A DNA stretch of 64,000 nt, taken from Comamonadaceae bacterium. Its GTDB lineage: Bacteria; Pseudomonadota; Gammaproteobacteria; Burkholderiales; Burkholderiaceae_C. How positions within the stretch are numbered: position 1 is the stretch's first letter; each line of letters starts with the position of its first letter. The DNA lies in NCBI GenBank assembly GCA_027485235.1, contig JAIXRJ010000044.1:1-64000 (forward strand), written 5' to 3'. Under the pieces are notes generated by a model. It made no database searches. It had not been told where the DNA came from and saw only the letters and a program-made list of their open reading frames with translations. The translations under genes were made by a program, and so were the position numbers. This document shows positions 1 to 64,000 of this stretch, piece by piece.

Positions 1-95
1 CCACGGCGCTGTGGAGAGTTTTGCATCGCAGGGCTTTTGGACTTGATCGTTTCGACCTCGCGCCCCTGACGCACCAATTGATTGATGGTTGGCAT
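1..95 (-). CDS. rpsL: 30S ribosomal protein S12, N-terminal part (cut by window edge)
   Basis: The minus strand from the ATG at 95 encodes [20 protein letters not shown] and continues through [12 protein letters not shown] to the window edge. This is the characteristic betaproteobacterial S12 N-terminus. S12 sits at the 30S decoding centre. Only 31 codons are visible, and the rest of the gene lies to the left of the window. A Shine-Dalgarno-like GGGACG lies 9 nt before the ATG, and a good sigma-70 promoter lies upstream (168-196). In this group rpsL is usually the first gene of the str operon (rpsL-rpsG-fusA-tufA), which cannot be checked here. Confidence 0.93.
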
Positions 96-167
96 TGTTT
101 GTAACGTCCCTAAACGTTGAATTTCAGAAAAAGAAACTTCTCCGCCCCAAAAGCGGAAAAGCCCGCC

Positions 168-196
168 AGTATAACCGCCCAAGTGATTGGTGGCAA
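168..196 (-). promoter_or_regulatory. sigma-70 promoter of rpsL
   Basis: On the minus strand TTGCCA (196-191) and TATACT (173-168) are separated by exactly 17 nt. Each hexamer matches consensus at 5 of 6 positions. Transcription would start near 161, giving a leader of about 65 nt before the rpsL ATG at 95. The promoter lies between the stop of the D,D-carboxypeptidase gene (232) and rpsL, so rpsL does not depend on read-through. Confidence 0.75.
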
Positions 197-231
197 GTTA
201 CCCTCAATTTGAAGGCTGACCGCCGGCCAGA

Positions 232-1380
232 TCACCTGATCCACAAGCGAACGGCATCCCAGGCGCGGCCCATGACGCCCGCTTGTTCGACGGCTTCGAG
301 CGCCACCAAGGGCACTTCGAACAAAGGCTGCTCACCGCGCAACACTTTCAATGAGCCCACCGACTGGCCTTTGGCAAAAGGTGCGACCAAGGGCTCGGGT
401 CGGACCACTTGGGTTTTGATTTGCGCGGCACTGCCTGCTGGCACCGCGATGATCAGGGGCTGAAAGGAACCCAATTTCAATTCGCTCGATTTGCCCTTCC
501 AAACCGATGGCATGGCCACTGGCTGCTTGGCTTCAAACAACTTGACCGCATCGAATGCGGCATAACCCCAGTTCAGGAGTTTTTGACTTTCATTGGAGCG
601 TGCGTTTTCGCTGTCCGTACCCACCACAATGGACAGCAAACGACGTGTCCCCACATTGGGAAAATCCCGTTTGGCCGTCGCAACCAAGCAGTAGCCAGCC
701 GCCTGGGTGTGGCCCGTTTTCAAGCCGTCCACTGAAGGATCGCGGAACAGCAACAGGTTCCGATTGGACTCATTGGCCGCTGGCGTACCCGGATAACGGT
801 ACTTTTTGATCGCATAAAAAGGCACATATTCCGGAAAATCGCGCATCAAACGGGTGGCCAAAATGCTCAAGTCGCGCACCGTGGTGCTGTGCCCGGCGGC
901 CGTCAAACCTTCGGGATTTTTGTACTGGGTCTGGTTCATGCCCAGTGACTTGGCCTGTTCATTCATCATTTGCACGAAACGCTCTGCACTTCCGCCGACC
1001 CCTTCTGCCAAGGCCATCGTGGCATCGTTTCCCGACTGGACAATCATGCCTTTGATGAGGTCTTCCACTGGCACCTTCATTTTGGGATCGATGAACATGC
1101 GGGAGCCAGGCATTTTCCAGGCCCGTTCGGACACGGCAAGGGCTTGCTTGAGGTCCAACTTGCGCGTTTTCAAGGCTTCGAACACCAAATAGGCCGTCAT
1201 CAGCTTGGTCAAGGAGGCCGGCTCAATGGTGGTGTCAGGATCCTTGGCGGCCAAAACCTGGTTGGCTGTGACATCCAGCAACAAATAAGCCTTCGCAGCA
1301 ATCTCGGGCGCTTGCGGCATTTGTGCCTGAGCGACCGATGCCCCGAAGGCAAGCAACACAATTTGAATAAAAAGTTTCAT
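232..1380 (-). CDS. dacC: D-alanyl-D-alanine carboxypeptidase (PBP5/6 type)
   Basis: This 382-residue penicillin-binding protein trims the terminal D-Ala from peptidoglycan pentapeptides in the periplasm. The three active-site motifs are visible: SLTK at residues 56-59, SGN at 116-118 and KTG at 221-223. A signal peptide ends near AQA (residue 20). The C-terminal part fits the PBP5 beta-sandwich domain and ends in an amphipathic helix (VMGRAWDAVRLWIR) of the kind that anchors PBP5 proteins to the membrane surface. I chose the ATG at 1380 because it begins the signal peptide; an in-frame start at 1413 would add 11 residues ahead of it. The symbol dacC or dacA is by family only. Confidence 0.92.
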   Translation of the reverse strand: MKLFIQIVLLAFGASVAQAQMPQAPEIAAKAYLLLDVTANQVLAAKDPDTTIEPASLTKLMTAYLVFEALKTRKLDLKQALAVSERAWKMPGSRMFIDPKMKVPVEDLIKGMIVQSGNDATMALAEGVGGSAERFVQMMNEQAKSLGMNQTQYKNPEGLTAAGHSTTVRDLSILATRLMRDFPEYVPFYAIKKYRYPGTPAANESNRNLLLFRDPSVDGLKTGHTQAAGYCLVATAKRDFPNVGTRRLLSIVVGTDSENARSNESQKLLNWGYAAFDAVKLFEAKQPVAMPSVWKGKSSELKLGSFQPLIIAVPAGSAAQIKTQVVRPEPLVAPFAKGQSVGSLKVLRGEQPLFEVPLVALEAVEQAGVMGRAWDAVRLWIR

Positions 1381-1420
1381 GGAACCCATCCAGGGCCGCA
1401 GCAGCCCATGCAAAAGAAAG

Positions 1421-2047
1421 TCAGGCCTGCAGGTGGCGGACCACCAATGACCGCAAAAGTGGCAATTGTCCGTGAAAGAAGTGCGCCACGCCGGGAATCA
1501 CCGTCACCGGCAAGGATTGCGGTCTGGCCCAATCCATCACGCTGCTCAGCGCCACGGTGTCGTCTTGCTCACCATGAATGACCAAGGTGCGATCGTGCCA
1601 ATCGGGTGGTACGGGCGCCACACTGAAACGCGACGCCGCCGTGCCCACCAAAACCAATTTCTCCACACTGCGTTGCAGGTGCAAAGCCTGGGCCACATGG
1701 CTGGTGACATAAGCCCCAAAAGAAAAGCCTGCCAAAGCCACAGGACCCTCTGGCACCACTTGGTCAATGACCGCGCGCATGTCTGCCACTTCGCCAGGCC
1801 CTCCGTCGTGGCTGCCCGCACTGGCACCCACCCCCCTGAAGTTGAAGCGCACAGCTTGCCAACCGCACTGTACAAATGCGCGGGCCAAGGTTTGCACCAC
1901 TTTGTTGTGCATGGTGCCGCCATACAAAGGATGCGGGTGCGCAATGATGACCGTTCCCCTCACGGGCCCGTCGACGGGTAGATCGCGCAGGGCCTCCACC
2001 GAACCTGCGCCGCCATGCAAGCCGATTGCCTGAGTCGCCGAATTCAT
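1421..2047 (-). CDS. alpha/beta hydrolase of the dienelactone-hydrolase-like group
   Basis: This 208-residue alpha/beta-hydrolase has an oxyanion-region motif HPHPLYGG and a nucleophile elbow GFSFG with Ser109. Acidic and histidine partners of the triad are visible at GEQDDTV and GVAHFFHG. There is no signal peptide, so it should be cytosolic. The natural substrate is unknown. The ATG at 2047 overlaps the stop of the upstream ferredoxin gene in a TGATG arrangement, which implies translational coupling. An in-frame TTG at 2050 is less likely to be the start. The hydrolase-ferredoxin pairing is clear, but I know no pathway that explains it. Confidence 0.85.
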   Translation of the reverse strand: MNSATQAIGLHGGAGSVEALRDLPVDGPVRGTVIIAHPHPLYGGTMHNKVVQTLARAFVQCGWQAVRFNFRGVGASAGSHDGGPGEVADMRAVIDQVVPEGPVALAGFSFGAYVTSHVAQALHLQRSVEKLVLVGTAASRFSVAPVPPDWHDRTLVIHGEQDDTVALSSVMDWARPQSLPVTVIPGVAHFFHGQLPLLRSLVVRHLQA

Positions 2048-2391
2048 CAACGACCCAAATGTTCGGGTGTCCGCAATCGCTCCACCACTTGACCGTTTTT
2101 CAGGTGAGATTCAACGATTTCATCAATGTCGGCATGGTCCACGTAGCTGTACCAGACGGCCTCAGGATAGACCACAGCCACAGGACCGCCGGCACACCGG
2201 TCCAAGCAGCCCGACTTGTTCACCCGCACTTGGCCGGGCCCTGCCAAGCCCAAGGCCTTGACGCGGTTTTTGCAATGGTCAAAAGCCTCTTGCGCATTGT
2301 GCTGCGCGCAGCAAGCCTCGCCGTTTTTTCGCTCATTGAGACAGAAAAAAACATGCCGTTTGAAATAAGAAGGTTGGTCAGCGTCAGTCAT
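2047..2391 (-). CDS. thioredoxin-like [2Fe-2S] ferredoxin
   Basis: This 114-residue protein belongs to the thioredoxin-like [2Fe-2S] ferredoxins (Shethna type). It shows an N-terminal strand HVFFCLNERKNGEACC and a later cysteine pair CLDRC in a KSGCLDRCAGGP context. These supply the four cluster ligands. The C-terminal half (VVYPEAVWYSYVD) is also typical of the family. It probably donates or accepts electrons in the cytosol; the partner is unknown. Its stop overlaps the hydrolase start by one base (TGATG), so the two genes form an operon. Confidence 0.88.
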   Translation of the reverse strand: MTDADQPSYFKRHVFFCLNERKNGEACCAQHNAQEAFDHCKNRVKALGLAGPGQVRVNKSGCLDRCAGGPVAVVYPEAVWYSYVDHADIDEIVESHLKNGQVVERLRTPEHLGR

Positions 2392-2414
2392 CTGCCCATT
2401 TTAGGCCTGCGGCG

Positions 2415-3515
2415 TCAAGGCTGGCGTGCCGCCTTCACCGAAGCCAAACGGTTCACCAGATAAATCAAGCAGGCAAACGGCCACAACCAGCCCAGCCACT
2501 GGATCATCCCGTGGAAACGGATGAAGCGCCCCCGCTCCCAAGTCTGCAGCGTCAAGGAAAAGTAAACATCGGCTGATGCATTGTTGAGCAGGCTCAGTTG
2601 CCACACCAAAGCAACCAAAGCCAGCACCAAACACATCCGGGAAGAAGCCCAAAACATGGCCACCAGTCCCAACAAGCAGACGCCCAAACCAACGGCCACC
2701 TCTGCGCTGACCCAGACCCACGCATGCGCCGGGCCATAGGTCAAAGCTGCAGACAATGCGCTCGCAGAAACACCCCACACCATCACCGCCAAGGCCGCTA
2801 CCACGCGTTGCGGCCTTTGCCGCAAAACGCTGAACGCCAACAAGCAGGGCAGCCACAGGCCAATGGCCACACACAAGATTTCACTGACCGGCAACAAAGG
2901 CTGCAATTCAATTTCACGCAGGGGCACCCAATCAAGCCAAGGCGTGCCTTCCAGCATATCGGCCAAGGCCGCCTCGACACGCTCGAGCACCTGCCCCAGA
3001 CCAAACACCACAGGCGCAGGAAACAACAAAGCCAGCGGCCACACCGCCAGCAAGGCCAAAGCGCCATCGGCATCGCTCACGAACCACCGGTCCCGAAACC
3101 GGCTCCAGCGCTCGATCACGCCCACCCACACCAAGGCACGCGCCGTCACCGCCCCAAGCCAGGCACCTGTCACGTTGAGCACCGCATCCACATTGGAGGG
3201 CACCCGCACGGGCAAGAAGGTCTGCAAGGTTTCCATGCACAAGGACAAGCCGGCCGCACTCAGGGTCGCGATCCAAATCGCAGGCCATTCGTGCCGTGTC
3301 CTGTGCAAGGCCAATGCCAGCAAAAATCCCATCGGGGCGTAGCCCAAAACATTGGACAGCACATCAAAACCGGTCCAGTATTGGGGCAGAGGCGCCGTCA
3401 AAAACGCCCAAGGCGCAATCCCCTGAATGCGCCAATTGTCAAAGGGATACAGGCTCGCATACACGATCAGGACCGCGTAAGTCCAGGCGAGTGGCCAAAC
3501 TGCGGTTTTGCGCAT
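2415..3515 (-). CDS. VanZ family integral membrane protein
   Basis: This 366-residue membrane protein has an N-terminal VanZ-like domain. Typical features are an early TM segment ending in YASLYPFDNW, then DVLSNVLGYAPMGFLLAL, then METLQTFLPVRVPSNVDAVLN. About nine or ten further hydrophobic segments follow. The VanZ family is named for a teicoplanin-resistance protein, but its chromosomal members have no settled function. I chose the ATG at 3515; in-frame GTG and TTG codons at 3530 and 3533 would add six residues. It lies 21 nt downstream of hemJ and may be co-transcribed. Confidence 0.85.
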   Translation of the reverse strand: MRKTAVWPLAWTYAVLIVYASLYPFDNWRIQGIAPWAFLTAPLPQYWTGFDVLSNVLGYAPMGFLLALALHRTRHEWPAIWIATLSAAGLSLCMETLQTFLPVRVPSNVDAVLNVTGAWLGAVTARALVWVGVIERWSRFRDRWFVSDADGALALLAVWPLALLFPAPVVFGLGQVLERVEAALADMLEGTPWLDWVPLREIELQPLLPVSEILCVAIGLWLPCLLAFSVLRQRPQRVVAALAVMVWGVSASALSAALTYGPAHAWVWVSAEVAVGLGVCLLGLVAMFWASSRMCLVLALVALVWQLSLLNNASADVYFSLTLQTWERGRFIRFHGMIQWLGWLWPFACLIYLVNRLASVKAARQP

Positions 3516-3536
3516 GGTGAGTTGGTGCACCAAGCA

Positions 3537-3965
3537 TCAAAAGGGCTTGACCACCACCAAAATGACCGCGGCCACCATCATCAAAACAGGCACTTCGTTG
3601 AACCAGCGGAACCAGACATGTCCGCGTGGCATCTGTCCGCTTTCAAATTTTCGCAACAGCAGGCCACAGCTGTGGTGGTAAGCGATCAACGCCAACACAA
3701 TCGCCAACTTGGCGTGCATCCATCCCTGTCCCGGGCCTCGGCCGATGCCATAAACCCACCAGAGCCAGACCCCCAAGGCCAAAGCGGGCACCGCCAAAAT
3801 GGTCATGAATTTGTAAAGTTTGCGCGCCATCAGCAACAAACGCGCGCGCTCAGCGCGGGATGCGGGCTCGACCATGGCCAAGTTCACAAAAATCCGGGGC
3901 AGATAAAACAAGCCTGCAAACCAGCTGGCAATGAAGACGATGTGAAAGGCTTTGATCCAGAGCAT
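3537..3965 (-). CDS. hemJ: protoporphyrinogen IX oxidase HemJ (CopD-like)
   Basis: This 142-residue, four-helix inner-membrane protein oxidises protoporphyrinogen IX to protoporphyrin IX in haem synthesis. The length is exactly that of the HemJ family. Diagnostic stretches are MLWIKAFHIVFIASWFAGLF (conserved His), a central HAKLAIVLALIAYHH and the C-terminal WFNEVPVLMM. I chose the ATG at 3965 because it starts the first helix; the frame is open further upstream to 4013. The neighbouring divergent gene is hemB, another haem gene, which supports the call. A terminator-bearing candidate small RNA ends 55 nt upstream. Confidence 0.9.
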   Translation of the reverse strand: MLWIKAFHIVFIASWFAGLFYLPRIFVNLAMVEPASRAERARLLLMARKLYKFMTILAVPALALGVWLWWVYGIGRGPGQGWMHAKLAIVLALIAYHHSCGLLLRKFESGQMPRGHVWFRWFNEVPVLMMVAAVILVVVKPF

Positions 3966-4019
3966 GCGACAAGTGTAGTCAGAGACCCCGCCTTGCGAAG
4001 TCCTCGGGGCCATTCGGCC

Positions 4020-4121
4020 AAAAAAAACCCTCGGCCATGGGCCGAGGGTGGGAAGCCTTTTAGTTGTGACACATCAAGGCGCCCGCTCAGGGAGGAAAAG
4101 CGGGAGGCAGCAAGCTGCCCG
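4020..4121 (-). ncRNA. candidate trans-acting small RNA with C-rich anti-Shine-Dalgarno loop
   Basis: This minus-strand stretch has all parts of a stand-alone sRNA. A promoter-like TTGTTA (4156-4151), 17 nt spacer and TAAATT (4133-4128) predict a start near 4121. Then follow hairpin 1, GGCAGC/GCTGCC (4106-4119, CUUG loop), and hairpin 2, CCCGCT/AGCGGG (4082-4104), whose 11-nt loop reads UUUCCUCCCUG. Last comes a perfect 9-bp stem CCCTCGGCC/GGCCGAGGG (4028-4048) followed by eight U residues (4027-4020), a textbook intrinsic terminator. The CCUCC loop is complementary to GGAGG ribosome-binding sites. It could alternatively be a terminated leader of hemJ, which starts 55 nt further on. No family name is claimed. 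Confidence 0.6.
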
Positions 4122-4127
4122 TGAGGG

Positions 4128-4156
4128 AATTTATCAAATAACAAATCCGATAACAA
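4128..4156 (-). promoter_or_regulatory. putative promoter of the candidate small RNA
   Basis: On the minus strand TTGTTA (4156-4151) and TAAATT (4133-4128) are 17 nt apart, each matching consensus at 4 of 6 bases. The surrounding DNA is unusually AT-rich for this window. The predicted start, about 4121, falls just before the first hairpin of the candidate sRNA. The same 217-nt intergenic DNA must also hold the hemB promoter on the plus strand. Confidence 0.45.
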
Positions 4157-4186
4157 GCTTGTTTCCAATTTTTTTATTACTTTTGA

Positions 4187-5269
<1,083 letters not shown>

Positions 5270-5275
5270 TCGGCC

Positions 5276-6400
5276 ATGCGGGTCTTCACGGTTTCAGGGC
5301 ACCAGGTTCACACCGGGCTGACCTTGACACGTGAATTGCCCGAGCACGGTTATGTCTGGATTGCCTGCTCTCGGGTGCGGTTTCAAGAAGAGTTGGCTTT
5401 GATTCAGGACAGGCTGCAAGAGCTCACCGGTCAAACTTTGGTTGACCTGCACGTGTCGGACCTGCTGAACGCCCAATTGCCTTCGCGCTTTGACTACAGT
5501 GCGCATTACGACCTGCTGGTGTTTCGCAGGCTGGCCCAACGTTTGGACAGCAGCGCAGACGCACCGCACAACGGCCTGACCCTGCAGGTCGGCAAACGCC
5601 CCGGCCCGCCGGTGTTGCAGCGCATCGACACCAGCCCGGTGGGCTTTGCGGTGTTTGACCGGGTTTTGATCAGCGTGCACCCGGCCGATTGCGCCGTTCA
5701 GGAGGCTTATGCCAGCCGACTGTTGGCCAGCACGCAAGTCCTGGACGTCAAGGACTTGCGCTCCACAGGGGCCCGCGGTGTGCCCAGCAGCCCAGCCGAC
5801 ATGATGCTGCGCATCGTGAACCAGATGGTGGACAGTTATCTGGACTTGCGTCGTGAACTCAGCCGACAACTGGACCACTGGCAAGCGGAGTTGCTCAGTC
5901 CGCGCACCCGTTTCAACCGCTGGGACGCCCTGCTGCACGCGCGGCTGGCTTTGCACCAAATTGAATCGCTGTGCGACGACCAACGCACCGCCCTTCAGGC
6001 TTGGACCGAGTCGCTCAACAGCTGGGGCGTGAACCCCGACAGCGCAGCTGAGCTGGAACACGAGCTGCTCAAAATCCGCAGCCGCGACGTGCTCGAGCAC
6101 ATCGACAGGGTGGTGCAACACGTGCGACGGCTGGAGCACAACACCGAGACCGCGGTGCAAATGCACTTCAGCGTGCAGGGCAACCGCACCAACGACACCA
6201 TGCGCACCTTGACGGCTTTGACCGCCATTTTTTTGCCTTTGAACCTGATCGCGGGCATTTTTGGCATGAACTTCGAGTTCATCCCCTGGCTGCACATGAC
6301 CAGCGCCTTTTGGTGGACGCTGGGCGGCATGGGGGCCATTGCCACCACGATGGGCTTGGTGTTTTGGCGCAAGCGCTACCTGGCCCGTTCGAGTGAATGA
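5276..6400 (+). CDS. CorA/ZntB family divalent cation transporter
   Basis: This 374-residue protein has the CorA/ZntB layout: a large cytoplasmic N-terminal domain, a long helix and two C-terminal TM helices joined by the signature GMN (in IAGIFGMNFEFIPWLH). The second TM segment is followed by a basic tail (WRKRYLARSSE). CorA proteins pass Mg2+ and sometimes Co2+ or Ni2+, while ZntB passes Zn2+. The sequence alone does not settle the ion. The start lies 6 nt after the hemB stop, so co-transcription with hemB is likely. Confidence 0.88.
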   Translation: MRVFTVSGHQVHTGLTLTRELPEHGYVWIACSRVRFQEELALIQDRLQELTGQTLVDLHVSDLLNAQLPSRFDYSAHYDLLVFRRLAQRLDSSADAPHNGLTLQVGKRPGPPVLQRIDTSPVGFAVFDRVLISVHPADCAVQEAYASRLLASTQVLDVKDLRSTGARGVPSSPADMMLRIVNQMVDSYLDLRRELSRQLDHWQAELLSPRTRFNRWDALLHARLALHQIESLCDDQRTALQAWTESLNSWGVNPDSAAELEHELLKIRSRDVLEHIDRVVQHVRRLEHNTETAVQMHFSVQGNRTNDTMRTLTALTAIFLPLNLIAGIFGMNFEFIPWLHMTSAFWWTLGGMGAIATTMGLVFWRKRYLARSSE

Positions 6401-6416
6401 GCCCTCTTGAAGCACA

Positions 6417-6466
6417 AGCCCGCGTGACCTGCCTCAGGCTGTCCTGAACAGCCGCAAGCGCGGGCT
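6417..6466. terminator. branched inverted repeat between convergent genes
   Basis: AGCCCGCG (6417-6424) pairs with CGCGGGCT (6459-6466) and encloses a second hairpin GGCTGT/ACAGCC (6437-6453). It lies between the convergent CorA-type gene (ends 6400) and dienelactone hydrolase gene (ends 6484), where a bidirectional terminator would be expected. There is no U-tract on either side, so intrinsic termination is uncertain. Confidence 0.35.
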
Positions 6467-6483
6467 AGACGCTCGCCCGCCGT

Positions 6484-7173
6484 TCAGCCCAAATGCTGCT
6501 TGAAAAACGCCAGCGTGCGTTCACGCGCCAGCTGGGCCGAAGGCGCATGCCCTGAACCACGCTGGTCGCAATTGAAACCGTGGTGCGCCGCGTAGGTGAA
6601 CACCTGCACTTGGGGCTGTGCCCTTTGGAAAGCCTCCACCGAATCCAGCGGGATCCATTTGTCTTCTTCCGCGAAGTGCGCCATGACTGGCACGCGAGGC
6701 TGGCGCGCGATTTCGGCCTCTGTGGTCACGCCGCCGCCGTAATAAGGCGCTGCCGCGCTCAGACCAGTCAATGTGCAGGCGGCACGCCAGGTCAGCAAGC
6801 CACCCCAGCAGTAACCCACGATGCCCACCTTGCCGCCCGAGACCTTGGCCGCATGGTCAATGGCCGCCTGGATGTCCTGCATCACACCGGGAGCTGGCAA
6901 AGCTTCCACGGCTGTTTTGTAGCCAAAACCCTCGCCCATGTCGGCCTCGGTGTAACCCAGTTCCACCCCCGGCTTGACACGGTGGAAGGCGGCCGGGGCC
7001 ACGGCCAGATAACCCTCCGCGGCATAGCCATCGGCCACAGCCCGAATGTGGCTGTTGACACCAAAAATTTCCTGAAGCACCACCACTGCCCCTTTGGGCG
7101 TGCCGGCCGGCCGGGCCTCGTAGGCGGGCACCCGTGTGCCCTCTGCGCTTTGGAGTTCAATCATTGTTCCCAT
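6484..7173 (-). CDS. dienelactone hydrolase family protein
   Basis: This 229-residue alpha/beta hydrolase carries the dienelactone-hydrolase nucleophile motif GYCWGG, with Cys122 replacing the usual serine. Asp and His partners lie in AEEDKWIPLD and AHHGFNCD. Family members open dienelactones to maleylacetate in chloro-aromatic degradation, but many chromosomal copies have other ester or lactone substrates. A second ATG at 7164 could be the start. The adjacent HCCA-isomerase-like gene, 27 nt upstream on the same strand, gives an aromatic-degradation flavour. No ring-cleavage dioxygenase is present nearby. Confidence 0.9.
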   Translation of the reverse strand: MGTMIELQSAEGTRVPAYEARPAGTPKGAVVVLQEIFGVNSHIRAVADGYAAEGYLAVAPAAFHRVKPGVELGYTEADMGEGFGYKTAVEALPAPGVMQDIQAAIDHAAKVSGGKVGIVGYCWGGLLTWRAACTLTGLSAAAPYYGGGVTTEAEIARQPRVPVMAHFAEEDKWIPLDSVEAFQRAQPQVQVFTYAAHHGFNCDQRGSGHAPSAQLARERTLAFFKQHLG

Positions 7174-7200
7174 GGGTTTTCCTTCATTGGTTTCAACACA

Positions 7201-7803
7201 TCAACGGGTCAGTGAACGTTCGACAAAGTCAAGACGGTCCTGCCCCCAAAAAATCTCACCCTCGATCACGTAACTCGGCGCACCAAACACGCCGGCGTCG
7301 ATGGCCGCTTGGGTATAGGTCTCGTAGCGCTCTTGCACGGCTTGGCTGTGCGACTGTGCCAACAAGCTGGCCGGCAAGTTCTGCTCGTGCAGCAATTCGG
7401 CCAGCACCTTGTCGTCGGCCATGTTGCGTTCTTGCGCCCAACAAGCGGCCAAAATCGCACCCGCGATTTGCATGGCCGCCTGGGGGCCTTGGGCCAAGTC
7501 GGCGGCAATGATCAGGCGGGCCGAATCATCGCCCCCCACGGGAAAAAACTTGGGTTTGAGGTTCAAAGGCAGCTTCAGGTGCTGGCTGAAGCGCTGTAAC
7601 TCCACCAAGCGGTAAGCCTGTCGCTGTGGTGCTCGCTGCCCCAAAGGCAAGCCGCCTGAAATCGGGAACACCTTGCCGCCCAAGTCAATGGGCATGACAC
7701 GCACCGTGGCGCCCGTGCGCTGCACGATCTCGGCCAGGCGCTGGTGGCCCAAATAAGCCCAGGGGCTTTGCGGCGCGAGGTAATAGTCCACTGTGCGACC
7801 CAT
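7201..7803 (-). CDS. 2-hydroxychromene-2-carboxylate isomerase / DsbA-like thioredoxin-fold protein
   Basis: This 200-residue protein has a kappa-GST/DsbA fold and matches the HCCA isomerase family. The N-terminus is YYLAPQSPWAYLG, with Ser13 at the position of the catalytic serine that replaces the DsbA cysteine. The C-terminal signature is GAPSYVIEGEIFWGQDRLDF. True HCCA isomerases act in naphthalene degradation with glutathione; the substrate here is unknown. The ATG at 7803 has a good Shine-Dalgarno (AGGAGG). An upstream extension of the frame to 8103 is antisense to the next gene and is not credible. Confidence 0.88.
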   Translation of the reverse strand: MGRTVDYYLAPQSPWAYLGHQRLAEIVQRTGATVRVMPIDLGGKVFPISGGLPLGQRAPQRQAYRLVELQRFSQHLKLPLNLKPKFFPVGGDDSARLIIAADLAQGPQAAMQIAGAILAACWAQERNMADDKVLAELLHEQNLPASLLAQSHSQAVQERYETYTQAAIDAGVFGAPSYVIEGEIFWGQDRLDFVERSLTR

Positions 7804-7884
7804 GCGGCCTCCTGGTTTGTTGTGTAATCTTTGAACGGAACAAGGGTTGTAACCGTTCTCACATTTTTTTGCAGGAGACATGCC

Positions 7885-8631
7885 ATGAACAAAGTCTTGT
7901 TGGTGACCGGCGGCAGCCGGGGAATCGGGGCAGCCTCCGCCCTGTTGGCGGCCCAAAATGGCTGGACGGTGGCGGTGAACTACACCGCCAACTCGCTGGC
8001 GGCCGATGAGGTGGTGCGGCAGATCCGCGCCTCGGGCGGCAACGCCATCGCCGTACAGGCCGATGTGGCCGACGAAGCGCAGGTCATGCGCATGTACGAA
8101 CACATCGACGCCAAACTCGGCCGCCTGTCCGGCTTGGTGAACAACGCGGGTGTGGTGGATGTGTATGCCCGGGTGGCCGAGATGAGTGTGGCGCGCTTGA
8201 AACGCATGTTCGACATCAACGTGCTCGGCAGCCTGGTCTGTGCCCGCGAAGCCGTGCGGCGCATGAGCACCCGCTACGGCGGCGAAGGCGGCAGCATCGT
8301 CAACGTGTCCAGCGCCGCTTCGCGCTTGGGCTCACCCGGCCAGTATGTGGACTACGCCTCGGCCAAAGGCGCGATTGACGCCTTCACGCTGGGCCTGGCC
8401 AAAGAGGTCGCCGCCGAAGGCGTGCGCGTCAACGCTGTGCGCCCCGGCCTGATCGACACCGAAATCCACGCCTCGGGCGGCCTGCCCGACCGCGTGAAAG
8501 ACCTGCAACACCTGGTGCCCATGCAACGCGGCGGCACCGCCGACGAGGTGGCGCAAAGCATTGTTTGGCTCTTGTCTGATGCTGCCAGCTACACCACCAT
8601 GAGCCTGATCGACGTCTCCGGCGGCCGCTGA
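7885..8631 (+). CDS. SDR family NAD(P)-dependent oxidoreductase
   Basis: This classical short-chain dehydrogenase has 248 residues. It shows the cofactor motif TGGSRGIG near residue 8, NNAG in the core, the catalytic Ser in VNVSSAASRLG and the YxxxK pair in YASAK. The C-terminus ends in the usual DVSGGR. It probably reduces or oxidises a hydroxyacyl or sugar substrate, NADP preference being suggested by the Arg in GGSRGIG. The ATG at 7885 has GGAGAC upstream. The stop overlaps the next start (TGATG), so it is coupled to the MaoC-like gene. The pair suggests acyl-CoA chemistry, but the substrate is not evident. Confidence 0.9.
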   Translation: MNKVLLVTGGSRGIGAASALLAAQNGWTVAVNYTANSLAADEVVRQIRASGGNAIAVQADVADEAQVMRMYEHIDAKLGRLSGLVNNAGVVDVYARVAEMSVARLKRMFDINVLGSLVCAREAVRRMSTRYGGEGGSIVNVSSAASRLGSPGQYVDYASAKGAIDAFTLGLAKEVAAEGVRVNAVRPGLIDTEIHASGGLPDRVKDLQHLVPMQRGGTADEVAQSIVWLLSDAASYTTMSLIDVSGGR

Positions 8632-9104
8632 TGGGGCCCATTCAGACCCCTATCAAGTATTACTGGGAAGACATGGTGGTGGGCCAAGTGCGCGACCTGG
8701 GCACCATCTCGCCCACCCGCGAAGAGATCATCGCCTTTGCCACCCAGTTTGACCCCCAGCCCTTTCACCTGGACGATGAAGCGGCCAAGGCCTCGGTCTT
8801 TGGCGCCCTGTCGGCCAGCGGCTGGCACACCTGCTCGATGGCCATGCGGCTGATGGTCACCAACTTTTTGTGCGAAACATCGAGTCTGGGCTCGCCGGGC
8901 CTGGAAGGCATCAAGTGGCTCAAGCCCGTCTACCCGGGCGACATCTTGCGCATGCAAAGCACCCTGCTCGAGACCAAACCCATGCGCAAACGGCCCGATG
9001 TGGGCATGACGCGCAACCTGTGGGAAATGTTCAACCAGCACGGTGACCAGGTGCTGCACATGGAAGGCTGGGGCATGTTCAGAAGGCGTACGCCAGCAGC
9101 CTGA
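8631..9104 (+). CDS. MaoC-like dehydratase
   Basis: This 157-residue single hot-dog-domain protein has the hydratase motif FDPQPFHLDDEAAKAS followed by GLSASGWHT-like residues (GALSASGWHT). This corresponds to the Asp/His dyad of R-specific enoyl-CoA hydratases. It would hydrate or dehydrate an acyl-CoA. The one-base overlap with the SDR stop (TGATG) shows that the two are co-translated. Together they could form a hydratase/dehydrogenase module of a beta-oxidation-like route. Confidence 0.88.
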   Translation: MGPIQTPIKYYWEDMVVGQVRDLGTISPTREEIIAFATQFDPQPFHLDDEAAKASVFGALSASGWHTCSMAMRLMVTNFLCETSSLGSPGLEGIKWLKPVYPGDILRMQSTLLETKPMRKRPDVGMTRNLWEMFNQHGDQVLHMEGWGMFRRRTPAA

Positions 9105-9135
9105 ACAGCCGCCTGAAGCCGGTCACAATGCGGCG

Positions 9136-9771
9136 ATGGACTTCAAACCGCTCATCACCCTGCTGGCCATCGTCAACCCCTTGGCGATCGTCCCGTTTTT
9201 CATCCACTACACCCAGGGCTTCAGCCCATCCCAGCGCAAAAAGACGATTTGGGTGTCGTCCTTTTCGGCCTTTGTGGTGATCGCCGCCAGTGCCTTGCTG
9301 GGCTTGCAGATCCTGGCGTTTTTTGGCATCTCGCTGGCCAGCTTTCAGGTAGGAGGCGGCATGCTGCTGCTGACCGCCGCCTTGTCGATGCTCAACGCCC
9401 AGCCCGCCGAAGCGCGCGCCAACGCCGAGGAAGTGCACGACGCCGAAGCCAAAGCCGCCATGGGCGCCAGCATCGCCGTGGTGCCGCTGACCATCCCGCT
9501 GCTGACCGGCCCCGCCACCATGTCCACGGTGGTGATCTACGCCGAAAAAGCCAAAAACTTGGCACAACTCGGCACCTTGGTCGGCTACGGCGTGGTCATT
9601 GCACTGGCCACGGCCTTGTGCTTTTCACTCGCCACCCCCATCGCCCGGGTGCTGGGCAAAACCGGCATCAACGTCATGACCCGCCTGATGGGCTTGATCT
9701 TGGCGGCGCTGGCAGTCGAGGTGATGGCCGACGGGCTGCACAAGCTGTTTCCAGTGCTGGCGGGCCGCTGA
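9136..9771 (+). CDS. MarC family integral membrane protein
   Basis: This 211-residue inner-membrane protein has six hydrophobic segments arranged in two MarC repeats. The first opens with LLAIVNPLAIVPFFI and the second with VPLTIPLLTGPATMSTVV, the family signature. An Ala/Glu-rich cytoplasmic loop lies between. The function of the MarC/UPF0056 family is unsettled; the early link to antibiotic resistance was not upheld. The start at 9136 was chosen because it begins the first TM segment. It ends 7 nt from the convergent LysR gene. Confidence 0.88.
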   Translation: MDFKPLITLLAIVNPLAIVPFFIHYTQGFSPSQRKKTIWVSSFSAFVVIAASALLGLQILAFFGISLASFQVGGGMLLLTAALSMLNAQPAEARANAEEVHDAEAKAAMGASIAVVPLTIPLLTGPATMSTVVIYAEKAKNLAQLGTLVGYGVVIALATALCFSLATPIARVLGKTGINVMTRLMGLILAALAVEVMADGLHKLFPVLAGR

Positions 9772-9778
9772 ACGCAGG

Positions 9779-10720
9779 CTAAAGCGCGCCAAACCCATTC
9801 GCCAGCCCTTGCCTTAGACATGCCACCAGCGCCGCCACGGCGCGGGGCACATGCGGCGCGTAGGGACGGATCGCATAAATGGTTTCTGCAAAGGCCCCCA
9901 CGGGTTTCCAGCCAGGCAGCACCCGCACCAACTGCCCCTGGCGCAACTCGGCTTGGGCGCTGAAGTCCGGCATCAGGGCGATGCCAGCGCCCGTGAGGGC
10001 CGCTTCGCGCAAAGCCTCGCTGTTGTTGGCGGCGAAGTGGCCACTCACGGGTACCGTGATGCGCTCGCCCACTGCTGAAGGCTCCCGCGGCTCAAAGGTC
10101 CAAGCGGGCGTGTCTTGCGAGCGGGGGTAATGCAGGCAGTTGTGACCTTGCAGCTCGGCGGGGCTTTGCGGTTCCCCGTGTTGGCGGAGGTAGGCGTGCG
10201 TCGCCACCAGCACCGATTCGGTCGCGCACAGCGCCCAAGCCACATGGGTGTCGGGCGGGCGGGCGGTGTGGCGGATGGCCAGGTCGTAGCCTTCGGTCGC
10301 CAAAGCGCTCAGGCGGTCGGACAAGTCCAACTCAATCCGCACATCCGGAAAATCTTTCAAGAACGCAGCGAACAGCGGCACCAGTTGCTGGCGGGCCAAA
10401 GCCACCGGTGCGGTCACGCGCAACAGGCCACTGGGCTGCGCGGCCAAGTCACGCACCTGAGCAAAACTTTGCGCGATCTGTTCAAACGAGGCGCGGGTGT
10501 CATCCACCAGCCGCTGCCCAGCCTCGGTCAGGCGCAGGCTGCGGGTGGTGCGTTGCACCAGGGTCACCTTGGCGGCACGCTCCAGCTCGGCGATGCGTTG
10601 GCTCATGGCGGCCTTGCTCACGCCCAGCCGAGCGGCGGCTGCCGTGTAGCTGCCTTGCTGTGCCAACACACTCAGCCAGTGCAGGTGTGTCCAGAGGGTG
10701 TTGATTTTTTGCTCTTCCAT
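9779..10720 (-). CDS. LysR family transcriptional regulator
   Basis: This 313-residue LysR-type regulator has an N-terminal winged helix-turn-helix, with GSYTAAAARLGVSKAAMSQRIAELE at about residues 23-47. A periplasmic-binding-like effector domain follows. It is divergent from mmsA across 137 nt that hold a perfect 8-bp dyad (10727-10748). This is the usual architecture for autoregulation plus control of the divergent gene. The likely target is therefore mmsA and possibly the following GMC oxidoreductase gene. The inducer is not known. Confidence 0.9.
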   Translation of the reverse strand: MEEQKINTLWTHLHWLSVLAQQGSYTAAAARLGVSKAAMSQRIAELERAAKVTLVQRTTRSLRLTEAGQRLVDDTRASFEQIAQSFAQVRDLAAQPSGLLRVTAPVALARQQLVPLFAAFLKDFPDVRIELDLSDRLSALATEGYDLAIRHTARPPDTHVAWALCATESVLVATHAYLRQHGEPQSPAELQGHNCLHYPRSQDTPAWTFEPREPSAVGERITVPVSGHFAANNSEALREAALTGAGIALMPDFSAQAELRQGQLVRVLPGWKPVGAFAETIYAIRPYAPHVPRAVAALVACLRQGLANGFGAL

Positions 10721-10726
10721 TCAAGC

Positions 10727-10748
10727 ATTGTTCACTATTTTGAACAAT
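10727..10748. promoter_or_regulatory. LysR-type operator dyad
   Basis: ATTGTTCA (10727-10734), CTATTT and TGAACAAT (10741-10748) form a perfect 8-6-8 inverted repeat in the LysR/mmsA divergent intergenic region, 7 nt upstream of the LysR ATG. It fits the LysR-box pattern of an AT-rich interrupted dyad and is the obvious site for the adjacent regulator. Confidence 0.6.
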
Positions 10749-10857
10749 CAATTCAGGTTTATGGGCTTGTTGGGGGTGGCGGGGCTGCCTAAACTGCAGA
10801 TTCCCCTTTGGTTTCGCGTCCAGCTGCGCAGCACCCCATTCAATTCAGGAGCCCTTC

Positions 10858-12369
10858 ATGAGCATTTCCCACATCGGCCATTTCATGGCCGGCCAAGTCG
10901 CCGCAGGCACATCGGGCCGCAGCCAGCCCGTCACCAACCCCGCCACCGGTGCCGTGACCGGCAACGTGGCCTTGGCCAACAGCGCCGAAGTGGCCAAGGC
11001 CGTGGCCGCGGCTCAGGCCGCCTTCCCCGCTTGGGCCGACACGCCGCCCCTGCGCCGTGCCCGCGTGATGTTCAAGTTCCTCGAACTGCTGAACCAGCAC
11101 AAGGACGAGCTGGCCCACATGATCACCGCCGAGCACGGCAAGGTGTTCACCGACGCGCAAGGCGAAGTCTCGCGCGGCATCGACATCGTGGAATTCGCCA
11201 CCGGCATTCCGCAGCTGCTCAAGGGCGACTTCACCGACCAGGTGTCGACTGGCATCGACAACTGGACCCTGCGCCAGCCGCTGGGCGTGGTGGCAGGCAT
11301 CACGCCGTTCAATTTCCCCGTCATGGTGCCCATGTGGATGTTCCCCGTCGCCATCGCTGCCGGCAACACCTTCATCTTGAAGCCCAGCCCGACCGACCCC
11401 ACCCCGTCGCTGTTCATGGCCGAGTTGCTGAAAAAAGCCGGTCTGCCTGACGGCGTGTTCAACGTGGTGCAAGGCGACAAGGAAGCCGTGGACGCGCTGT
11501 TGGAGCACCCCGACGTGAAAGCCATCAGCTTTGTGGGCTCCACCCCGATTGCCAACTACATCTACGAAACAGGCGCACACCACGGCAAGCGCGTGCAAGC
11601 CTTGGGTGGCGCGAAAAACCACCTGGTGGTCATGCCCGACGCCGACATCGACCAAACCGTGGACGCGCTGATTGGCGCGGGTTACGGCTCGGCTGGCGAG
11701 CGTTGCATGGCGATCTCGGTGGCGGTCTTGGTGGGCGATGTGGCCGACAAAATTTTGCCCAAGCTGATCGAGCGCACCCAAGCGCTGCAAGTGCTCAACG
11801 GTGAAAACCTGGCCGCCGAAATGGGCCCCATCGTGACCGACGCCGCACGCCAGCGCATCAAAGGCTATATCGATGTAGGCGTGGCCGAAGGCGCCAAGCT
11901 GCTGGTCGACGGCCGCGAGTTTGACGGCGCCAAAGCCGGTGCCGGTTGCGACAACGGCTTTTGGCTCGGCGGCACCTTGTTCGACCACGTGACCACCGAC
12001 ATGAAGATCTACAAAGAAGAAATCTTTGGCCCCGTCTTGAGCTGTGTGCGCGTGCCCGACTTTGGCACCGCCGTGCAGATCATCAACGACCACGAGTTCG
12101 GCAACGGCGTCTCCTGCTTCACCCGCGATGGCAACGTAGCCCGTGAGTTTGCGCGCCGCATCCAGGTGGGCATGGTCGGCATCAACGTGCCGATCCCGGT
12201 GCCCATGGCCTGGCACGGCTTTGGCGGCTGGAAGCGCTCGCTGTTTGGCGACATGCACGCCTATGGCGAAGAAGGCGTGCGTTTCTACACCAAGCAAAAA
12301 TCCATCATGCAGCGCTGGCCCGAGAGCATTGGCAAGGGTGCTGAGTTTGTGATGCCGACGGCCAAGTAA
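10858..12369 (+). CDS. mmsA: CoA-acylating methylmalonate-semialdehyde dehydrogenase
   Basis: This 503-residue aldehyde dehydrogenase oxidises (methyl)malonate semialdehyde to propionyl-CoA or acetyl-CoA in valine and inositol catabolism. The family motifs are HFMAGQ at the N-terminus, the cofactor-binding [28 protein letters not shown], and the catalytic Cys283 in [11 protein letters not shown]. MmsA-type enzymes have Arg before the catalytic Cys, as here. The length matches the family. It is divergent from a LysR regulator. The usual partner genes (mmsB, acyl-CoA dehydrogenase) are not next to it. Confidence 0.94.
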
Positions 12370-12410
12370 TTTGCCGCAATCAAGCGCTGTGGTGTTTTCC
12401 GCGAAGGCGA

Positions 12411-12477
12411 CTGGCCGGGGCCGCAGGGCCTCATCAGTCGCTTCGCGCCAGCAAATCGGCCCTGCGGCCCCGGCCAG
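12411..12477. repeat. perfect 20-bp GC-rich inverted repeat downstream of mmsA
   Basis: The 20 bases at 12411-12430 are exactly inverse-complementary to 12458-12477, around a 27-nt loop. The arms contain GGCCGGGGCCGCAGGG. A smaller GCGAAG/CTTCGC pair (12401-12406 with 12441-12446) competes with it. Located 41 nt after the mmsA stop, it may act as an intrinsic terminator without a U-tract, an mRNA stabiliser or a dispersed REP-like element. There is only one copy in the window. Confidence 0.6.
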
Positions 12478-12563
12478 CCTCCCTCGCTGCGCTGGCTGAT
12501 GCCATAAGATCTCTCACGCCTAACCCTGTAAGTCGGCGGCCTCAATCCCAATAGGCTGCTTAT

Positions 12564-12579
12564 CGGAGCGCAAGCTCCG
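12564..12579 (+). promoter_or_regulatory. GNRA-type hairpin in the leader of the GMC oxidoreductase gene
   Basis: CGGAGC (12564-12569), the tetraloop GCAA, and GCTCCG (12574-12579) form a tight stem, extended by a flanking T-A pair. It lies 51 nt before the GMC ATG at 12631, within the likely leader. Its role is unknown. The intergenic region 12370-12630 otherwise contains the long inverted repeat and no credible ORF. Confidence 0.3.
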
Positions 12580-12630
12580 ACAAGCCAGAATCCACAGGCA
12601 CAATCCTTGGCTGAGGAGACTGAGCACAAC

Positions 12631-14361
12631 ATGAACGACAACACCTTCGACTACATCATCATTGGCGGCGGCACGGCTGGCTGCTTGCTGGCCAACCGAC
12701 TTTCGGCGGACGCCAGCAAGCGTGTGCTGCTGATCGAGGCGGGAAAAAAAGACGACTACCACTGGATCCACATCCCGGTGGGTTACCTGTATTGCATCGG
12801 CAACCCGCGCACCGACTGGCTGTACCAGACCGAACCAGCCGATGGGCTCAATGGCCGCAGCCTGCGCTACCCGCGTGGCAAGGTGCTGGGCGGCTGCTCC
12901 AGCATCAACGGCATGATTTACATGCGCGGCCAGTCGCGTGACTATGACCAGTGGGCCCAACTCACCGGCAACGACGAGTGGCGCTGGGACCAGTCGCTGC
13001 CCTATTTCAAGCTGCACGAAGACCACTACAAAGGGGCCAGCGCATTTCACGGGGCCAAAGGGGCCAAAGGGGCCAAATCCGAATTGCTGGCTCCCACCGA
13101 TTTGCCCAAGGGCAGTTATCTGCACACCTTGCGTGGGCGCAACACGGGCGGCGAATGGCGCATCGAAAAGCAGCGCCTGCGCTGGGATGTGCTGGACGCA
13201 TTTGCCCAAGCCGCGCAGCAAGCGGGCATCCCGGCCACCGATGACTTCAACCGGGGCAACAACGAAGGCGTGAGCTATTTCGAAGTCAACCAAAAAGACG
13301 GTTGGCGCTGGAACACGGCCAAAGCTTTTTTGCGACCCACTTGCTATTCGCGCCCCAATTTTGAGTTGTGGAACAAAGCCCAGGTGAGCAAGCTGTTGAT
13401 TGAAACCTCGGCCCACGGCAAAAAACGCTGCACCGGTGCACAGGTCTGGACAGGGCTGGAGATGGTCGAGGTCCATGCCACACAAGAGGTGATTTTGAGT
13501 GCCGGCAGCATTGGCTCGGCGCAGATTTTGCAGTTGTCGGGCATCGGTCCGGCCCAACTGCTCAAGGACAAAGGGATTGAAGTTCAACGCGATCTGCCCG
13601 GCGTGGGCGCCAACTTGCAAGACCATTTGCAGATCCGTTCGGTGTACAAGGTCAACAAAGCCAAAACCTTGAACACCCTGGCGAACAGCCTGTGGGGAAA
13701 AGCCTTGATTGGACTGGAATACGCCATGAAACGCACGGGGCCCATGAGCATGGCACCGAGTCAGTTGGGCGCGTTCACCAAGAGCGACCCGTCACAGCCG
13801 CACGCCAACATCCAGTACCACGTTCAGCCCCTGAGCCTGGACGCTTTTGGCGAACCGCTGCACAGTTTCCCGGCCATCACGGCCAGTGTGTGCAACCTCA
13901 ACCCCACCAGCCGGGGCAGCGTGCAGATCAAAACCAACAAGTTTGACGAGGCACCCGCCATTGCGCCCAACTACCTGGCCACCGACGCCGACCGCAAGGT
14001 GGCGGCGGACAGCCTGCGGGTGACGCGCCGCATCATGGCGCAAGACGCGATGAAGCCCTTCCAGCCCGAGGAGTTCAAACCCGGCGTGCAATACCAAACC
14101 GACGAAGAACTGGCCAAGCTCGCCGGGGACATCGCCAGCACCATCTTCCACCCCGTGGGCACCACCCGCATGGGACGCGATGACGACCCGATGGCGGTGG
14201 TCAATTCGCGCCTGCAGGTGCGCGGCGTGACGGGATTGCGCGTGGTCGATGCGGGCGTGATGCCCACCATCACCAGCGGCAACACCAACAGCCCAACGCT
14301 CATGATTGCCGAGAAGGCGGCGCACTGGATCGCGCAAGACGCCGATCGCTCTGCCCCCTGA
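12631..14361 (+). CDS. GMC family FAD-dependent oxidoreductase (choline-dehydrogenase-like)
   Basis: This 576-residue GMC oxidoreductase oxidises an alcohol using FAD. It has the N-terminal dinucleotide motif IIIGGGTAGCLLANRLS, GMC signature 1 at KVLGGCSSINGMIYMRG and signature 2 at SAGSIGSAQILQLSGIGP. The C-terminal active-site region is FHPVGTTRMG followed by VVDAGVMPTITSGNTNSPT. The ATG at 12631 is preceded by GAGGAGA. Residues around 140-148 contain GAKGAKGAK, encoded by three perfect 9-bp repeats (about 13050-13076). This may be slippage-prone. The substrate is unknown; linkage to mmsA is suggestive only. Confidence 0.9.
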   Translation: MNDNTFDYIIIGGGTAGCLLANRLSADASKRVLLIEAGKKDDYHWIHIPVGYLYCIGNPRTDWLYQTEPADGLNGRSLRYPRGKVLGGCSSINGMIYMRGQSRDYDQWAQLTGNDEWRWDQSLPYFKLHEDHYKGASAFHGAKGAKGAKSELLAPTDLPKGSYLHTLRGRNTGGEWRIEKQRLRWDVLDAFAQAAQQAGIPATDDFNRGNNEGVSYFEVNQKDGWRWNTAKAFLRPTCYSRPNFELWNKAQVSKLLIETSAHGKKRCTGAQVWTGLEMVEVHATQEVILSAGSIGSAQILQLSGIGPAQLLKDKGIEVQRDLPGVGANLQDHLQIRSVYKVNKAKTLNTLANSLWGKALIGLEYAMKRTGPMSMAPSQLGAFTKSDPSQPHANIQYHVQPLSLDAFGEPLHSFPAITASVCNLNPTSRGSVQIKTNKFDEAPAIAPNYLATDADRKVAADSLRVTRRIMAQDAMKPFQPEEFKPGVQYQTDEELAKLAGDIASTIFHPVGTTRMGRDDDPMAVVNSRLQVRGVTGLRVVDAGVMPTITSGNTNSPTLMIAEKAAHWIAQDADRSAP

Positions 14362-14409
14362 AGCACTCTGATGGCCCATCTTTGGGTCAATTCCGATTCA
14401 GTTCTGATC

Positions 14410-14438
14410 AGGGATTTCCCGCGAATCGGGAAATCCCT
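14410..14438. repeat. 12-bp perfect inverted repeat after the GMC gene
   Basis: AGGGATTTCCCG (14410-14421), a CGAAT loop and CGGGAAATCCCT (14427-14438) form a strong hairpin 49 nt downstream of the GMC stop. It is followed by GAGGGTTTCACA rather than a clean U-tract. It probably ends or stabilises the GMC transcript. Confidence 0.5.
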
Positions 14439-14579
14439 GAGGGTTTCACACCCTGTCAGCCCTTACAGTGCACCCACTCAATGCAAAGCAGTACCTTGCA
14501 TCCCGAGGGCCGAGGAGACAAGCCGATACCCCAAGAACGCCAACATGAACCAACATCCGCACGAGATGTGACTTCCCGG

Positions 14580-14605
14580 GCGCCGCGCAAGCGGCGCTTT
14601 TTTTT
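14580..14605 (+). terminator. canonical intrinsic terminator
   Basis: GCGCCGC (14580-14586), the GCAA tetraloop, GCGGCGC (14591-14597) and eight T residues (14598-14605) form a textbook Rho-independent terminator on the plus strand. It lies 219 nt after the GMC stop and 54 nt before the TSUP start. The preceding 140 nt have no annotated gene apart from an eight-codon ORF, MNQHPHEM, whose stop is at about 14571. This suggests a small transcript or leader. The region 14362-14658 otherwise shows nothing else. Confidence 0.85.
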
Positions 14606-14658
14606 CGCCCGTCTTTGGCCGAATGACCCGGTTGACACCCAATGCCACAATCGGACGC

Positions 14659-15426
14659 ATGGAAATGCTGATTGTTTCGCTGGCCTCGCTGCTGGCTGGC
14701 TTGGTGGACTCGATCGTGGGGGGCGGTGGCTTGGTGTTGCTGCCCGCCCTGTTTGCCACCTTTCCCGGAGCACCCCCCGCCACCTTGTTTGGCACCAACA
14801 AAAGTGCCTCGATCTGGGGCACGGCCTTTGCCGCCGTGCAGTACAGCCGAAAAGTGGCCATGCCCTGGCGCTCCTTGTTGCCCGCGGCCGGGGCTGGCTT
14901 GTGGGGCTCGCTGTTCGGTGCCTGGCTGGTCACGCAGGTGGACCCCAGCCTGTTTCGCAAAGCTTTGCCCGTGATGCTGGTCTTGCTCTTGCTTTACACC
15001 TTGGTCAAAAAAGACATGGGCCGCAGCCACGCGCCACGCTTTGCCGGTTCGCAAGAAGCCTGGGTGGCGGCAGGCATTGGTCTGGTGATTGGGTTTTACG
15101 ACGGCTTCTTTGGACCCGGGACCGGCAGTTTTCTGGTGTTTGCCTGTGTGCGCTGGCTCGGTTATGACTTTTTACACGCCTCGGCCTCCGCCAAATTCAT
15201 CAACCTGTTCACCAACCTGTCGGCCCTGGTGTTGTTCGCTTTTCAAGGCCACGTCTGGTGGCATCTGGCCCTGGCCATGGCCGTGGCCAACGTGATCGGC
15301 AGCCTGATCGGTACCCGCCTGGCCCTCCAGCACGGCGCCGGGTTCGTGCGCCAAGTCTTCATCTTGGTGGTGCTGGCCTTGGTCTGCAAGACCGGCTACG
15401 ACAACTGGCTCAAGGGCATCGTGTGA
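14659..15426 (+). CDS. TSUP family (TauE/SafE) membrane transporter
   Basis: This 255-residue inner-membrane protein belongs to the TSUP family. Eight or so hydrophobic segments and both family repeats are visible: GLVDSIVGGGGLVLLPAL near residue 14 and GFYDGFFGPGTGSFLVFA near residue 145. Members move sulfite, sulfoacetate or other small organic anions, or are uncharacterised. The start could be ATG 14659 or the second ATG at 14665. It lies behind a strong terminator, so it needs its own promoter or anti-termination. Confidence 0.88.
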   Translation: MEMLIVSLASLLAGLVDSIVGGGGLVLLPALFATFPGAPPATLFGTNKSASIWGTAFAAVQYSRKVAMPWRSLLPAAGAGLWGSLFGAWLVTQVDPSLFRKALPVMLVLLLLYTLVKKDMGRSHAPRFAGSQEAWVAAGIGLVIGFYDGFFGPGTGSFLVFACVRWLGYDFLHASASAKFINLFTNLSALVLFAFQGHVWWHLALAMAVANVIGSLIGTRLALQHGAGFVRQVFILVVLALVCKTGYDNWLKGIV

Positions 15427-15442
15427 AGCGCACCCACCAAAT

Positions 15443-16366
15443 TCAGCGCAAACGCCACTTGATCTGCCCGGCGTACTGCGCCAGCGCCACACCCGACAAG
15501 ATCACACCGGCCCCGGCGATCTTGATCCAGGTGTAGTGCTCGCCTGACCAAGCCCAAGCAAACAAGCCGGTCATGGGCGGCATCAAATACATCAGGGGCG
15601 CGGTGCGGGCCACGCCACGCACGATGTTGATCCAGCCCCAAATCAGCCAGCCCATGAAGGCCGAAACCAGCACAGACCAAAACAAGCCCGCCCAGGCCCA
15701 CGCGTCGAGCGTGGCCCATGGGGCCTGCAAGCCCACCGGCACCGACAAAAGCAAAATCGGAATGCTGCCCAACAAAGTGGTGTAACCCATGGTCAATACC
15801 GGGCCGTGCCGCTCCATGACCGGCTTGGCCGCCACGGTGTAATAAGAAAACAGACTGGCTGCGATCAGCAAGACCAAGTCGCCGCCGCCGGCTCGCCATT
15901 GACCGCCCAGCAACTTGTCGGACAAAAACACCAAGACCCCAGCCAGCGCCAGCGCCACACCCAGAATCTGCGGCAGACTCAAGCGCTCAAAACCTTTGCA
16001 ACGCAGGATGAGCAAGGTGAAGACCGGACCGCAGGCGAGGATGACCGCGCTGGAAAACGCCGTGGACCAATGGATGCCGTAGGTGACCAGCCCCACATGC
16101 AGGGTGTGACCGGCAAAGCCCAGCCAGGCCATGTGCACCAAGTCTTTGCGGGGCAAAGCGGGCAGCCAGCGGCCCAGGCGCCAGCGCATCAACAAGAGCG
16201 CGCAGGTGGGCATGATGGTGTAACGCGCCATCAGAAAACCGGTGGGCGAGATCAGCTCGAAAAGATACTTTTGAAGCGTGAAGTTGGCCCCCCAGATCAC
16301 AACCAAGGCCAGCGCGGCCATCAAAGCAGTTTGATCATGGCGGTGCATCGGCGATCGGTGGGGCAT
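15443..16366 (-). CDS. EamA/DMT family transporter
   Basis: This 307-residue protein has ten predicted TM helices formed by two EamA repeats (first from VVIWGANFTLQKY, second from LFSYYTVAAKPVMERHG). DMT-family exporters move amino acids, metabolites or nucleotide sugars; the substrate here cannot be deduced. It is convergent with the TSUP gene and upstream of, on the same strand as, no obvious partner. Confidence 0.85.
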   Translation of the reverse strand: MPHRSPMHRHDQTALMAALALVVIWGANFTLQKYLFELISPTGFLMARYTIMPTCALLLMRWRLGRWLPALPRKDLVHMAWLGFAGHTLHVGLVTYGIHWSTAFSSAVILACGPVFTLLILRCKGFERLSLPQILGVALALAGVLVFLSDKLLGGQWRAGGGDLVLLIAASLFSYYTVAAKPVMERHGPVLTMGYTTLLGSIPILLLSVPVGLQAPWATLDAWAWAGLFWSVLVSAFMGWLIWGWINIVRGVARTAPLMYLMPPMTGLFAWAWSGEHYTWIKIAGAGVILSGVALAQYAGQIKWRLR

Positions 16367-16436
16367 GGACCATTGTCACCGCGGCATGACCAAAGGCTTG
16401 TCACGCTTGCAGCAAACACACTCGGGCCGAGCCAGA

Positions 16437-17534
16437 TCAGTCTTCGGTGACCACCGGCACGCGCGGGGACAAGGCGCACATCAGCTCATAAGCCACCGTG
16501 CCTGCCGCTTGGGCCACCTCGTCGATGCTCAGCACCACGCCATTGGCGGCCCGCCCCCACAAGGTCACTCGGCTGCCGATGCCGGCCTCCGGCCAATCGC
16601 TCAGGTCCACCGCCAGCATGTCCATGCTCACACGGCCCAGGGTACGGCTGCGCTGGCCAGCCACCAGCACCGGCGTGCCCGTGGGGCACGCGCGCGGGTA
16701 ACCGTCGGCATAGCCGCAAGCGACCACGCCGATGCGCATGGGCTGCTCAGCCACAAAGCTGGAACCATAGCCCACGCTGTCGCCCGCTTGCAGTTGCTGG
16801 ACCCCGATGATGTCGGCGTGCAGGCTCATGGCGGACTGCAAGTCCCAATCGGCGGCCGAGTGCTGCGGGAAATCCGGTGAGCTGCCATACAGCGCAATGC
16901 CCGGACGGATCCAGTCGGCCTTGGCGCTGGCCTGCTGGGTGTAACGCAAGGTCGCGGCGCTGTTGCTCAAGGAGCGCTCGCCGGACAAGTCGCGGGTGGC
17001 TTCTTCAAACCGGGCCACTTGCGCGGCAATGCCCTTGTCGCCATCGGCATCGCTGAAATGGGTCATGAGCGAAATCTCGTCCACTTGCGGCAAGGCATTC
17101 AGGCGTGTCCAGGCCGAGCGAAAGCGCTGCGGCGCAAAACCCAGCCGGTTCATGCCGGAGTTCATCTTCAGGAAGACCCGGTGCGGCTCGTGCGTCTTGT
17201 GCAGCGCCAACATGTCGACCTGCTCGTCGCAGTGCACCGTGTGCCACAGGTGCAGTCGCGAACACAGCTCCAGGTCACGGGCCTCAAAAGCGCCTTCGAT
17301 CAGCAAGATCGGGCCGCGCCAGCCCAAAGCACGCACCCGCTCAGCCTCGTTCAGGTCCAGCAAGGCAAAACCATCGGCGCCGCGCAAGCCCTGAAACACC
17401 TGTTCAATGCCATGCCCATAGGCGTTGGCCTTGATCACAGCCCAGATTTGGGCGTCGGGGGCCGTTTGGCGGACAGCCCCCAAGTTGTGGCGCAAAGCCG
17501 AAGTGTGGATGGTGGCCTGAATGGGACGGGGCAT
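16437..17534 (-). CDS. alr: alanine racemase
   Basis: This 365-residue PLP enzyme interconverts L- and D-alanine for peptidoglycan. The PLP lysine motif is [11 protein letters not shown] near residue 35. The second catalytic base region is DSVGYGSSF near residue 255, where the family has its conserved tyrosine. The C-terminal beta domain ends normally. I chose the ATG at 17534 (MPRPIQATI) because the fold starts immediately after. Whether it is the biosynthetic (alr) or catabolic (dadX) isoform cannot be told from sequence, as no dadA is adjacent. Confidence 0.94.
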
Positions 17535-17743
17535 GCAGCAGATCGTCGGAAGTTCGTGAAAGTCCAAGTGTGCCAGCAATCTTCTCCCTCAGGATTCGGC
17601 CTCCAGCACCGTGACCCCCAAGGGATTTCCTCCTGCATCCCCGCTCAAAAGAGGGCATGCAAATCAATTACACTGACCCGCTGCCAGAGCCGAGCGAGCA
17701 TTTCGCTCCCCCGCCAAGGTCATTGATTGAACGTTGATAGTCG

Positions 17744-18370
17744 ATGGAAGTTTTTCAATTTTTGATGCCCCTGTTCACCGAGTACGGCTACCTGGCCGTG
17801 TTCGTGATGTTGCTCATTTGCGGCTTCGGTGTGCCAGTGCCTGAAGATGTGACCCTGGTCACCGGCGGCGTGATCGCCGGACTGGGCCACGCGCATGTGC
17901 ACACCATGTTTGCTGTGGGCATGGCGGGCGTGTTGATTGGCGATGGCCTGATGTTCACCCTTGGGCGCCTGTATGGGCAACGCATTTCGCAAATGCCAGG
18001 GTTTCGCAAGGTCCTCACGCCTGAACGCTTTGCCAGCGCGCAAGACGCGTTTCACAAGTACGGCAAATGGGTCATGTTTGTGGCCCGTTTCCTGCCCGGT
18101 CTGCGCACCCCGGTTTTTTTCTCGGCCGGCATGAGCCATCGTGTCAGCTTTGCCACCTGGTTCCTGATGGACGGCTTTGCCGCTTTGATCAGCGTACCGA
18201 TCTGGGTGTACCTGGGCTACTATGGCGCGCAAAACTGGGACTGGATGTTTGGCGTGCTGCGCCAGTTCCAGCACGGTATTTTTGTCCTGCTGGCCGTGGG
18301 TCTGGGCTGGGTGGGCTGGCGCTGGTGGAACAAGCGCAAAGCTGCTGGCGCCTCCAAAGACCTCCACTGA
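17744..18370 (+). CDS. DedA family membrane protein
   Basis: This 208-residue inner-membrane protein has the DedA/VTT-domain layout. Signatures are GFGVPVPEDVTLVTGG (acidic residue in a re-entrant helix) and FVARFLPGLRTPVFFSAGM (conserved arginines). DedA proteins are implicated in undecaprenyl-phosphate or phospholipid recycling and in proton-motive-force maintenance. It is divergent from alr over 209 nt; both act in envelope biology, but a direct link is not shown. Confidence 0.9.
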   Translation: MEVFQFLMPLFTEYGYLAVFVMLLICGFGVPVPEDVTLVTGGVIAGLGHAHVHTMFAVGMAGVLIGDGLMFTLGRLYGQRISQMPGFRKVLTPERFASAQDAFHKYGKWVMFVARFLPGLRTPVFFSAGMSHRVSFATWFLMDGFAALISVPIWVYLGYYGAQNWDWMFGVLRQFQHGIFVLLAVGLGWVGWRWWNKRKAAGASKDLH

Positions 18371-18379
18371 GCCTGCCCC

Positions 18380-19276
18380 ATGGCGCCTCCCACCCACAAA
18401 AGCCTGGCCGTTGCCGGGCTGATGTTCAATGCCTTGGTCTGGGGCCTGTGCTGGTGGCCATTCAAACAACTTGAATCCCTGGGGCTGCATCCGCTGTGGG
18501 CCACCGCCCTGGTATATGGCTTTGTCTTCTTGTCAATCGGCTTGTGGCTGGGACTGAGGGGCAGTCTGCTCAGCTGGCGCCAACACCCGACGTTGTGGCT
18601 GCTGTTGCTCGCATCAGGCCTGACCAATGTGGGCTTCAATTGGGCGGTGACGGTGGGCGATGTGGTGCGTGTGGTGCTGCTTTTTTACCTCATGCCCGCT
18701 TGGTCGGTGCTGGTCGCCTGGTGGCTTTTGGATGAAAAGCCCACGGGCATGGCCTTTTTTCGGTTGCTGCTGGCGCTGAGCGGTTTGTTCATCGTGCTCA
18801 AGACGCCCGAAACACCCTGGCCCGTGCCGGAAAGTCTGGCCGATGTGCTGGCGCTGCTCAGCGGATTGAGCTTTGCCATCACCAACGCCTTGCTGCTCAA
18901 ACTCAAAGACTCGCCCAGCTCTTCACGTAGCTTGGCCATGTTTGGCGGTGGCGCGCTCATGGCCACACTGGCCGCGCTGCTGGGCATGGCCACCGGCGTG
19001 GTCCAAACCGGTGCCACGCCCGCTTGGGTCTGGCTGCCCTTTGTGGGCTTGCTGGGCATCTCTTTTTTGTTCGGCAACCTGGCCTTGCAATACGGCGCGG
19101 CCCGCTTAACGGCCCAAACCACCGCGCTGGTCATGTTGTCTGAAGTGCTGTTTGCCAGTGTGTCCGCTGTTTTGCTGGGTGCTGCACAATGGGAAAACCG
19201 AACCCTGTGGGGTGGTTCGCTGATTTTGTTGGCGGCGCTGCTGTCGGTGGTTGGCACGGGCCAAAAGACCGAGTGA
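18380..19276 (+). CDS. EamA/DMT family transporter
   Basis: This 298-residue protein has ten hydrophobic helices in two EamA repeats, starting VAGLMFNALVWGLCWWPF. It begins 9 nt after the DedA stop, so it is likely co-transcribed with it. The substrate is unknown. It is not closely similar to the other EamA protein in this window beyond family features. Confidence 0.87.
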   Translation: MAPPTHKSLAVAGLMFNALVWGLCWWPFKQLESLGLHPLWATALVYGFVFLSIGLWLGLRGSLLSWRQHPTLWLLLLASGLTNVGFNWAVTVGDVVRVVLLFYLMPAWSVLVAWWLLDEKPTGMAFFRLLLALSGLFIVLKTPETPWPVPESLADVLALLSGLSFAITNALLLKLKDSPSSSRSLAMFGGGALMATLAALLGMATGVVQTGATPAWVWLPFVGLLGISFLFGNLALQYGAARLTAQTTALVMLSEVLFASVSAVLLGAAQWENRTLWGGSLILLAALLSVVGTGQKTE

Positions 19277-19319
19277 AAAAAACAAACTGACTTTCAAATC
19301 ATCCTTGCACAGGCGTGTC

Positions 19320-20108
19320 ATGGCGAAATGGATTGCTTTATGGATGGGTCTTGGGGCGCAAACTTTGGCGTTTGCGCAAGTGGTGAGCGTGGAATTCAAA
19401 GAAAAAGGCTTCATGTTCAGTGACGCCCCAACCCTCAATTTCCTTTGGCCGGCAAAACAAGCCAAGGCCACATTGATCTTTATTCCGGGTGGCGAGGGCC
19501 GACTGGGCATCACCCCTGAACGCCAGAACTTAGGCGGCTTTTATGGCAGCACGCTCAAACCATTGAGTGATGACCAGTTGACCCGTGGCGGTTTTAACGT
19601 TGTGGTTTTTGACTCGCCCGTGAAACTGCCAGGATCAGACTACCCCGCTTCAAGACAAAGTCGTGAACACCTGATGCGCATAGAAAGTGTGGTGCGCCAT
19701 TTCAAGGATGTATTTGGACTGCCGGTTTGGATCATGGGCCACAGCAATGGTGCCGTGAGCATCACGGCGTTTTACAAGGCACTCCAGAAGTCCCAAAAGG
19801 AAAATTTGGTTTCAGGGGCCATTTTTAGCGCGGCGCGTAATGGCGCAAACTTTGACGACAACACCCAATTGCCCATCCTGTTTTTAGCGCACGAACGAGA
19901 GCAATGTTCTAAATCAATGCCCGCTCGCTCAAAAGCGGTTTTCGACCAACAACAAAAATCGAATCCATTGAAAACGGCATTTGTTCTGATCAAGGGCGGA
20001 GAAGCGCAGGCTCAAAACCCTTGCAGCTCGGGATTTCACATGTTCTATGGCGCCTCAGAAGAAGCCTACTTGGCCATCGACCGGTTTGTTTTTGGCCCTC
20101 TTCACTGA
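19320..20108 (+). CDS. exported alpha/beta-hydrolase-like protein of unknown function
   Basis: This 262-residue protein starts with a signal peptide (MAKWIALWMG then an AQTLAFAQ cleavage region). It has an early IPGGEGRLG loop and a nucleophile-elbow-like GHSNGA (HSNGAVSITAF). An HMFYGASEEAYL segment near the end could supply the histidine. This suggests a periplasmic serine hydrolase. Base composition is visibly less GC-rich than in flanking genes. The frame is open back to 19251, overlapping the EamA gene, but the signal peptide fixes the start at ATG 19320. No specific substrate is proposed. Confidence 0.7.
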   Translation: MAKWIALWMGLGAQTLAFAQVVSVEFKEKGFMFSDAPTLNFLWPAKQAKATLIFIPGGEGRLGITPERQNLGGFYGSTLKPLSDDQLTRGGFNVVVFDSPVKLPGSDYPASRQSREHLMRIESVVRHFKDVFGLPVWIMGHSNGAVSITAFYKALQKSQKENLVSGAIFSAARNGANFDDNTQLPILFLAHEREQCSKSMPARSKAVFDQQQKSNPLKTAFVLIKGGEAQAQNPCSSGFHMFYGASEEAYLAIDRFVFGPLH

Positions 20109-20169
20109 AGGCTTGTTGAAAGTGAACGCCATCCTCACCGCCCACTGGTCTTTTATTTGAAAGCAATCC

Positions 20170-20652
20170 ATGAAACTTTATGACTTTGAAGCCCAAAGCA
20201 TCGACCAGCAAACCTTGGCCCTGAGCCAATACCAAGGACAGGTGATGCTGGTGGTCAACACGGCCAGCGCCTGCGGTTTCACGCCACAATTTGCCGGACT
20301 GGAAAAACTGCACCAAAAATACAGCAGCCAAGGCTTGGCCGTGATCGGTTTTCCTTGTAACCAATTTGCCAGCCAAGACCCCGGCGACGATGCGCAAATC
20401 GCCAGCTTTTGCCAGAAAAACTACGGCGTGAGCTTTCAGATGATGAGCAAAATCAAGGTCAATGGCGACGGCGCTCACCCGCTGTACCAATGGCTCACCG
20501 CCGAAGCACCCGGCATTTTGGGCAGCAAGGGCATCAAGTGGAACTTCACCAAATTTCTGATCGGCAGGGACGGGCAGGTGCTCAAACGCTACGCCCCCCA
20601 GGATGCCCCAGAGAAGATCAGCCAAGACATTGAAGCGGCACTGGCCGCCTGA
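20170..20652 (+). CDS. glutathione peroxidase family protein
   Basis: This 160-residue thiol peroxidase reduces H2O2 or organic hydroperoxides. The family motifs are NTASACGFTPQF (peroxidatic Cys35), GFPCNQFASQDPG and WNFTKFLIGRDG (Trp/Asn of the catalytic tetrad). The residue after TASA is Cys, not selenocysteine. It lacks a signal peptide and should be cytosolic. In bacteria such enzymes often use thioredoxin rather than glutathione. It may share stress-related expression with the adjacent metal efflux operon, but a separate AT-rich promoter region (20700-20800) intervenes. Confidence 0.93.
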   Translation: MKLYDFEAQSIDQQTLALSQYQGQVMLVVNTASACGFTPQFAGLEKLHQKYSSQGLAVIGFPCNQFASQDPGDDAQIASFCQKNYGVSFQMMSKIKVNGDGAHPLYQWLTAEAPGILGSKGIKWNFTKFLIGRDGQVLKRYAPQDAPEKISQDIEAALAA

Positions 20653-20777
20653 GGGTCCCCAGTGGATCTGCGGCCCATGTCCCTGGGCTCTGGGCTCTGA
20701 GCCTTTAATCGCCTCAGTTTTTTCCGAAGTTAATATCTCTTTCAATCTGCTTTTTTAATACTGTAATTCGCTTATCC

Positions 20778-20797
20778 TTGATTCAATTTTTGATTCA
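20778..20797 (+). promoter_or_regulatory. direct repeat upstream of the metal efflux operon
   Basis: TTGATTCA occurs at 20778-20785 and again at 20790-20797, a 12-nt period, immediately before the TolC-family gene at 20809. The preceding 60 nt are very AT-rich, as expected of a promoter. The helical-period spacing suggests a regulator site, but no metal regulator gene is adjacent. Confidence 0.35.
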
Positions 20798-20808
20798 CGG
20801 GATTTCAC

Positions 20809-22185
20809 ATGCGATACAAAGACTCGGCAGTCCGCGCCGCCCTCACGGGCATGCGCTGGACACTTCGTGCCAAGCCTCTTTTGGGATGCCTGAGCCTGCT
20901 GGCCTGGGGAGCCTTGGCACAAAATGCGCCGACCCCACAGACCGCCACCAGCACCCCCAAAAGCTCAGTGGCACCGGCAGCATTCAGCGGTTTTCCTGCC
21001 GCCATCGGGCCTGAACTCGGATTCGAGCAAATCATTCCGGTCATCCTCGCGCACAACCCCCAATTGCGTGCCGCGCAAAGCAGCCGCCAGGCCGCACGCT
21101 CAGGCATCGTCTCGGCGCTAGCGCTGGCCAACCCCCGCATCGATTGGCACCAAGGGCGCAGCACCGCACGGCTGCCTGGCGTGACCGGTGGGGCCACACA
21201 CAGCTGGACGGTGAGCCAAGCCATTGACAACCCCGCCTTGCGCCAAGCGCGCATAGACGCCGCCAGCGCTCACGAGCTGGAAAGCACCCACGGCGTGGGG
21301 CTCACGCGCAACGAATTGGTCAGCCAGGCCCGTCTGCGGATCTACCAAGGCCTTTTGTCGCAAGCGCTGGCGGCGGCAGCGGCCGAGGATGTTCAGTTGC
21401 TAGAGCAAGTGCGCGAACGGGTTCGACTGCGCGTGGAAAGCGGTGAAGCGGCCCGCTACGAGATCATCAAAGCCGATGCCGAAATCATCACCGCGCGCGA
21501 GCGTTTGCAAACGGCCCGGCTCATGGTCGAGCAACGCAAGATCCAACTCAACCAACTGGCCGCAGGACAACTGCCCGAGCAGTGGCAACTCTTGGGTGAT
21601 CTGCGGGATGCGCCCGAGCTGTTGAGCCTGAGCCAGTTGCACCAACTGGTGGAAAAACACAACCCGGAGCTGAACCTTTTGCAAGCCGAATTGGCCAAAG
21701 CCAAGGCGGGTTTGCGGGCCGCCGAATCCAGCCGTTGGCCTGGCGTGGAACTGCGTTACAGCCAAAGTCAGGACCCAGAACTGCGCCAAGGCCAGTGGGG
21801 TGTGGGCGTTCAAATTCCCCTGCTGGACCGACGCACTGGACCCATCGCCCAGGCCAGCGCCGAATTGGAACGTGCCCAAGTCCGATTGGAGGGACGCCAA
21901 GCCGAACTGCGACAGCAGCTGCTGCTGACCTGGAAGTCCTTGGAAATGGCGCGTCTGCGCATTGAAGCCTTGGCCCAAGGCTCTGTGCGCGAAGCGGAAG
22001 CCGCCTTGCGGGTGGCCCAAGCGGCCTATCGCTTCGGCGAACGCGGCATTCTGGATGTGCTGGATGCCCAGCGGGTGCTGCGCAGTGTGCGCGCCGACCT
22101 GATCGAGGCGCGCTACCAACTGCAAGAAGCCCGCGTCATGCTCGATCAGCTGATCGGCCAAAACATTGAACAGTCACCTTTTTGA
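20809..22185 (+). CDS. TolC-family outer membrane factor of a heavy-metal RND pump (CzcC-like)
   Basis: This 458-residue outer-membrane channel subunit has a signal peptide (LLGCLSLLAWGALAQ) and then long alpha-helical coiled-coil segments typical of the outer membrane efflux protein repeats. The signature region is GERGILDVLDAQRVLRSVRADLIEAR near residue 415. It forms the exit duct for the RND permease encoded downstream. It is the first gene of a four-gene operon (TolC-like, adaptor, RND, PII-like) and is 19 nt from the adaptor start. Confidence 0.9.
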   Translation: MRYKDSAVRAALTGMRWTLRAKPLLGCLSLLAWGALAQNAPTPQTATSTPKSSVAPAAFSGFPAAIGPELGFEQIIPVILAHNPQLRAAQSSRQAARSGIVSALALANPRIDWHQGRSTARLPGVTGGATHSWTVSQAIDNPALRQARIDAASAHELESTHGVGLTRNELVSQARLRIYQGLLSQALAAAAAEDVQLLEQVRERVRLRVESGEAARYEIIKADAEIITARERLQTARLMVEQRKIQLNQLAAGQLPEQWQLLGDLRDAPELLSLSQLHQLVEKHNPELNLLQAELAKAKAGLRAAESSRWPGVELRYSQSQDPELRQGQWGVGVQIPLLDRRTGPIAQASAELERAQVRLEGRQAELRQQLLLTWKSLEMARLRIEALAQGSVREAEAALRVAQAAYRFGERGILDVLDAQRVLRSVRADLIEARYQLQEARVMLDQLIGQNIEQSPF

Positions 22186-22204
22186 AATTTTGCAGGACCT
22201 CGCC

Positions 22205-23377
22205 ATGAACACCCACTCCCTCGCTTTGCAAAAGACCCTGCTGTGCATGCTGATGGGCGCCAGCGCCCTGCTCTTGTCCGCCTGTGGTGACCAAAAGCCT
22301 GCCGATCCGGCCACCAAGGCCGCTGCTGCGGCGGACCCGATGGAAGTCGCCGTCAAGCCAGAAATGGCCAGCCAATTCAAGACCAGCAAACTGGCCATGC
22401 AAGAGATCACACCTTGGCTCGACATCTCAGGCCGCATCGAAGCCAATGACCGCTTGGTCACGCGCATCGGCGCCGCCGTGACCGGACGCGTGACCGAAGT
22501 GCTGGCCGAAGTGGGTGACCGAGTCCAACCCGGGCAAGCGTTGGCCCGCGTGGCCAGCAGCGAGTTGACCACGGCGCAAATGGGTTACCTCAAAGCCCAC
22601 TCAGCGGCATCGCAAGCCGAACGCGCCGTCGACCGCGCACGCCAACTCATCTTGGCCGACGTGATCGGTGCCGCCGAGTTGCAACGCCGCGAGTCCGAGT
22701 TGTCGGTGGCGCGTGCCGAATTGCGAGCTGCAGGCGATCAGTTGCGCCTCATGGGTCTCCCCGGTGGCGCGATCGAACGTTTGCGCAGCGAAGGCACGCT
22801 GCACCCGGTGGCCTCGGTCAGCGCCACCTTGGCCGGGGTGGTGATCGAGCGCAAAGTCAGCCACGGACAAGTGGCACAACCTGGTGACCCTTTGTTCACC
22901 GTGGCCGATCTGAGCACGGTGTGGATCGTGGGTGCCTTGCCGGAGCAAACTGCCCGTTTGGTGCAGGCGGGTCAAACCGTCAACATCGACGTGCCGGCAC
23001 TGGGCAACCGCGCTTTGTCCGGCAAGATTGTGTATGTGGGCGACACCGTGTCCCCTGAAACACGCAGCGTCACCATCCGCACGCAGGTGGACAATGCCTC
23101 GCGCGAACTGAAGCCTCAAATGCTGGCCACCATGCGCGTGCGTGGTGCCACGCAAGAAGCACTGGCGCTGCCTGCACAAGCCGTCGTCCGCGAAAACGAC
23201 CGCGACCATGTGTTTGTGCGCACCGCCGAGTTGCGCTATCGGCTCACACCGGTTGACCTGGGGCCAGCCCAAGATGGCCTGCGTCCCGTGCTCAAAGGGG
23301 TGACTCAAGGCAGCGAAATAGTCACCGAGGGCGCCTTCCATTTGAACAACGAGCGCAAACGCGCAGAGCTGGAGTAA
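22205..23377 (+). CDS. periplasmic adaptor (membrane fusion lipoprotein) of a heavy-metal RND pump (CzcB-like)
   Basis: This 390-residue adaptor has a lipoprotein signal peptide with lipobox LLLSAC, so it is anchored to the inner membrane facing the periplasm. The barrel-sandwich segment (VTEVLAEVGDRVQPGQALARV), helical hairpin and beta-barrel region (GAVIERKVSHGQV-like) follow the HlyD/CzcB order. The start at 22205 follows AGGACCTCGCC and begins the lipoprotein signal; an upstream in-frame start at 22166 would overlap the preceding gene. It links the TolC-like duct to the permease. Confidence 0.9.
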   Translation: MNTHSLALQKTLLCMLMGASALLLSACGDQKPADPATKAAAAADPMEVAVKPEMASQFKTSKLAMQEITPWLDISGRIEANDRLVTRIGAAVTGRVTEVLAEVGDRVQPGQALARVASSELTTAQMGYLKAHSAASQAERAVDRARQLILADVIGAAELQRRESELSVARAELRAAGDQLRLMGLPGGAIERLRSEGTLHPVASVSATLAGVVIERKVSHGQVAQPGDPLFTVADLSTVWIVGALPEQTARLVQAGQTVNIDVPALGNRALSGKIVYVGDTVSPETRSVTIRTQVDNASRELKPQMLATMRVRGATQEALALPAQAVVRENDRDHVFVRTAELRYRLTPVDLGPAQDGLRPVLKGVTQGSEIVTEGAFHLNNERKRAELE

Positions 23378-23380
23378 AGC

Positions 23381-26300
23381 ATGATCACCTCCATGATCCG
23401 AGCGGCGCTGAGCCAGCGCCTGATCGTTGTGGTGCTTGCCTTGGTGCTGTGTGCTTTTGGTCTGCGCGAAGCGACCCGCTTGTCGGTCGACGCCTTTCCG
23501 GACGTGACCAACGTCCAAGTCCAAGTCGCCACCGAAGCCCCCGGCCGCTCGCCCGAAGAAATCGAGCGCTTCGTGACCGTGCCGCTGGAGATTGCCCTGA
23601 ACGGCATGCCCGGCTTGGTCGAGATGCGCTCGCTCAACAAGAGCGGCCTGTCCATCATCACCTTGGTGTTCACCGACAAGACCGATGTTTATTTCGCCAG
23701 GCAACTGGTCACCGAACGCCTGATCGAAGTCACGCCACGCATGCCAGCAGGCATCGCCCCGGTGCTGGGGCCGGTGTCCACTGGCCTGGGCGAGGTGTAC
23801 CAGTACACGCTCGAAAAAGCCGATGACGGACAACGCGCCCTCAGCCCCGAAGAGCTGACCGAACGCCGCACCGTGCAGGACTGGGTGGTACGCCCCTTGC
23901 TGCGCTCCATTCCGGGCGTGGCCGAGATCAATTCCCAAGGCGGCTATGTCAAGCAATTCCAGGCTTTGCTCGATCCTGGCCGACTGCGCCACTACAACCT
24001 GTCGGTGCAGCAGGTGGTGCAGGCGATTGCCGCCAACAACTCCAACGCCAGCGGCGGCATCCTGCCGCAAGTCAACGAGCAGTACCTGATCCGCGGTGTG
24101 GGTTTGATCCAGTCGGTCGAGGACATCGGCAACATCGTGGTCAAAGAGCAGTCTGGCGTGCCCGTCTTTGTGAAAGACGTGGCCCAGGTTCAGATCGGCA
24201 GTGAGGTGCGCCAAGGCGCCATCATCAAAGGCGGCTACACCGAAGGCGTCTCGGGCATCGTGCTGATGATGCGGGGCGGCAACGCCAAGCAAGTGGTCTC
24301 ACGCGTCAAGGCCCGCGTCGAGCAAATCAACAGCCAGAACATGCTGCCCGACGGCCTGAAGATCGTGCCCTACTACGACCGCACCGAGTTGGTCGACTCT
24401 GCACTGTGGACGGTGGGCAAGGTGCTGATCGAAGGCATCTTCCTGGTGGTGGTGGTGCTCTTTGTGTTCCTCGGCGATGTGCGCTCCAGTCTGATCGTGG
24501 TGGCCACTTTGATCATCACACCGCTGACCACCTTCATCTTGATGAACCGCTACGGGATCTCGGCCAACCTGATGTCCTTGGGAGGGCTGGCGATTGCCAT
24601 CGGTCTGATGGTGGATGCCACGGTGGTGGTGGTGGAAAACGTTTACCACCGCCTCGGGCACGCAGGCACCAGTGTGGGTGAGCGGGTGCGCACGGTGCTG
24701 GCTGCCACCACCGAGGTGGCCACACCCACCATCTTCGGCATTGCCATCATCATTTTGGTGTTCCTGCCGCTGATGACTTTGCAAGGCATCGAGGGCAAGA
24801 TGTTCGCCCCACTGGCTTTGACCATCGCCATGTCTTTGGCCGTGTCTTTGCTGGTCTCGCTGTTCTTGTCGCCCGTCTTGTGCTCGTATTTCCTCAAGGG
24901 CGGGTCGGGTGAAGACACACGCTTGATCGCCTACCTCAAAAGCCGTTACCTGCGTTTGCTCGATGCCGCCACAGCACAAAGCCGTGTCACGCTGCTCGTG
25001 TCAGTGGCCCTGCTGCTGGGCTCTATGGCTTTGTTCCCCTTGCTGGGCAAATCCTTCATGCCCACCATGAAGGAAGGCGCGCTGACGCCGCAGATCAACC
25101 GCGTGCCCAGCATCTCGCTGGACGAGTCCATCCGCATGGAAATGGCGGCCATGAAAACGATTGCCGAAGTGCCCGGTGTGCGCATGGTGGTCTCCAAGCT
25201 GGGCCGGGGTGAATCACCCGCCGATCCCGCCGGCCCCAACGAGTCCGATCCCATCGTTTTGCTCGATCCCCAATCCGAGCGCAGTCAGGACGAAATCGAC
25301 GAAGACATTCGCCAGCGCTTGTCCAGCATTCCCGGTGTGCAGATCGTGCTCTCGCAACCCATCTCCGAACGCGTCGACGAAATGGTGACCGGCGTGCGCT
25401 CACAAGTGGCCATCAAAATTTTTGGCGATGAACTGAGCGAACTGAAAGGCCTTTCAGAGCAAGTCGCACGCATTTTGAAAAGCGTGCCAGGCAGCCGTGA
25501 CATCCGCATCGAGCGTTTGTCTGGCCAGCAAGCCCTGACGATCGACATCGACCGCAAAGCCATTGCTAGGCACGGCCTGAATGTGGCCGACGTGCAAAGC
25601 ATCATCGAAACCGCCATCGGCGGCAAAGATGTGACCACGCTTTATGAAGGCGAGCGCCGCTACAGCGTGGTGGTGCGCTTTCCGCCGCAAGTTCGCCAAT
25701 CGGCCGAAGCCATCGGCAACACTTTGTTGCCCACGCCCGGCGGCGCCCAAGTGCCCTTGTCCAGCTTGGCCAGCATCCAACTGCTGGATGGGCCCGCCCA
25801 GATCAGCCGCGAAAGTGGCAAACGCCGCGTGGTGGTCGGGGCCAACGTGGAGGGCCGAGATTTGGCGGGTTTTGTGACCGAAGTCCAGCAGCGCATAGAC
25901 CAAGAAGTGAAACTGCCCGAAAGCTATTACTTTGTCTACGGCGGCCAGTTTGAGAACATGGAACGCGCCATGGGCACACTGGCCATCATCGTGCCTTTGA
26001 CCATCGTTGCCATTTTCTTCCTGCTGTTCATCCTGTTTCGCTCGGTCAAGCTGGCAAGCTTGATCATCTTGGTGCTGCCTTTCGCTTCCGTCGGCGGTTT
26101 GATCGGCCTGTTTGTTTCAGGTGAATACGTGAGCGTGCCCGCTTCTGTGGGCTTCATTGCCTTGTGGGGCATTGCGGTGCTCAACGGGGTGGTGCTGGTG
26201 ACCTGCATCCGGCGCTTGCGCGAAGACGGCATGGCCGTCGCTGCGGCCGTGCGCGAGGGCTGCGTGCAGCGCTTCCGTCCGGTGATGATGACTGCCACCG

Positions 26301-26470
26301 TTGCCCTGCTGGGTTTGGTACCCTTCTTGTTTGCAACGGGTCCGGGCTCGGAAGTGCAGCGGCCTTTGGCCATCGTGGTCATTGGTGGCTTGATCTCATC
26401 GACTTTGCTCACCTTGGTGGTGTTGCCCACCCTTTACCGCTGGTTTGACGACAAACCCAGCGAAGCATGA
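23381..26470 (+). CDS. CusA/CzcA family heavy-metal efflux RND permease
   Basis: This 1029-residue inner-membrane proton antiporter has the full RND layout: 12 TM helices and two large periplasmic loops. The TM4 proton-relay motif reads GGLAIAIGLMVDATVVVVENVY. It has the central Asp and the Glu-Asn pair but lacks the first aspartate of the zinc/cobalt CzcA motif (DFG..VDG). It is therefore closer to the CusA-like or unassigned subgroups. The metal is not predictable with confidence. It starts 3 nt after the adaptor stop, and its stop sits 14 nt before the PII-like gene. Confidence 0.93.
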   Translation: MITSMIRAALSQRLIVVVLALVLCAFGLREATRLSVDAFPDVTNVQVQVATEAPGRSPEEIERFVTVPLEIALNGMPGLVEMRSLNKSGLSIITLVFTDKTDVYFARQLVTERLIEVTPRMPAGIAPVLGPVSTGLGEVYQYTLEKADDGQRALSPEELTERRTVQDWVVRPLLRSIPGVAEINSQGGYVKQFQALLDPGRLRHYNLSVQQVVQAIAANNSNASGGILPQVNEQYLIRGVGLIQSVEDIGNIVVKEQSGVPVFVKDVAQVQIGSEVRQGAIIKGGYTEGVSGIVLMMRGGNAKQVVSRVKARVEQINSQNMLPDGLKIVPYYDRTELVDSALWTVGKVLIEGIFLVVVVLFVFLGDVRSSLIVVATLIITPLTTFILMNRYGISANLMSLGGLAIAIGLMVDATVVVVENVYHRLGHAGTSVGERVRTVLAATTEVATPTIFGIAIIILVFLPLMTLQGIEGKMFAPLALTIAMSLAVSLLVSLFLSPVLCSYFLKGGSGEDTRLIAYLKSRYLRLLDAATAQSRVTLLVSVALLLGSMALFPLLGKSFMPTMKEGALTPQINRVPSISLDESIRMEMAAMKTIAEVPGVRMVVSKLGRGESPADPAGPNESDPIVLLDPQSERSQDEIDEDIRQRLSSIPGVQIVLSQPISERVDEMVTGVRSQVAIKIFGDELSELKGLSEQVARILKSVPGSRDIRIERLSGQQALTIDIDRKAIARHGLNVADVQSIIETAIGGKDVTTLYEGERRYSVVVRFPPQVRQSAEAIGNTLLPTPGGAQVPLSSLASIQLLDGPAQISRESGKRRVVVGANVEGRDLAGFVTEVQQRIDQEVKLPESYYFVYGGQFENMERAMGTLAIIVPLTIVAIFFLLFILFRSVKLASLIILVLPFASVGGLIGLFVSGEYVSVPASVGFIALWGIAVLNGVVLVTCIRRLREDGMAVAAAVREGCVQRFRPVMMTATVALLGLVPFLFATGPGSEVQRPLAIVVIGGLISSTLLTLVVLPTLYRWFDDKPSEA

Positions 26471-26484
26471 ACCCAGGAGTTGCC

Positions 26485-26814
26485 ATGAAAGAAATACGTG
26501 CCATTGTTCGCCCCAACCGCCTGCAACGTCTGCGCGATGCCTTGAGGGCCATCCCCAATTTTCCCGGAGTGACGATTTTCAAGGCCGAGGGCTTCACCGC
26601 GCCCGCATCCGTCAACAAGCGGTCGGTTAAAGACGAGCTGACCGACTTCACCGACAAGCTGATGGTCTGCGTTCTGGTGGAGGCCGACATGGTGGCGCCG
26701 GTGCGCCAAGCCATCATTGAGGCATGTCACACCGGTCAGATTGGCGATGGTCTGGTCTGGGTGATCGACATCGAAAGCATGCAACGCATCCGAGACCAGC
26801 AGGTGCTGCTTTGA
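26485..26814 (+). CDS. PII-like protein linked to heavy-metal RND efflux (PII-NG type)
   Basis: This 109-residue protein has the PII fold pattern: an N-terminal MKEIRAIVRPNRLQRLRDAL strand-helix, a T-loop region, then ACHTGQIGDGLVWVIDIESM matching the B- and C-loop motif of PII. It lacks the YRGAEY T-loop signature and the uridylylated Tyr51 seen in the canonical PII at 32186-32524. This fits the divergent group often encoded beside Czc/Cus pumps. The ATG at 26485 has an ideal AGGAG; an ATG at 26467 overlapping the permease stop is possible. It probably senses a nucleotide or metal-related signal for the pump, which is inference. Confidence 0.82.
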   Translation: MKEIRAIVRPNRLQRLRDALRAIPNFPGVTIFKAEGFTAPASVNKRSVKDELTDFTDKLMVCVLVEADMVAPVRQAIIEACHTGQIGDGLVWVIDIESMQRIRDQQVLL

Positions 26815-26815
26815 T

Positions 26816-28057
26816 TCAAGCCGCCGCCAGGGCCTCGTCCAGCAACTCCACCCAGTGCCGCACCGGCAGGCCGCTGCCGCTTTGCAGGTGGGTGATGCAG
26901 CCGATGTTGGCGCTGATGACGCCTTGCGGTTCCAGCGCAGTCAGGTGGCCCAGCTTGCGGTCGCGCAGCTGTTTGGACAACTCGGGGTTGAGCACGCTGT
27001 AAGTGCCGGCTGAGCCGCAGCACAGGTGCGATTCATTGGCCGTGACCTTGATCTGGAAGCCCAAATCGCCCAAGTGCTTTTCGACGCCGCCTTTGAGTTG
27101 CTGGCCGTGTTGCAGCGTGCAGGGCGGGTGGTAGGCCTGCAGGCCTGCGGCTTGCAGGGCTTCGGGCTTGAGCTTGTCTTTGAGCAGCGGCACCAGCTCG
27201 GGCAGCAGCTCGCTCAGGTCGCGGGTCAGTGCACCGATGCGGGCGGCTTTGTCGGCGTACTGCGGGTCGTCTTTCAGCACATGGCCGTAGTCCTTGACCA
27301 TGACGCCGCAGCCCGAGGCGTTCATGACGATGGCTTCAACGTCGCCGCTCTCCACCAGCGGCCACCAGGCGTCGATGTTGGCGCGCATGTGGTGTTTGCC
27401 GCCGCCCTGGTCGTTCAGGTGGAACTTGAGCGCGCCGCAGCAACCGGCCTTGGGGGCGGTCACGGTCTGGATGCCTGCCGCATCGAGCACACGGGCGGTG
27501 GCGGTGTTGATGTTGGGGCTCATGCTGGGCTGCACGCAACCGGCCAGCATCAGCACCTTGCGCGCATGCGTGCGGACAGGCCAGGCCCCGGCGTTTTGCG
27601 GCGCGGGCACTTTGGCTTTCAGGCTGCCCGGCAACAGGCCGCGCACCCTCTGGCCCATCTTCATGGCGGGCGCAAACAGGGGCGAAGGCAGGCCTTCTTT
27701 GAGCGCCCAGCGCACCAGTTTTTCGCCCACGGGGCGCTCGACTTTGGCGTCCACCAGCTTGCGGCCAATGTCCACCAGGTGGCCGTATTGCACGCCGCTG
27801 GGGCAAGTGCTTTCGCAGTTGCGGCAGGTCAGGCAGCGGTCCAGGTGCATCTGGGTTTTGCGGGTGGGCGTTTCGCCTTCCAGCACCTGCTTGATCAGGT
27901 AGATGCGGCCTCGCGGGCCGTCGAGCTCGTCGCCCAACAGTTGGTAAGTGGGGCAAGTGGCGGTGCAAAAACCGCAGTGCACGCACTTGCGCAGAATGGC
28001 TTCGGCCTCCAGGCCCTCAGGGGTGTTTTGGTATTCGGGGGCGAGGTGGGTTTGCAT
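26816..28057 (-). CDS. glcF: glycolate oxidase iron-sulfur subunit GlcF
   Basis: This 413-residue subunit carries electrons from glycolate oxidation. Two ferredoxin-type 4Fe-4S motifs are present (CVHCGFCTATCP near residue 24 and CLTCRNCESTCP near residue 75). Two CCG domains follow, with GCCGAL and LCCGSAGTYS. I chose the ATG at 28057 (MQTHLAPEYQ) because it follows GAGGCG and starts the conserved domain; the long upstream open frame is an artefact inside glcE. It is 11 nt downstream of glcE. No glcD is adjacent. It is convergent with the PII-like gene, leaving one base between the stops. Confidence 0.93.
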   Translation of the reverse strand: MQTHLAPEYQNTPEGLEAEAILRKCVHCGFCTATCPTYQLLGDELDGPRGRIYLIKQVLEGETPTRKTQMHLDRCLTCRNCESTCPSGVQYGHLVDIGRKLVDAKVERPVGEKLVRWALKEGLPSPLFAPAMKMGQRVRGLLPGSLKAKVPAPQNAGAWPVRTHARKVLMLAGCVQPSMSPNINTATARVLDAAGIQTVTAPKAGCCGALKFHLNDQGGGKHHMRANIDAWWPLVESGDVEAIVMNASGCGVMVKDYGHVLKDDPQYADKAARIGALTRDLSELLPELVPLLKDKLKPEALQAAGLQAYHPPCTLQHGQQLKGGVEKHLGDLGFQIKVTANESHLCCGSAGTYSVLNPELSKQLRDRKLGHLTALEPQGVISANIGCITHLQSGSGLPVRHWVELLDEALAAA

Positions 28058-28068
28058 GGCGATTCGCC

Positions 28069-29238
28069 TCAGAGGGGGTGCAGGCGACCGGTGGCGAACA
28101 CGCCTTTCGGGTCGAACTGTTGTTGCAACTGCAGCTGGATGCGCTCTTGCACGGCCTCCAGCGGGGTGTTCACGCCAGCGATTTTGTCCACCTCGGCATG
28201 GGCGGCGCTGGCGCGAAAGAGCGTGGCATGGCCGCCGACCGACTGCGCCAGCTCGCGCAAGGGCAACGCCGCCGATGCCGGCGCCCACAGCCAGCGCTGC
28301 GCACCTTGCCACTCAATGTACTGCGAAGGATGGGCGAGGCCGGGCATGTCCAGGACCGGTGCGGTCTGCGGCACCGACAAGCGCCACAGACAGGCATCGG
28401 GTGCGGGGGCACCAAAAAAGGGCAGGGTTTGCTCGCCGCTGGCCCGCCAGTCGGCAGTGGCTTCGGTGTTGTCCATCACCTTGACTTGGGCACCTTGCGC
28501 AACAGCGTCGGCCGTCATGCGCGTCGTGGCCGACTGCACCGCCGCCACCGCGCCGCGCAGGCGCACAAACAAAACATCCGCCACGGGCTGGGCCGTGGTG
28601 TCGCGCACCCAGGCGCTGGCGTTCAATGGCAGGGGCTGACCGCCCCAGCGGTGCAGCAAACCCAAAGCCGTTTTTTGTGGCAAGCCCACGCACATGAGGG
28701 TGGCCTCGGCCGGCGCCACCGGCAACACTTTGAGGCTGACCTCGGTGATCAAACCCAGCGTGCCCCAGCTGCCTGCCATCAAGCGGCTCACGTCGTAACC
28801 GGCTACGTTCTTCATGACCTGACCACCAAAGGTCAGGTGTTCGCCCAGACCGTTGATGAAACGGGCGCCCAAAATATAGTCGCGCACAGCGCCAACGGTC
28901 GCGCGGGCGGGGCCGCTCAGGCCTGCGGCCACCATGCCGCCCACGGTGGCGCCGTTTTCCGAACCATGGCCAAAATGTGGCGGCTCAAATGCCAGAGACT
29001 GGCCCTTTTCGGCCAAGGCAGCTTCCAGTTCGGCCAATGGGGTGCCGCAGCGCACCGTGACCACCAACTCGCTGGGCTCGTAGCTGACGATGCCCCGGTA
29101 AGCCCGGGTGTCCAGCACATCGCCCGTGTGGCTTTGGCCCCAAAAGTCTTTGCTGCCCCCGCCGCGCAGCCGCAGCAGCCGGCCATCCGCACCGGCTTGG
29201 CGTACGGCCTCGATCAGGGTATTGAGTTGAGCTTCCAT
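28069..29238 (-). CDS. glcE: glycolate oxidase FAD-binding subunit GlcE
   Basis: This 389-residue FAD-binding subunit has a PCMH-type domain: LLRLRGGGSKDFWG, VSYEPSELVVTVRCGTPLAELEAAL, and GHGSENGATVGGMVAAGLSGPAR for flavin binding. The C-terminal FDPKGVFATGRLHPL is the family ending. With GlcF it forms part of the glycolate dehydrogenase that feeds glyoxylate metabolism. The catalytic GlcD subunit, normally encoded just upstream, is missing from this locus; the upstream neighbour is an SMP-30 gene. Confidence 0.93.
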   Translation of the reverse strand: MEAQLNTLIEAVRQAGADGRLLRLRGGGSKDFWGQSHTGDVLDTRAYRGIVSYEPSELVVTVRCGTPLAELEAALAEKGQSLAFEPPHFGHGSENGATVGGMVAAGLSGPARATVGAVRDYILGARFINGLGEHLTFGGQVMKNVAGYDVSRLMAGSWGTLGLITEVSLKVLPVAPAEATLMCVGLPQKTALGLLHRWGGQPLPLNASAWVRDTTAQPVADVLFVRLRGAVAAVQSATTRMTADAVAQGAQVKVMDNTEATADWRASGEQTLPFFGAPAPDACLWRLSVPQTAPVLDMPGLAHPSQYIEWQGAQRWLWAPASAALPLRELAQSVGGHATLFRASAAHAEVDKIAGVNTPLEAVQERIQLQLQQQFDPKGVFATGRLHPL

Positions 29239-29306
29239 GGGGCAAGATGGTAACCCCCGACCTGAGGCCTAGGCGTGAATTTTTTGCACAGTGGGCTTGT
29301 GGGAAA

Positions 29307-30269
29307 TTAAGAGGCCTGCGTGACCATCAAGGTCTTGACCGACAAACCTGCCACCTCTACGCGCATGGCAAACACGCAGCCCGCCTCCGGGTACTGCGCC
29401 AGCTCTTGCGCGCTCCGGCCTTGGCGGGATGTGGTGATGAACAGCGTTTTGAGGTCGTCCCCACCAAAGCAGGGCATGGTGGGGCATGGCACGGGGGTGC
29501 GGACTTCAGCCAATACATGGCCGTTGGGCGACAGGCGCAACAATCGCTGGCCTTCGTATTGGGCGCTCCAATAGCAGCCCTCGCTGTCCACGGCTGCGCC
29601 GTCGGGGCGGCCGCCATAGGCAGCGACATCGCCCCAAGTCCAGCCTGCAGGCTTGTTTGCCATTTGGTGAAACACGCGCCCAGAACTCAGTTGGCCACTG
29701 TCCGGGTCGAAGTCAAACGCCCTCACTTGGTGGGCGGCGGTATCGGCCCAATAGGCGGTAAGACCATCGGGTGACCAAGCGAGACCATTGGCGGTCACAA
29801 CACCCTCTGTCACGCCACCCACCCTGGTGTGCAAGCCTTGGCCGTCCAACATGTAGAGCGCCCCCAGCGCCTGATCCTTGGGTTCGTACAAGCTGCCTGC
29901 CCAAAAACGACCTTGGGCGTCGCATTTGCCATCGTTGAAACGCAGTTGTGTGGTGTCATAGGGCGCGGCGGCCAACAGTTGCAAGTCGCCACCCCATTCG
30001 CGTGCCTGGTAAATACCGTCACGCAAGGCCATGACCCAGCCGCCACCTTGCACCGGGGCGATGCAACCGGGCTCTTGCGTCAACAACCAATACTCGACAG
30101 CCCCTTGCGCTTGTAAACCCTGCACGGCCACACGGGCCATGCGCCGCCCGGGAATGTCCACCCAATACAGGCGCTGCTCCTGCGGGTCCCAAAAAGGCGA
30201 CTCGCTCAGACCGTCGGGTTCGTTGGTGATGGCGGTCCAATCGGGTGTCGACAAGGCTGGTGGATTCAT
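29307..30269 (-). CDS. SMP-30/gluconolactonase family protein
   Basis: This 320-residue six-bladed beta-propeller lactonase has family motifs EPDGLSESPFWDPQEQRLYWVDIPG, FNDGKCDAQGRFWAG (metal-ligand Asn/Asp) and ANGLAWSPDGLTAYWADT (active-site Asp region). It would hydrolyse a sugar-acid lactone in the cytosol with a divalent metal. I chose ATG 30269 (MNPPAL); ATG 30278 is an alternative. It lies 68 nt upstream of glcE on the same strand, so co-expression with glcEF is possible. Confidence 0.9.
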   Translation of the reverse strand: MNPPALSTPDWTAITNEPDGLSESPFWDPQEQRLYWVDIPGRRMARVAVQGLQAQGAVEYWLLTQEPGCIAPVQGGGWVMALRDGIYQAREWGGDLQLLAAAPYDTTQLRFNDGKCDAQGRFWAGSLYEPKDQALGALYMLDGQGLHTRVGGVTEGVVTANGLAWSPDGLTAYWADTAAHQVRAFDFDPDSGQLSSGRVFHQMANKPAGWTWGDVAAYGGRPDGAAVDSEGCYWSAQYEGQRLLRLSPNGHVLAEVRTPVPCPTMPCFGGDDLKTLFITTSRQGRSAQELAQYPEAGCVFAMRVEVAGLSVKTLMVTQAS

Positions 30270-30520
30270 GAAAACCATTGTGCCCGAGCCCAATGGATCC
30301 AGCGGGGAACACGCAGGCACTTGCCCTGCTGACTCCGAGCAAACCTTTTTGATCCGGATGGCGCCGTGGGAACAGCACCCTGTGCGCGATGGCCTGCAAA
30401 ACCCTCACGTTCAAATCGCGCGCAGGGCGCAACTCCTACAAATCCATACCGACAAAAAAAACAAACACCTTGGTGGTGGTGCAAAGGGCCAAGCAGAATC
30501 AAACCAAACCCCAAAGAAAC
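30270..30520. other. intergenic region upstream of the SMP-30 gene
   Basis: With the two hairpins that follow, this makes 343 nt without a gene (30270-30612). The left part must hold the SMP-30 promoter, but I see no convincing -35/-10 pair. An A-rich run at 30452-30461 and several short open frames are present, none with a ribosome-binding site or conserved-looking product. The right part holds two stacked hairpins described separately. Confidence 0.5.
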
Positions 30521-30548
30521 AGCCCGCAGAACCGAAGCGCTGCGGGCT
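30513..30548 (-). terminator. second terminator hairpin downstream of amtB
   Basis: AGCCCGCAG (30521-30529) pairs with CTGCGGGCT (30540-30548). Reading the minus strand, the stem is followed by GTTTCTTTGG, a broken U-tract. It lies beyond the first amtB terminator and probably acts as a backup. Confidence 0.5.
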
Positions 30549-30560
30549 GAAACTACGGTG

Positions 30561-30583
30561 AAAAGGGGTGGCTTGCGCCACCC
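30561..30583 (-). terminator. intrinsic terminator of the porin-glnK-amtB operon
   Basis: GGGTGGC (30566-30572), TTGC and GCCACCC (30577-30583) form a perfect 7-bp stem with a GCAA loop on the minus strand. It is followed by CTTTTC (30565-30560). It lies 30 nt after the amtB stop codon at 30613. Confidence 0.75.
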
Positions 30584-30612
30584 TTTGCAGTGAAGCTCAC
30601 TCAGTATGGCTT

Positions 30613-32163
30613 TTAGCCGTGGTAAGCCGACTCGCCGTGTGAGGAGATGTCCAGACCTTCGCGCTCCTCTTCTTCGGTGACACGCAGACCAATGGTCAAG
30701 TCCACAATCTTGAAGGCGACCACCGAGACCACACCCGACCACACGATGGTCAGCAGCACGGCCTTGGCCTGAATCCACACTTGAGAGGCGATCGAATAAG
30801 CATCCGGCGTGACCATGGTCACGGTGACCCAGTCGCCCACGGCGCTGGGGCCGCCCAATGCGGGTGAGTTGAACACGCCGGTCAACAAGGCACCCACGAT
30901 ACCGCCCACGCCGTGCACACCGAACACGTCCAGCGAGTCGTCTGCACCCAGCATCTTCTTCAGACCGTTCACGCCCCAGAGGCAAGCAAAACCAGCAATC
31001 AAGCCAATGATCAAAGCACCGCCCAGACCGACGTTGCCGGCTGCTGGCGTGATGGCGACCAAACCCGCCACTGCACCCGAAGCGGCACCCAACATGGAGG
31101 CTTTGCCGCGCATCAGCGCTTCACCCACAGACCAGGCCAAAACGGCGCCCGCTGTCGCGATCAAGGTGTTGATGAAGGCCAGCGCTGCGAAGCCGTTGGC
31201 TTCGAGAGCGGAGCCGGCATTGAAACCGAACCAACCCACCCACAGCAAGGAGGCACCGACCATGGTCAAAGTCAGGCTGTGAGGGGCCATCGATTCACGG
31301 CCATAACCCACGCGTTTGCCGACCATGAAGGCACCGACCAAACCTGCAACCGCCGCGTTGATGTGCACCACCGTACCGCCAGCGAAGTCCAGCGCACCCC
31401 ACTGCCAGAGCAAACCGGCTTTGGAGGTCATTTCGTCCACGACTTCTTTGGAAGCGTAGGCATCAGGGCCCATCCAGAACCACACCATGTGGGCGATCGG
31501 CAGGTAGCTGAACGTGAACCACAGCACCATGAAAGCCAGCACCGCTGTGAATTTGATGCGCTCGGCAAAGGCACCGACGATCAGCGCACAGGTGATGCCT
31601 GCGAATGTGGCTTGGAAGGCGGCAAAGGTGATTTCCGGAATCACAACCCCCTTGCTGAAGGTGGCGGCGTTGGCGAAGGTGCCCGCGACGTTGTCCCAGA
31701 TGCCCTTCATGAACAGGCGGTCCAATCCACCAATGAACGCATTGCCCTCGGTGAACGCCAAGCTGTAGCCGTACACAAACCACAACACGGTGATCATGGA
31801 GAAGGTGACCACCACCTGCATCAGCACCGACAGCATGTTTTTGCTGCGCACCAGACCGCCGTAGAACAGGGCCAGGCCGGGGATGACCATCAAGATCACA
31901 AGAATCGTGGACAGCATCATCCAGCCTGTGTCGGCCTTGTTGGGCACCAAGACTGGCGCGGCTTCTGCAGCAGCAGGTGCCGCAGTGGCGGCAGCAGGTG
32001 CTGTGGCCGGCGCTGCGGCATCGGCCTTGGCCTCAGCAGCAGGCGCCGTGACAGCAGCGGGTGCGGCTGCCGGTGTTGTTTGTGCGGTGGCGACAGAGGC
32101 CGCGCCGAACACACCGAAACCCAAACTCAGGCCCAAGGCCAGGGTGGCGAGTAGTTTTTTCAT
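30613..32163 (-). CDS. amtB: ammonium transporter AmtB with exported Ala-rich N-terminal extension
   Basis: This 516-residue protein is longer than usual Amt proteins (about 400-450). A cleavable signal peptide (MKKLLATLALGLSLGFGVFG) is followed by about 60 residues rich in Ala and Pro before the first Amt helix (TGWMMLSTILVILMVIPGLALFYGGLV). The conserved pore histidines lie in YLPIAHMVWFW and FGVHGVGGIVGALL. It conducts ammonium across the inner membrane and is regulated by GlnK binding. I chose ATG 32163, as it begins the signal peptide. It is 22 nt downstream of glnK in a sigma-54 operon. Confidence 0.95.
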   Translation of the reverse strand: MKKLLATLALGLSLGFGVFGAASVATAQTTPAAAPAAVTAPAAEAKADAAAPATAPAAATAAPAAAEAAPVLVPNKADTGWMMLSTILVILMVIPGLALFYGGLVRSKNMLSVLMQVVVTFSMITVLWFVYGYSLAFTEGNAFIGGLDRLFMKGIWDNVAGTFANAATFSKGVVIPEITFAAFQATFAGITCALIVGAFAERIKFTAVLAFMVLWFTFSYLPIAHMVWFWMGPDAYASKEVVDEMTSKAGLLWQWGALDFAGGTVVHINAAVAGLVGAFMVGKRVGYGRESMAPHSLTLTMVGASLLWVGWFGFNAGSALEANGFAALAFINTLIATAGAVLAWSVGEALMRGKASMLGAASGAVAGLVAITPAAGNVGLGGALIIGLIAGFACLWGVNGLKKMLGADDSLDVFGVHGVGGIVGALLTGVFNSPALGGPSAVGDWVTVTMVTPDAYSIASQVWIQAKAVLLTIVWSGVVSVVAFKIVDLTIGLRVTEEEEREGLDISSHGESAYHG

Positions 32164-32185
32164 TTTGGATTCTCTTTCTGGTCGG

Positions 32186-33317
<1,132 letters not shown>

Positions 33318-33356
33318 GAGGAACTCCTAAAAGAGGTGTGGAAGACACAGCTGACA

Positions 33357-33373
33357 AGCACGGACCGTGCCAA
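33357..33373 (-). promoter_or_regulatory. sigma-54 promoter of the porin-glnK-amtB operon
   Basis: The minus strand from 33373 to 33357 reads TTGGCACGGTCCGTGCT. It matches the sigma-54 consensus (YTGGCACGRNNNTTGCW) with one mismatch in the -12 block, and the -24 GG and -12 GC dinucleotides are in register. Start would be near 33346, giving about 30 nt to the porin ATG (33317), which has AGGAG upstream. NtrC-like half-sites (GGTGCA at 33429-33434 and ACACCAGTGC at 33401-33410) lie about 40-75 nt upstream, but no full NtrC palindrome is seen. Confidence 0.75.
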
Positions 33374-33514
33374 CCCGTGCCATCGCTGAAACTGGGGCAT
33401 ACACCAGTGCGGTTTTCTCTCTGAACATGGTGCAATCGCATTCAAACAAGCAGGGTGCGCCAAGACAGCGCGCCCGCACACACACCATGCACCAGCATGG
33501 GGCAGGGAGGGGAT

Positions 33515-35047
33515 ATGAGTCTTTCTTTGGTGCACAGCCGTGCATTGGTCGGGCTGCAAGCGCCCGCAGTCACCGTTGAGGTGCATCTGGCCAATGGCCT
33601 GCCCAGCTTCACTTTGGTGGGTCTGGCCGACGTCGAAGTCAAAGAGGCCCGCGAGCGGGTGCGCTCCGCCTTGCAAAACAGCGGCCTGGACTTTCCGCAC
33701 AACAAACGCATCACCGTCAACTTGGCCCCAGCCGATTTGCCCAAAGACTCGGGGCGGCTGGATTTGCCGATCGCACTGGGTATTTTGGCGGCCAGTGGCC
33801 AGATCGACGCCCAGCGCTTGTCGGGCCACGAATTCGCCGGCGAGCTGTCCCTGTCCGGCGAACTGCGGCCTGTGCGCGGTGCCTTGGCCATGAGCTTGGC
33901 GCTGCGCCAGCAAAACGTGCGCACCCGGCTGGTGCTGCCCCCGGGCAGCGCCGAAGAAGCCGCTTTGGTGCCCGATGCCGACGTGTTCAGGGCACGCCAC
34001 CTGCTGGATGTGGTGCAACAGTTTTTGCCGGCATCGAATGAGCCGCCACCCGAGCCCAGCGACGGCTGGGCGCGCATCGCCGCCACCACACCCAATGCCC
34101 CGCCGCTGTATGCCGATCTGGCCGATGTGAAAGGCCAAGCCGGCATCAAGCGGGTGCTGGAGATCGCCGCCGCCGGAGGCCATTCGCTGCTCATGGTCGG
34201 CCCGCCGGGCTCGGGCAAGTCCATGTTGGCGCAGCGCTTTGCGGGTTTGCTGCCGCCCATGGCCATCGAAGACGCCTTGGAATCGGCCGCCATCGCCAGC
34301 CTGGCGGGGCGTTTTGAGCTGGCACGCTGGGCACAGCGTCCCACGGGCCAGCCTCATCACTCGGCCAGCGCGGTGGCCTTGGTGGGCGGAGGCTCACCAC
34401 CGCGCCCCGGCGAAATTTCGCTGGCACACCACGGTGTGCTGTTTCTGGACGAACTGCCCGAATTCCCGCGTGCGGCGCTGGAAGCGCTGCGCGAACCGCT
34501 GGAAACGGGCACCATCACCATCGCTCGGGCCGCACGGCGGGCCGAGTTTCCAGCGCGCTTTCAGTTGATCGCCGCCATGAACCCCTGTCCTTGCGGTTAT
34601 CTGGGCAGCCCCATTCGGGCCTGCCGCTGCTCGCCGGACCAAGTCAGCCGCTACCAGGGCAAGCTCAGCGGTCCGCTGCTGGACCGCATCGATTTGCACA
34701 TCGAAGTGCCCAGTTTGCCCGCCCATGACTTGCTGAACGCACCCCCCGGAGAAAACACCCAAGCCATTGCCGCGCGCAGTCTGGCCGCCCGTGAGCGTGC
34801 CCTCGCGCGTCAGGGCTGCCCCAACGCCAACCTGCAAGGACAAGCCATCGATGCCCAGGCGAAGTTGGACGACCAGGCCAGGGCATTGCTGCAAAAAGCG
34901 GCAAGCAAGCTGGGTTGGAGCGGTCGCAGTGTGCACCGCAGCCTGAAAGTCGCCCGCACCTTCGCCGACCTGGCGGGCAGCCAGACGGTTGCCGCCGCGC
35001 ACATGGCCGAAGCGGTGCAGTACCGGCGGGTGCTCAAGGAGCAGTGA
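33515..35047 (+). CDS. comM: ComM/YifB family Mg-chelatase-like AAA+ ATPase
   Basis: This 510-residue AAA+ helicase promotes branch migration during natural transformation. The N-terminal Lon-like domain (residues 1-170) starts MSLSLVHSRALVGLQAP. The ATPase core has Walker A GPPGSGKS near residue 230 and Walker B LFLDELPEF. The C-terminal Mg-chelatase domain ends GRSVHRSLKVARTFADLAGS. The CxCG-containing loop (NPCPCGYLGSPIRACRCS) is typical. The ATG at 33515 has GGGAGGGGAT upstream. Other natural-transformation genes are not in this window. Confidence 0.93.
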   Translation: MSLSLVHSRALVGLQAPAVTVEVHLANGLPSFTLVGLADVEVKEARERVRSALQNSGLDFPHNKRITVNLAPADLPKDSGRLDLPIALGILAASGQIDAQRLSGHEFAGELSLSGELRPVRGALAMSLALRQQNVRTRLVLPPGSAEEAALVPDADVFRARHLLDVVQQFLPASNEPPPEPSDGWARIAATTPNAPPLYADLADVKGQAGIKRVLEIAAAGGHSLLMVGPPGSGKSMLAQRFAGLLPPMAIEDALESAAIASLAGRFELARWAQRPTGQPHHSASAVALVGGGSPPRPGEISLAHHGVLFLDELPEFPRAALEALREPLETGTITIARAARRAEFPARFQLIAAMNPCPCGYLGSPIRACRCSPDQVSRYQGKLSGPLLDRIDLHIEVPSLPAHDLLNAPPGENTQAIAARSLAARERALARQGCPNANLQGQAIDAQAKLDDQARALLQKAASKLGWSGRSVHRSLKVARTFADLAGSQTVAAAHMAEAVQYRRVLKEQ

Positions 35048-35113
35048 ACGGTCAAGACGCCCCAGACTGTGCAGCTTTACGGCATGCACCATGCGGCTCT
35101 GAGGTTCAGCGCT

Positions 35114-35947
35114 TCAACGGGTGAGCCAACGCCGCGCCGCAAAGCTCAGGGCGTCCACACACGCCACCATCAACAACATGGCCGCCAAAATGGTGGCGGT
35201 CTTGTTCATGTGGAACAGGCCCATGTGAAAAGACAGCAATTGGCCCAGCCCACCCGCGCCCACCACACCCAACACGGCGGCGGCGCGGATGTTGTTTTCC
35301 CAGCGGTACAGCGTGTAACTCATGAGTTGCGGCAAGACTTGCGGCAAGGTGGCGTAAAAAAACACACGCAGCGGTCCCACACCTTGGGTGCGCAAAGCGT
35401 CGCCGGGGCCGGTGGGGATGTTCTCCATGGCCTCGGCAAACAGGCGGCCCAGCACACCACTGGTGTGCAGCGCCAGCGCCAAGGTGCCCGCCATGGGCCC
35501 GAGACCTGCCGAGATCAACAACAAGGCGGCCCACACCAACTCAGGAATGGCGCGCAGGGCATTGAGCAGCCAGCGCGTGGGGCTGCGCAGCCAGGCCGGA
35601 TCTTGGGCAGACAAGCGGCTGGCGGGCACGGCCAGCGCCAGGCCCAATACCGCCGCAATGGCCGTGCCCAACGCCGACATGGCCAGGGTTTCCCAAGCGG
35701 CCCAAGCCACCTTGTTCACAAACACGGGCGACAGATCGGGCGGGAAAAATTCGGCCACAAAGCGGCCCATGCTGCGCGCCGCTTCCAGGGACGCAAAAGC
35801 CGCCCAATCCAAGTCGAGCGAGACAAAGCTGGCCACCACCAACACCAACAGGGCGGCTGTGAACCAGCAGGCGCGGCAGCGTGCATCAAAGATCGGTGAC
35901 GGCAATTTGTACGGCGGGTTGGCCGCTTCGCGTGAAAAAGGCTTCAT
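35114..35947 (-). CDS. phnE: phosphonate-type ABC transporter permease PhnE (second copy)
   Basis: This 277-residue inner-membrane permease has five or six TM helices and the binding-protein-dependent transport motif (EAMENIPTGPGDALRTQG and GVVGAGGLGQLL). ATG 35947 overlaps the stop of the first permease gene by four bases (ATGA), so the two are translated together and probably form a heterodimer. The upstream open frame to 36124 lies inside the first permease gene and is not used. The system imports phosphonate, phosphite or phosphate ester. Confidence 0.9.
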   Translation of the reverse strand: MKPFSREAANPPYKLPSPIFDARCRACWFTAALLVLVVASFVSLDLDWAAFASLEAARSMGRFVAEFFPPDLSPVFVNKVAWAAWETLAMSALGTAIAAVLGLALAVPASRLSAQDPAWLRSPTRWLLNALRAIPELVWAALLLISAGLGPMAGTLALALHTSGVLGRLFAEAMENIPTGPGDALRTQGVGPLRVFFYATLPQVLPQLMSYTLYRWENNIRAAAVLGVVGAGGLGQLLSFHMGLFHMNKTATILAAMLLMVACVDALSFAARRWLTR

Positions 35948-36825
35948 GCCAAAGCCTTTCGCAGCCATGCACTCACGCGGTCGGCCAGCGCCACCAGCGC
36001 AATGAACACCAGCAGCAAAGTGGCCACTTCCCCGCCGTTGAACATCTTCATCGAGTTGTCCAACTGCTGGCCCAAACCGCCTGCGCCCACAAAGCCCAAC
36101 ACCACCGAAGAGCGGATGGCGCATTCCCAGCGGTAAACGGTGTACGACGCGAGCTCCGCCGCGTGGCTCGGCAGCAGCGCGTACACAAAAGCCTGCAGGC
36201 GGCCGCTGCCGTTGCGCATCAGGGTCTGGGTGGCGTGGCTCTCGCCGCTTTCCAAAATCTCGGCGTACACCTTGCCCAGCATGCCACCATAGGTCAGCGC
36301 AATGGCCAACACGCCCGCCGTAGGCCCCAAGCCCACCACGCGCACAAACACCAGCGCCCAGATCAATTCAGGAATGCTGCGCAGCACTATCAAAGTGGCC
36401 CGCACACACCAGCGCAGCAGGGCTGGCCAGCGGTCCATGCGGCCCGACAAGGCCGAGAGCGACAAGACCCGCGTGGCCAGCAAACTCAAAGGCACGGCCA
36501 GCACCAGCGCCAGCGTCACACCTGCAGTCGCCATGGCCACGGTGCGCCAGGTTTCGCGCACCACCATCTGCATGAATTCGGCGTTGTGCACCAGTGGCCA
36601 AAAGCTGCCGATAAAGTCTGCGGTGACTTTGCGGTTCTCGGGCTCCCAGAGCACCCACAAACGGAATGCGGTGGCCACACCCAGTGGCCACAGCAGCACC
36701 AGCGCCAAGCTGAGCCAAAACACGCGCGCGGCAAAAGCAGGGTCGCGCAGGGGTGCCGCCAAAGGGGGTCGCGCAGGCGGCAAACCTGCGGGGCGGGAGG
36801 CAGACGAATGGGCGGCGGCGGACAT
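35944..36825 (-). CDS. phnE: phosphonate-type ABC transporter permease PhnE (first copy)
   Basis: This 293-residue permease has a cytoplasmic Pro/Ala-rich start, about six TM helices, and the EAA-like loop ILESGESHATQTLMRNGSGRLQ followed by GFVGAGGLGQQLD. It resembles the adjacent second permease in layout. It lies 34 nt downstream of phnC. Duplicated PhnE genes next to phnC and phnD are common in phosphonate and phosphite uptake operons. Confidence 0.9.
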   Translation of the reverse strand: MSAAAHSSASRPAGLPPARPPLAAPLRDPAFAARVFWLSLALVLLWPLGVATAFRLWVLWEPENRKVTADFIGSFWPLVHNAEFMQMVVRETWRTVAMATAGVTLALVLAVPLSLLATRVLSLSALSGRMDRWPALLRWCVRATLIVLRSIPELIWALVFVRVVGLGPTAGVLAIALTYGGMLGKVYAEILESGESHATQTLMRNGSGRLQAFVYALLPSHAAELASYTVYRWECAIRSSVVLGFVGAGGLGQQLDNSMKMFNGGEVATLLLVFIALVALADRVSAWLRKALA

Positions 36826-36859
36826 GGGCGGTGCGAATGGCTTGAAGAACCCGGCCTTG

Positions 36860-37699
36860 TCAGCGGCAGTGCATCACCACGGGCGCGGGCCCCACAGGTG
36901 CAGCGTCGAGTAAGGCCACAGGCAAGTTCTCGCCACGCAGCTCGTGTTCATGCTGGTCGTACAAATGCGCCAGGCGCTCAGGGCTGACCTGTGCAGCGGG
37001 CAAGTCAAACACCAGCTGCCCATCGCGCAGGCCGATGATGCGCGGGAAATGCGCCAACGCCATGTCCACCTGGTGCAGCGTAGCGACCAGCGTCACTTGA
37101 CGCTCGGCCGCCAAGCTCACCAAAGCAGCCATGGCCATGCGGGCGCGCATCGGGTCGAGCGCTGACAGCGGCTCGTCGATCAGCCACAGGCTGGCCGGGG
37201 CCAACAGGGCGCGGGCCAGGCCCACGCGCTGGCGCTCACCACCCGAGAGGCGGTCGACGCGGTCAAACAATTTATCGCCCAAGTCAAAGTGCACCAGCGC
37301 TGCGTAAGCGGCCGGAATATCTGTCGGGTAAAACAGCGAACGCAAACTGGCCCAAAAGCCCATGCGGGGCAAGCGCCCCGCCAACACCGAGGTCACCACA
37401 CGTTGGCGCGGCGGCAGCGGCGGCACCTGCGGGGCCAGAAACAACTGGCCACGCCAACGGCGCAAGGCCCGTGCGGGCAAGGTCCAAGGGTTGACACCGG
37501 CCAAATGAAGTTGGCCTTGCGTGGGCGGCTGGGCACAGGCCAGCACTTGCAACAAGGTCGTCTTGCCTGCGCCAGAAGGGCCAATGATGGCCACCTGCTC
37601 GCCAGCGGCCAGGCGCAGGTTCAGCGCACGCAAAGCCGCCGGGGCACCGGGCAAGGCCGCCGGGTGTCGGGCCTCCAGACCCCATAGCTCGATGTTCAC
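36860..37699 (-). CDS. phnC: phosphonate-type ABC transporter ATP-binding protein PhnC
   Basis: This 279-residue ABC ATPase has Walker A GPSGAGKTT near residue 40, signature LSGGERQRVGLARALL, Walker B LWLIDEPLSALD and the switch His in ATLHQVD. The insertion FYPTDIPAAYAALVHFDL between Walker A and signature is typical of PhnC. It powers import of the PhnD ligand. The gene starts 18 nt after phnD. Confidence 0.9.
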   Translation of the reverse strand: MNIELWGLEARHPAALPGAPAALRALNLRLAAGEQVAIIGPSGAGKTTLLQVLACAQPPTQGQLHLAGVNPWTLPARALRRWRGQLFLAPQVPPLPPRQRVVTSVLAGRLPRMGFWASLRSLFYPTDIPAAYAALVHFDLGDKLFDRVDRLSGGERQRVGLARALLAPASLWLIDEPLSALDPMRARMAMAALVSLAAERQVTLVATLHQVDMALAHFPRIIGLRDGQLVFDLPAAQVSPERLAHLYDQHEHELRGENLPVALLDAAPVGPAPVVMHCR

Positions 37700-37717
37700 C
37701 GCGCTGCTGCCCAGGCT

Positions 37718-38593
37718 TTAGAGCAAGCCCGCGCTGCGTGCGGCCGACTCCAGGCCTTTGTAGTTCTCAGGCGTGGTGGGCACGTAGCGGGTGGCGCGGT
37801 TGAGCTTCAGGATCTCGGCATGCTCGGGGTTCGCGGGGTTCAGGGCCAACAAAGCGGCCTTGATTTTTTCACGCAGATCGGCGGGCATGTCGGCATGCAC
37901 CGACCAGTTGTAGTTGAAGTAAGGCGCGGTGGTGAAGAACACGTTCACGTCTTGCGTGTTGACCTTGTTTTCGGCCACGAACTTTTTCCAGACCGTGATG
38001 TCCAAGGCCGCAGCGTCGACCTTGCCGCTGACCACCGAGGCGATGGTGGCATCGTGCGCGCCGCTGTAGGCGATGCGCTTGAAGTCCTTTTCAGGATCGA
38101 TGCTCGCTTGCAGCAAAAAGCTGCGCGGCATCAGGTGGCCCGAGGTGCTGCTTTGTGAACCAAAAGAAACTTGCTTGCCCTTCATGTCGGCCAAGGTCTT
38201 GATGCCCGAGTTGGTCTTGGCGATGAAGACCGACTGGAACTTGGTGTCTTCTTCGCGCTGTGCCAAAGGCATGATCTTGCCGCCCGAGCGGATGCTGGCT
38301 TGCACAAAGGTGAAGCCACCGAACCAGACCACGTCGACCTTTTTGTTGACCAAGGACTCGACAGCAGCGGGGTAGTCGGTCACGGGGGTGAACTGCACCT
38401 TCATGCCCAGTTGCTTTTCCAGGTAATTGGCCAGCGGGGTGAATTTGCGCACCTGCTCAGTCGCCGCTTCTTCGGGGATGGTGGTCACGCGCAGGGTGGC
38501 TTGGGCGTGAGCGTTCGTTGCCAAAGTGGCCGACAAGGCCAGAAGACCGATGAAGGCACTGGACAGAATTTTGGATAAAAAAGCATTAGGCAT
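37718..38593 (-). CDS. phnD: phosphate/phosphite/phosphonate ABC transporter binding protein PhnD
   Basis: This 291-residue periplasmic binding protein has a signal peptide ending ATNAHAQA. Family signatures are TTIPEEAATEQVRKFTPLANYLEKQLG, VVWFGGFTFVQAS and GSQSSTSGHLMPRSFLL; the SxxSTSGHLMP loop binds the phosphonate or phosphite group. It is first in the phnDCEE operon and divergent from egtD. No C-P lyase, phosphonatase or phosphite dehydrogenase gene is in the window, so the fate of the imported compound is open. No clear Pho box was found in 38594-38755. Confidence 0.9.
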   Translation of the reverse strand: MPNAFLSKILSSAFIGLLALSATLATNAHAQATLRVTTIPEEAATEQVRKFTPLANYLEKQLGMKVQFTPVTDYPAAVESLVNKKVDVVWFGGFTFVQASIRSGGKIMPLAQREEDTKFQSVFIAKTNSGIKTLADMKGKQVSFGSQSSTSGHLMPRSFLLQASIDPEKDFKRIAYSGAHDATIASVVSGKVDAAALDITVWKKFVAENKVNTQDVNVFFTTAPYFNYNWSVHADMPADLREKIKAALLALNPANPEHAEILKLNRATRYVPTTPENYKGLESAARSAGLL

Positions 38594-38755
38594 GTAGAGC
38601 TTTCCGTTAAAACAAGCAACCGATATTAAAACCTGAATTCAAGACAATCCAACCCACAGCAATGAAAGCACACAGAAACGACAGGGCGAGGGCCGAGCCA
38701 GAGGTTTTGCCTATGCTGGTCGCCGCTCGCTGAGTCTCTGCCCTAACATGCCCCC

Positions 38756-39724
38756 ATGACCACGCCCCAATTCATCCAGCTGTACCAGCACAACGCCGCC
38801 GCCGTGGCCCAAGAACTCTTGCAAGGCTTGAGCGCCCCGCAGGCCTTCACTTCGCCCAAATACCTGTACGACGCGCTGGGCTCGCGCCTGTTTGAAGCCA
38901 TCACCGAGCTGCCCGAGTACGACCTGACGCGCACCGAGGCCCAATTGATGCAACTGCACAGCGCCAGCATGGCTGCTGAGCTGCCACGCGGCGCGTGCTG
39001 GATCGACCTGGGCGCAGGCAATTGCGAAAAAGCCGGACGCTTGCTCGGCCCCATGGGCGCAGGCCGCTATGTGGCGGTGGACATCTCGGTGGACTTTGTG
39101 CACCAGGCGCTGGATGTGCTGCAGCGCCAGCACCCGGGCTTGCCTATGGCGGGCTTGGGCGTGGACTTTTCGGGTGGCCTGCATCTGCCAGCCGCGCTGG
39201 CACTCGACCCAGCGCAGCCGCGTGTGCTGTTTTACCCGGGTTCGAGCATCGGTAATTTCACACCCGAACAAGCACTGGACTTTTTGCACAACCTGCACGC
39301 GGGCTGCGGTTCGGCGGTTGGCAGCGGCTTGCTGATCGGGGTGGATTTGCTGAAAGACCCGGCCGAACTCGAAGCCGCCTACGACGACGCGCTGGGCGTG
39401 ACAGCCGCTTTTGACCTGAATTTGCTGCTGCACATCAACCGCTTGGTGGGCAGCAACTTTGCAGTGCGCGACTGGCAACACTTATCACGCTTCAATGCGG
39501 CGCAGTCGCGTGTCGAGATGCACCTGCAAGCGCGCCACGCAGTGACGGTGCAGTGGCCTGGTGGGCAGCGACAGTTTGCAACCGGCGAAACCATCCACAC
39601 CGAAAATGCCTGCAAATGGACGGTGCCCGACTTTGCCGCTTTGCTGCGCGCAGCAGGCTTTGCCAAGACACAGGCTTGGACCGACCCTGCGCATCGATTT
39701 GCGGTCTTTTGGGCCACGGCCTGA
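38756..39724 (+). CDS. egtD: L-histidine N-alpha-methyltransferase EgtD
   Basis: This 322-residue SAM-dependent enzyme trimethylates histidine to hercynine, the precursor of ergothioneine and selenoneine. The family motifs are TSPKYLYDALGSRLFEAITELPEYDLTRTE, WIDLGAGNCEKA (SAM motif I), LFYPGSSIGNF and a C-terminal IHTENACKW segment. No EgtC or EgtE gene is seen. A senABC locus lies 7 kb downstream, so its hercynine probably feeds selenoneine synthesis and possibly ergothioneine. It is divergent from phnD. Confidence 0.94.
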   Translation: MTTPQFIQLYQHNAAAVAQELLQGLSAPQAFTSPKYLYDALGSRLFEAITELPEYDLTRTEAQLMQLHSASMAAELPRGACWIDLGAGNCEKAGRLLGPMGAGRYVAVDISVDFVHQALDVLQRQHPGLPMAGLGVDFSGGLHLPAALALDPAQPRVLFYPGSSIGNFTPEQALDFLHNLHAGCGSAVGSGLLIGVDLLKDPAELEAAYDDALGVTAAFDLNLLLHINRLVGSNFAVRDWQHLSRFNAAQSRVEMHLQARHAVTVQWPGGQRQFATGETIHTENACKWTVPDFAALLRAAGFAKTQAWTDPAHRFAVFWATA

Positions 39725-39822
39725 GCTTGTCGCCCATTTGATTGGTCGTCTGGACCGGCCTGCCCATAATGAATTCAGCCCGGCGCTCATGCTGTGCACA
39801 CATTCATCACCAGGAGACTTGC

Positions 39823-40590
39823 ATGTTGAACGATCTGAAAGACAAAGTTGTTCTGATCACCGGCTCCAGCACCGGCATCGGTGCTGCGGCGGCCGTGGCC
39901 TTTGGCAAGTTGGGAGCGCGCGTGGCGGTGCACTACAACAGCAGCCAAGGGCCTGCCGAAGAAGTCCTGGGCCGCGTCAAGGCCACGGGTGCGCAGGCCA
40001 TTTTGCTGCAAGGCGATGTGCTCGAATCGGGGCAGTGCCAAGGGCTGGTGGATGAAACCGTCAAGGCCTTTGGCCGCATCGACATTCTGATCAACAACGC
40101 TGGTGCTTTGGTCCAACGGGTGCCGATTGAAGAGATCACCGATGAGTTGTTTGACAACGTGGTTCACCTGAACGTGCGCTCGGCGATGATGTGCACGGCC
40201 GCTGCGGTCAAGGCCATGCGCCAGCAAGGCCAAGGCGGTGTGGTGATCAACGTGACCTCGGTGGCGGCCCGTCATGGCGGCGGTGCAGGCGCCTCCCTGT
40301 ATGCCGGCTCCAAGGGTTTCGTGTCCACCATGACACGGGGGCTGGCCAAGGAGCTGGTCAAGGACAACATCCGCGTCAATGCCGTGGCGCCGGGCGTCAT
40401 CACCACCCCATTTCACGAACGTTTTTCAACCCCGCAAATGCTCGAAGGCTTCAAGGCCACGATTCCCATGAACCGATTGGGGACGGCCGAAGAATGTGCC
40501 GGTGCTTTTGTGTACCTGGCCTCAGAGGAGATGTCGGGCTACGTGACCGGCCAGATCATCGAGGTCAACGGCGGGCAGTACATGCCCTGA
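39823..40590 (+). CDS. SDR family oxidoreductase
   Basis: This 255-residue classical short-chain dehydrogenase has TGSSTGIG near residue 13, NNAG, the Ser in NVTSVAARHG and YxxxK as YAGSK. It ends with the usual VNGGQYMP. ATG 39823 has AGGAGACTTGC upstream; the frame is open back to 39742. It is convergent with the TauD-like dioxygenase and probably belongs to the same sugar-acid or hydroxy-acid catabolic island (39.8-46.5 kb). Confidence 0.88.
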   Translation: MLNDLKDKVVLITGSSTGIGAAAAVAFGKLGARVAVHYNSSQGPAEEVLGRVKATGAQAILLQGDVLESGQCQGLVDETVKAFGRIDILINNAGALVQRVPIEEITDELFDNVVHLNVRSAMMCTAAAVKAMRQQGQGGVVINVTSVAARHGGGAGASLYAGSKGFVSTMTRGLAKELVKDNIRVNAVAPGVITTPFHERFSTPQMLEGFKATIPMNRLGTAEECAGAFVYLASEEMSGYVTGQIIEVNGGQYMP

Positions 40591-40608
40591 AGCTCAATGA
40601 CTTGGTTC

Positions 40609-41457
40609 TCAATGCCCTTGGGGGTTGAGCACGGTCACGCGCCACAAGGTGCGTGGCCGGGTCAGGTCGATCAAGGGCGCGCTGTGCAGCAGCAAGGCGT
40701 TGTCCCAAATCATGACATCGCCGTTGTCGTAGTTGTTGGTGTAGCAGTATGTGTCCTGCGTGGCATGTGCCGCGAGTTCGCGCAACAAGCCCAGGGCCTC
40801 GTCATCGGGCATGCCTTCAATGCCAAATGAGCTGCCGCTGACCGCATACAGCGCAGGCTGCCCGGTGAAAGGGTGTGGCCTGACCAGCGGGTGACGCACC
40901 CAGCTGACCCTTTGGGCTTGCTCAGCGTTGAGCACAGACGCCACGCTTCGGGACTGTTTGTCCAGGTCATCGCGGTTACCATAGTGGTGCTTGACCACCA
41001 GGCCTTTGATTTTTTCTTTCATGCCGGGTGGCAAGTCGGCATAGGCCTTGGCCTGGTTGGCAAAGGTGGTGCCGTTGGGTGCGGGCGGCACGTCTTGCGC
41101 ATGCAAGATGGTGCAGCGCGCCACGTCGTCCAGATAAGAATAATCGGTGTGGAAATAAGTGCCGGCATCCACCAGTCCCGTGGGCTTGCCGTCCTTGAAC
41201 ACATTCGAGAGGATCAGGATGTTGGCATCTTCGGGGTGGTGAAAAGTGTCAATGACATGGGGCGATGGCCTGCCCCACTGTTTGGCAAATGTCACCATCT
41301 CGGCGGGCGTCAAGGACTGGTTTTTCAGCACGATGAAGCCGTGACGATGCAAGGCATCGGCCAACCACTGCTTTTGGCCTGCATCCAAGGGCTCGGACAG
41401 ATCCAGCCCGTCAATGCGGGCTCCCAACACATCACTGAGTGGAACAATGCTGGCCAT
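40609..41457 (-). CDS. TauD/TfdA family Fe(II)/2-oxoglutarate dioxygenase
   Basis: This 282-residue dioxygenase uses Fe(II) and 2-oxoglutarate to hydroxylate its substrate, often releasing a leaving group such as sulfite. The facial triad is visible: HxD in YFHTDYSYLDD near residue 102 and the distal His in LLLHSAPL. The 2OG-binding Arg lies in RTLWRVTV. The specific substrate (taurine, an aryl ether or another) is not indicated. It is 4 nt downstream of the TRAP large permease gene, so transport and oxidation are linked. Confidence 0.88.
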   Translation of the reverse strand: MASIVPLSDVLGARIDGLDLSEPLDAGQKQWLADALHRHGFIVLKNQSLTPAEMVTFAKQWGRPSPHVIDTFHHPEDANILILSNVFKDGKPTGLVDAGTYFHTDYSYLDDVARCTILHAQDVPPAPNGTTFANQAKAYADLPPGMKEKIKGLVVKHHYGNRDDLDKQSRSVASVLNAEQAQRVSWVRHPLVRPHPFTGQPALYAVSGSSFGIEGMPDDEALGLLRELAAHATQDTYCYTNNYDNGDVMIWDNALLLHSAPLIDLTRPRTLWRVTVLNPQGH

Positions 41458-41461
41458 GTCT

Positions 41462-42781
41462 TTACCTGATCATGTCGGGTGCAAAGATGGTTGGTAAAAA
41501 CAGCACGATGTCCGGGAACACGATGATGGCGAGCAAGACCACCAACATCGGGATCAACATGATCATGGTGTCTTTGATGGCAAAACTCAGCGGCACTTTG
41601 GCCACCGCACACGAGATCATCAAACACATGCCATACGGTGGCGTGATCAAGCCGAAGGCCAAGGACACAATGCCCACAATCGCAAAGTGGACGGGGTGCA
41701 TGCCCACCGACTCGGCCAAAGGTTGCAAGGTCGTGCCCACAATGATGATGGCCGGAATGGCATCGAGGAAACAGCCGACGACCAGGAAAGCGCCAGCGAT
41801 CAGCAAGCCCACACCTATGACATCCAGACCCCAGCCCGTCACATTGGCCAGCAGCGCTTTGGGGATTTGGTAGTAAGCCAGCAACCAACCAAACACCGAT
41901 GCCGTGCCAACGCAAAACAGCGCCACAGCGCTGAGCTTGCCGGTGTCCACAATCGCCGCGATGAAACTCTTCCAGTTCATTTCACGGTAAAACAACATGG
42001 ACAACACCGCGGCATACAGCACCGCGACAGCGGCGGATTCGGTGGCGGTGAACAGGCCCAGCAGGATGCCGCCCACAATGATCACGGGCGTCATCATGGC
42101 CGGAATCGACACCAGGGCCGCTTTGTAAATTTCAGTCAGATTGGCGCGGGGATAGACCGGGTAGTTGCGCTTTTTGGCATAGGCATGCACCGTGGCCATC
42201 TGAGCCAGGCCAATCAGCAAACCCGGCACGATACCGGCCAGGTACATGGCGCCGATCGATGTCGAGATCACGCCGCCCCAGACCACCATCAGGATCGAAG
42301 GGGGGATGATCACTGCCAACACCGCAGACACCGCGGTGATGGCAATAGAGAAGGACAAGTCATAGCCTTCTTTGACCTGGGCTTCAATGAAGAGCTTGCC
42401 TTGGCTGGCGGCATCGGCGGTCGATGAGCCAGAAATACCGGCAAAAAAGACCGACAAGATCACGTTGATCTGTGCCAAGCCGCCCGGGAAATGGCCCACC
42501 AGCGCGCGCGAAAGTCGCATCAGCCGATCGGTGATGCCGCCGCCATTCATCAAGTTGGCCGTCAGCAAGAAAAACGGCACTGCCAGCAAAATGAAGGAGT
42601 TGTAAGCCTTGAACATTTCATTGAACAAGACCATGGGCGAGAGCCTTGGTTCAAAAATGAGCACCGGCAAAGACGCCAGCCCCAGAGCGAACGCCACGGG
42701 CACACGAATCGCCAGCAACAAAAAGAAACCCCCGAAGAGGACCAACGCCGCCATCGAAGGCGAGAGAAGAGATGAGCTCAA
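41462..42781 (-). CDS. TRAP transporter large permease (DctM-like)
   Basis: This 439-residue integral membrane protein has 12 hydrophobic segments of the TRAP DctM family. The family motif ISGSSTADAASQGKLFI lies near residue 113 and a GLITPPYGMCLMI segment near the end. It is the sodium-driven channel subunit for an organic acid. It overlaps the DctQ-like gene by four bases (ATGA). Confidence 0.92.
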   Translation of the reverse strand: MSSSLLSPSMAALVLFGGFFLLLAIRVPVAFALGLASLPVLIFEPRLSPMVLFNEMFKAYNSFILLAVPFFLLTANLMNGGGITDRLMRLSRALVGHFPGGLAQINVILSVFFAGISGSSTADAASQGKLFIEAQVKEGYDLSFSIAITAVSAVLAVIIPPSILMVVWGGVISTSIGAMYLAGIVPGLLIGLAQMATVHAYAKKRNYPVYPRANLTEIYKAALVSIPAMMTPVIIVGGILLGLFTATESAAVAVLYAAVLSMLFYREMNWKSFIAAIVDTGKLSAVALFCVGTASVFGWLLAYYQIPKALLANVTGWGLDVIGVGLLIAGAFLVVGCFLDAIPAIIIVGTTLQPLAESVGMHPVHFAIVGIVSLAFGLITPPYGMCLMISCAVAKVPLSFAIKDTMIMLIPMLVVLLAIIVFPDIVLFLPTIFAPDMIR

Positions 42782-43269
42782 ATCACGGACCCCTGGTTAG
42801 AACTTTCACTGATGTCACTGGCGTTGAGCATGTGGTCCAGTAAAAAAATGATCCAAAAAAATCCGGCCAGGGGCCACGCCATAAAAATCCACCACATCGG
42901 CATCTCAGCCAACTCGGACGTCTGGTTCCAGCCGAACTGGGTGAACTCAATCCCCCAATACAGGACCACCGCAGAAAAAACGAGCATGGCGGTCTGGCTC
43001 ATGCGCAGCAGGACGTGGGTCGCACGGGGGGACAACTCAGGCAAAAAGTCGACATCAAAGTGAAGCCGCTCACGCACACCCAAAGTTGCACCCAACAAGA
43101 TGAGCCAAACAAAGAAAAACCGGCTCATTTCCTCTGTCCACATGTAGCTGGGGATCAGATGGGTGTAACGGGAGAAAATTTGCAGGCTGACGGGAACAAT
43201 CAAAAGCAGCACCGTCGCGATCAACAAAAAATGAAGCAGGCGATCGATCAAGGCAAGAATTTTTTGCAT
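42778..43269 (-). CDS. TRAP transporter small permease (DctQ-like)
   Basis: This 163-residue, four-TM protein belongs to the DctQ family. Typical features are an early FSRYTHLIPSYMWTEEMSRFFFVWLILLGATLG and a charged segment RERLHFDVDFLPE. It partners the large permease, whose start overlaps its stop. The gene lies 65 nt downstream of the binding-protein gene. Confidence 0.9.
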   Translation of the reverse strand: MQKILALIDRLLHFLLIATVLLLIVPVSLQIFSRYTHLIPSYMWTEEMSRFFFVWLILLGATLGVRERLHFDVDFLPELSPRATHVLLRMSQTAMLVFSAVVLYWGIEFTQFGWNQTSELAEMPMWWIFMAWPLAGFFWIIFLLDHMLNASDISESSNQGSVI

Positions 43270-43334
43270 TTACAGTCTCGTCAATCCGAAGATACGAGCA
43301 GCATCACGCTGCCCGCTGTTTGCTGCTGATCGGT

Positions 43335-44324
43335 TTATTTCAAGCTGTTGATCTTGGCGTAAATCGCATCGGCACCCACTTCTTTGGCATAAGCCGCCAT
43401 CACAGGGTCCACCAGCTTTTGCATTTCAGCGCGTTGTGCGAAAGGCACTTGCTTGAGCTTGCCTTCCTTGGCGTACTTGTCAAGTTTGGCTTGGTCTTCG
43501 GACGACTCGATCTGACGACCAAAAGCACCCGCCTCCTTGCCTGCCTTCACGATCGCTGCTTGCAGGTCTGCAGGGAGTCTTTTCAGCGTTTTCACAGAAA
43601 AACACAAAGGGCGGATGGTGATGGCATGGCGTGTCATCAAAATACTGGGCGCTACTTCGTAAAACTTCATCGCCTCTACCCCGGCAGCTTCGTTTTCACC
43701 CGCATTGATCACACCGTTTTGAATGGCGTTGTACACCTCGTTGTAAGCGATGACCGTGGGGGACATGCCCACTGCGCTGAAGGTGCGGCTCCAGATGGGG
43801 GCCCCTTGCACGCGCACCTTCAGATTTTTCAGGTCGGCCAGATTGCCCGCGGCTTTATTTGAAAAAATATTTCGCACACCGCCGCCGGCATAACCGATCA
43901 ATTTGACTTCGGCTTTTTGCTCCACTTCGTCGGCAATCGGCTTGAGGATGTCTTGGTCCAACACCTTGTTCCAGTGGTTCAGGTCACTGAACAAAAACGG
44001 TGCGTCAATGAAGGGCGCCGCTTTGGAGAAGGTGGACATGTGGGCGGGCGACACAATCGCAAAGTCCACCGCCTTGCCTTGGTTCATGTAGGCAAAGTAA
44101 TCTTTCTCCAAGCCCAGCTCACTGTTTTTGTGCAGCACGAAGTTGATGGGTTTGCCATAGTATTTTTTCACCAGCTCTTCGAACTTGACCATGGTTTTGG
44201 TGAACGCATGGTCATCGCCAAACTGTGAGGCGCCGTGCAGTGTGATGGCCGCTTGCTGTGCATGCGCACTCAAGGCCATGATGGAAGAGAGCACCACGCC
44301 CAGCAAAGGTTTCAAAACTTTCAT
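43335..44324 (-). CDS. TRAP transporter substrate-binding protein (DctP-like)
   Basis: This 329-residue periplasmic binding protein has a signal peptide (LLGVVLSSIMALSAHAQQ). It contains the TRAP-specific anion-binding region KVRVQGAPIWSRTFSAVGMSP followed by YNEVYNAIQNGVINAGENE. The conserved Arg (KVRV) binds a carboxylate, so the substrate should be an organic acid. An AGGAGAC precedes the ATG. The 262-nt region 44325-44586 between this gene and the divergent dehydrogenase must hold both promoters, but I could not assign clear boxes. Confidence 0.92.
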   Translation of the reverse strand: MKVLKPLLGVVLSSIMALSAHAQQAAITLHGASQFGDDHAFTKTMVKFEELVKKYYGKPINFVLHKNSELGLEKDYFAYMNQGKAVDFAIVSPAHMSTFSKAAPFIDAPFLFSDLNHWNKVLDQDILKPIADEVEQKAEVKLIGYAGGGVRNIFSNKAAGNLADLKNLKVRVQGAPIWSRTFSAVGMSPTVIAYNEVYNAIQNGVINAGENEAAGVEAMKFYEVAPSILMTRHAITIRPLCFSVKTLKRLPADLQAAIVKAGKEAGAFGRQIESSEDQAKLDKYAKEGKLKQVPFAQRAEMQKLVDPVMAAYAKEVGADAIYAKINSLK

Positions 44325-44586
44325 GTCTATGTCTCCTGTAGTGATCGGAACAACAACTTCAATGTGTTGCTGATTTCACTTTAGGCCAAGGCACCCTTAG
44401 CAGTGCTGGGGAAAACCATGAGTCATCTGCCCAGCTGTCTCCAACATGTCCCCCATCGCTGGTCCCTGCCCCGCCGAAAGTGATAACTTGAACCCCACCA
44501 TGCGCACGGGCATGCTGGCCCCTGCGTGCGCCACTCGGCGGGGTCTTGGCGTGGGTATTTTTTGATTCATCACATGAAAGAAACGC

Positions 44587-45483
44587 ATGAAACACATCGG
44601 TTTTATTGGTGCCTCGGGCCTGATGGGTCACGGCATCGCCAAAAATTTGTTGGCCAAAGGTTTTCAGGTTTCCCTGACGGCGCATTCACGCCGGGAGCCC
44701 TTGCAAGACCTGTTGGCCGCAGGGGCCAAATTGGCAGAACGCCATGCCGATCTGTCGGCCTGTGATGCGGTCATCATTTGCGTGACCGGCTCGCCTCAGG
44801 TCGAGGCCGCTTTGGAAGGACCCACCGGCTTATTGAGTCAGGCCCGTGCGGGCTTGGTGGTCATCGACGCGTCCACCAGCGAGCCCGATTCCACACGCCG
44901 CTTGGCAGCCCGCTGCCAAGCTGTGGGCATGACCCTGGTCGACGCCCCCCTGGCGCGCACCCCCGTGGAGGCCGAAGCCGGCAAACTCAACACCATGGTG
45001 GGCGCATCGCCTGAGGTCTTTGCCAGCCTGGAGCCGGTGTTCAAGGCCTATTGCGAAAACATTTTCCACGTCGGTGAGATGGGCGCAGCCCATGTCATCA
45101 AACTGCTGAACAACTTTCTCGGCCAAGCCATCACGACGGCGGCGGCCGAAGCTTTTGCGGTGGGCGCCAAAGCGGGCATCGATGTCGGCCAACTGGTGCG
45201 CGTGGTGTCGGCGGGTGCGGTCAATTCGGGTTTGTTTCAGGCCATGGCCAAAACGCTGGACGGTGATTACACCGGTCTGAAGTTCGAGCTGAACAACGCA
45301 TCGAAAGACTTGCGTTACTACGTGCACCTGACCGAGAGCGTGAAAGCGCCTTCTCTGGTGGGCACCAGCGTGCACCAGAGCCTGGTGACCGCCTGCGCTT
45401 TGGGTTACGGCCAGGAGTTGGTGCCCTCTTTGGTCAAGGCGCAAGCGCAAATCAACCAGGTCAAAATCGAGCAAGGTCGCTGA
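44587..45483 (+). CDS. NAD(P)-dependent beta-hydroxyacid dehydrogenase (HIBADH-like)
   Basis: This 298-residue enzyme has the N-terminal Rossmann motif GFIGASGLMGHGIAKNLLAKG, the substrate region DAPLARTPVEAEAGKLNTMVG, and the catalytic Lys in HVIKLLNNFLGQA. It oxidises a beta-hydroxy acid such as 3-hydroxyisobutyrate or tartronate; which one is not evident. It is divergent from the TRAP operon and its stop overlaps the next start (TGATG). Confidence 0.9.
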   Translation: MKHIGFIGASGLMGHGIAKNLLAKGFQVSLTAHSRREPLQDLLAAGAKLAERHADLSACDAVIICVTGSPQVEAALEGPTGLLSQARAGLVVIDASTSEPDSTRRLAARCQAVGMTLVDAPLARTPVEAEAGKLNTMVGASPEVFASLEPVFKAYCENIFHVGEMGAAHVIKLLNNFLGQAITTAAAEAFAVGAKAGIDVGQLVRVVSAGAVNSGLFQAMAKTLDGDYTGLKFELNNASKDLRYYVHLTESVKAPSLVGTSVHQSLVTACALGYGQELVPSLVKAQAQINQVKIEQGR

Positions 45484-46496
45484 TGACGCTCCGCCTGGGC
45501 ATGGCCTTGGTGGGCCTGGGTGCGGCCACCCAGCCGCATCTTCGCAGCCTGCAAGACCTGAACGAGCGCATTGACCTGCGTTATGCCGTCACGCGTCAGC
45601 CCCACCCTGATCGGCTCAGGCCTTACACCGGCCCTGTTCGCTTGGTCAGTGCGCTGGACGAGGCCCTGGCCGACCCTCAGGTCCAAGCAGTCATTGTGGC
45701 CACCCCTCCGTCCACCCACCTGGACATCTGTCAGCGCTGCTTCGCCGCGGGCAAACATGTGTTGCTCGAAAAGCCGCTGGAGCTGAATCTGGAAAGGTCG
45801 AAACAACTGGTCGTGCTGGCCCGGCAAAGCGGTCTGCATTTGGGTGTGGTCTTGCAACACCGGTTTCGCGAAGCATCCCTGGTTTTGCAGGATGTGCTGG
45901 ACACCGGACGCCTGGGCGACATACAGGCCGCCTCGGTGCGCGTGCCGTGGTGGCGATCGCAAGCCTATTACAAAGAACTGGGCCGGGGCACCTTGGCGCG
46001 GGATGGTGGTGGTGTGTTGCTGACCCAAGCGATTCACACCCTGAACCTGTTTCAGGCGCTGGTGGGGGTGACATCGGTCACAGCCTCGGTGGTACGGCAA
46101 ACCCGTTTGCACCAGATGGAAACCGAAGACCATGTCAGTGCACTGTTGGTGTTGGGGAATGGCGCCCCCGGTGACCTCATGGCGACCACCGCCATGTACC
46201 CTGGGTTTCCAGAAACGATCGAGGTGATTGGCACTTTGGGCAGCGCGCGGCTCAGCGGCGCCGATCTGCAAGTGCAGTTTCTGCAAGGTGAACCTTTGAC
46301 TGTGCGCAGTGAAGGGGGCACCGGCAGCGGGGCCAACATGATGGATTTTTCACACGAACCGCACCGCGATCTGATCACCGATTTCATCGATGCCATCGCC
46401 CACAATCGTGCGCCTCGGGTCACCGGTGAAGATGCGCTTAAAACCCACATGCTGATCGACGAACTGCTGCGCAAGGGGCAAATGTCAACCGCCTGA
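45483..46496 (+). CDS. Gfo/Idh/MocA family oxidoreductase
   Basis: This 337-residue protein has an N-terminal Rossmann fold (MALVGLGAATQPHLRSLQDL) and the family motif GKHVLLEKPLELN near residue 92. A C-terminal substrate domain follows. Family members oxidise sugars or sugar derivatives with NAD(P). Translational coupling (TGATG) to the HIBADH-like gene suggests consecutive steps. Its stop lies 4 nt from the convergent senA stop. Confidence 0.88.
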   Translation: MTLRLGMALVGLGAATQPHLRSLQDLNERIDLRYAVTRQPHPDRLRPYTGPVRLVSALDEALADPQVQAVIVATPPSTHLDICQRCFAAGKHVLLEKPLELNLERSKQLVVLARQSGLHLGVVLQHRFREASLVLQDVLDTGRLGDIQAASVRVPWWRSQAYYKELGRGTLARDGGGVLLTQAIHTLNLFQALVGVTSVTASVVRQTRLHQMETEDHVSALLVLGNGAPGDLMATTAMYPGFPETIEVIGTLGSARLSGADLQVQFLQGEPLTVRSEGGTGSGANMMDFSHEPHRDLITDFIDAIAHNRAPRVTGEDALKTHMLIDELLRKGQMSTA

Positions 46497-46500
46497 AACC

Positions 46501-47709
46501 TCACATTTTGACCGAGCGGAACCCGGCAAAGATGTCGCGCCGCTCGGGCACAAAGAAGTTGCGATAACGCACATCCACCACCTGTGCCGAAGTGGCCGCA
46601 CAGGCCCCGCGCAGCACACGGTGGTCGTGCCACCAGGGCTCAGAATAGTCACGGTAAGGGTGGACCACAAAACCGGGGTAAGGCGCGAAGTCGCTGGCGG
46701 TCCATTCCCACACCTGGCCCCAAGCAAAGTCGGGGGAGTGCGCCGCACACGCCCATTCGGCTTCGGTGGGCAAACGCCGGCCTGCCCATGTGCACCAGGC
46801 CTGGGCATCGGCGGCGCTGACATGCACCACGGGGGCGTTCAGATCCATGGCCTGCCACTGGCCCAGACGCCGCACTTGCCAATCGCCTTGCGCGCCACGC
46901 ACATGCGGCGGCAAGGGGTATCCCGTGGCCTGCAAAAAGGGCAGGTACTGCGCCCAAGTCACGGCAGCCGCATCGATTTCGAAAGCCGACAGCTGCACGG
47001 GGTGGGCCTGGCATTCGTTGTCAAAGAAAAAGCCGGGTCCACTGTGGCCCAAGGTCCAGACTTGGGCGGGGATGTGCAACGCGCTGGCTGAAACAGGCCC
47101 TGTGCCCGCCTGCGCATGCCCCACGCACAAGGCTTCGGGTAAAGCCAGGCCCAGGCCTTGCGCCATGTACACCGCAGCTTCGTTGTGCATGGCCTCGTGT
47201 TGCAAGACCAGGCGCCAAAAGTACAGGGCCTCGTCGCTGGCATTGGGCGCGCCACGCAAATGGGCCAGGCTTTGCGCCAGCACATCGGCCAAGTAGCCTT
47301 GGGTGTGCTGCAAGTCGGGCAAGGGCAGCGACCAGCGGCGGTCGTGCGCCACCTCGCTGGAGTTGTACAGCGCGTCGGCACGGGGCATCAGCGAAGGCCC
47401 AAAGCCATCGCCCGAGGAGGCACTGCGGGTGCCTTCGCAGCGCTGTCGGTTGCGCACCGTCCACCACTCCTGAAACCAAGCGATGTGACCCCACTCCCAC
47501 AGCGGCGGGTTCATGCCGGGCAGGGGCGGCACAGACAGGTCTGGCAAGGCCGCTTGCCACGCCTGGATCAAACCCAGCGTGCGATGGCGCGTTTCGGACA
47601 GGGCTTTTGCCAAGGTCTCGGCGTTGGCCGTGCGCCAGGGATTGGTCACGGGTCCATTCAAGCGGTGGGCGCGTGTCTGCTGAGGCGGGGCTGGGGGACT
47701 GCGGCTCAT
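46501..47709 (-). CDS. senA: selenoneine synthase SenA (EgtB homologue)
   Basis: This 402-residue protein has the EgtB plan: an N-terminal DinB-like four-helix domain and a C-terminal FGE-sulfatase/C-lectin domain (AGRRLPTEAEWACAAHS and VLRGACAATS). The iron-binding histidines are visible as GHIAWF (His75) and HxxxHxE in LQHEAMHNEA (His171, His175). EgtB joins a thiol to hercynine; the paralogue SenA joins a selenosugar. Divergence from senB-senC, with start codons 13 bp apart, favours SenA. ATG 47709 was chosen; GTG 47649 is an alternative that would leave room for promoters. EgtB remains possible. Confidence 0.78.
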   Translation of the reverse strand: MSRSPPAPPQQTRAHRLNGPVTNPWRTANAETLAKALSETRHRTLGLIQAWQAALPDLSVPPLPGMNPPLWEWGHIAWFQEWWTVRNRQRCEGTRSASSGDGFGPSLMPRADALYNSSEVAHDRRWSLPLPDLQHTQGYLADVLAQSLAHLRGAPNASDEALYFWRLVLQHEAMHNEAAVYMAQGLGLALPEALCVGHAQAGTGPVSASALHIPAQVWTLGHSGPGFFFDNECQAHPVQLSAFEIDAAAVTWAQYLPFLQATGYPLPPHVRGAQGDWQVRRLGQWQAMDLNAPVVHVSAADAQAWCTWAGRRLPTEAEWACAAHSPDFAWGQVWEWTASDFAPYPGFVVHPYRDYSEPWWHDHRVLRGACAATSAQVVDVRYRNFFVPERRDIFAGFRSVKM

Positions 47710-47710
47710 G

Positions 47711-47716
47711 TATAAA
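47711..47716 (+). promoter_or_regulatory. possible -10 element of senB (leaderless start)
   Basis: TATAAA at 47711-47716, preceded by TG, sits seven nt before the senB ATG at 47723. Transcription would start on or next to the ATG, producing a leaderless mRNA. I see no good -35 box at 17 nt, so an activator or extended -10 may be used. This is tentative. Confidence 0.3.
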
Positions 47717-47722
47717 CTGCCC

Positions 47723-48703
47723 ATGCAAAAACTTCGTGTGGTCATTGTCAGCCCCGCCCTGGCCGACGCCAACAACGGGAACTGGCAAACGGCGCGCCGT
47801 TGGCAACAGCTGCTGAGTCCTCATTTTGCCTGCATCGTGCGGCAATGGCCCGACGCTGAAGGTTTGACCTCGCCTGACGATGTGGTGCTGGCCTTGCACG
47901 CGCGCCGATCTGCCGACTCGGTGCAAGCCTGGCACAACACGCACGGCCAGCGGGGCTTGGGCGTGGTGCTCACGGGTACCGACCTGTACCGCGACATTGG
48001 CCACGACCCTCTGGCGCAGCGCTCCTTGGCCTTGGCGCATTCGCTGGTGGTGTTGCATGGTCTGGGGGTGCGAAGCCTGCCGCTTGAACACCAGGCCAAG
48101 GCCCGCGTCATCTTGCAGTCCACCGGCACGCGTCAGACTTTGCCCAAAACTTTTCGTCATCTGCGCGCCGTGATGGTGGGCCATTTGCGCGAAGAAAAAG
48201 ACCCGCTGACCCTGATGGCTGCTGCGCGCCTCTTGCCGCCAGACGCTGGCGTGCTGATCGACCACATCGGTGCAGCGCTCGATCCGGCGCTGGGCCAGGC
48301 CGCACAAGACACACAAGCACAGTGCCCGCATTACCGATGGCTGGGGGCTGTGCCCCACGCGCAAACCCTGCAGCGCATCCAGCGCGCGCACCTGCTGGTG
48401 CATTGCAGCCGCATGGAAGGCGGCGCACATGTGCTGATGGAGGCGATTTGCAGCGGCACACCCGTGCTGGCCTCGCGCATCGACGGCAATGTGGGCCTGT
48501 TGGGCGAGGATTACGCCGGCCTGTTTGCGCCGGGCAAGGCCCAAGCCTTGGCCGATTTGCTGCTGGCCTGCCGATCGCCACAATCCGGTCATACCCTGGT
48601 GGCACACTTGCAGCGTCAGTGCGCTTTGCGCGCACCTTTGTTTGAACCGAGCGCCGAACGCGCTGCCTTGCACCGCTGGGTGCAAGACCTTTGGACCCTT
48701 TGA
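47723..48703 (+). CDS. senB: selenosugar synthase SenB (GT-B glycosyltransferase fold)
   Basis: This 326-residue protein belongs to the small group of glycosyltransferase-like enzymes found beside SelD. Characteristic features are VSPALADANNGNWQTARRW at the N-terminus, GTDLYRD in the middle, and a C-terminal nucleotide-sugar site (RMEGGAHVLMEAICSGTPVLASRI). SenB joins selenophosphate and a UDP-sugar to form a selenosugar. ATG 47723 starts the fold; an ATG at 47708 would overlap senA. The stop is directly followed by the senC ATG with no gap. Position between senA and senC strongly supports the call. Confidence 0.82.
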   Translation: MQKLRVVIVSPALADANNGNWQTARRWQQLLSPHFACIVRQWPDAEGLTSPDDVVLALHARRSADSVQAWHNTHGQRGLGVVLTGTDLYRDIGHDPLAQRSLALAHSLVVLHGLGVRSLPLEHQAKARVILQSTGTRQTLPKTFRHLRAVMVGHLREEKDPLTLMAAARLLPPDAGVLIDHIGAALDPALGQAAQDTQAQCPHYRWLGAVPHAQTLQRIQRAHLLVHCSRMEGGAHVLMEAICSGTPVLASRIDGNVGLLGEDYAGLFAPGKAQALADLLLACRSPQSGHTLVAHLQRQCALRAPLFEPSAERAALHRWVQDLWTL

Positions 48704-51058
48704 ATGCAATCTTCCCATCAACCCGTGCTGCGCGACTTGGTCCTGGTCGGCGGCGGCCACAGCCATGTGGGCGTGCTGCGCATGTTCGCCATGAAGCCCG
48801 AGCCCGGTGTGCGCATCACCGTGATCTGCACCGACATCGACACGCCTTATTCAGGCATGTTGCCCGGCTACATTGCGGGCCACTACAGCTTTGACGAGGT
48901 GCACATCGACCTGGGGCGACTGTGTGCTTTTGCGGGCGCACGTCTGTACCACGATGCGGTGGTGGGCATCGACCGACAAAACCAAAAAGTCATTTGCAAA
49001 AACCGCCCGCCTGTGGCCTACGACCTGTTGTCGGTCAACATCGGTTCGACCCCGCAGGTGCAAAACGTGGCAGGTGCTCAAGCCTTGGCGGTGCCGGTCA
49101 AACCCATTGCCCAGTTCAACCAACGCTGGCTGACCCTGCTGGACAAAGCGCGACAGTGGCCTGGCCACCGGGGCCCAATGACCATTGCCGTCGTGGGTGG
49201 GGGAGCGGGCGGCGTGGAGCTGGTGCTGTCCATGCAACACCGATTGCGCAATGAACTCAAAGCCATGGGGCGCAGCCCCGAAGAGCTGAGGTTTGTGTTG
49301 CTGACCTCTGGCGATTCGGTCTTGCCCACCCACAACCCGGGTGTGCGTCAACGCTTTGCCCAAGTGCTGCAAGAGCGCAATGTCGAGGTACAAGCCCATG
49401 CCGAGGTGGTGCAGGTCTCGGCAGGCTGCCTGCACACGCGCGACGGCCGCACCTTCGATGCCGACGAGACCCTGTGGGTGACACAAGCCGGTGGCCCGGC
49501 TTGGCTGCAGAGCACAGGCCTGGCACTCGACGACAAAGCTTTCATTTTGGTGAATCCCCAGTTGCAAAGCCTGAACGACCCGCTGGTTTTTGCGGCGGGC
49601 GATATCGCTTCGTTTGCCGAGCGGCCATTGGAAAAAGCGGGTGTATTTGCGGTGCGCATGGGCAAGCCGCTGGCCGAGAATTTGCGCCGCAGCTTGCGCG
49701 GCCAAAAATTACTGGCCTTCAAGCCACAACGGCATTGGTTGGCCCTCATTTCGACCGGCAACCGTTACGCCGTGGGTTCTCGCGGGTCTTGGGGCTTTGG
49801 CGGCGCTTGGGTCTGGCATTGGAAAAACCGGATTGACCGCGCATTCATGCGCCGCTTCACGGAACTTCCGGACATGGATGCACACGCGCCGGGCACCCGC
49901 TTGCACACCGCCCTGGAGGCGATGGGCCAACTGCTGAGAAACATTCAAGTCCAAGGCCAAGCGCCCACCTCGCGTTTGAGCTTGAGCGCTGAAGAGTCCT
50001 TACAAGCCATCTCGGCCATCGCCATGCGCTGCGGCGGCTGCGGTGCAAAAGTGGGCGCCAATGTGTTGTCACGGGCCTTGGGGCAATTGCAACCCGTCGA
50101 ACGCGCTGATGTGTTGATCGGACTGCATTCGCCCGACGATGCGGCGGTGGTTCGGGTGCCGCCCGGCATGGCCGTGGTGCAGACCGTCGACTTTTTCCGG
50201 GCCTTCATGGACGACCCTTATTTGTTCGGCAAAGTGGCCGCCAACCACGCGCTGGGCGATATTTTTGCCATGGGGGCCGAGCCCCAAACGGCCACCGCCG
50301 TGGTCACCGTACCCCCAGGGCTGGAGCGCAAAGTCGAAGACCTGTTGACCCAAATGATGGGCGGGGCGATCGAGGTGCTGAACGCTGCAGGCTGCGCCTT
50401 GGTGGGTGGCCACACCGGTGAGGGCGCGGAACTCGCCTTGGGCTTTGCCATCAACGGTTTGATCGACGAAAAAATGGACGGCGTCATGCGCAAGGGCGGC
50501 ATGCAAGCGGGGGATGTGCTGCTGCTGACCAAGCCCATGGGCACCGGCACCTTGTTCGCCGCGCACGCACGCCATGCGGCCAAGGGCCGCTGGATCGCTG
50601 CGGCCTTGCAGTCGATGGTGCAGTCCAACCAGACAGGGGCCAAAATTTTGCACAGCCACGGGGCCACCGCCTGCACCGACCTGACCGGCTTCGGCCTGCT
50701 GGGCCACCTGGTGGAGATGACACGGCCATCGGGTGTGGACGCCGAACTGACCATGAGCACCCTGCCTCTGCTGGACGGCGCAGTGGACTGCGTCAAGGCG
50801 GGCATTGTGAGCTCTTTGCAACCGGCCAATGTGCGCCTGCGCCGCGCCCTGCGCAACGCCGATGAATTCGTGGGCGACCCCCGCTATCCCTTGTTGTTTG
50901 ACCCGCAAACCGCAGGCGGCCTGCTGGCCAGCGTGCCCGCAACGCAAGCTGCGGCTTGTGTGCAGGCCCTGAAAGCGGCAGGCTATGCGCACACCGCCAT
51001 CATTGGCCGCATCACCGCGCAAGGCGATGCCATTGAGCCTGTGTTGCTCAAAACCTGA
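48704..51058 (+). CDS. senC: SenC: selenophosphate synthase with N-terminal FAD oxidoreductase domain
   Basis: This 784-residue protein is a natural fusion. Residues 1 to about 400 form an NDH-2-like pyridine-nucleotide/FAD oxidoreductase (LVLVGGGHSHVGVLRMFAM, VVGGGAGGVELV, FAAGDIASF). Residues about 435-784 are a SelD domain. It contains CGGCGAK, with Cys446 and Lys449 matching the catalytic Cys17/Lys20 of E. coli SelD, and DDAAVV, ANHALGDIFAMG and GGHTGEG. It makes selenophosphate from selenide and ATP; the fused domain may handle selenium redox. The catalytic residue is Cys (TGC), not selenocysteine. selA, selB and selC are not seen here. Confidence 0.85.
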   Translation: MQSSHQPVLRDLVLVGGGHSHVGVLRMFAMKPEPGVRITVICTDIDTPYSGMLPGYIAGHYSFDEVHIDLGRLCAFAGARLYHDAVVGIDRQNQKVICKNRPPVAYDLLSVNIGSTPQVQNVAGAQALAVPVKPIAQFNQRWLTLLDKARQWPGHRGPMTIAVVGGGAGGVELVLSMQHRLRNELKAMGRSPEELRFVLLTSGDSVLPTHNPGVRQRFAQVLQERNVEVQAHAEVVQVSAGCLHTRDGRTFDADETLWVTQAGGPAWLQSTGLALDDKAFILVNPQLQSLNDPLVFAAGDIASFAERPLEKAGVFAVRMGKPLAENLRRSLRGQKLLAFKPQRHWLALISTGNRYAVGSRGSWGFGGAWVWHWKNRIDRAFMRRFTELPDMDAHAPGTRLHTALEAMGQLLRNIQVQGQAPTSRLSLSAEESLQAISAIAMRCGGCGAKVGANVLSRALGQLQPVERADVLIGLHSPDDAAVVRVPPGMAVVQTVDFFRAFMDDPYLFGKVAANHALGDIFAMGAEPQTATAVVTVPPGLERKVEDLLTQMMGGAIEVLNAAGCALVGGHTGEGAELALGFAINGLIDEKMDGVMRKGGMQAGDVLLLTKPMGTGTLFAAHARHAAKGRWIAAALQSMVQSNQTGAKILHSHGATACTDLTGFGLLGHLVEMTRPSGVDAELTMSTLPLLDGAVDCVKAGIVSSLQPANVRLRRALRNADEFVGDPRYPLLFDPQTAGGLLASVPATQAAACVQALKAAGYAHTAIIGRITAQGDAIEPVLLKT

Positions 51059-51070
51059 ACTCCCCACCGC

Positions 51071-51739
51071 ATGCCCGCTGAACACACCACACTGAATGCC
51101 GACCTGACCCAGCGCTGCGTCGTGCACAGCCACGCCCTCGATTGGGTGGACTCGCCCGCCTCGGGCGTGTCGCGCCGCATGCTCGAGCGCGACGGCGGCG
51201 AAGTGGCAAGGGCCACGTCCATCGTGCGCTATGCGCCCGGCTCGGCCTTTGCCCGCCACACACACGGCGGAGGCGAAGAAATTTGGGTGCTCGAAGGCAC
51301 GCTGCTCGACGAACACGGCGTTTATGGCCCCGGCACCTACATCCAAAACCCGGTGGGCAGCGACCACACGCCCTCTTCCCCCGAGGGCTGCACCCTGTTT
51401 GTAAAGCTGCGCCATCTGGATGCACGCGACAAGGAACGCGTGGTCATCGACACACACCGCAGTGCGTGGCGTCAGGGCATGGTGGAGGGCCTCAAGGTCT
51501 TGCCGCTCCACACTTTCGAGACGCAAAACACCGCCTTGGTGCGCTGGGCCCCGCAAACGTTTTTCAACCCGCACCGGCATTGGTGTGGCGAAGAAATTTT
51601 GGTGCTCGAAGGCGTGTTCTCGGACGAGCACGGTGACTACCCGGCGGGCAGCTGGCTGCGCAGCCCGCACATGAGCCAACACCAGCCGTTCAGCCGAGAG
51701 GGTTGTTTGATTTTGGTGAAGACGGGGCATCTGACATGA
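51071..51739 (+). CDS. ChrR-like bicupin protein downstream of senC
   Basis: This 222-residue protein consists of two ChrR-type cupin repeats. Each has an HxH motif and a matching barrel core: FARHTHGGGEEIWVLEGTLLD near residue 63 and FNPHRHWCGEEILVLEG near residue 162. The internal duplication is clear. Such cupins occur as metal-binding domains of anti-sigma factors (ChrR), but the zinc-binding anti-sigma N-terminal domain is absent. It starts 12 nt after senC, so it is likely part of the sen operon, and overlaps the next gene by four bases. Its function is unknown. Confidence 0.82.
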   Translation: MPAEHTTLNADLTQRCVVHSHALDWVDSPASGVSRRMLERDGGEVARATSIVRYAPGSAFARHTHGGGEEIWVLEGTLLDEHGVYGPGTYIQNPVGSDHTPSSPEGCTLFVKLRHLDARDKERVVIDTHRSAWRQGMVEGLKVLPLHTFETQNTALVRWAPQTFFNPHRHWCGEEILVLEGVFSDEHGDYPAGSWLRSPHMSQHQPFSREGCLILVKTGHLT

Positions 51740-52434
51740 CGAACGCCAGCATCCGAGTTGTGGTGTTTGACGCCTACGGCACCTTGTTCGATGTGTATTC
51801 CATCGGCGCTTTGGCCGAAAAGCTTTACCCCGGCCAAGGCGCAGCGTTGTCGGTGCTGTGGCGCGACAAGCAAATCGAGTACACGCGGCTGATCTCGCTG
51901 AGCGACCCCAACCCAAAAGGCAGTCGCCATTACCAGGCGTTTTGGGACATCACACGCGCCTCGCTGCGTTATTCGCTGGCGCGTTTGGGCCTGGCGCACA
52001 CCCACGCGAATGAAGACACGCTGATGGCGCAATACGCCGAGCTATCGACCTTTCCGGAAAATCTGCCCGTATTGCACACCTTGCGCCAACGCGGCGTGGC
52101 CACCGCCATTTTGTCGAACGGCAGCCCCGAGATGCTGCAGTCGGCCGTGCACAGTGCAGGCATGCGCGAGCTTTTGGACGCCGTGCTGTCGGTGGACAGC
52201 GTGCGCCAGTTCAAGACCACCCCCACGAGCTACCAACTGGTGCAAGATCACTTTGGCTTTGCCCCCGCCGAAGTGCTGTTTGTCTCGAGCAACGCCTGGG
52301 ACGCGCTGGGCGCCACCTGGTTTGGCTTCACCACGCTGTGGGTCAACCGCCAGGGCCTGCCGCCTGAGGCCATCGGGCCTGCACCGCACCACACGGGGCG
52401 TGATTTGAACGCAGTGCTCCAAGTCTTGGGCTGA
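51736..52434 (+). CDS. HAD superfamily hydrolase, (S)-2-haloacid dehalogenase type
   Basis: This 232-residue HAD protein has the nucleophile motif FDAYGTLFDV (Asp near residue 11), motif II ILSNGS and a C-terminal motif VSSNAWDALGATWFGF that fits L-2-haloacid dehalogenases. The family hydrolyses haloacids or small phosphates with Asp-ester chemistry. The ATGA overlap with the bicupin gene implies co-translation, placing it at the end of the sen operon. I see no functional reason for that link. Confidence 0.85.
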   Translation: MTNASIRVVVFDAYGTLFDVYSIGALAEKLYPGQGAALSVLWRDKQIEYTRLISLSDPNPKGSRHYQAFWDITRASLRYSLARLGLAHTHANEDTLMAQYAELSTFPENLPVLHTLRQRGVATAILSNGSPEMLQSAVHSAGMRELLDAVLSVDSVRQFKTTPTSYQLVQDHFGFAPAEVLFVSSNAWDALGATWFGFTTLWVNRQGLPPEAIGPAPHHTGRDLNAVLQVLG

Positions 52435-52540
52435 TACGGCAGCACGGCCAGGCACTTGTCCCCTGAAACTTGTCAGCCCACTGAACGGCTCGCGTTTTTA
52501 AAATAGACCTTCACTTTTCAGCCCATTTTTTGCGCCAGCC

Positions 52541-53293
52541 ATGAACACTTCCTCTGCAGCCTCTTTGGCCCATCAGCTCGCTCCCCACGGCGTTATGCGC
52601 GTGGCCATCAACCTGGGCAATCCGGTGCTCGCCGGTCTCGACGCCGCGGGCGAGCCCTCGGGCATTTCGGCCGATCTGTCCCGCAAGCTGGCGGCCCAAC
52701 TGGGCCTGGGCATTGAATGGCGCGTGTTCAAAAAGGCCGACGAATCGGTGCAGTGCGTCCGCGCCGACGAGGCCGACATCGGTTTTTTTGCCATCGACCC
52801 GGTGCGCGGCGAGGGCCTGCATTTTTCACCGCCCTATGTGCAAATCGAAGGGGCCTACTTGGTGCGCAGCGACTCGCCGCTGCAAAGCAACGACGAAGTC
52901 GACCAGGCCGGAAACCGTGTGACGGTGGGCGCGGGCAGCGCCTACGATTTGTTTTTGACCCGCCACCTGAAACACGCCCCCATCGTGCGTGCGCCCAGTT
53001 CGCCCGCCGTGGTCGATGTGTTCATGGCGCAGCAACTTGAAGTGGCCGCAGGCGTCAAGCAGCAATTGGAAGCCGACGCGCAGCGTCTGCCCGGCGTGCG
53101 GCTGCTGCCGAGCCGCTTCATGGTCATCCATCAAGCCATGGGCATGCCCGCGCAGCGCAACGAGACAGCGCGGCAATTTTTGAACGGTTTTGTGGAAGAC
53201 GCCAAGCAATCGGGCTGGGTGGCCGAGGCCTTTGTGCGCCACCAGATCCAGGGCGCGGCGGTGGCCCCGCCGGGCTATCCCGCACACGACTGA
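52541..53293 (+). CDS. solute-binding family 3-like protein without a signal peptide
   Basis: This 250-residue protein has the fold of amino-acid ABC binding proteins: VMRVAINLGNPVLA, GISADLSRKLAAQLGL, then DIGFFAIDPVRGEGLHFSPPYVQIEGAYLVR. The N-terminus has no signal peptide, and no upstream in-frame start exists before a stop at about 52505. It is probably cytosolic or an enzyme of this fold (cyclohexadienyl dehydratase-like relatives exist). No permease or ATPase gene is adjacent. The role is unknown. Confidence 0.8.
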   Translation: MNTSSAASLAHQLAPHGVMRVAINLGNPVLAGLDAAGEPSGISADLSRKLAAQLGLGIEWRVFKKADESVQCVRADEADIGFFAIDPVRGEGLHFSPPYVQIEGAYLVRSDSPLQSNDEVDQAGNRVTVGAGSAYDLFLTRHLKHAPIVRAPSSPAVVDVFMAQQLEVAAGVKQQLEADAQRLPGVRLLPSRFMVIHQAMGMPAQRNETARQFLNGFVEDAKQSGWVAEAFVRHQIQGAAVAPPGYPAHD

Positions 53294-53356
53294 GGGCCGT
53301 CAGGTCCGGTGATAAATTGGGGCTTGACCTTTCAACCCACCCCAAGAGACCGCCCG

Positions 53357-53932
53357 ATGACCTCCCCCAAAACCGACCGCCTGCCCGAAATTCCGCGTGA
53401 ACACATGACCGACGCCCAACGTGCGGCGGTGGACGAGTTGGTCAGCGGGCCACGCGGCAAACTCTCGGGCCCCTTTGTGCCTTTGATGCGCAGCCCAGAG
53501 CTGATGCGCCGCTTGCAAAAAGTGGGCGAATACCTGCGCTACGACAACACCGTGGGTTTGCACAACTCGGAATTTGCCGTGCTGGTGGTGGCGCGCCACT
53601 GGTCACAGCCGGTGGAGTGGCACATCCACAAACCGATCGCCATGAAAGCGGGCGTGAGCGAAGAGACCTGCAACGCGATTGCCGAAGGCCGCCGCCCGCC
53701 AAACATGACGGCGCAAGAAACCGTGGTGTACGACTTTTTGCAAGAACTGCTGCACAACCAATCGGTGAGCGATGTTACCTGGGCCGCTGCACAAACGATG
53801 TTTGGCGACCAGGGCGTGATCGACATGACGGCGCACTGCGGCTACTACAGCTTGCTGGCCATGGTCATGAATACCACGCGCCGTGACTTGCCAGACAACG
53901 CCGCACCAGGCATTGCGCCGTTTCCGCACTGA
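53357..53932 (+). CDS. carboxymuconolactone decarboxylase (AhpD-like) family protein
   Basis: This 191-residue all-alpha protein is of the CMD/AhpD family. Helical segments such as NSEFAVLVVARHWSQPVEWHIHKPIAMKAGVS match the family core. It lacks the CxxC of AhpD peroxidases, so it may be a decarboxylase-like or structural homologue. The ATG at 53357 follows AAGAGACCG. It is convergent with the cupin gene and adjacent to a catabolic cluster. Confidence 0.86.
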   Translation: MTSPKTDRLPEIPREHMTDAQRAAVDELVSGPRGKLSGPFVPLMRSPELMRRLQKVGEYLRYDNTVGLHNSEFAVLVVARHWSQPVEWHIHKPIAMKAGVSEETCNAIAEGRRPPNMTAQETVVYDFLQELLHNQSVSDVTWAAAQTMFGDQGVIDMTAHCGYYSLLAMVMNTTRRDLPDNAAPGIAPFPH

Positions 53933-53959
53933 AGGTCTGAACGGGGCTTCGGGGACCGC

Positions 53960-54454
53960 TCAACCGAAGGCGTTGAGCGTTTGCCCGCCCGCCTGCACCG
54001 GGTGCGCATGCACCAGCACCACGGCCATGACGCAAGTCTCAGTGCCCCGGTTGATCCAGTTGTGCACCGTGCCGCGCTGCACCATGACGTCGCCAGCCTT
54101 CAGGTGGACTTCCTCGCCGGACTCCAGCTCCATGTCGATTTCACCCGACATGACCACGATGTAATCGACCGAGTCGGTGCGGTGCACACGTTGTTGCACG
54201 CCGGGATGGAAGTCGAGAATGCGGAACACGGTGCCGTTTTCGATCACCGAAAACTTTCCTTCACGTTTGCCCGCATCCCCATGGCCGTTGTTGTTGGCCG
54301 GGCTGGCGTCGGTGGTCCAGATGTTGCACACATAACCATTGGGACGGCCCGAGCGAAAGTGGCTGCACACCTCGTCGATTTCAACAATGGCTTTGCCGTT
54401 TTCGTCGTGCCCAGTCACGACACGGCGGATGGACGGGTTGATAGGGGTGGTCAT
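53960..54454 (-). CDS. cupin domain protein
   Basis: This 164-residue single-cupin protein has a barrel with HRTDSVDYIVVMSGEIDMELESGEEVHLKAGD and a second motif RGTVHNWINRG. These give a metal site built from His, Glu and His. The N-terminal part (RRVVTGHDENGKAIVEIDE) is common in catabolic cupins. It is the last gene of a minus-strand series (tctC, deacetylase-like, amidase, cupin). It could be an isomerase, dioxygenase-like or sensor protein. Confidence 0.84.
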   Translation of the reverse strand: MTTPINPSIRRVVTGHDENGKAIVEIDEVCSHFRSGRPNGYVCNIWTTDASPANNNGHGDAGKREGKFSVIENGTVFRILDFHPGVQQRVHRTDSVDYIVVMSGEIDMELESGEEVHLKAGDVMVQRGTVHNWINRGTETCVMAVVLVHAHPVQAGGQTLNAFG

Positions 54455-54490
54455 AAAGCAAGCTCCAAAAAAATCAAAAAAAGCCCCTGC

Positions 54491-55906
54491 TCAGTCCAGC
54501 AAAGGCGGCAATTGCCATGCGATGGCCGCAGCCAAGGCATGCGCCACCTGCAGGAGCCGGGCTTCGTCATGCAGGGCGCCACCTATTTGGATGGCGATCG
54601 GCAAACCTTCACTGGACAGGCCAATCGGGCACGTCAAGGCCGGGTGCCCCGTGAGGCTGTACAGGCGGTTGCACGCGCTGCGCGGTGCCGTGGGCTGCGC
54701 CATCAACGCCTCCAGCGTCTCGGGCAAAGCTTCGCGGCCAGGCCACATCAGCACATCGACCTGTTCACCCAACACGGCGCTCAGCGCTTGCTGCCAGACC
54801 TCGGCCTGCACACGTGCAGCATGGTAGTCGTGGGCGCTCAGGCGCGCTGCACCCGCCAGCTTTTTTTGCAAGCCTTCACCCAAGTCTTGGGGGTGATCGC
54901 GCCACACCTGTTGCAGCTGCCCAAAGGCTTCGTAAGCAATGACCGTATTGGCCGCCTGCACCACCTCGCTTTGAGATGGCATGCGCACCGAAACCACCTG
55001 AGCGCCTTCGGCCTGCAAGGTTTGCAAGACCCTTTCAAAGCACGCCTGAATTTGGGGATCGTGCGTGGGCTCCCCGTTGTCCGGGTGCGTCCACAGGTCC
55101 AGCGGCACACCGATGCGCAGGCCTTTGAGCGCGTGGCGCTGCACATCGGCCTGGCACACATCCGCCACATGGCTGCCATGCCATGCGTCCCAAAGGACGG
55201 CCTGATCGAGGGCGCTGCGGGTGATGAAGCCCGCCACATCCAGACTGGGTGCCAATGCGATCACCCCCGACATGGGGTAGGTGTGGCGAGTGGGCTTCAG
55301 GCCCACCAAGCCACACGCGGCAGCCGGGTGGCGGATCGAGCCGCCCGTGTCGGTTCCCGTGGCGGCCATGCAAAACCGTGCCGCCACGGCCGCAGCCGAG
55401 CCACTGCTGGAGCTGCCCGGCATGTGTGCGAGGTTCCAAGGGTTGCGCGCAGGCGGAAACAAATCGTCAACAGCAGGCGAGCCAAAGGCGTATTCATGGC
55501 ACGCGGTTTTACCCAGACTGATGGCTCCCAAGCGCGCCAGACCCGTCACCAGCGTGGCGCTGACCTGCGGGACCCAATCGCGCAAATGCCGTGAATGCGC
55601 GGTGGTGCGCACACCTTGGGTGAGGAAGACATCTTTGTGCGCCAAAGGAATACCGTGCAAAGGACCCCGGTAGTCACCGCACTGAATTTCACGTGTGGCC
55701 TGGTGTGCGGCCTGCACAGCGGCCTCCAGCGTGGGTGTGACAAAAGCCCGTGTTTGCCCATCCAGCCGCTCCACCCGCTCAGCGCAGGCCTGCACCAACT
55801 GCAAAGGCGTGATGCGCTGCTGACCGATCAAGGCGCTGGCTTGCGCCAGCGACAAGGCGTGCAGCGGCCTGTCCTGCCCAGCCTCTGGCGGAGTCCGGTC
55901 AGGCAT
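54491..55906 (-). CDS. amidase signature family enzyme
   Basis: This 471-residue amidase hydrolyses an amide bond. The Ser-cisSer-Lys triad can be assigned: Lys in GIPLAHKDVF near residue 91, cis-Ser in PGSSSGSAAAVAARF and nucleophile Ser in TDTGGSIRHPAAACGLVGLKPT. No signal peptide is present. It is directly downstream (3 nt) of the deacetylase-fold hydrolase gene. The pair would open a ring or cleave successive C-N bonds. Confidence 0.9.
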   Translation of the reverse strand: MPDRTPPEAGQDRPLHALSLAQASALIGQQRITPLQLVQACAERVERLDGQTRAFVTPTLEAAVQAAHQATREIQCGDYRGPLHGIPLAHKDVFLTQGVRTTAHSRHLRDWVPQVSATLVTGLARLGAISLGKTACHEYAFGSPAVDDLFPPARNPWNLAHMPGSSSSGSAAAVAARFCMAATGTDTGGSIRHPAAACGLVGLKPTRHTYPMSGVIALAPSLDVAGFITRSALDQAVLWDAWHGSHVADVCQADVQRHALKGLRIGVPLDLWTHPDNGEPTHDPQIQACFERVLQTLQAEGAQVVSVRMPSQSEVVQAANTVIAYEAFGQLQQVWRDHPQDLGEGLQKKLAGAARLSAHDYHAARVQAEVWQQALSAVLGEQVDVLMWPGREALPETLEALMAQPTAPRSACNRLYSLTGHPALTCPIGLSSEGLPIAIQIGGALHDEARLLQVAHALAAAIAWQLPPLLD

Positions 55907-55909
55907 GGT

Positions 55910-56830
55910 TCAGGTCGTGGACAAAGGTGCGGGCAAGGGGCTGGCCTGCTGGAACCAATTGGCAATCTCGGCGCCATTCCAGAACACCACACCGGGCTGC
56001 TTGGCCAAAAATTCCAGCATCATTTCAAAATAGCGGATGCGGTGCGCCGCTCCTGAAATATAGGGGTGCACGCCAAACGCCATGATGCGGGCACCTTGCG
56101 CCGACTCGGCGTACAGCCGCTCAAAGGCGTCTTGGGTGCGCAACAGCATCGCGTCCGAACGCTCGTGCGAGGTGAGCATGATGTTGATGTCGTTGAGCTC
56201 GATGGTGTAGGGCACCGACACCAAGGGGCCATGTTTCGTGTGCACGTATTGCGGCTGGTCATCGAGCACCCAGTCGCCAAACCAGGACATGCCCAGCTCT
56301 TTGATCAGGTCGGGCGTCTCCAGCGTCTGGCTGCGGCCCGGCCCCAACCAGCCTTGCGGGCGCTGGCCGGTGAAGCGGGTCAGCACGTCCAGCGTCTGCT
56401 GCATCATGGCCCGCTCGTCCGGAATTTTTTGAATCGGGATTTGCTCGTAGCAATGCGCCATGAACTCCCAACCCGCGTCGAGCGCGGCTTGTGTCACGCG
56501 CGGACGGGTTTCGCACACCTTGGCATTGATCGACAGGGTCGGGCGAACGCCGACATTTTTGAAAGCGTCCATGAGACGCCACACCCCCACCCGCATGCCG
56601 TATTCGTGCCAAGTCCAGTTGGGCACATCGGGCACCGGGGCTTGCCCGCCGGGCGGTGGCGACACCATCCGCGGCATGGGGCGCGAGATGTCCCACTCTT
56701 CGATGTTGACCACCGGCCAAACCACCAGACGCACGCCTTCGGGCAAGCGCAGCGGCGGCCTGTCGATGATGGCCGAAAAAGGCAAGCGGTCTTGGGGTCG
56801 CAGCACCCCCTTGTTCAGCTCAAAACTCAT
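55910..56830 (-). CDS. polysaccharide-deacetylase-fold hydrolase (allantoinase/cyclic-imide-hydrolase-like)
   Basis: This 306-residue protein has the NodB-type fold seen in the PuuE allantoinase and cyclic imide hydrolase group. Motifs include VVWPVVNIEEWDIS, NAKVCETRPRVTQAALDAGWEFMAHCYEQIP (metal-binding His), GWLGPGRSQTLETPDL and GVHPYISGAAHR. These enzymes open cyclic amides, not sugars. ATG 56830 overlaps the tctC stop (TGATG), so uptake and hydrolysis are coupled. The upstream open frame to 57052 lies inside tctC. Confidence 0.85.
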   Translation of the reverse strand: MSFELNKGVLRPQDRLPFSAIIDRPPLRLPEGVRLVVWPVVNIEEWDISRPMPRMVSPPPGGQAPVPDVPNWTWHEYGMRVGVWRLMDAFKNVGVRPTLSINAKVCETRPRVTQAALDAGWEFMAHCYEQIPIQKIPDERAMMQQTLDVLTRFTGQRPQGWLGPGRSQTLETPDLIKELGMSWFGDWVLDDQPQYVHTKHGPLVSVPYTIELNDINIMLTSHERSDAMLLRTQDAFERLYAESAQGARIMAFGVHPYISGAAHRIRYFEMMLEFLAKQPGVVFWNGAEIANWFQQASPLPAPLSTT

Positions 56831-57813
56831 CAGTTCACTCCACCGGGAATCGAAGCGGCAATTTGCCGCAGTTTGGCGGTTTCGGTGCGGATTTCCTGCA
56901 CCATTTGCTCTGGCGTGCTGCCGACCAAACTCATACCCATGCCGTTGAGTTTGCGCTGGACGTCCGGGTCCGCCAATGCGGTTTTGACCGACGCATTCAA
57001 GCGCGCCTGGATATCGGCCGGCAAGCCTTTGGGCGCAAAAATACCGACCCAATACGTCAGGTCATAACCGGGCAAACCACCCTCGCTGAGCGTGGGCATG
57101 TCTGGATAGCGCGGGTCGCGCACCGAGCTGGTGGTGCCCAGCAGGCGGACCTTGCCCGCATCGATTTGCGGTTTGGCTGCGCCATCAAAAATCACCTGGC
57201 ACACCCCCGCCAGCACATCCTGCATGCCGGGGCCAGAGCCTTTGTAGGGCACATGCACCATGTCGACTTTGCCCATGGCGTTGAACAACTCGCCTGCAAA
57301 ATGCAGGCCGCTGCCCATGCCCGACGTGGCGTAATTGATCTTGTCCTTGTTTTTAGGATCGCGGGCATAAGCCAGGAATTCGGGCAGGGTCTTGGCGGGC
57401 ACGGAGGGGTTGACCACCATCAGCAAACCGTATTTGCCCACCAACGAAATCGGCGTGAAGTCATTCACTGGGTCATACGACAAAGACTTTTCCACCACCG
57501 CCATATAGGTCTTGGTGCCGTTGGTGGTCATCAGCAACTGGTAGCCGTCGGGGGCCATTTTGGTGACCGCCTCGCTGCCAATGCGGCCGCCGCCACCGGC
57601 ACGGTTTTCAATGACGATGTTTTGGCCCAGGTTGCGCGACATCGCCTCGGCAATGATGCGGCTGGCCTGGTCTGAAAATCCGCCTGCGGCGTAAGGCACG
57701 ATGGCCTTGATCGGTCGCTGCGGGTAGCTTTGGGCCTGCGCGCCGAAGGTCAAGGCCCCGAGCAACAGAGCCCAGCCCCAAGAAGTCCACGGCTGGCGTT
57801 TGAAAGTGGTCAT
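56830..57813 (-). CDS. TctC-type substrate-binding protein (Bug family), copy 1
   Basis: This 327-residue periplasmic binding protein has a signal peptide (LLLGALTFGAQAQ) followed by SYPQRPIKAIVPYAAGGFSDQASRIIAE and NIVIENRAGGGGRIGSEAV, the Bug/TctC signature. ATG 57813 begins the signal sequence. No TctA or TctB permease gene is adjacent, which is common for these orphan receptors. It is the first gene of the minus-strand arm, divergent from the IclR gene. Confidence 0.9.
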   Translation of the reverse strand: MTTFKRQPWTSWGWALLLGALTFGAQAQSYPQRPIKAIVPYAAGGFSDQASRIIAEAMSRNLGQNIVIENRAGGGGRIGSEAVTKMAPDGYQLLMTTNGTKTYMAVVEKSLSYDPVNDFTPISLVGKYGLLMVVNPSVPAKTLPEFLAYARDPKNKDKINYATSGMGSGLHFAGELFNAMGKVDMVHVPYKGSGPGMQDVLAGVCQVIFDGAAKPQIDAGKVRLLGTTSSVRDPRYPDMPTLSEGGLPGYDLTYWVGIFAPKGLPADIQARLNASVKTALADPDVQRKLNGMGMSLVGSTPEQMVQEIRTETAKLRQIAASIPGGVN

Positions 57814-57966
57814 GTGAAAGGCCTTTCCTTGTCTCGTGTGGTGATGTTGATTTTTCAATCCGTAAGAAAAAGCGCAGTGCGCCTCAAAATCAGTATGCGT
57901 GGAGTGTTTTCAGTTGGCAATCGGGGGCTGCCCTTTTGCGTGGTGCCCGCGCAAGCGCACGCCAAA

Positions 57967-57985
57967 TATTCCGAATCATGGAATA
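57967..57985. promoter_or_regulatory. IclR-family operator, site 1
   Basis: TATTCC (57967-57972), seven bases, and GGAATA (57980-57985) form a perfect 6-7-6 dyad between the divergent tctC copy 1 and the IclR gene. An almost identical dyad (site 2) lies upstream of tctC copy 2. It overlaps an in-frame ATG at 57978, which argues that the IclR protein starts further downstream. Confidence 0.65.
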
Positions 57986-58040
57986 CTTGGCGCCATCCCA
58001 ACAGCTGCCCCAGACGGCCTACGCTGCCAAAGCGCTCTCC

Positions 58041-58889
58041 ATGTCCATGAAGACCCCCGTGAAAAACGAAGGCGCTCAAAGCATCGCACGCGCCGCCTTG
58101 TTGTTGCGCACCTTGTCCACTTTTGGCTCGCAAGGTGCGGCGCTGATGCAAATCAGCACGCTGACCCAATTGCCCAAAGCCACGGTCCACCGCATCCTGT
58201 CGGCCATGCTGGAAGAACATCTGGTCGAGCGGCCCTGGGGCACACGGCACTACCGGCTTGGCCCTGCGGTCTACGCCTTTGGCATGTCGGTGCTCAACGT
58301 GTTCGACATCAAAACCATTGCCCAGCCATCTTTCGAGCGACTGGCCCAGACCACGGGCGAAACGGTGTACCTCGGGATCCGCTGCGGCTACGACGCAGTC
58401 TGCCTGGACAAGCGCCAAGGGCACTTGCCGCAAAACGCCGAGATTTTGCAAGTCAATGACCGTTGGCCCATGGGCATTGGCTCCTTCAGTTTGGCCATCT
58501 TGGCGCATTTGCCAGCCAAGGAAATGAGCGACATCCTGGCCTTTAACCGCCTGCGCAGCGGCGAGGACAAAGCCTTCAGCAAACTGGCCAACGGCATTCA
58601 CAACACCCTGAAAAATGGCTATGCATTGACTAAAACCCGCTCCGCGCGGGGCATCTCGGGCATAGCCGTGCCCATTTTTGACCGGCGTCGCTACCCGATC
58701 GCTTCCTTGTGTGCGGTCTCCACCCTCGACCGCATGAAAGGCAGTTACTTGACGGGGCTGGCCGCCACCTTGCGACACGAAGCAGAAATCATGTCCGCAC
58801 AATACGAACTGGCCCGCATGAGCCCGGCCCAAGCCGAGAGCTGGCGTACCGCCATCAAGGACCCCCAAGCCCCGCGCATTGCTTTTTGA
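58041..58889 (+). CDS. IclR family transcriptional regulator
   Basis: This 282-residue IclR regulator has an N-terminal winged helix (QSIARAALLLRTLSTFGSQGAAL then LPKATVHRILSAMLEEHLVE) and an effector domain (GIRCGYDAVCLDKRQG and ISGIAVPIFDRRRYPIASLCAV). I chose ATG 58041, or 58047, over 57978, because the operator dyad covers 57978 and the HTH begins at about residue 10 from 58041. It likely controls the flanking catabolic genes. The effector is unknown. Confidence 0.88.
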   Translation: MSMKTPVKNEGAQSIARAALLLRTLSTFGSQGAALMQISTLTQLPKATVHRILSAMLEEHLVERPWGTRHYRLGPAVYAFGMSVLNVFDIKTIAQPSFERLAQTTGETVYLGIRCGYDAVCLDKRQGHLPQNAEILQVNDRWPMGIGSFSLAILAHLPAKEMSDILAFNRLRSGEDKAFSKLANGIHNTLKNGYALTKTRSARGISGIAVPIFDRRRYPIASLCAVSTLDRMKGSYLTGLAATLRHEAEIMSAQYELARMSPAQAESWRTAIKDPQAPRIAF

Positions 58890-58944
58890 GCGCAACGTTT
58901 TGCCTCCGACAGTTCTCACACGGCATGGAAGACCGCTGGTCGGT

Positions 58945-58963
58945 AATTCCACATGTTGGAATT
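58945..58963. promoter_or_regulatory. IclR-family operator, site 2
   Basis: AATTCC (58945-58950), ACATGTT and GGAATT (58958-58963) form a 6-7-6 dyad matching site 1 in both arms and spacing. It ends 6 nt before the -35 box of the downstream promoter, as expected for an IclR activator site. Confidence 0.65.
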
Positions 58964-58969
58964 TTGAGC

Positions 58970-58998
58970 TTGGTCAATTCAGACCCTGCTCCTAGAAT
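58970..58998 (+). promoter_or_regulatory. sigma-70 promoter of the tctC-monooxygenase operon
   Basis: TTGGTC (58970-58975) and TAGAAT (58993-58998) are 17 nt apart. The -35 is weak (3 of 6), which fits a promoter activated from the adjacent operator. Start would be near 59005, about 27 nt before the ATG at 59032. Confidence 0.55.
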
Positions 58999-59031
58999 CC
59001 ATGCACCGACAAACTTTGATGGAGACAGTGC

Positions 59032-60000
59032 ATGAAGAAGCTGATGCGTTTTCTGAAATGGGGCCTGCTGGCCTCCCTGAGCTTGTGCCTGGGCCTGGTT
59101 CAGGCACAGGGTTTTCCCAACAAACCCATCAAAATCGTGGTCCCTTTCGGGCCCGGAGGCTCGGGGGACATCACGGCCCGCGCTTTTGGCCAGTACCTCG
59201 AAGCCCAACTCAAACAAGGCGTGGTGATTGAAAACAAGGCCGGTGCGAACGGCATCCTGGGAACCGAAGCGGTCAAGAACGCCCCCGCCGACGGGTACAC
59301 CCTGCTGCTGACCACCAACACCACCTTGGCCGCTAACCTGAGCCTGTACAAAAAAGTCCCTTACGAACCCCTGAAGGACTTTGAACACCTGGGCCAGTTC
59401 GGCACAGCCGCCTCGGTGGCCATGGTCAGCAAGGACTCGGGCATCCGCACGGCGGCCGACCTGACGGCTTACGCCAAAGCCAACCCCGGCAAGGTGTTTT
59501 TCGGCCATTACAACTCGGCCTCGCAAATGACGGCGGAGATGTTCAAGGTCAAGACCGGCGCCCCCATGACGGGCATCCCCTACAAAAGCATTGGCACGGC
59601 CTTGCAGGACTTTTATGGCGGTCAGCTGCAGGTCCTGTTTCTGGAGTACCTGCCGGCCATGGCCCACATCGACAACCCCAAGGCCACGGCGATTGGCGTG
59701 ACCGGTGCGACCCGCTTCAAGCCCTGGCCCAACGTCCCGGCCATTGGCGAAACCTATCCTGGTTATGAACTGGGCTTCTTCTTGGGCCTGGCGACTCCTG
59801 CTGGCACCCCCCCCGATGTGGTGCGCAGACTCGAAGGTGCCATCGGTTCGGCTTTGAAAGACGAAGGCTTTTTGGCCCGTCTGGCCCAATTGGGCCTGGA
59901 GCCCTCCAAGGTATCCAAGGCCGATTACCCTCGCTTCATTCAAAGCGAGATCACCCGCTGGGCCCAGGTCATCAAAGACGCTGGCATCAAGCCCGAATAA
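59032..60000 (+). CDS. TctC-type substrate-binding protein (Bug family), copy 2
   Basis: This 322-residue periplasmic binding protein has a signal peptide (LLASLSLCLGLVQAQ) followed by GFPNKPIKIVVPFGPGGSGDITARAFGQYL and GVVIENKAGANGILGTEAVK. It is similar in plan to copy 1 but clearly diverged, so it may bind a related ligand. It is the first gene of the plus-strand operon with the flavin monooxygenase and flavin reductase genes. Confidence 0.9.
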   Translation: MKKLMRFLKWGLLASLSLCLGLVQAQGFPNKPIKIVVPFGPGGSGDITARAFGQYLEAQLKQGVVIENKAGANGILGTEAVKNAPADGYTLLLTTNTTLAANLSLYKKVPYEPLKDFEHLGQFGTAASVAMVSKDSGIRTAADLTAYAKANPGKVFFGHYNSASQMTAEMFKVKTGAPMTGIPYKSIGTALQDFYGGQLQVLFLEYLPAMAHIDNPKATAIGVTGATRFKPWPNVPAIGETYPGYELGFFLGLATPAGTPPDVVRRLEGAIGSALKDEGFLARLAQLGLEPSKVSKADYPRFIQSEITRWAQVIKDAGIKPE

Positions 60001-60037
60001 ACAGCCCCGCAAGGCAGACACCACCACAGGACCCACC

Positions 60038-61180
60038 ATGCGCTTAGGCTACTTCACCATGCCCTTGCATCCCTTCCAAAGGGACACCACCGAAACTTTG
60101 CATGAAGACCGGCAGACGATCATCTATGCCGACAAGCTGGGCTTTTACGATGCGTTTGTGGGCGAGCACTTGACCGACAAAGCCGAAAACGTGACCAACA
60201 GCTTGTTGTTTTTGGCCACCTTGATTCCGGAAACCAAGACCATCAAGCTGGGCAGCGGCACCTCGAACCTGTCGCACTCCCACCCCACGCTGTTGGCATC
60301 GCAAGCGGCCATGTTTGACCACTTGTCCAAAGGCCGTTTCATCTTTGGCATCAGCCCGGGCGCGTTGGCCTCGGACGCTGAAGCGCTGGGCATTCTGGAC
60401 CAGGACCGCAACAAGATGTTTGCCGAGGCCATCGACGTGATCCTGGCCATTTGGGAACGCGATCCGCCCTACAACATCGACTTCCCAGACAACCGCTTCA
60501 AAGTCAGCACACAGGTGACGTCTGTTCCCGAGATCGGTCGCGGCTACTTGATGAAGCCTTTCCAAAGTCCCCGGCCAGAAATTGTCGGCACGGTGGTGGC
60601 GCCCCACTCCAAAGGTGTGATCGCCATGGGCAAACGGGACTTCCACCCCATGTCGGCCAACTTCCTGATGGACCATTGGCTGGCCAGCCACTGGGACAAC
60701 TACGGCGAAGGCAAGACCTCGGTGGGCTTGGTCGCCGACCCGTCCGACTGGCGTGTGGCCCGCACCATTTTTGTGGCCGACGATGCCGCCACCGCCCAGC
60801 GCTATGGCCGCGCGGACGCCAACAGCCCATACCGCTATTACTACCGCCAGATGTTGACAAAGATGATGATGTCCAAGCGGCACGTCATCTTCAAGAAACA
60901 CGCGGACGAAGACGACAGCTTGGTCACCTTGGACCGCTTGCTCGATGATCTGGTCATCACCGGCACGGTGAACGAAGTGGTCGACAAGATCCTGGCCTTG
61001 CGCGAAAAGGCCGGGCCATTTGGCGAAATCGTTTACGCAGGCATGGACTTGGTCGACCCCAAGCTGGGCCGGCGTTCGATGGAGCTGATGGCCAACGAGG
61101 TCATGCCGCGCGTCAACCAGGCTTTGGGCTTAGGCTCGGCCATCAACGTTGACGCGCCGCAGTCAGCAGTCGCAGCATGA
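60038..61180 (+). CDS. LLM-class flavin-dependent monooxygenase
   Basis: This 380-residue TIM-barrel protein belongs to the bacterial luciferase family. Features are FVGEHLTDKAENVTNSLLFLATLIPETKTIKLGSGTSNLSHSHP and GRFIFGISPGALASDAEALG. It uses FMNH2 supplied by a separate reductase. The next gene, overlapping by four bases (ATGA), is a flavin reductase, so the two form a two-component monooxygenase. Similar proteins oxidise cyclic N-heterocycles, sulfonates or terpenoid ketones. The amidase-type neighbours favour an N-containing substrate. Confidence 0.9.
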   Translation: MRLGYFTMPLHPFQRDTTETLHEDRQTIIYADKLGFYDAFVGEHLTDKAENVTNSLLFLATLIPETKTIKLGSGTSNLSHSHPTLLASQAAMFDHLSKGRFIFGISPGALASDAEALGILDQDRNKMFAEAIDVILAIWERDPPYNIDFPDNRFKVSTQVTSVPEIGRGYLMKPFQSPRPEIVGTVVAPHSKGVIAMGKRDFHPMSANFLMDHWLASHWDNYGEGKTSVGLVADPSDWRVARTIFVADDAATAQRYGRADANSPYRYYYRQMLTKMMMSKRHVIFKKHADEDDSLVTLDRLLDDLVITGTVNEVVDKILALREKAGPFGEIVYAGMDLVDPKLGRRSMELMANEVMPRVNQALGLGSAINVDAPQSAVAA

Positions 61181-61698
61181 GCCCGCAAGCGTTTCGGCAA
61201 TTGATGCGCATGCATCCGGCGGCCGTGAACATCATTGCCACGGGCAAGGCGCCCCAGCGCACGGGCATGACGGTTTCGGCTTTCATGTCCTTGGGCGTGG
61301 AGCCCCCATCGGTGGTGTGCGCCATCAACCGCAACGCGTTCAGCTATGCGCACATGGTCGAGAACCAAGTCTTCAGTGTGAACACACTCGCGGTCGAACA
61401 CAACGAACTGGCCAAATTGTTTGCCGGCCAAGCCCCCGTGTTTGGCGATGAACGTTTTGACGCGCAATTGTGGGACCACTTTGACTCGGGTTCACCCTGC
61501 TTGCGGCAAGCGGTCATGAGCCTGGAGTGCCGCCTGATCCGGCAAGTCCAGGAGAGCACGCACTGTCTCATGGTGGGTGAAGTCATTTCCGGCCGCCACA
61601 ACGAAGCCGCTTTGCCCTTGCTGTACCGCGACGGTCAGTGGGTCACCACCAGTGAGGATTTGCGGATGGTGCCGATCGAGGCAACGGATACACGCTGA
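61177..61698 (+). CDS. flavin reductase of the two-component monooxygenase
   Basis: This 173-residue protein has the FMN-binding split-barrel fold of short-chain flavin reductases. Motifs are AAVNIIATGKAPQRTGMTVSAFMSLGVEPPSVVCAINRN and FSVNTLAVEHNELAKLFAG. It reduces FMN with NAD(P)H for the LLM monooxygenase. The 4-bp overlap with the monooxygenase gene shows coupling. Confidence 0.9.
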   Translation: MSPQAFRQLMRMHPAAVNIIATGKAPQRTGMTVSAFMSLGVEPPSVVCAINRNAFSYAHMVENQVFSVNTLAVEHNELAKLFAGQAPVFGDERFDAQLWDHFDSGSPCLRQAVMSLECRLIRQVQESTHCLMVGEVISGRHNEAALPLLYRDGQWVTTSEDLRMVPIEATDTR

Positions 61699-61712
61699 AA
61701 GCACCCCGAAAA

Positions 61713-61934
61713 TCAGGTCGGTTTGGGCGTGCAGTCTTGGCAACGAAACATGCGCTGGTTCAAAAGCCGTGTGAAGGTGCCCAATGAGCGCGGTTTATGA
61801 AAACCGCAGCGATAACAACTCATGGTCGACATGTTCCCTGAATCCTGAAAAGGTGAGCCTCCACCTTTGAATTTGTAACGCAGTCCATCGGTTGCCAAAA
61901 TCGATGGGGCTTGAAGTTCCAAGGTGGTTGTCAT
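61713..61934 (-). CDS. small zinc-ribbon-like protein of unknown function
   Basis: This 73-residue protein has two CxxC pairs (SCYRCGF and RCQDC) separated by a basic stretch (HKPRSLGTFTRLLNQRMF). This could bind one zinc ion. The N-terminal half is non-conserved in style (Thr/Leu-rich). It is convergent with the flavin reductase gene (14 nt). No ribosome-binding site stands out. I do not recognise the family. Confidence 0.65.
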   Translation of the reverse strand: MTTTLELQAPSILATDGLRYKFKGGGSPFQDSGNMSTMSCYRCGFHKPRSLGTFTRLLNQRMFRCQDCTPKPT

Positions 61935-61959
61935 CTTGAGGGTTACCAGGTGATGGGGT

Positions 61960-62790
61960 TCAAAAACACGGCGAGGATTCGGCTTCTTTGCTCAACGTCG
62001 CAAGCCACAGCGCGTCAATGCCGCGCAATTTTTCTCGGTCAAAGGTTTCAGCTTCCTCCCAATACCTGCCCGATTCAACCCAGTAACCCAGGTCGGATTC
62101 GGCCTGCAAGGCCATTTGAACGGCAGGCATGTTGATCCACTTTGCGTGCTCTGAGGGCTGCATGTCATGGAGGGTCTGAAAATCGACCCGTGGGATCTGA
62201 AGTCTTGAATGCTTTTGGTCAGACAAATTCACAACACAACAGGCGTTGCGATTGGCCAAGGCCTGCAAGCGCAAAGATTTGGCCTCCAGGCTTTGGAGCG
62301 TCACGTCATCGCGCAAAGGGTCGGCTGTGCCTTGGCCATAAAAATGTGTCGCCTGCCCCGCCTGCGTTTCATAAACCATGTCGCATCCGATGTACGCGAT
62401 GACATCGGGCTTCAGTGCGCCGAGGGCCCAATACCCTGCGGTCATTGACATGGTGCCACCCGCGTACACAAAGCCCCCGAATTCGTTTTGTACCGGCACA
62501 AATTCCTCGGCTGTGACCACCCGTTTGCCGACAAGCTGTTGCGGACTGGGGTGCCGGTTGCTTGGGAAATCTTCAGGGTAGATCCAGCAGTTCCACGAAG
62601 GACAAGCCATCCATGCGTTGTTGATCACGATGGTGTGAGAGAAACAAGAGGTATCCCAGTGGGCTGTTCGGGTGGCATCGGGCGCGCTCCCCACAATCAA
62701 GACCTTTTTCAACGCCATTTTGGTGGAATCTTTGAATTCGCTCATGCTTTGATGTTTCATTTTGGAGATGACGGTTTCATGAAGAATCAA
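61960..62790 (-). CDS. glycosyltransferase-like protein of unknown function
   Basis: This 276-residue protein begins its fold with KKVLIVGSAPDATRTAHWD and IVINNAWMACPSWNCWIYPEDFPS. This resembles the N-terminal region of sialyltransferase-like (GT29/GT42) or DUF115 proteins. A later GGTMSMTAGYWALGALKPDVIAYIGCDMVYE is also typical of that group. The start is uncertain: 62790, 62760, 62745 or 62718 are possible, and the last fits the domain start best. Lower GC than neighbours suggests recent acquisition. Confidence 0.65.
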   Translation of the reverse strand: MILHETVISKMKHQSMSEFKDSTKMALKKVLIVGSAPDATRTAHWDTSCFSHTIVINNAWMACPSWNCWIYPEDFPSNRHPSPQQLVGKRVVTAEEFVPVQNEFGGFVYAGGTMSMTAGYWALGALKPDVIAYIGCDMVYETQAGQATHFYGQGTADPLRDDVTLQSLEAKSLRLQALANRNACCVVNLSDQKHSRLQIPRVDFQTLHDMQPSEHAKWINMPAVQMALQAESDLGYWVESGRYWEEAETFDREKLRGIDALWLATLSKEAESSPCF

Positions 62791-62825
62791 TGGGAAATGG
62801 CAGATATTTCAAGCAACTTTTTCAC

Positions 62826-62871
62826 GCCATTGTCATGTCAGATGGCAAGATCGGCCTGACAATGGCCTTTT
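62826..62871 (+). terminator. terminator-like hairpin upstream of the ParA-like gene
   Basis: GCCATTGTCA (62826-62835) pairs with TGACAATGGC (62857-62866) and is followed by CTTTTTG. The sequence CCATTGTCATG recurs at 62910-62920. No plus-strand gene precedes it, so it could be an attenuator in the leader of the ParA-like gene, or a relic. The gap 62791-63073 (283 nt) holds nothing else obvious. Confidence 0.35.
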
Positions 62872-63073
62872 TGTGATGCTCAGCGCTTGGCGGTGCTGTC
62901 AAACTGCTCCCATTGTCATGCCAAAGGCCACAGTCCCAATCAGCGCCTGATGCAAAACGGGCGTTTTGCGCCAAAGTCTTGGGGCCATGCCCAGAACTTT
63001 CAATGCACGGATGGTTCATCAGTTCAGCGTCATCAAAAACAGATCGAACGGATCAACTTCAGGAGGTCTCAAC

Positions 63074-63712
63074 ATGCGAATTGCATCATTTCTCGGCCAA
63101 AAGGGTGGCGTGGGAAAAAGCACCTTGGCCCGTGTTTTGGCTGTTGCCGCTGCCCACGAAGGGCACAGGGTGTTGATCGGCGACTTTGATCTTGAACAAC
63201 TGACCTGTGTCGAATGGAGTGCCATGCGGATGCGTCAGGGCATCGAGCCCGACATTGATGCGCAAGCCTTCAAAAGTTTGAAGAAATTGCGTAAAACTGT
63301 GAGCGACTACGACTTGGTGGTGGTCGATACAAGAGGCCTGGCCGATGAGCTGACCGAAGATGTGAGCATGGAGAGTGACGTGGTTTTTTTGCCCAGCGGA
63401 ACGTCTATGGACGATCTGCGCCCCACCTTGGCTTTGGCTCGCCGACTGGCCAAGACGCGGTCAGTGAGCAACAAGATTGTGATTGTTTTGTCCAAAACTG
63501 GCCGTTCAGAACGGTTGATGCAAGAAGCACAAGACACGATCTCAGATGCCGGATTTGACATGCTCAATGCGGTTTGGCCTGAACGTGATGGTTTCCAAGC
63601 CGATCTTGATGTGGGGCGTGCTGGCAGCGAGTCCAGCAACCCGCACCTCAAACAAGCTGCCAAAGATGTGGAGTTGGCCATGATGACATTGGCCTTGGGC
63701 TGGAAATCCTGA
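63074..63712 (+). CDS. orphan ParA/MinD-like ATPase
   Basis: This 212-residue P-loop ATPase has a deviant Walker A GQKGGVGKST near residue 8, a VLIGDFDLEQLT switch and DLVVVDTRGLADE as Walker B. This matches short ParA proteins (no N-terminal HTH). ATG 63074 has a perfect AGGAGG. No parB gene or parS array is adjacent. Such solitary ParA proteins can position cargo such as carboxysomes, chemotaxis clusters or plasmids. The cargo here is unknown. Confidence 0.86.
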   Translation: MRIASFLGQKGGVGKSTLARVLAVAAAHEGHRVLIGDFDLEQLTCVEWSAMRMRQGIEPDIDAQAFKSLKKLRKTVSDYDLVVVDTRGLADELTEDVSMESDVVFLPSGTSMDDLRPTLALARRLAKTRSVSNKIVIVLSKTGRSERLMQEAQDTISDAGFDMLNAVWPERDGFQADLDVGRAGSESSNPHLKQAAKDVELAMMTLALGWKS

Positions 63713-63736
63713 GCTGAACACTGGCTTCAACGACGC

Positions 63737-64000
63737 ATGCGCTTTAACCCCATCAGCACCATTTTTTGTATGACTCATCAGCTTCATTTGGTTTTGCGAC
63801 ACCTCCTCTGTCTGGGCATTCTTTGCGTGTTCACGGCGGCACACGCGCAGCAGGCTTTCACTTTTGTTGCCTTGGGGGATTTGCCGTATGGATCGCCACA
63901 CAGAGCGTATGGCCCCTACAGGTCCTTGATTGAGCGCATCAACCAAGAAGCCCCTGCCTTTTCTGTCCATGTGGGCGATTTCAAATCGGGCTCGACGTTG
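63737..64000 (+). CDS. exported metallophosphoesterase, N-terminal part (cut by window edge)
   Basis: The frame from ATG 63737 has 88 codons to the window edge. A hydrophobic signal (LHLVLRHLLCLGILCVFTAAHAQQ) is followed by FTFVALGDLPYG and SVHVGDFKSG, the first two metal-binding blocks of calcineurin-like phosphoesterases. ATG 63770 is a possible alternative start. The first segment suggests export to the periplasm. It follows the ParA-like gene by 24 nt. Confidence 0.78.
   Translation, partial: MRFNPISTIFCMTHQLHLVLRHLLCLGILCVFTAAHAQQAFTFVALGDLPYGSPHRAYGPYRSLIERINQEAPAFSVHVGDFKSGSTL

Follow-up and report, generated by a model that had tools for sequence, protein, structure and literature searches.

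A predicted selenoneine biosynthesis locus and a neighbouring candidate selenium importer in a freshwater, Limnohabitans-like bacterium

Within a 64,000-nucleotide stretch of Comamonadaceae DNA (contig JAIXRJ010000044.1; hereafter the window), we observed three open frames, at 46501-47775 on the minus strand and at 47708-48703 and 48704-51058 on the plus strand. By profile search these encode SenA, SenB and SenC, each scoring above a curated cut-off, so that the trio fills positions 46501-51058. To its left lie egtD and, divergent from egtD, a phosphonate-type ABC importer (35114-38593), neither of which figured in the preliminary description of this DNA. The features are as follows.

35114..36124, minus strand: second PhnE-like permease (TIGR01097, 260 bits, cut-off 216.7; start uncertain, frame overlapping its neighbour)
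35944..36825, minus strand: PhnE-like permease (TIGR01097, 200 bits, below the cut-off of 216.7)
36860..37699, minus strand: PhnC-like ATPase (best model TIGR02315, 188 bits, below the cut-off of 266)
37718..38593, minus strand: PhnD-like substrate-binding protein (TIGR04553, 354 bits, cut-off 250)
38756..39724, plus strand: EgtD, histidine N-alpha-methyltransferase, the hercynine maker (TIGR03438, 336 bits, cut-off 290.9)
46501..47775, minus strand: SenA, selenoneine synthase (NF041186, 464 bits, cut-off 420)
47711..47716, plus strand: TATAAA, a -10-like element whose end lies 6 nt ahead of the probable senB ATG
47723..48703 (frame from 47708), plus strand: SenB, selenosugar synthase (TIGR04348, 417 bits, cut-off 300)
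48704..51058, plus strand: SenC, a FAD/NAD(P) oxidoreductase-SelD fusion, selenophosphate synthetase (TIGR03169, Nterm_to_SelD, 503 bits, cut-off 310; SelD model TIGR00476, 295 bits, cut-off 125)

Frames and profile scores, the latter well above what chance would give, confirm the arrangement described earlier, an EgtB homologue on the minus strand divergent from a glycosyltransferase with an oxidoreductase-SelD fusion abutting the latter, and the NNGNW motif ascribed to the glycosyltransferase is present. The senC ATG directly follows the senB stop, with no gap. For senB we consider ATG 47723 the more likely start because many homologues begin there, the exact position being uncertain. The SenA frame opens at TTG 47775 and overlaps senB, so the true SenA start is probably ATG 47709 or GTG 47649. 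The genes of the trio are already known for the selenium antioxidant selenoneine, and we put the probability that this locus directs selenoneine biosynthesis at roughly 0.9. The chemistry of SenA, SenB and SenC has been established in Variovorax paradoxus (PMC9814287, PMC10891094 and PMC10702425), and we infer that it extends to the present host from family membership and conserved residues. The V. paradoxus sen cluster comprises the same families; on the window side of the comparison, egtD and the TIGR04553 importer stand alongside them.

The closest solved relatives of the window SenB are SenB structures themselves (PDB 8jjq/8fbx). Equivalents of all 11 V. paradoxus active-site residues that we checked are kept (N20, T23, H58, R61, T83, T85, R155, K158, E231, H235 and E239, from the list in PMC10891094), including those for selenophosphate and the UDP-sugar, K158 and E231, which are K164 and E237 in the window protein.

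SenA is a non-haem iron enzyme, and its iron-ligand histidines are kept in the window protein (His 97, 193 and 197), as they are in the related ergothioneine synthase EgtB. In a tree made by a quick method from 92 of 141 rows, 15 of the 29 EgtB rows over the cut-off included, the window protein falls inside the SenA clade and groups with SenB-linked sequences, apart from EgtB, the SenA and EgtB clades each having a support of 100; at 23 diagnostic columns it carries the SenA residue in every case. That it is a true EgtB in a locus making the sulfur compound ergothioneine, with SenB and SenC as unrelated neighbours, is extremely improbable: EgtD is nearby and the protein does score 226 bits against the EgtB model TIGR03440, but this is below the cut-off of 360 whereas the SenA cut-off is passed, the tree places it in the other clade, the EgtB residue occurs at 0 of the 23 columns, and the gene is linked directly to those for SenB and SenC. 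A locus for another seleno-metabolite, such as ovoselenol made by an OvsA-type enzyme, is also very improbable. OvsA, a selenoxide synthase, shares both superfamily and selenium chemistry with SenA and is the second-best solved match (PDB 8ux5, 165 bits); however, the closest solved relative is SenA itself (PDB 8k5i/8ryz, 391 bits), and EgtD, the source of the SenA substrate hercynine, is encoded close by. The earlier matching of the trio to the selenoneine pathway is thus supported by the curated cut-offs, the placement of SenA and the retained SenB residues; the last two answer the conditions set out earlier for its refutation, and neither speaks against it.

We propose the following order of events. 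The SelD half of SenC would convert selenide and ATP into selenophosphate, while its flavin/NAD(P) half probably supplies selenide or keeps it reduced. From this SenB would form a selenosugar, exchanging the phosphate for a UDP-sugar. Histidine would be methylated to hercynine by EgtD, and SenA would join hercynine and selenosugar, the resulting selenoxide breaking down to selenoneine.

With respect to SenC, the top solved match is a SelD (164 bits), and Cys446 and Lys449, which we take to be the catalytic pair with the roles they have in E. coli SelD, are invariant in 33 of 33 fused SenC sequences, the window's included. Two other SelD models (221 against 299 and 120 against 291 bits) and the 'fusion_not_SelD' model (471 against 700) have cut-offs that the protein does not reach. 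Two types of SenC occur among sen loci: of the best 80 of 576, some of which end at contig ends, 30 have a match of at least 370 bits to the fused SenC of the window, 36 a lower one and 14 none.

SenC is the sole SelD over cut-off in the genome. The same genome encodes SelU/MnmH on another contig (TIGR03167, 352.8 bits, cut-off 219.75), and SenC therefore probably feeds this enzyme too, with tRNA selenouridine as a likely second selenium sink. Taken further, these two observations would allow selenium to go mainly into tRNA, the sen genes being minor or silent. We regard this as improbable, given that the SenA and SenB frames are intact and their active sites conserved, where long disuse would have eroded both, and that senB leads directly into senC. 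As for selenocysteine, a search of the genome, which is 95.85% complete, found no SelA, no SelB over cut-off (best 112 against 242 bits) and no tRNA-Sec over the gathering threshold (best 43.7 against 47, the top two matches being tRNA-Ser). At these cut-offs the absence of selA, selB and selC noted earlier extends to the genome, and the conclusion drawn from it, that selenium goes into a small molecule rather than selenocysteine, stands as regards selenocysteine but is too narrow in view of the likely tRNA modification.

No EgtB (TIGR03440) over cut-off was found in the genome either. The host thus combines a capacity for selenoneine with one SelD over cut-off, no detected selenocysteine machinery and no EgtB over cut-off, and for these reasons its hercynine would seem to be reserved for selenoneine. 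In the window egtD lies 6.8 kb from senA. The order egtD> <senA senB> senC> is found again in named genomes, and among the best 80 of 576 named loci the EgtD-SenA distance is at most 150 bp in 29 of the 39 that have both matches. We rejected the block that separates the two genes here (39742-46496: an SDR, a TauD-like protein, a TRAP transporter and two dehydrogenases) as part of the pathway; it is entire in only two of these best 80 loci (L045, L046), and the egtD-senA gap is just 14 and 35 bp in L048 and L050. Likewise rejected as a cluster member was the cupin (ChrR-like) gene at 51071-51739, 12 bp past senC, which recurs in two of the best 80 (L045, L047), partial and more than 2 kb from senC.

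That the pathway occurs in this lineage had been put forward as the observation of interest. It is indeed present, but less remarkable than supposed: of 399 genomes from the order, 116 have a SenB that passes the cut-off, as do 5 of the 12 belonging to the family, and the gene is also present in named Limnohabitans loci. The distribution is patchy, since the one further genome sampled from the genus (G234) scores over cut-off for none of SenA, SenB and TIGR04553. With the trio itself known, the part worth testing is the link between the sen cluster and the importer.

The NCBI name of TIGR04553 is 'putative selenate ABC transporter substrate-binding protein', a model of the hypoth_equivalog kind whose name is itself a prediction. 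Among the best 80 of 576 named sen loci, which are nearest relatives and not a random draw, 38 have an importer of this type within 10 kb of senB (a PhnD match of at least 300 bits in 36, PhnC alone in 2), and PhnD and EgtD are divergent and less than 500 bp apart in 22 of the 27 with both matches. We suggest from these sequence comparisons that the importer probably brings in a selenium oxyanion, selenite or selenate. The alternative, that it carries phosphite or phosphonate and is unrelated to selenium, is in our view less likely, although several observations favour it. The nearest solved relatives of the binding protein were deposited as phosphonate-binding, Prochlorococcus PhnD among them, and also include PtxB; the pocket is close to that of the phosphite-binding PhnD1 (PDB 5lq5), with the tyrosine, the Ser-Thr-Ser, the histidine and the capping tyrosine all kept. 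It differs from PhnD1 at three coupled pocket and cap positions, where D13, N176 and D205 are E, D and N in the window protein, changes common to one clade of 19 among the 58 sequences compared (3 below 250 bits having been dropped).

The wider distribution bears on both sides of the question. TIGR04553 occurs in 92 genomes, 42 of them without SenB over cut-off, and in just 14 of the 50 with both do the two lie within 20 kb on one contig. We sampled 20 of the 42 SenB-less genomes (the stretches from L183 and L192 end at contig ends): 16 importer loci lack SelD, SenB and EgtD over the stretch retrieved, in keeping with phosphite transport, whereas 4 have SelD alongside over curated cut-offs, 3 of these with SelU too. 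Besides this linkage and the recurrent one to sen genes, SelD is found, among the matches listed and as read by eye from best E-values, in 86 of the 92 importer genomes as against 199 of 307 without TIGR04553; the genomes are related and the counts not independent, and as Fisher tests ignore shared ancestry, we give such co-occurrences as tallies and not as probabilities. EgtB genomes are not enriched in the importer (9 of 38, with 32 of 150 in G000-G149), a further point against phosphite; taken with the lack of EgtD in all 20 SenB-less loci, this also leads us to disfavour uptake of hercynine or ergothioneine.

To our knowledge, specific selenium import in bacteria is poorly settled, and a dedicated importer beside a selenium-only biosynthetic cluster would open the question to direct test. 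In the literature searched, to which the founding 2022 paper did not belong, we found no mention of an importer linked to sen genes. We tentatively hypothesize a cassette running from uptake to product, somewhat short of an even chance in our judgement, in which a phosphite-type PhnCDE importer re-tuned to selenite or selenate is joined to SenABC and to the synthesis of hercynine; within a single clade, that of the window, the pocket would have changed once, at the three coupled residues, and senB would be read from a conserved leaderless promoter. If so, selenium importers would be found among the PhnD proteins at present annotated as binding phosphite or phosphonate.

Turning to regulatory sequences, we compared the importer-egtD intergenic region of the window with those of 22 further loci, 23 in all, for perfect inverted repeats and 7-mers in common, and saw no operator shared by the importer and egtD. 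The position of TATAAA so close to the ATG suggests that the senB transcript is leaderless or nearly so. In a set of 98 senB starts, at least two rows of which (L023, L111) are identical over the stretch shown, a -10-like element of the same type and spacing is found at 21, where shuffles, with relatedness ignored, expect 0.2-0.4.

The best 80 of 576 SenB matches in named sen loci, used here as the nearest relatives, are led by uncultured Burkholderiales (90% SenB identity), Limnohabitans sp. Rim8 (82%) and Limnohabitans sp. T6-20 (79%). Because two of these are Limnohabitans, the host (assembly of 3.19 Mb in 50 contigs, 95.85% complete, the window being contig 11) is placed by sequence as a Limnohabitans-like member of the Comamonadaceae. 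The relevant features are as follows.

35114-38593, minus strand: PhnD-C-E-E type ABC importer (binding protein 37718-38593)
38756-39724: egtD, 6.8 kb left of senA
39742-46496: block between egtD and senA (SDR, TauD-like dioxygenase, TRAP transporter, two dehydrogenases)
46501-47775, minus strand: senA
47708-48703, plus strand: senB frame, likely ATG at 47723
48704-51058, plus strand: senC

The preliminary description had read the last three as a selenoneine locus. The open frames confirm its positions for SenA, SenB and SenC, the stop of senB is followed without a gap by the ATG of senC, and the reading is correct: the trio is a well-formed additional example of the known selenoneine genes (PMC9814287; also PMC10891094, PMC10702425 and PMC10903977).

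SenA scores 464 bits against the NCBI SenA model (cut-off 420), 391 bits against the solved SenA structure and 226 bits against the EgtB model, below its cut-off of 360. In a tree of 92 of the 141 homologues collected, including 15 of the 29 over the EgtB cut-off, an EgtB side of 30 rows takes in all 15 of these, while the window falls among the other 62 rows with 44 of 48 SenB-linked sequences. Support is 100 on both sides, and the EgtB homologue, for which such a placement had been proposed as a check, thus stands with SenA and apart from EgtB. The four SenB-linked rows that group with EgtB come from loci that each also carry a SenA. Of 23 diagnostic columns, defined without the window, all 23 match SenA in the window's protein and none matches EgtB. 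The three histidines that ligate iron in EgtB structures correspond to H97, H193 and H197. Among the 399 genomes of the order scanned with family models, SenA-like genes lying about 1 kb or less from an over-cut-off SenB score 360-411 bits in four (G141, G228, G280, G389), so the curated cut-off of 420 may miss genuine SenA.

SenB scores 417 bits (cut-off 300). The eleven key residues listed for V. paradoxus SenB from mutagenesis or structure in PMC10891094 (N20, T23, H58, R61, T83, T85, R155, K158, E231, H235, E239) all align with identical residues here (N25, T28, H64, R67, T89, T91, R161, K164, E237, H241, E245), so that none of that set for selenophosphate use is missing. Upstream of senB, 6 nt separate a TATAAA element from the likely ATG, which suggests a leaderless message; elements of this type at such spacing precede 21 of 98 senB starts, a count that takes in the window, where shuffles that ignore kinship gave 0.2 to 0.4. 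Separately, a divergent SenB-like family, f18 (156-229 bits, under the SenB cut-off of 300), occurs in twelve genomes (G017, G064, G108, G147, G184, G215, G245, G275, G304, G333, G360, G385); in G275, G304, G333 and G360 a TIGR04553 gene lies no more than 7 kb from it, and in G360 it adjoins a SenA-like gene of 397 bits.

In SenC the flavin/NAD(P) oxidoreductase half scores 503 bits (cut-off 310), and the SelD half clears a cut-off of 125 with 295 bits. The protein falls short of the cut-offs of two further SelD models and of a 'fusion_not_SelD' model. Cys446 and Lys449 of the SelD half are unchanged in 33 of 33 fused SenC, the window counted. Both fused and SelD-only types occur in the best 80 of 576 named loci, and the fused oxidoreductase half probably supplies or maintains reduced selenide. 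Directly 3' of fused senC, two loci have a membrane protein gene that by eye is TVP38/DedA-like (L109:13334-14023, L083:13342-14031).

SenC is the sole SelD over cut-off in the genome. As in the window, no selA, selB or selC came out over cut-off genome-wide, about 4% of the genome possibly missing: SelA gave no match, SelB nothing over cut-off, and tRNA-Sec nothing over the gathering score, its two best near-matches being tRNA-Ser. A SelU/MnmH gene, not visible in the preliminary description, is present. EgtD is encoded within the window, and no EgtB exceeds cut-off in the same 95.85% complete assembly (about 4% possibly missing). G234, the one other genome sampled from the genus, has SelD, and none of SenA, SenB and TIGR04553 passes its cut-off there.

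The relative orientation of egtD and senA matches that in named loci L048 and L050, where the gaps are 14 and 35 bp; from the best 80 of 576, 29 of the 39 named loci with both matches have them within 150 bp. The whole intervening block recurs only in L045 and L046 among these 80. Eleven loci (L054, L056, L059, L063, L065, L067, L072, L085, L087, L088, L119) have egtD followed by senB within about 70 bp and no SenA in stretches that are in some cases limited by contig ends; either SenA is located elsewhere or a different synthase is employed. Other arrangements were also seen: by eye, a methyltransferase-like gene occupies the usual senA place between egtD and senB in L083:8686-10161 and L109:8683-9876 (both minus strand); Limnohabitans sp. 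T6-20 (L047:10001-13347) has senB and senC, with no senA or egtD within the 21 kb examined; and in L048:2550-17681 the sen genes are interrupted by two inserts: by eye, one parts senA from senB and encodes an efflux system, and the other, between senB and senC, holds MTAP-, glycosyltransferase- and ArsS-like radical SAM protein-like genes.

The new element of the locus is its association with the importer, which is divergent from egtD across 162 bp and whose binding protein scores 354 bits (cut-off 250) against TIGR04553, 'putative selenate ABC transporter'. From the best 80 of 576, the importer lies within 10 kb either side of SenB in 38 of the 80 named loci, and in 19 of the 36 with full flanks; PhnD and EgtD are divergent with less than 500 bp between them in 22 of the 27 that have both. 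Across the 399 genomes, TIGR04553 exceeds cut-off in 92, SenB in 116 and both in 50, in 14 of which they are at most 20 kb apart on one contig. SelD is found, among the matches listed, in 86 of the 92 TIGR04553 genomes versus 199 of the 307 others, these genomes being related, and TIGR04553 shows no excess in EgtB genomes (9 of 38). Importer neighbourhoods reaching at most about 8 kb to either side were compared for 20 of the 42 genomes that have the importer and no SenB. Four contain SelD, three of these also SelU, both identified with curated models; EgtD occurs in none, and the remaining 16 show none of the three. The SelD linkage, the lack of an EgtB excess and the lack of EgtD in the 20 SenB-less loci together point to selenium rather than hercynine, in related genomes and with those 16 contexts silent. 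That TIGR04553 carries selenium is an NCBI prediction, to which the present analysis adds that the family repeatedly lies beside selenoneine genes. Literature searches pairing selenoneine with Limnohabitans, or with phosphonate and ABC transporter, returned no papers, the founding paper (doi 10.1038/s41586-022-05174-2) lying outside them. A 2015 selenium-gene survey put forward YedE as a transporter candidate, and the terms 'ABC transporter' and 'phosphonate' do not occur in its text (PMC5322559).

Among solved structures, the binding protein is closest to PhnD and PtxB proteins of the phosphonate and phosphite type (PhnD1 background in PMC5700983 and PMC8786288). Since the PhnD1 ligand residues are largely kept, the pocket is predicted to bind a small oxyanion, its sequence resolving the class rather than the individual anion. 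Against the list in PMC5700983, all 58 sequences over 250 bits retain the tyrosine, the Ser-Thr-Ser, the histidine and the capping tyrosine, and the phenylalanine position is variable. The positions of PhnD1 D13/N176/D205 read D-N-D in 37 sequences and D-S-D in 2; the other 19 have E-D-N and form one clade that includes the window. The four SelD-linked importers without sen genes have D-N-D, as does phosphite-binding PhnD1.
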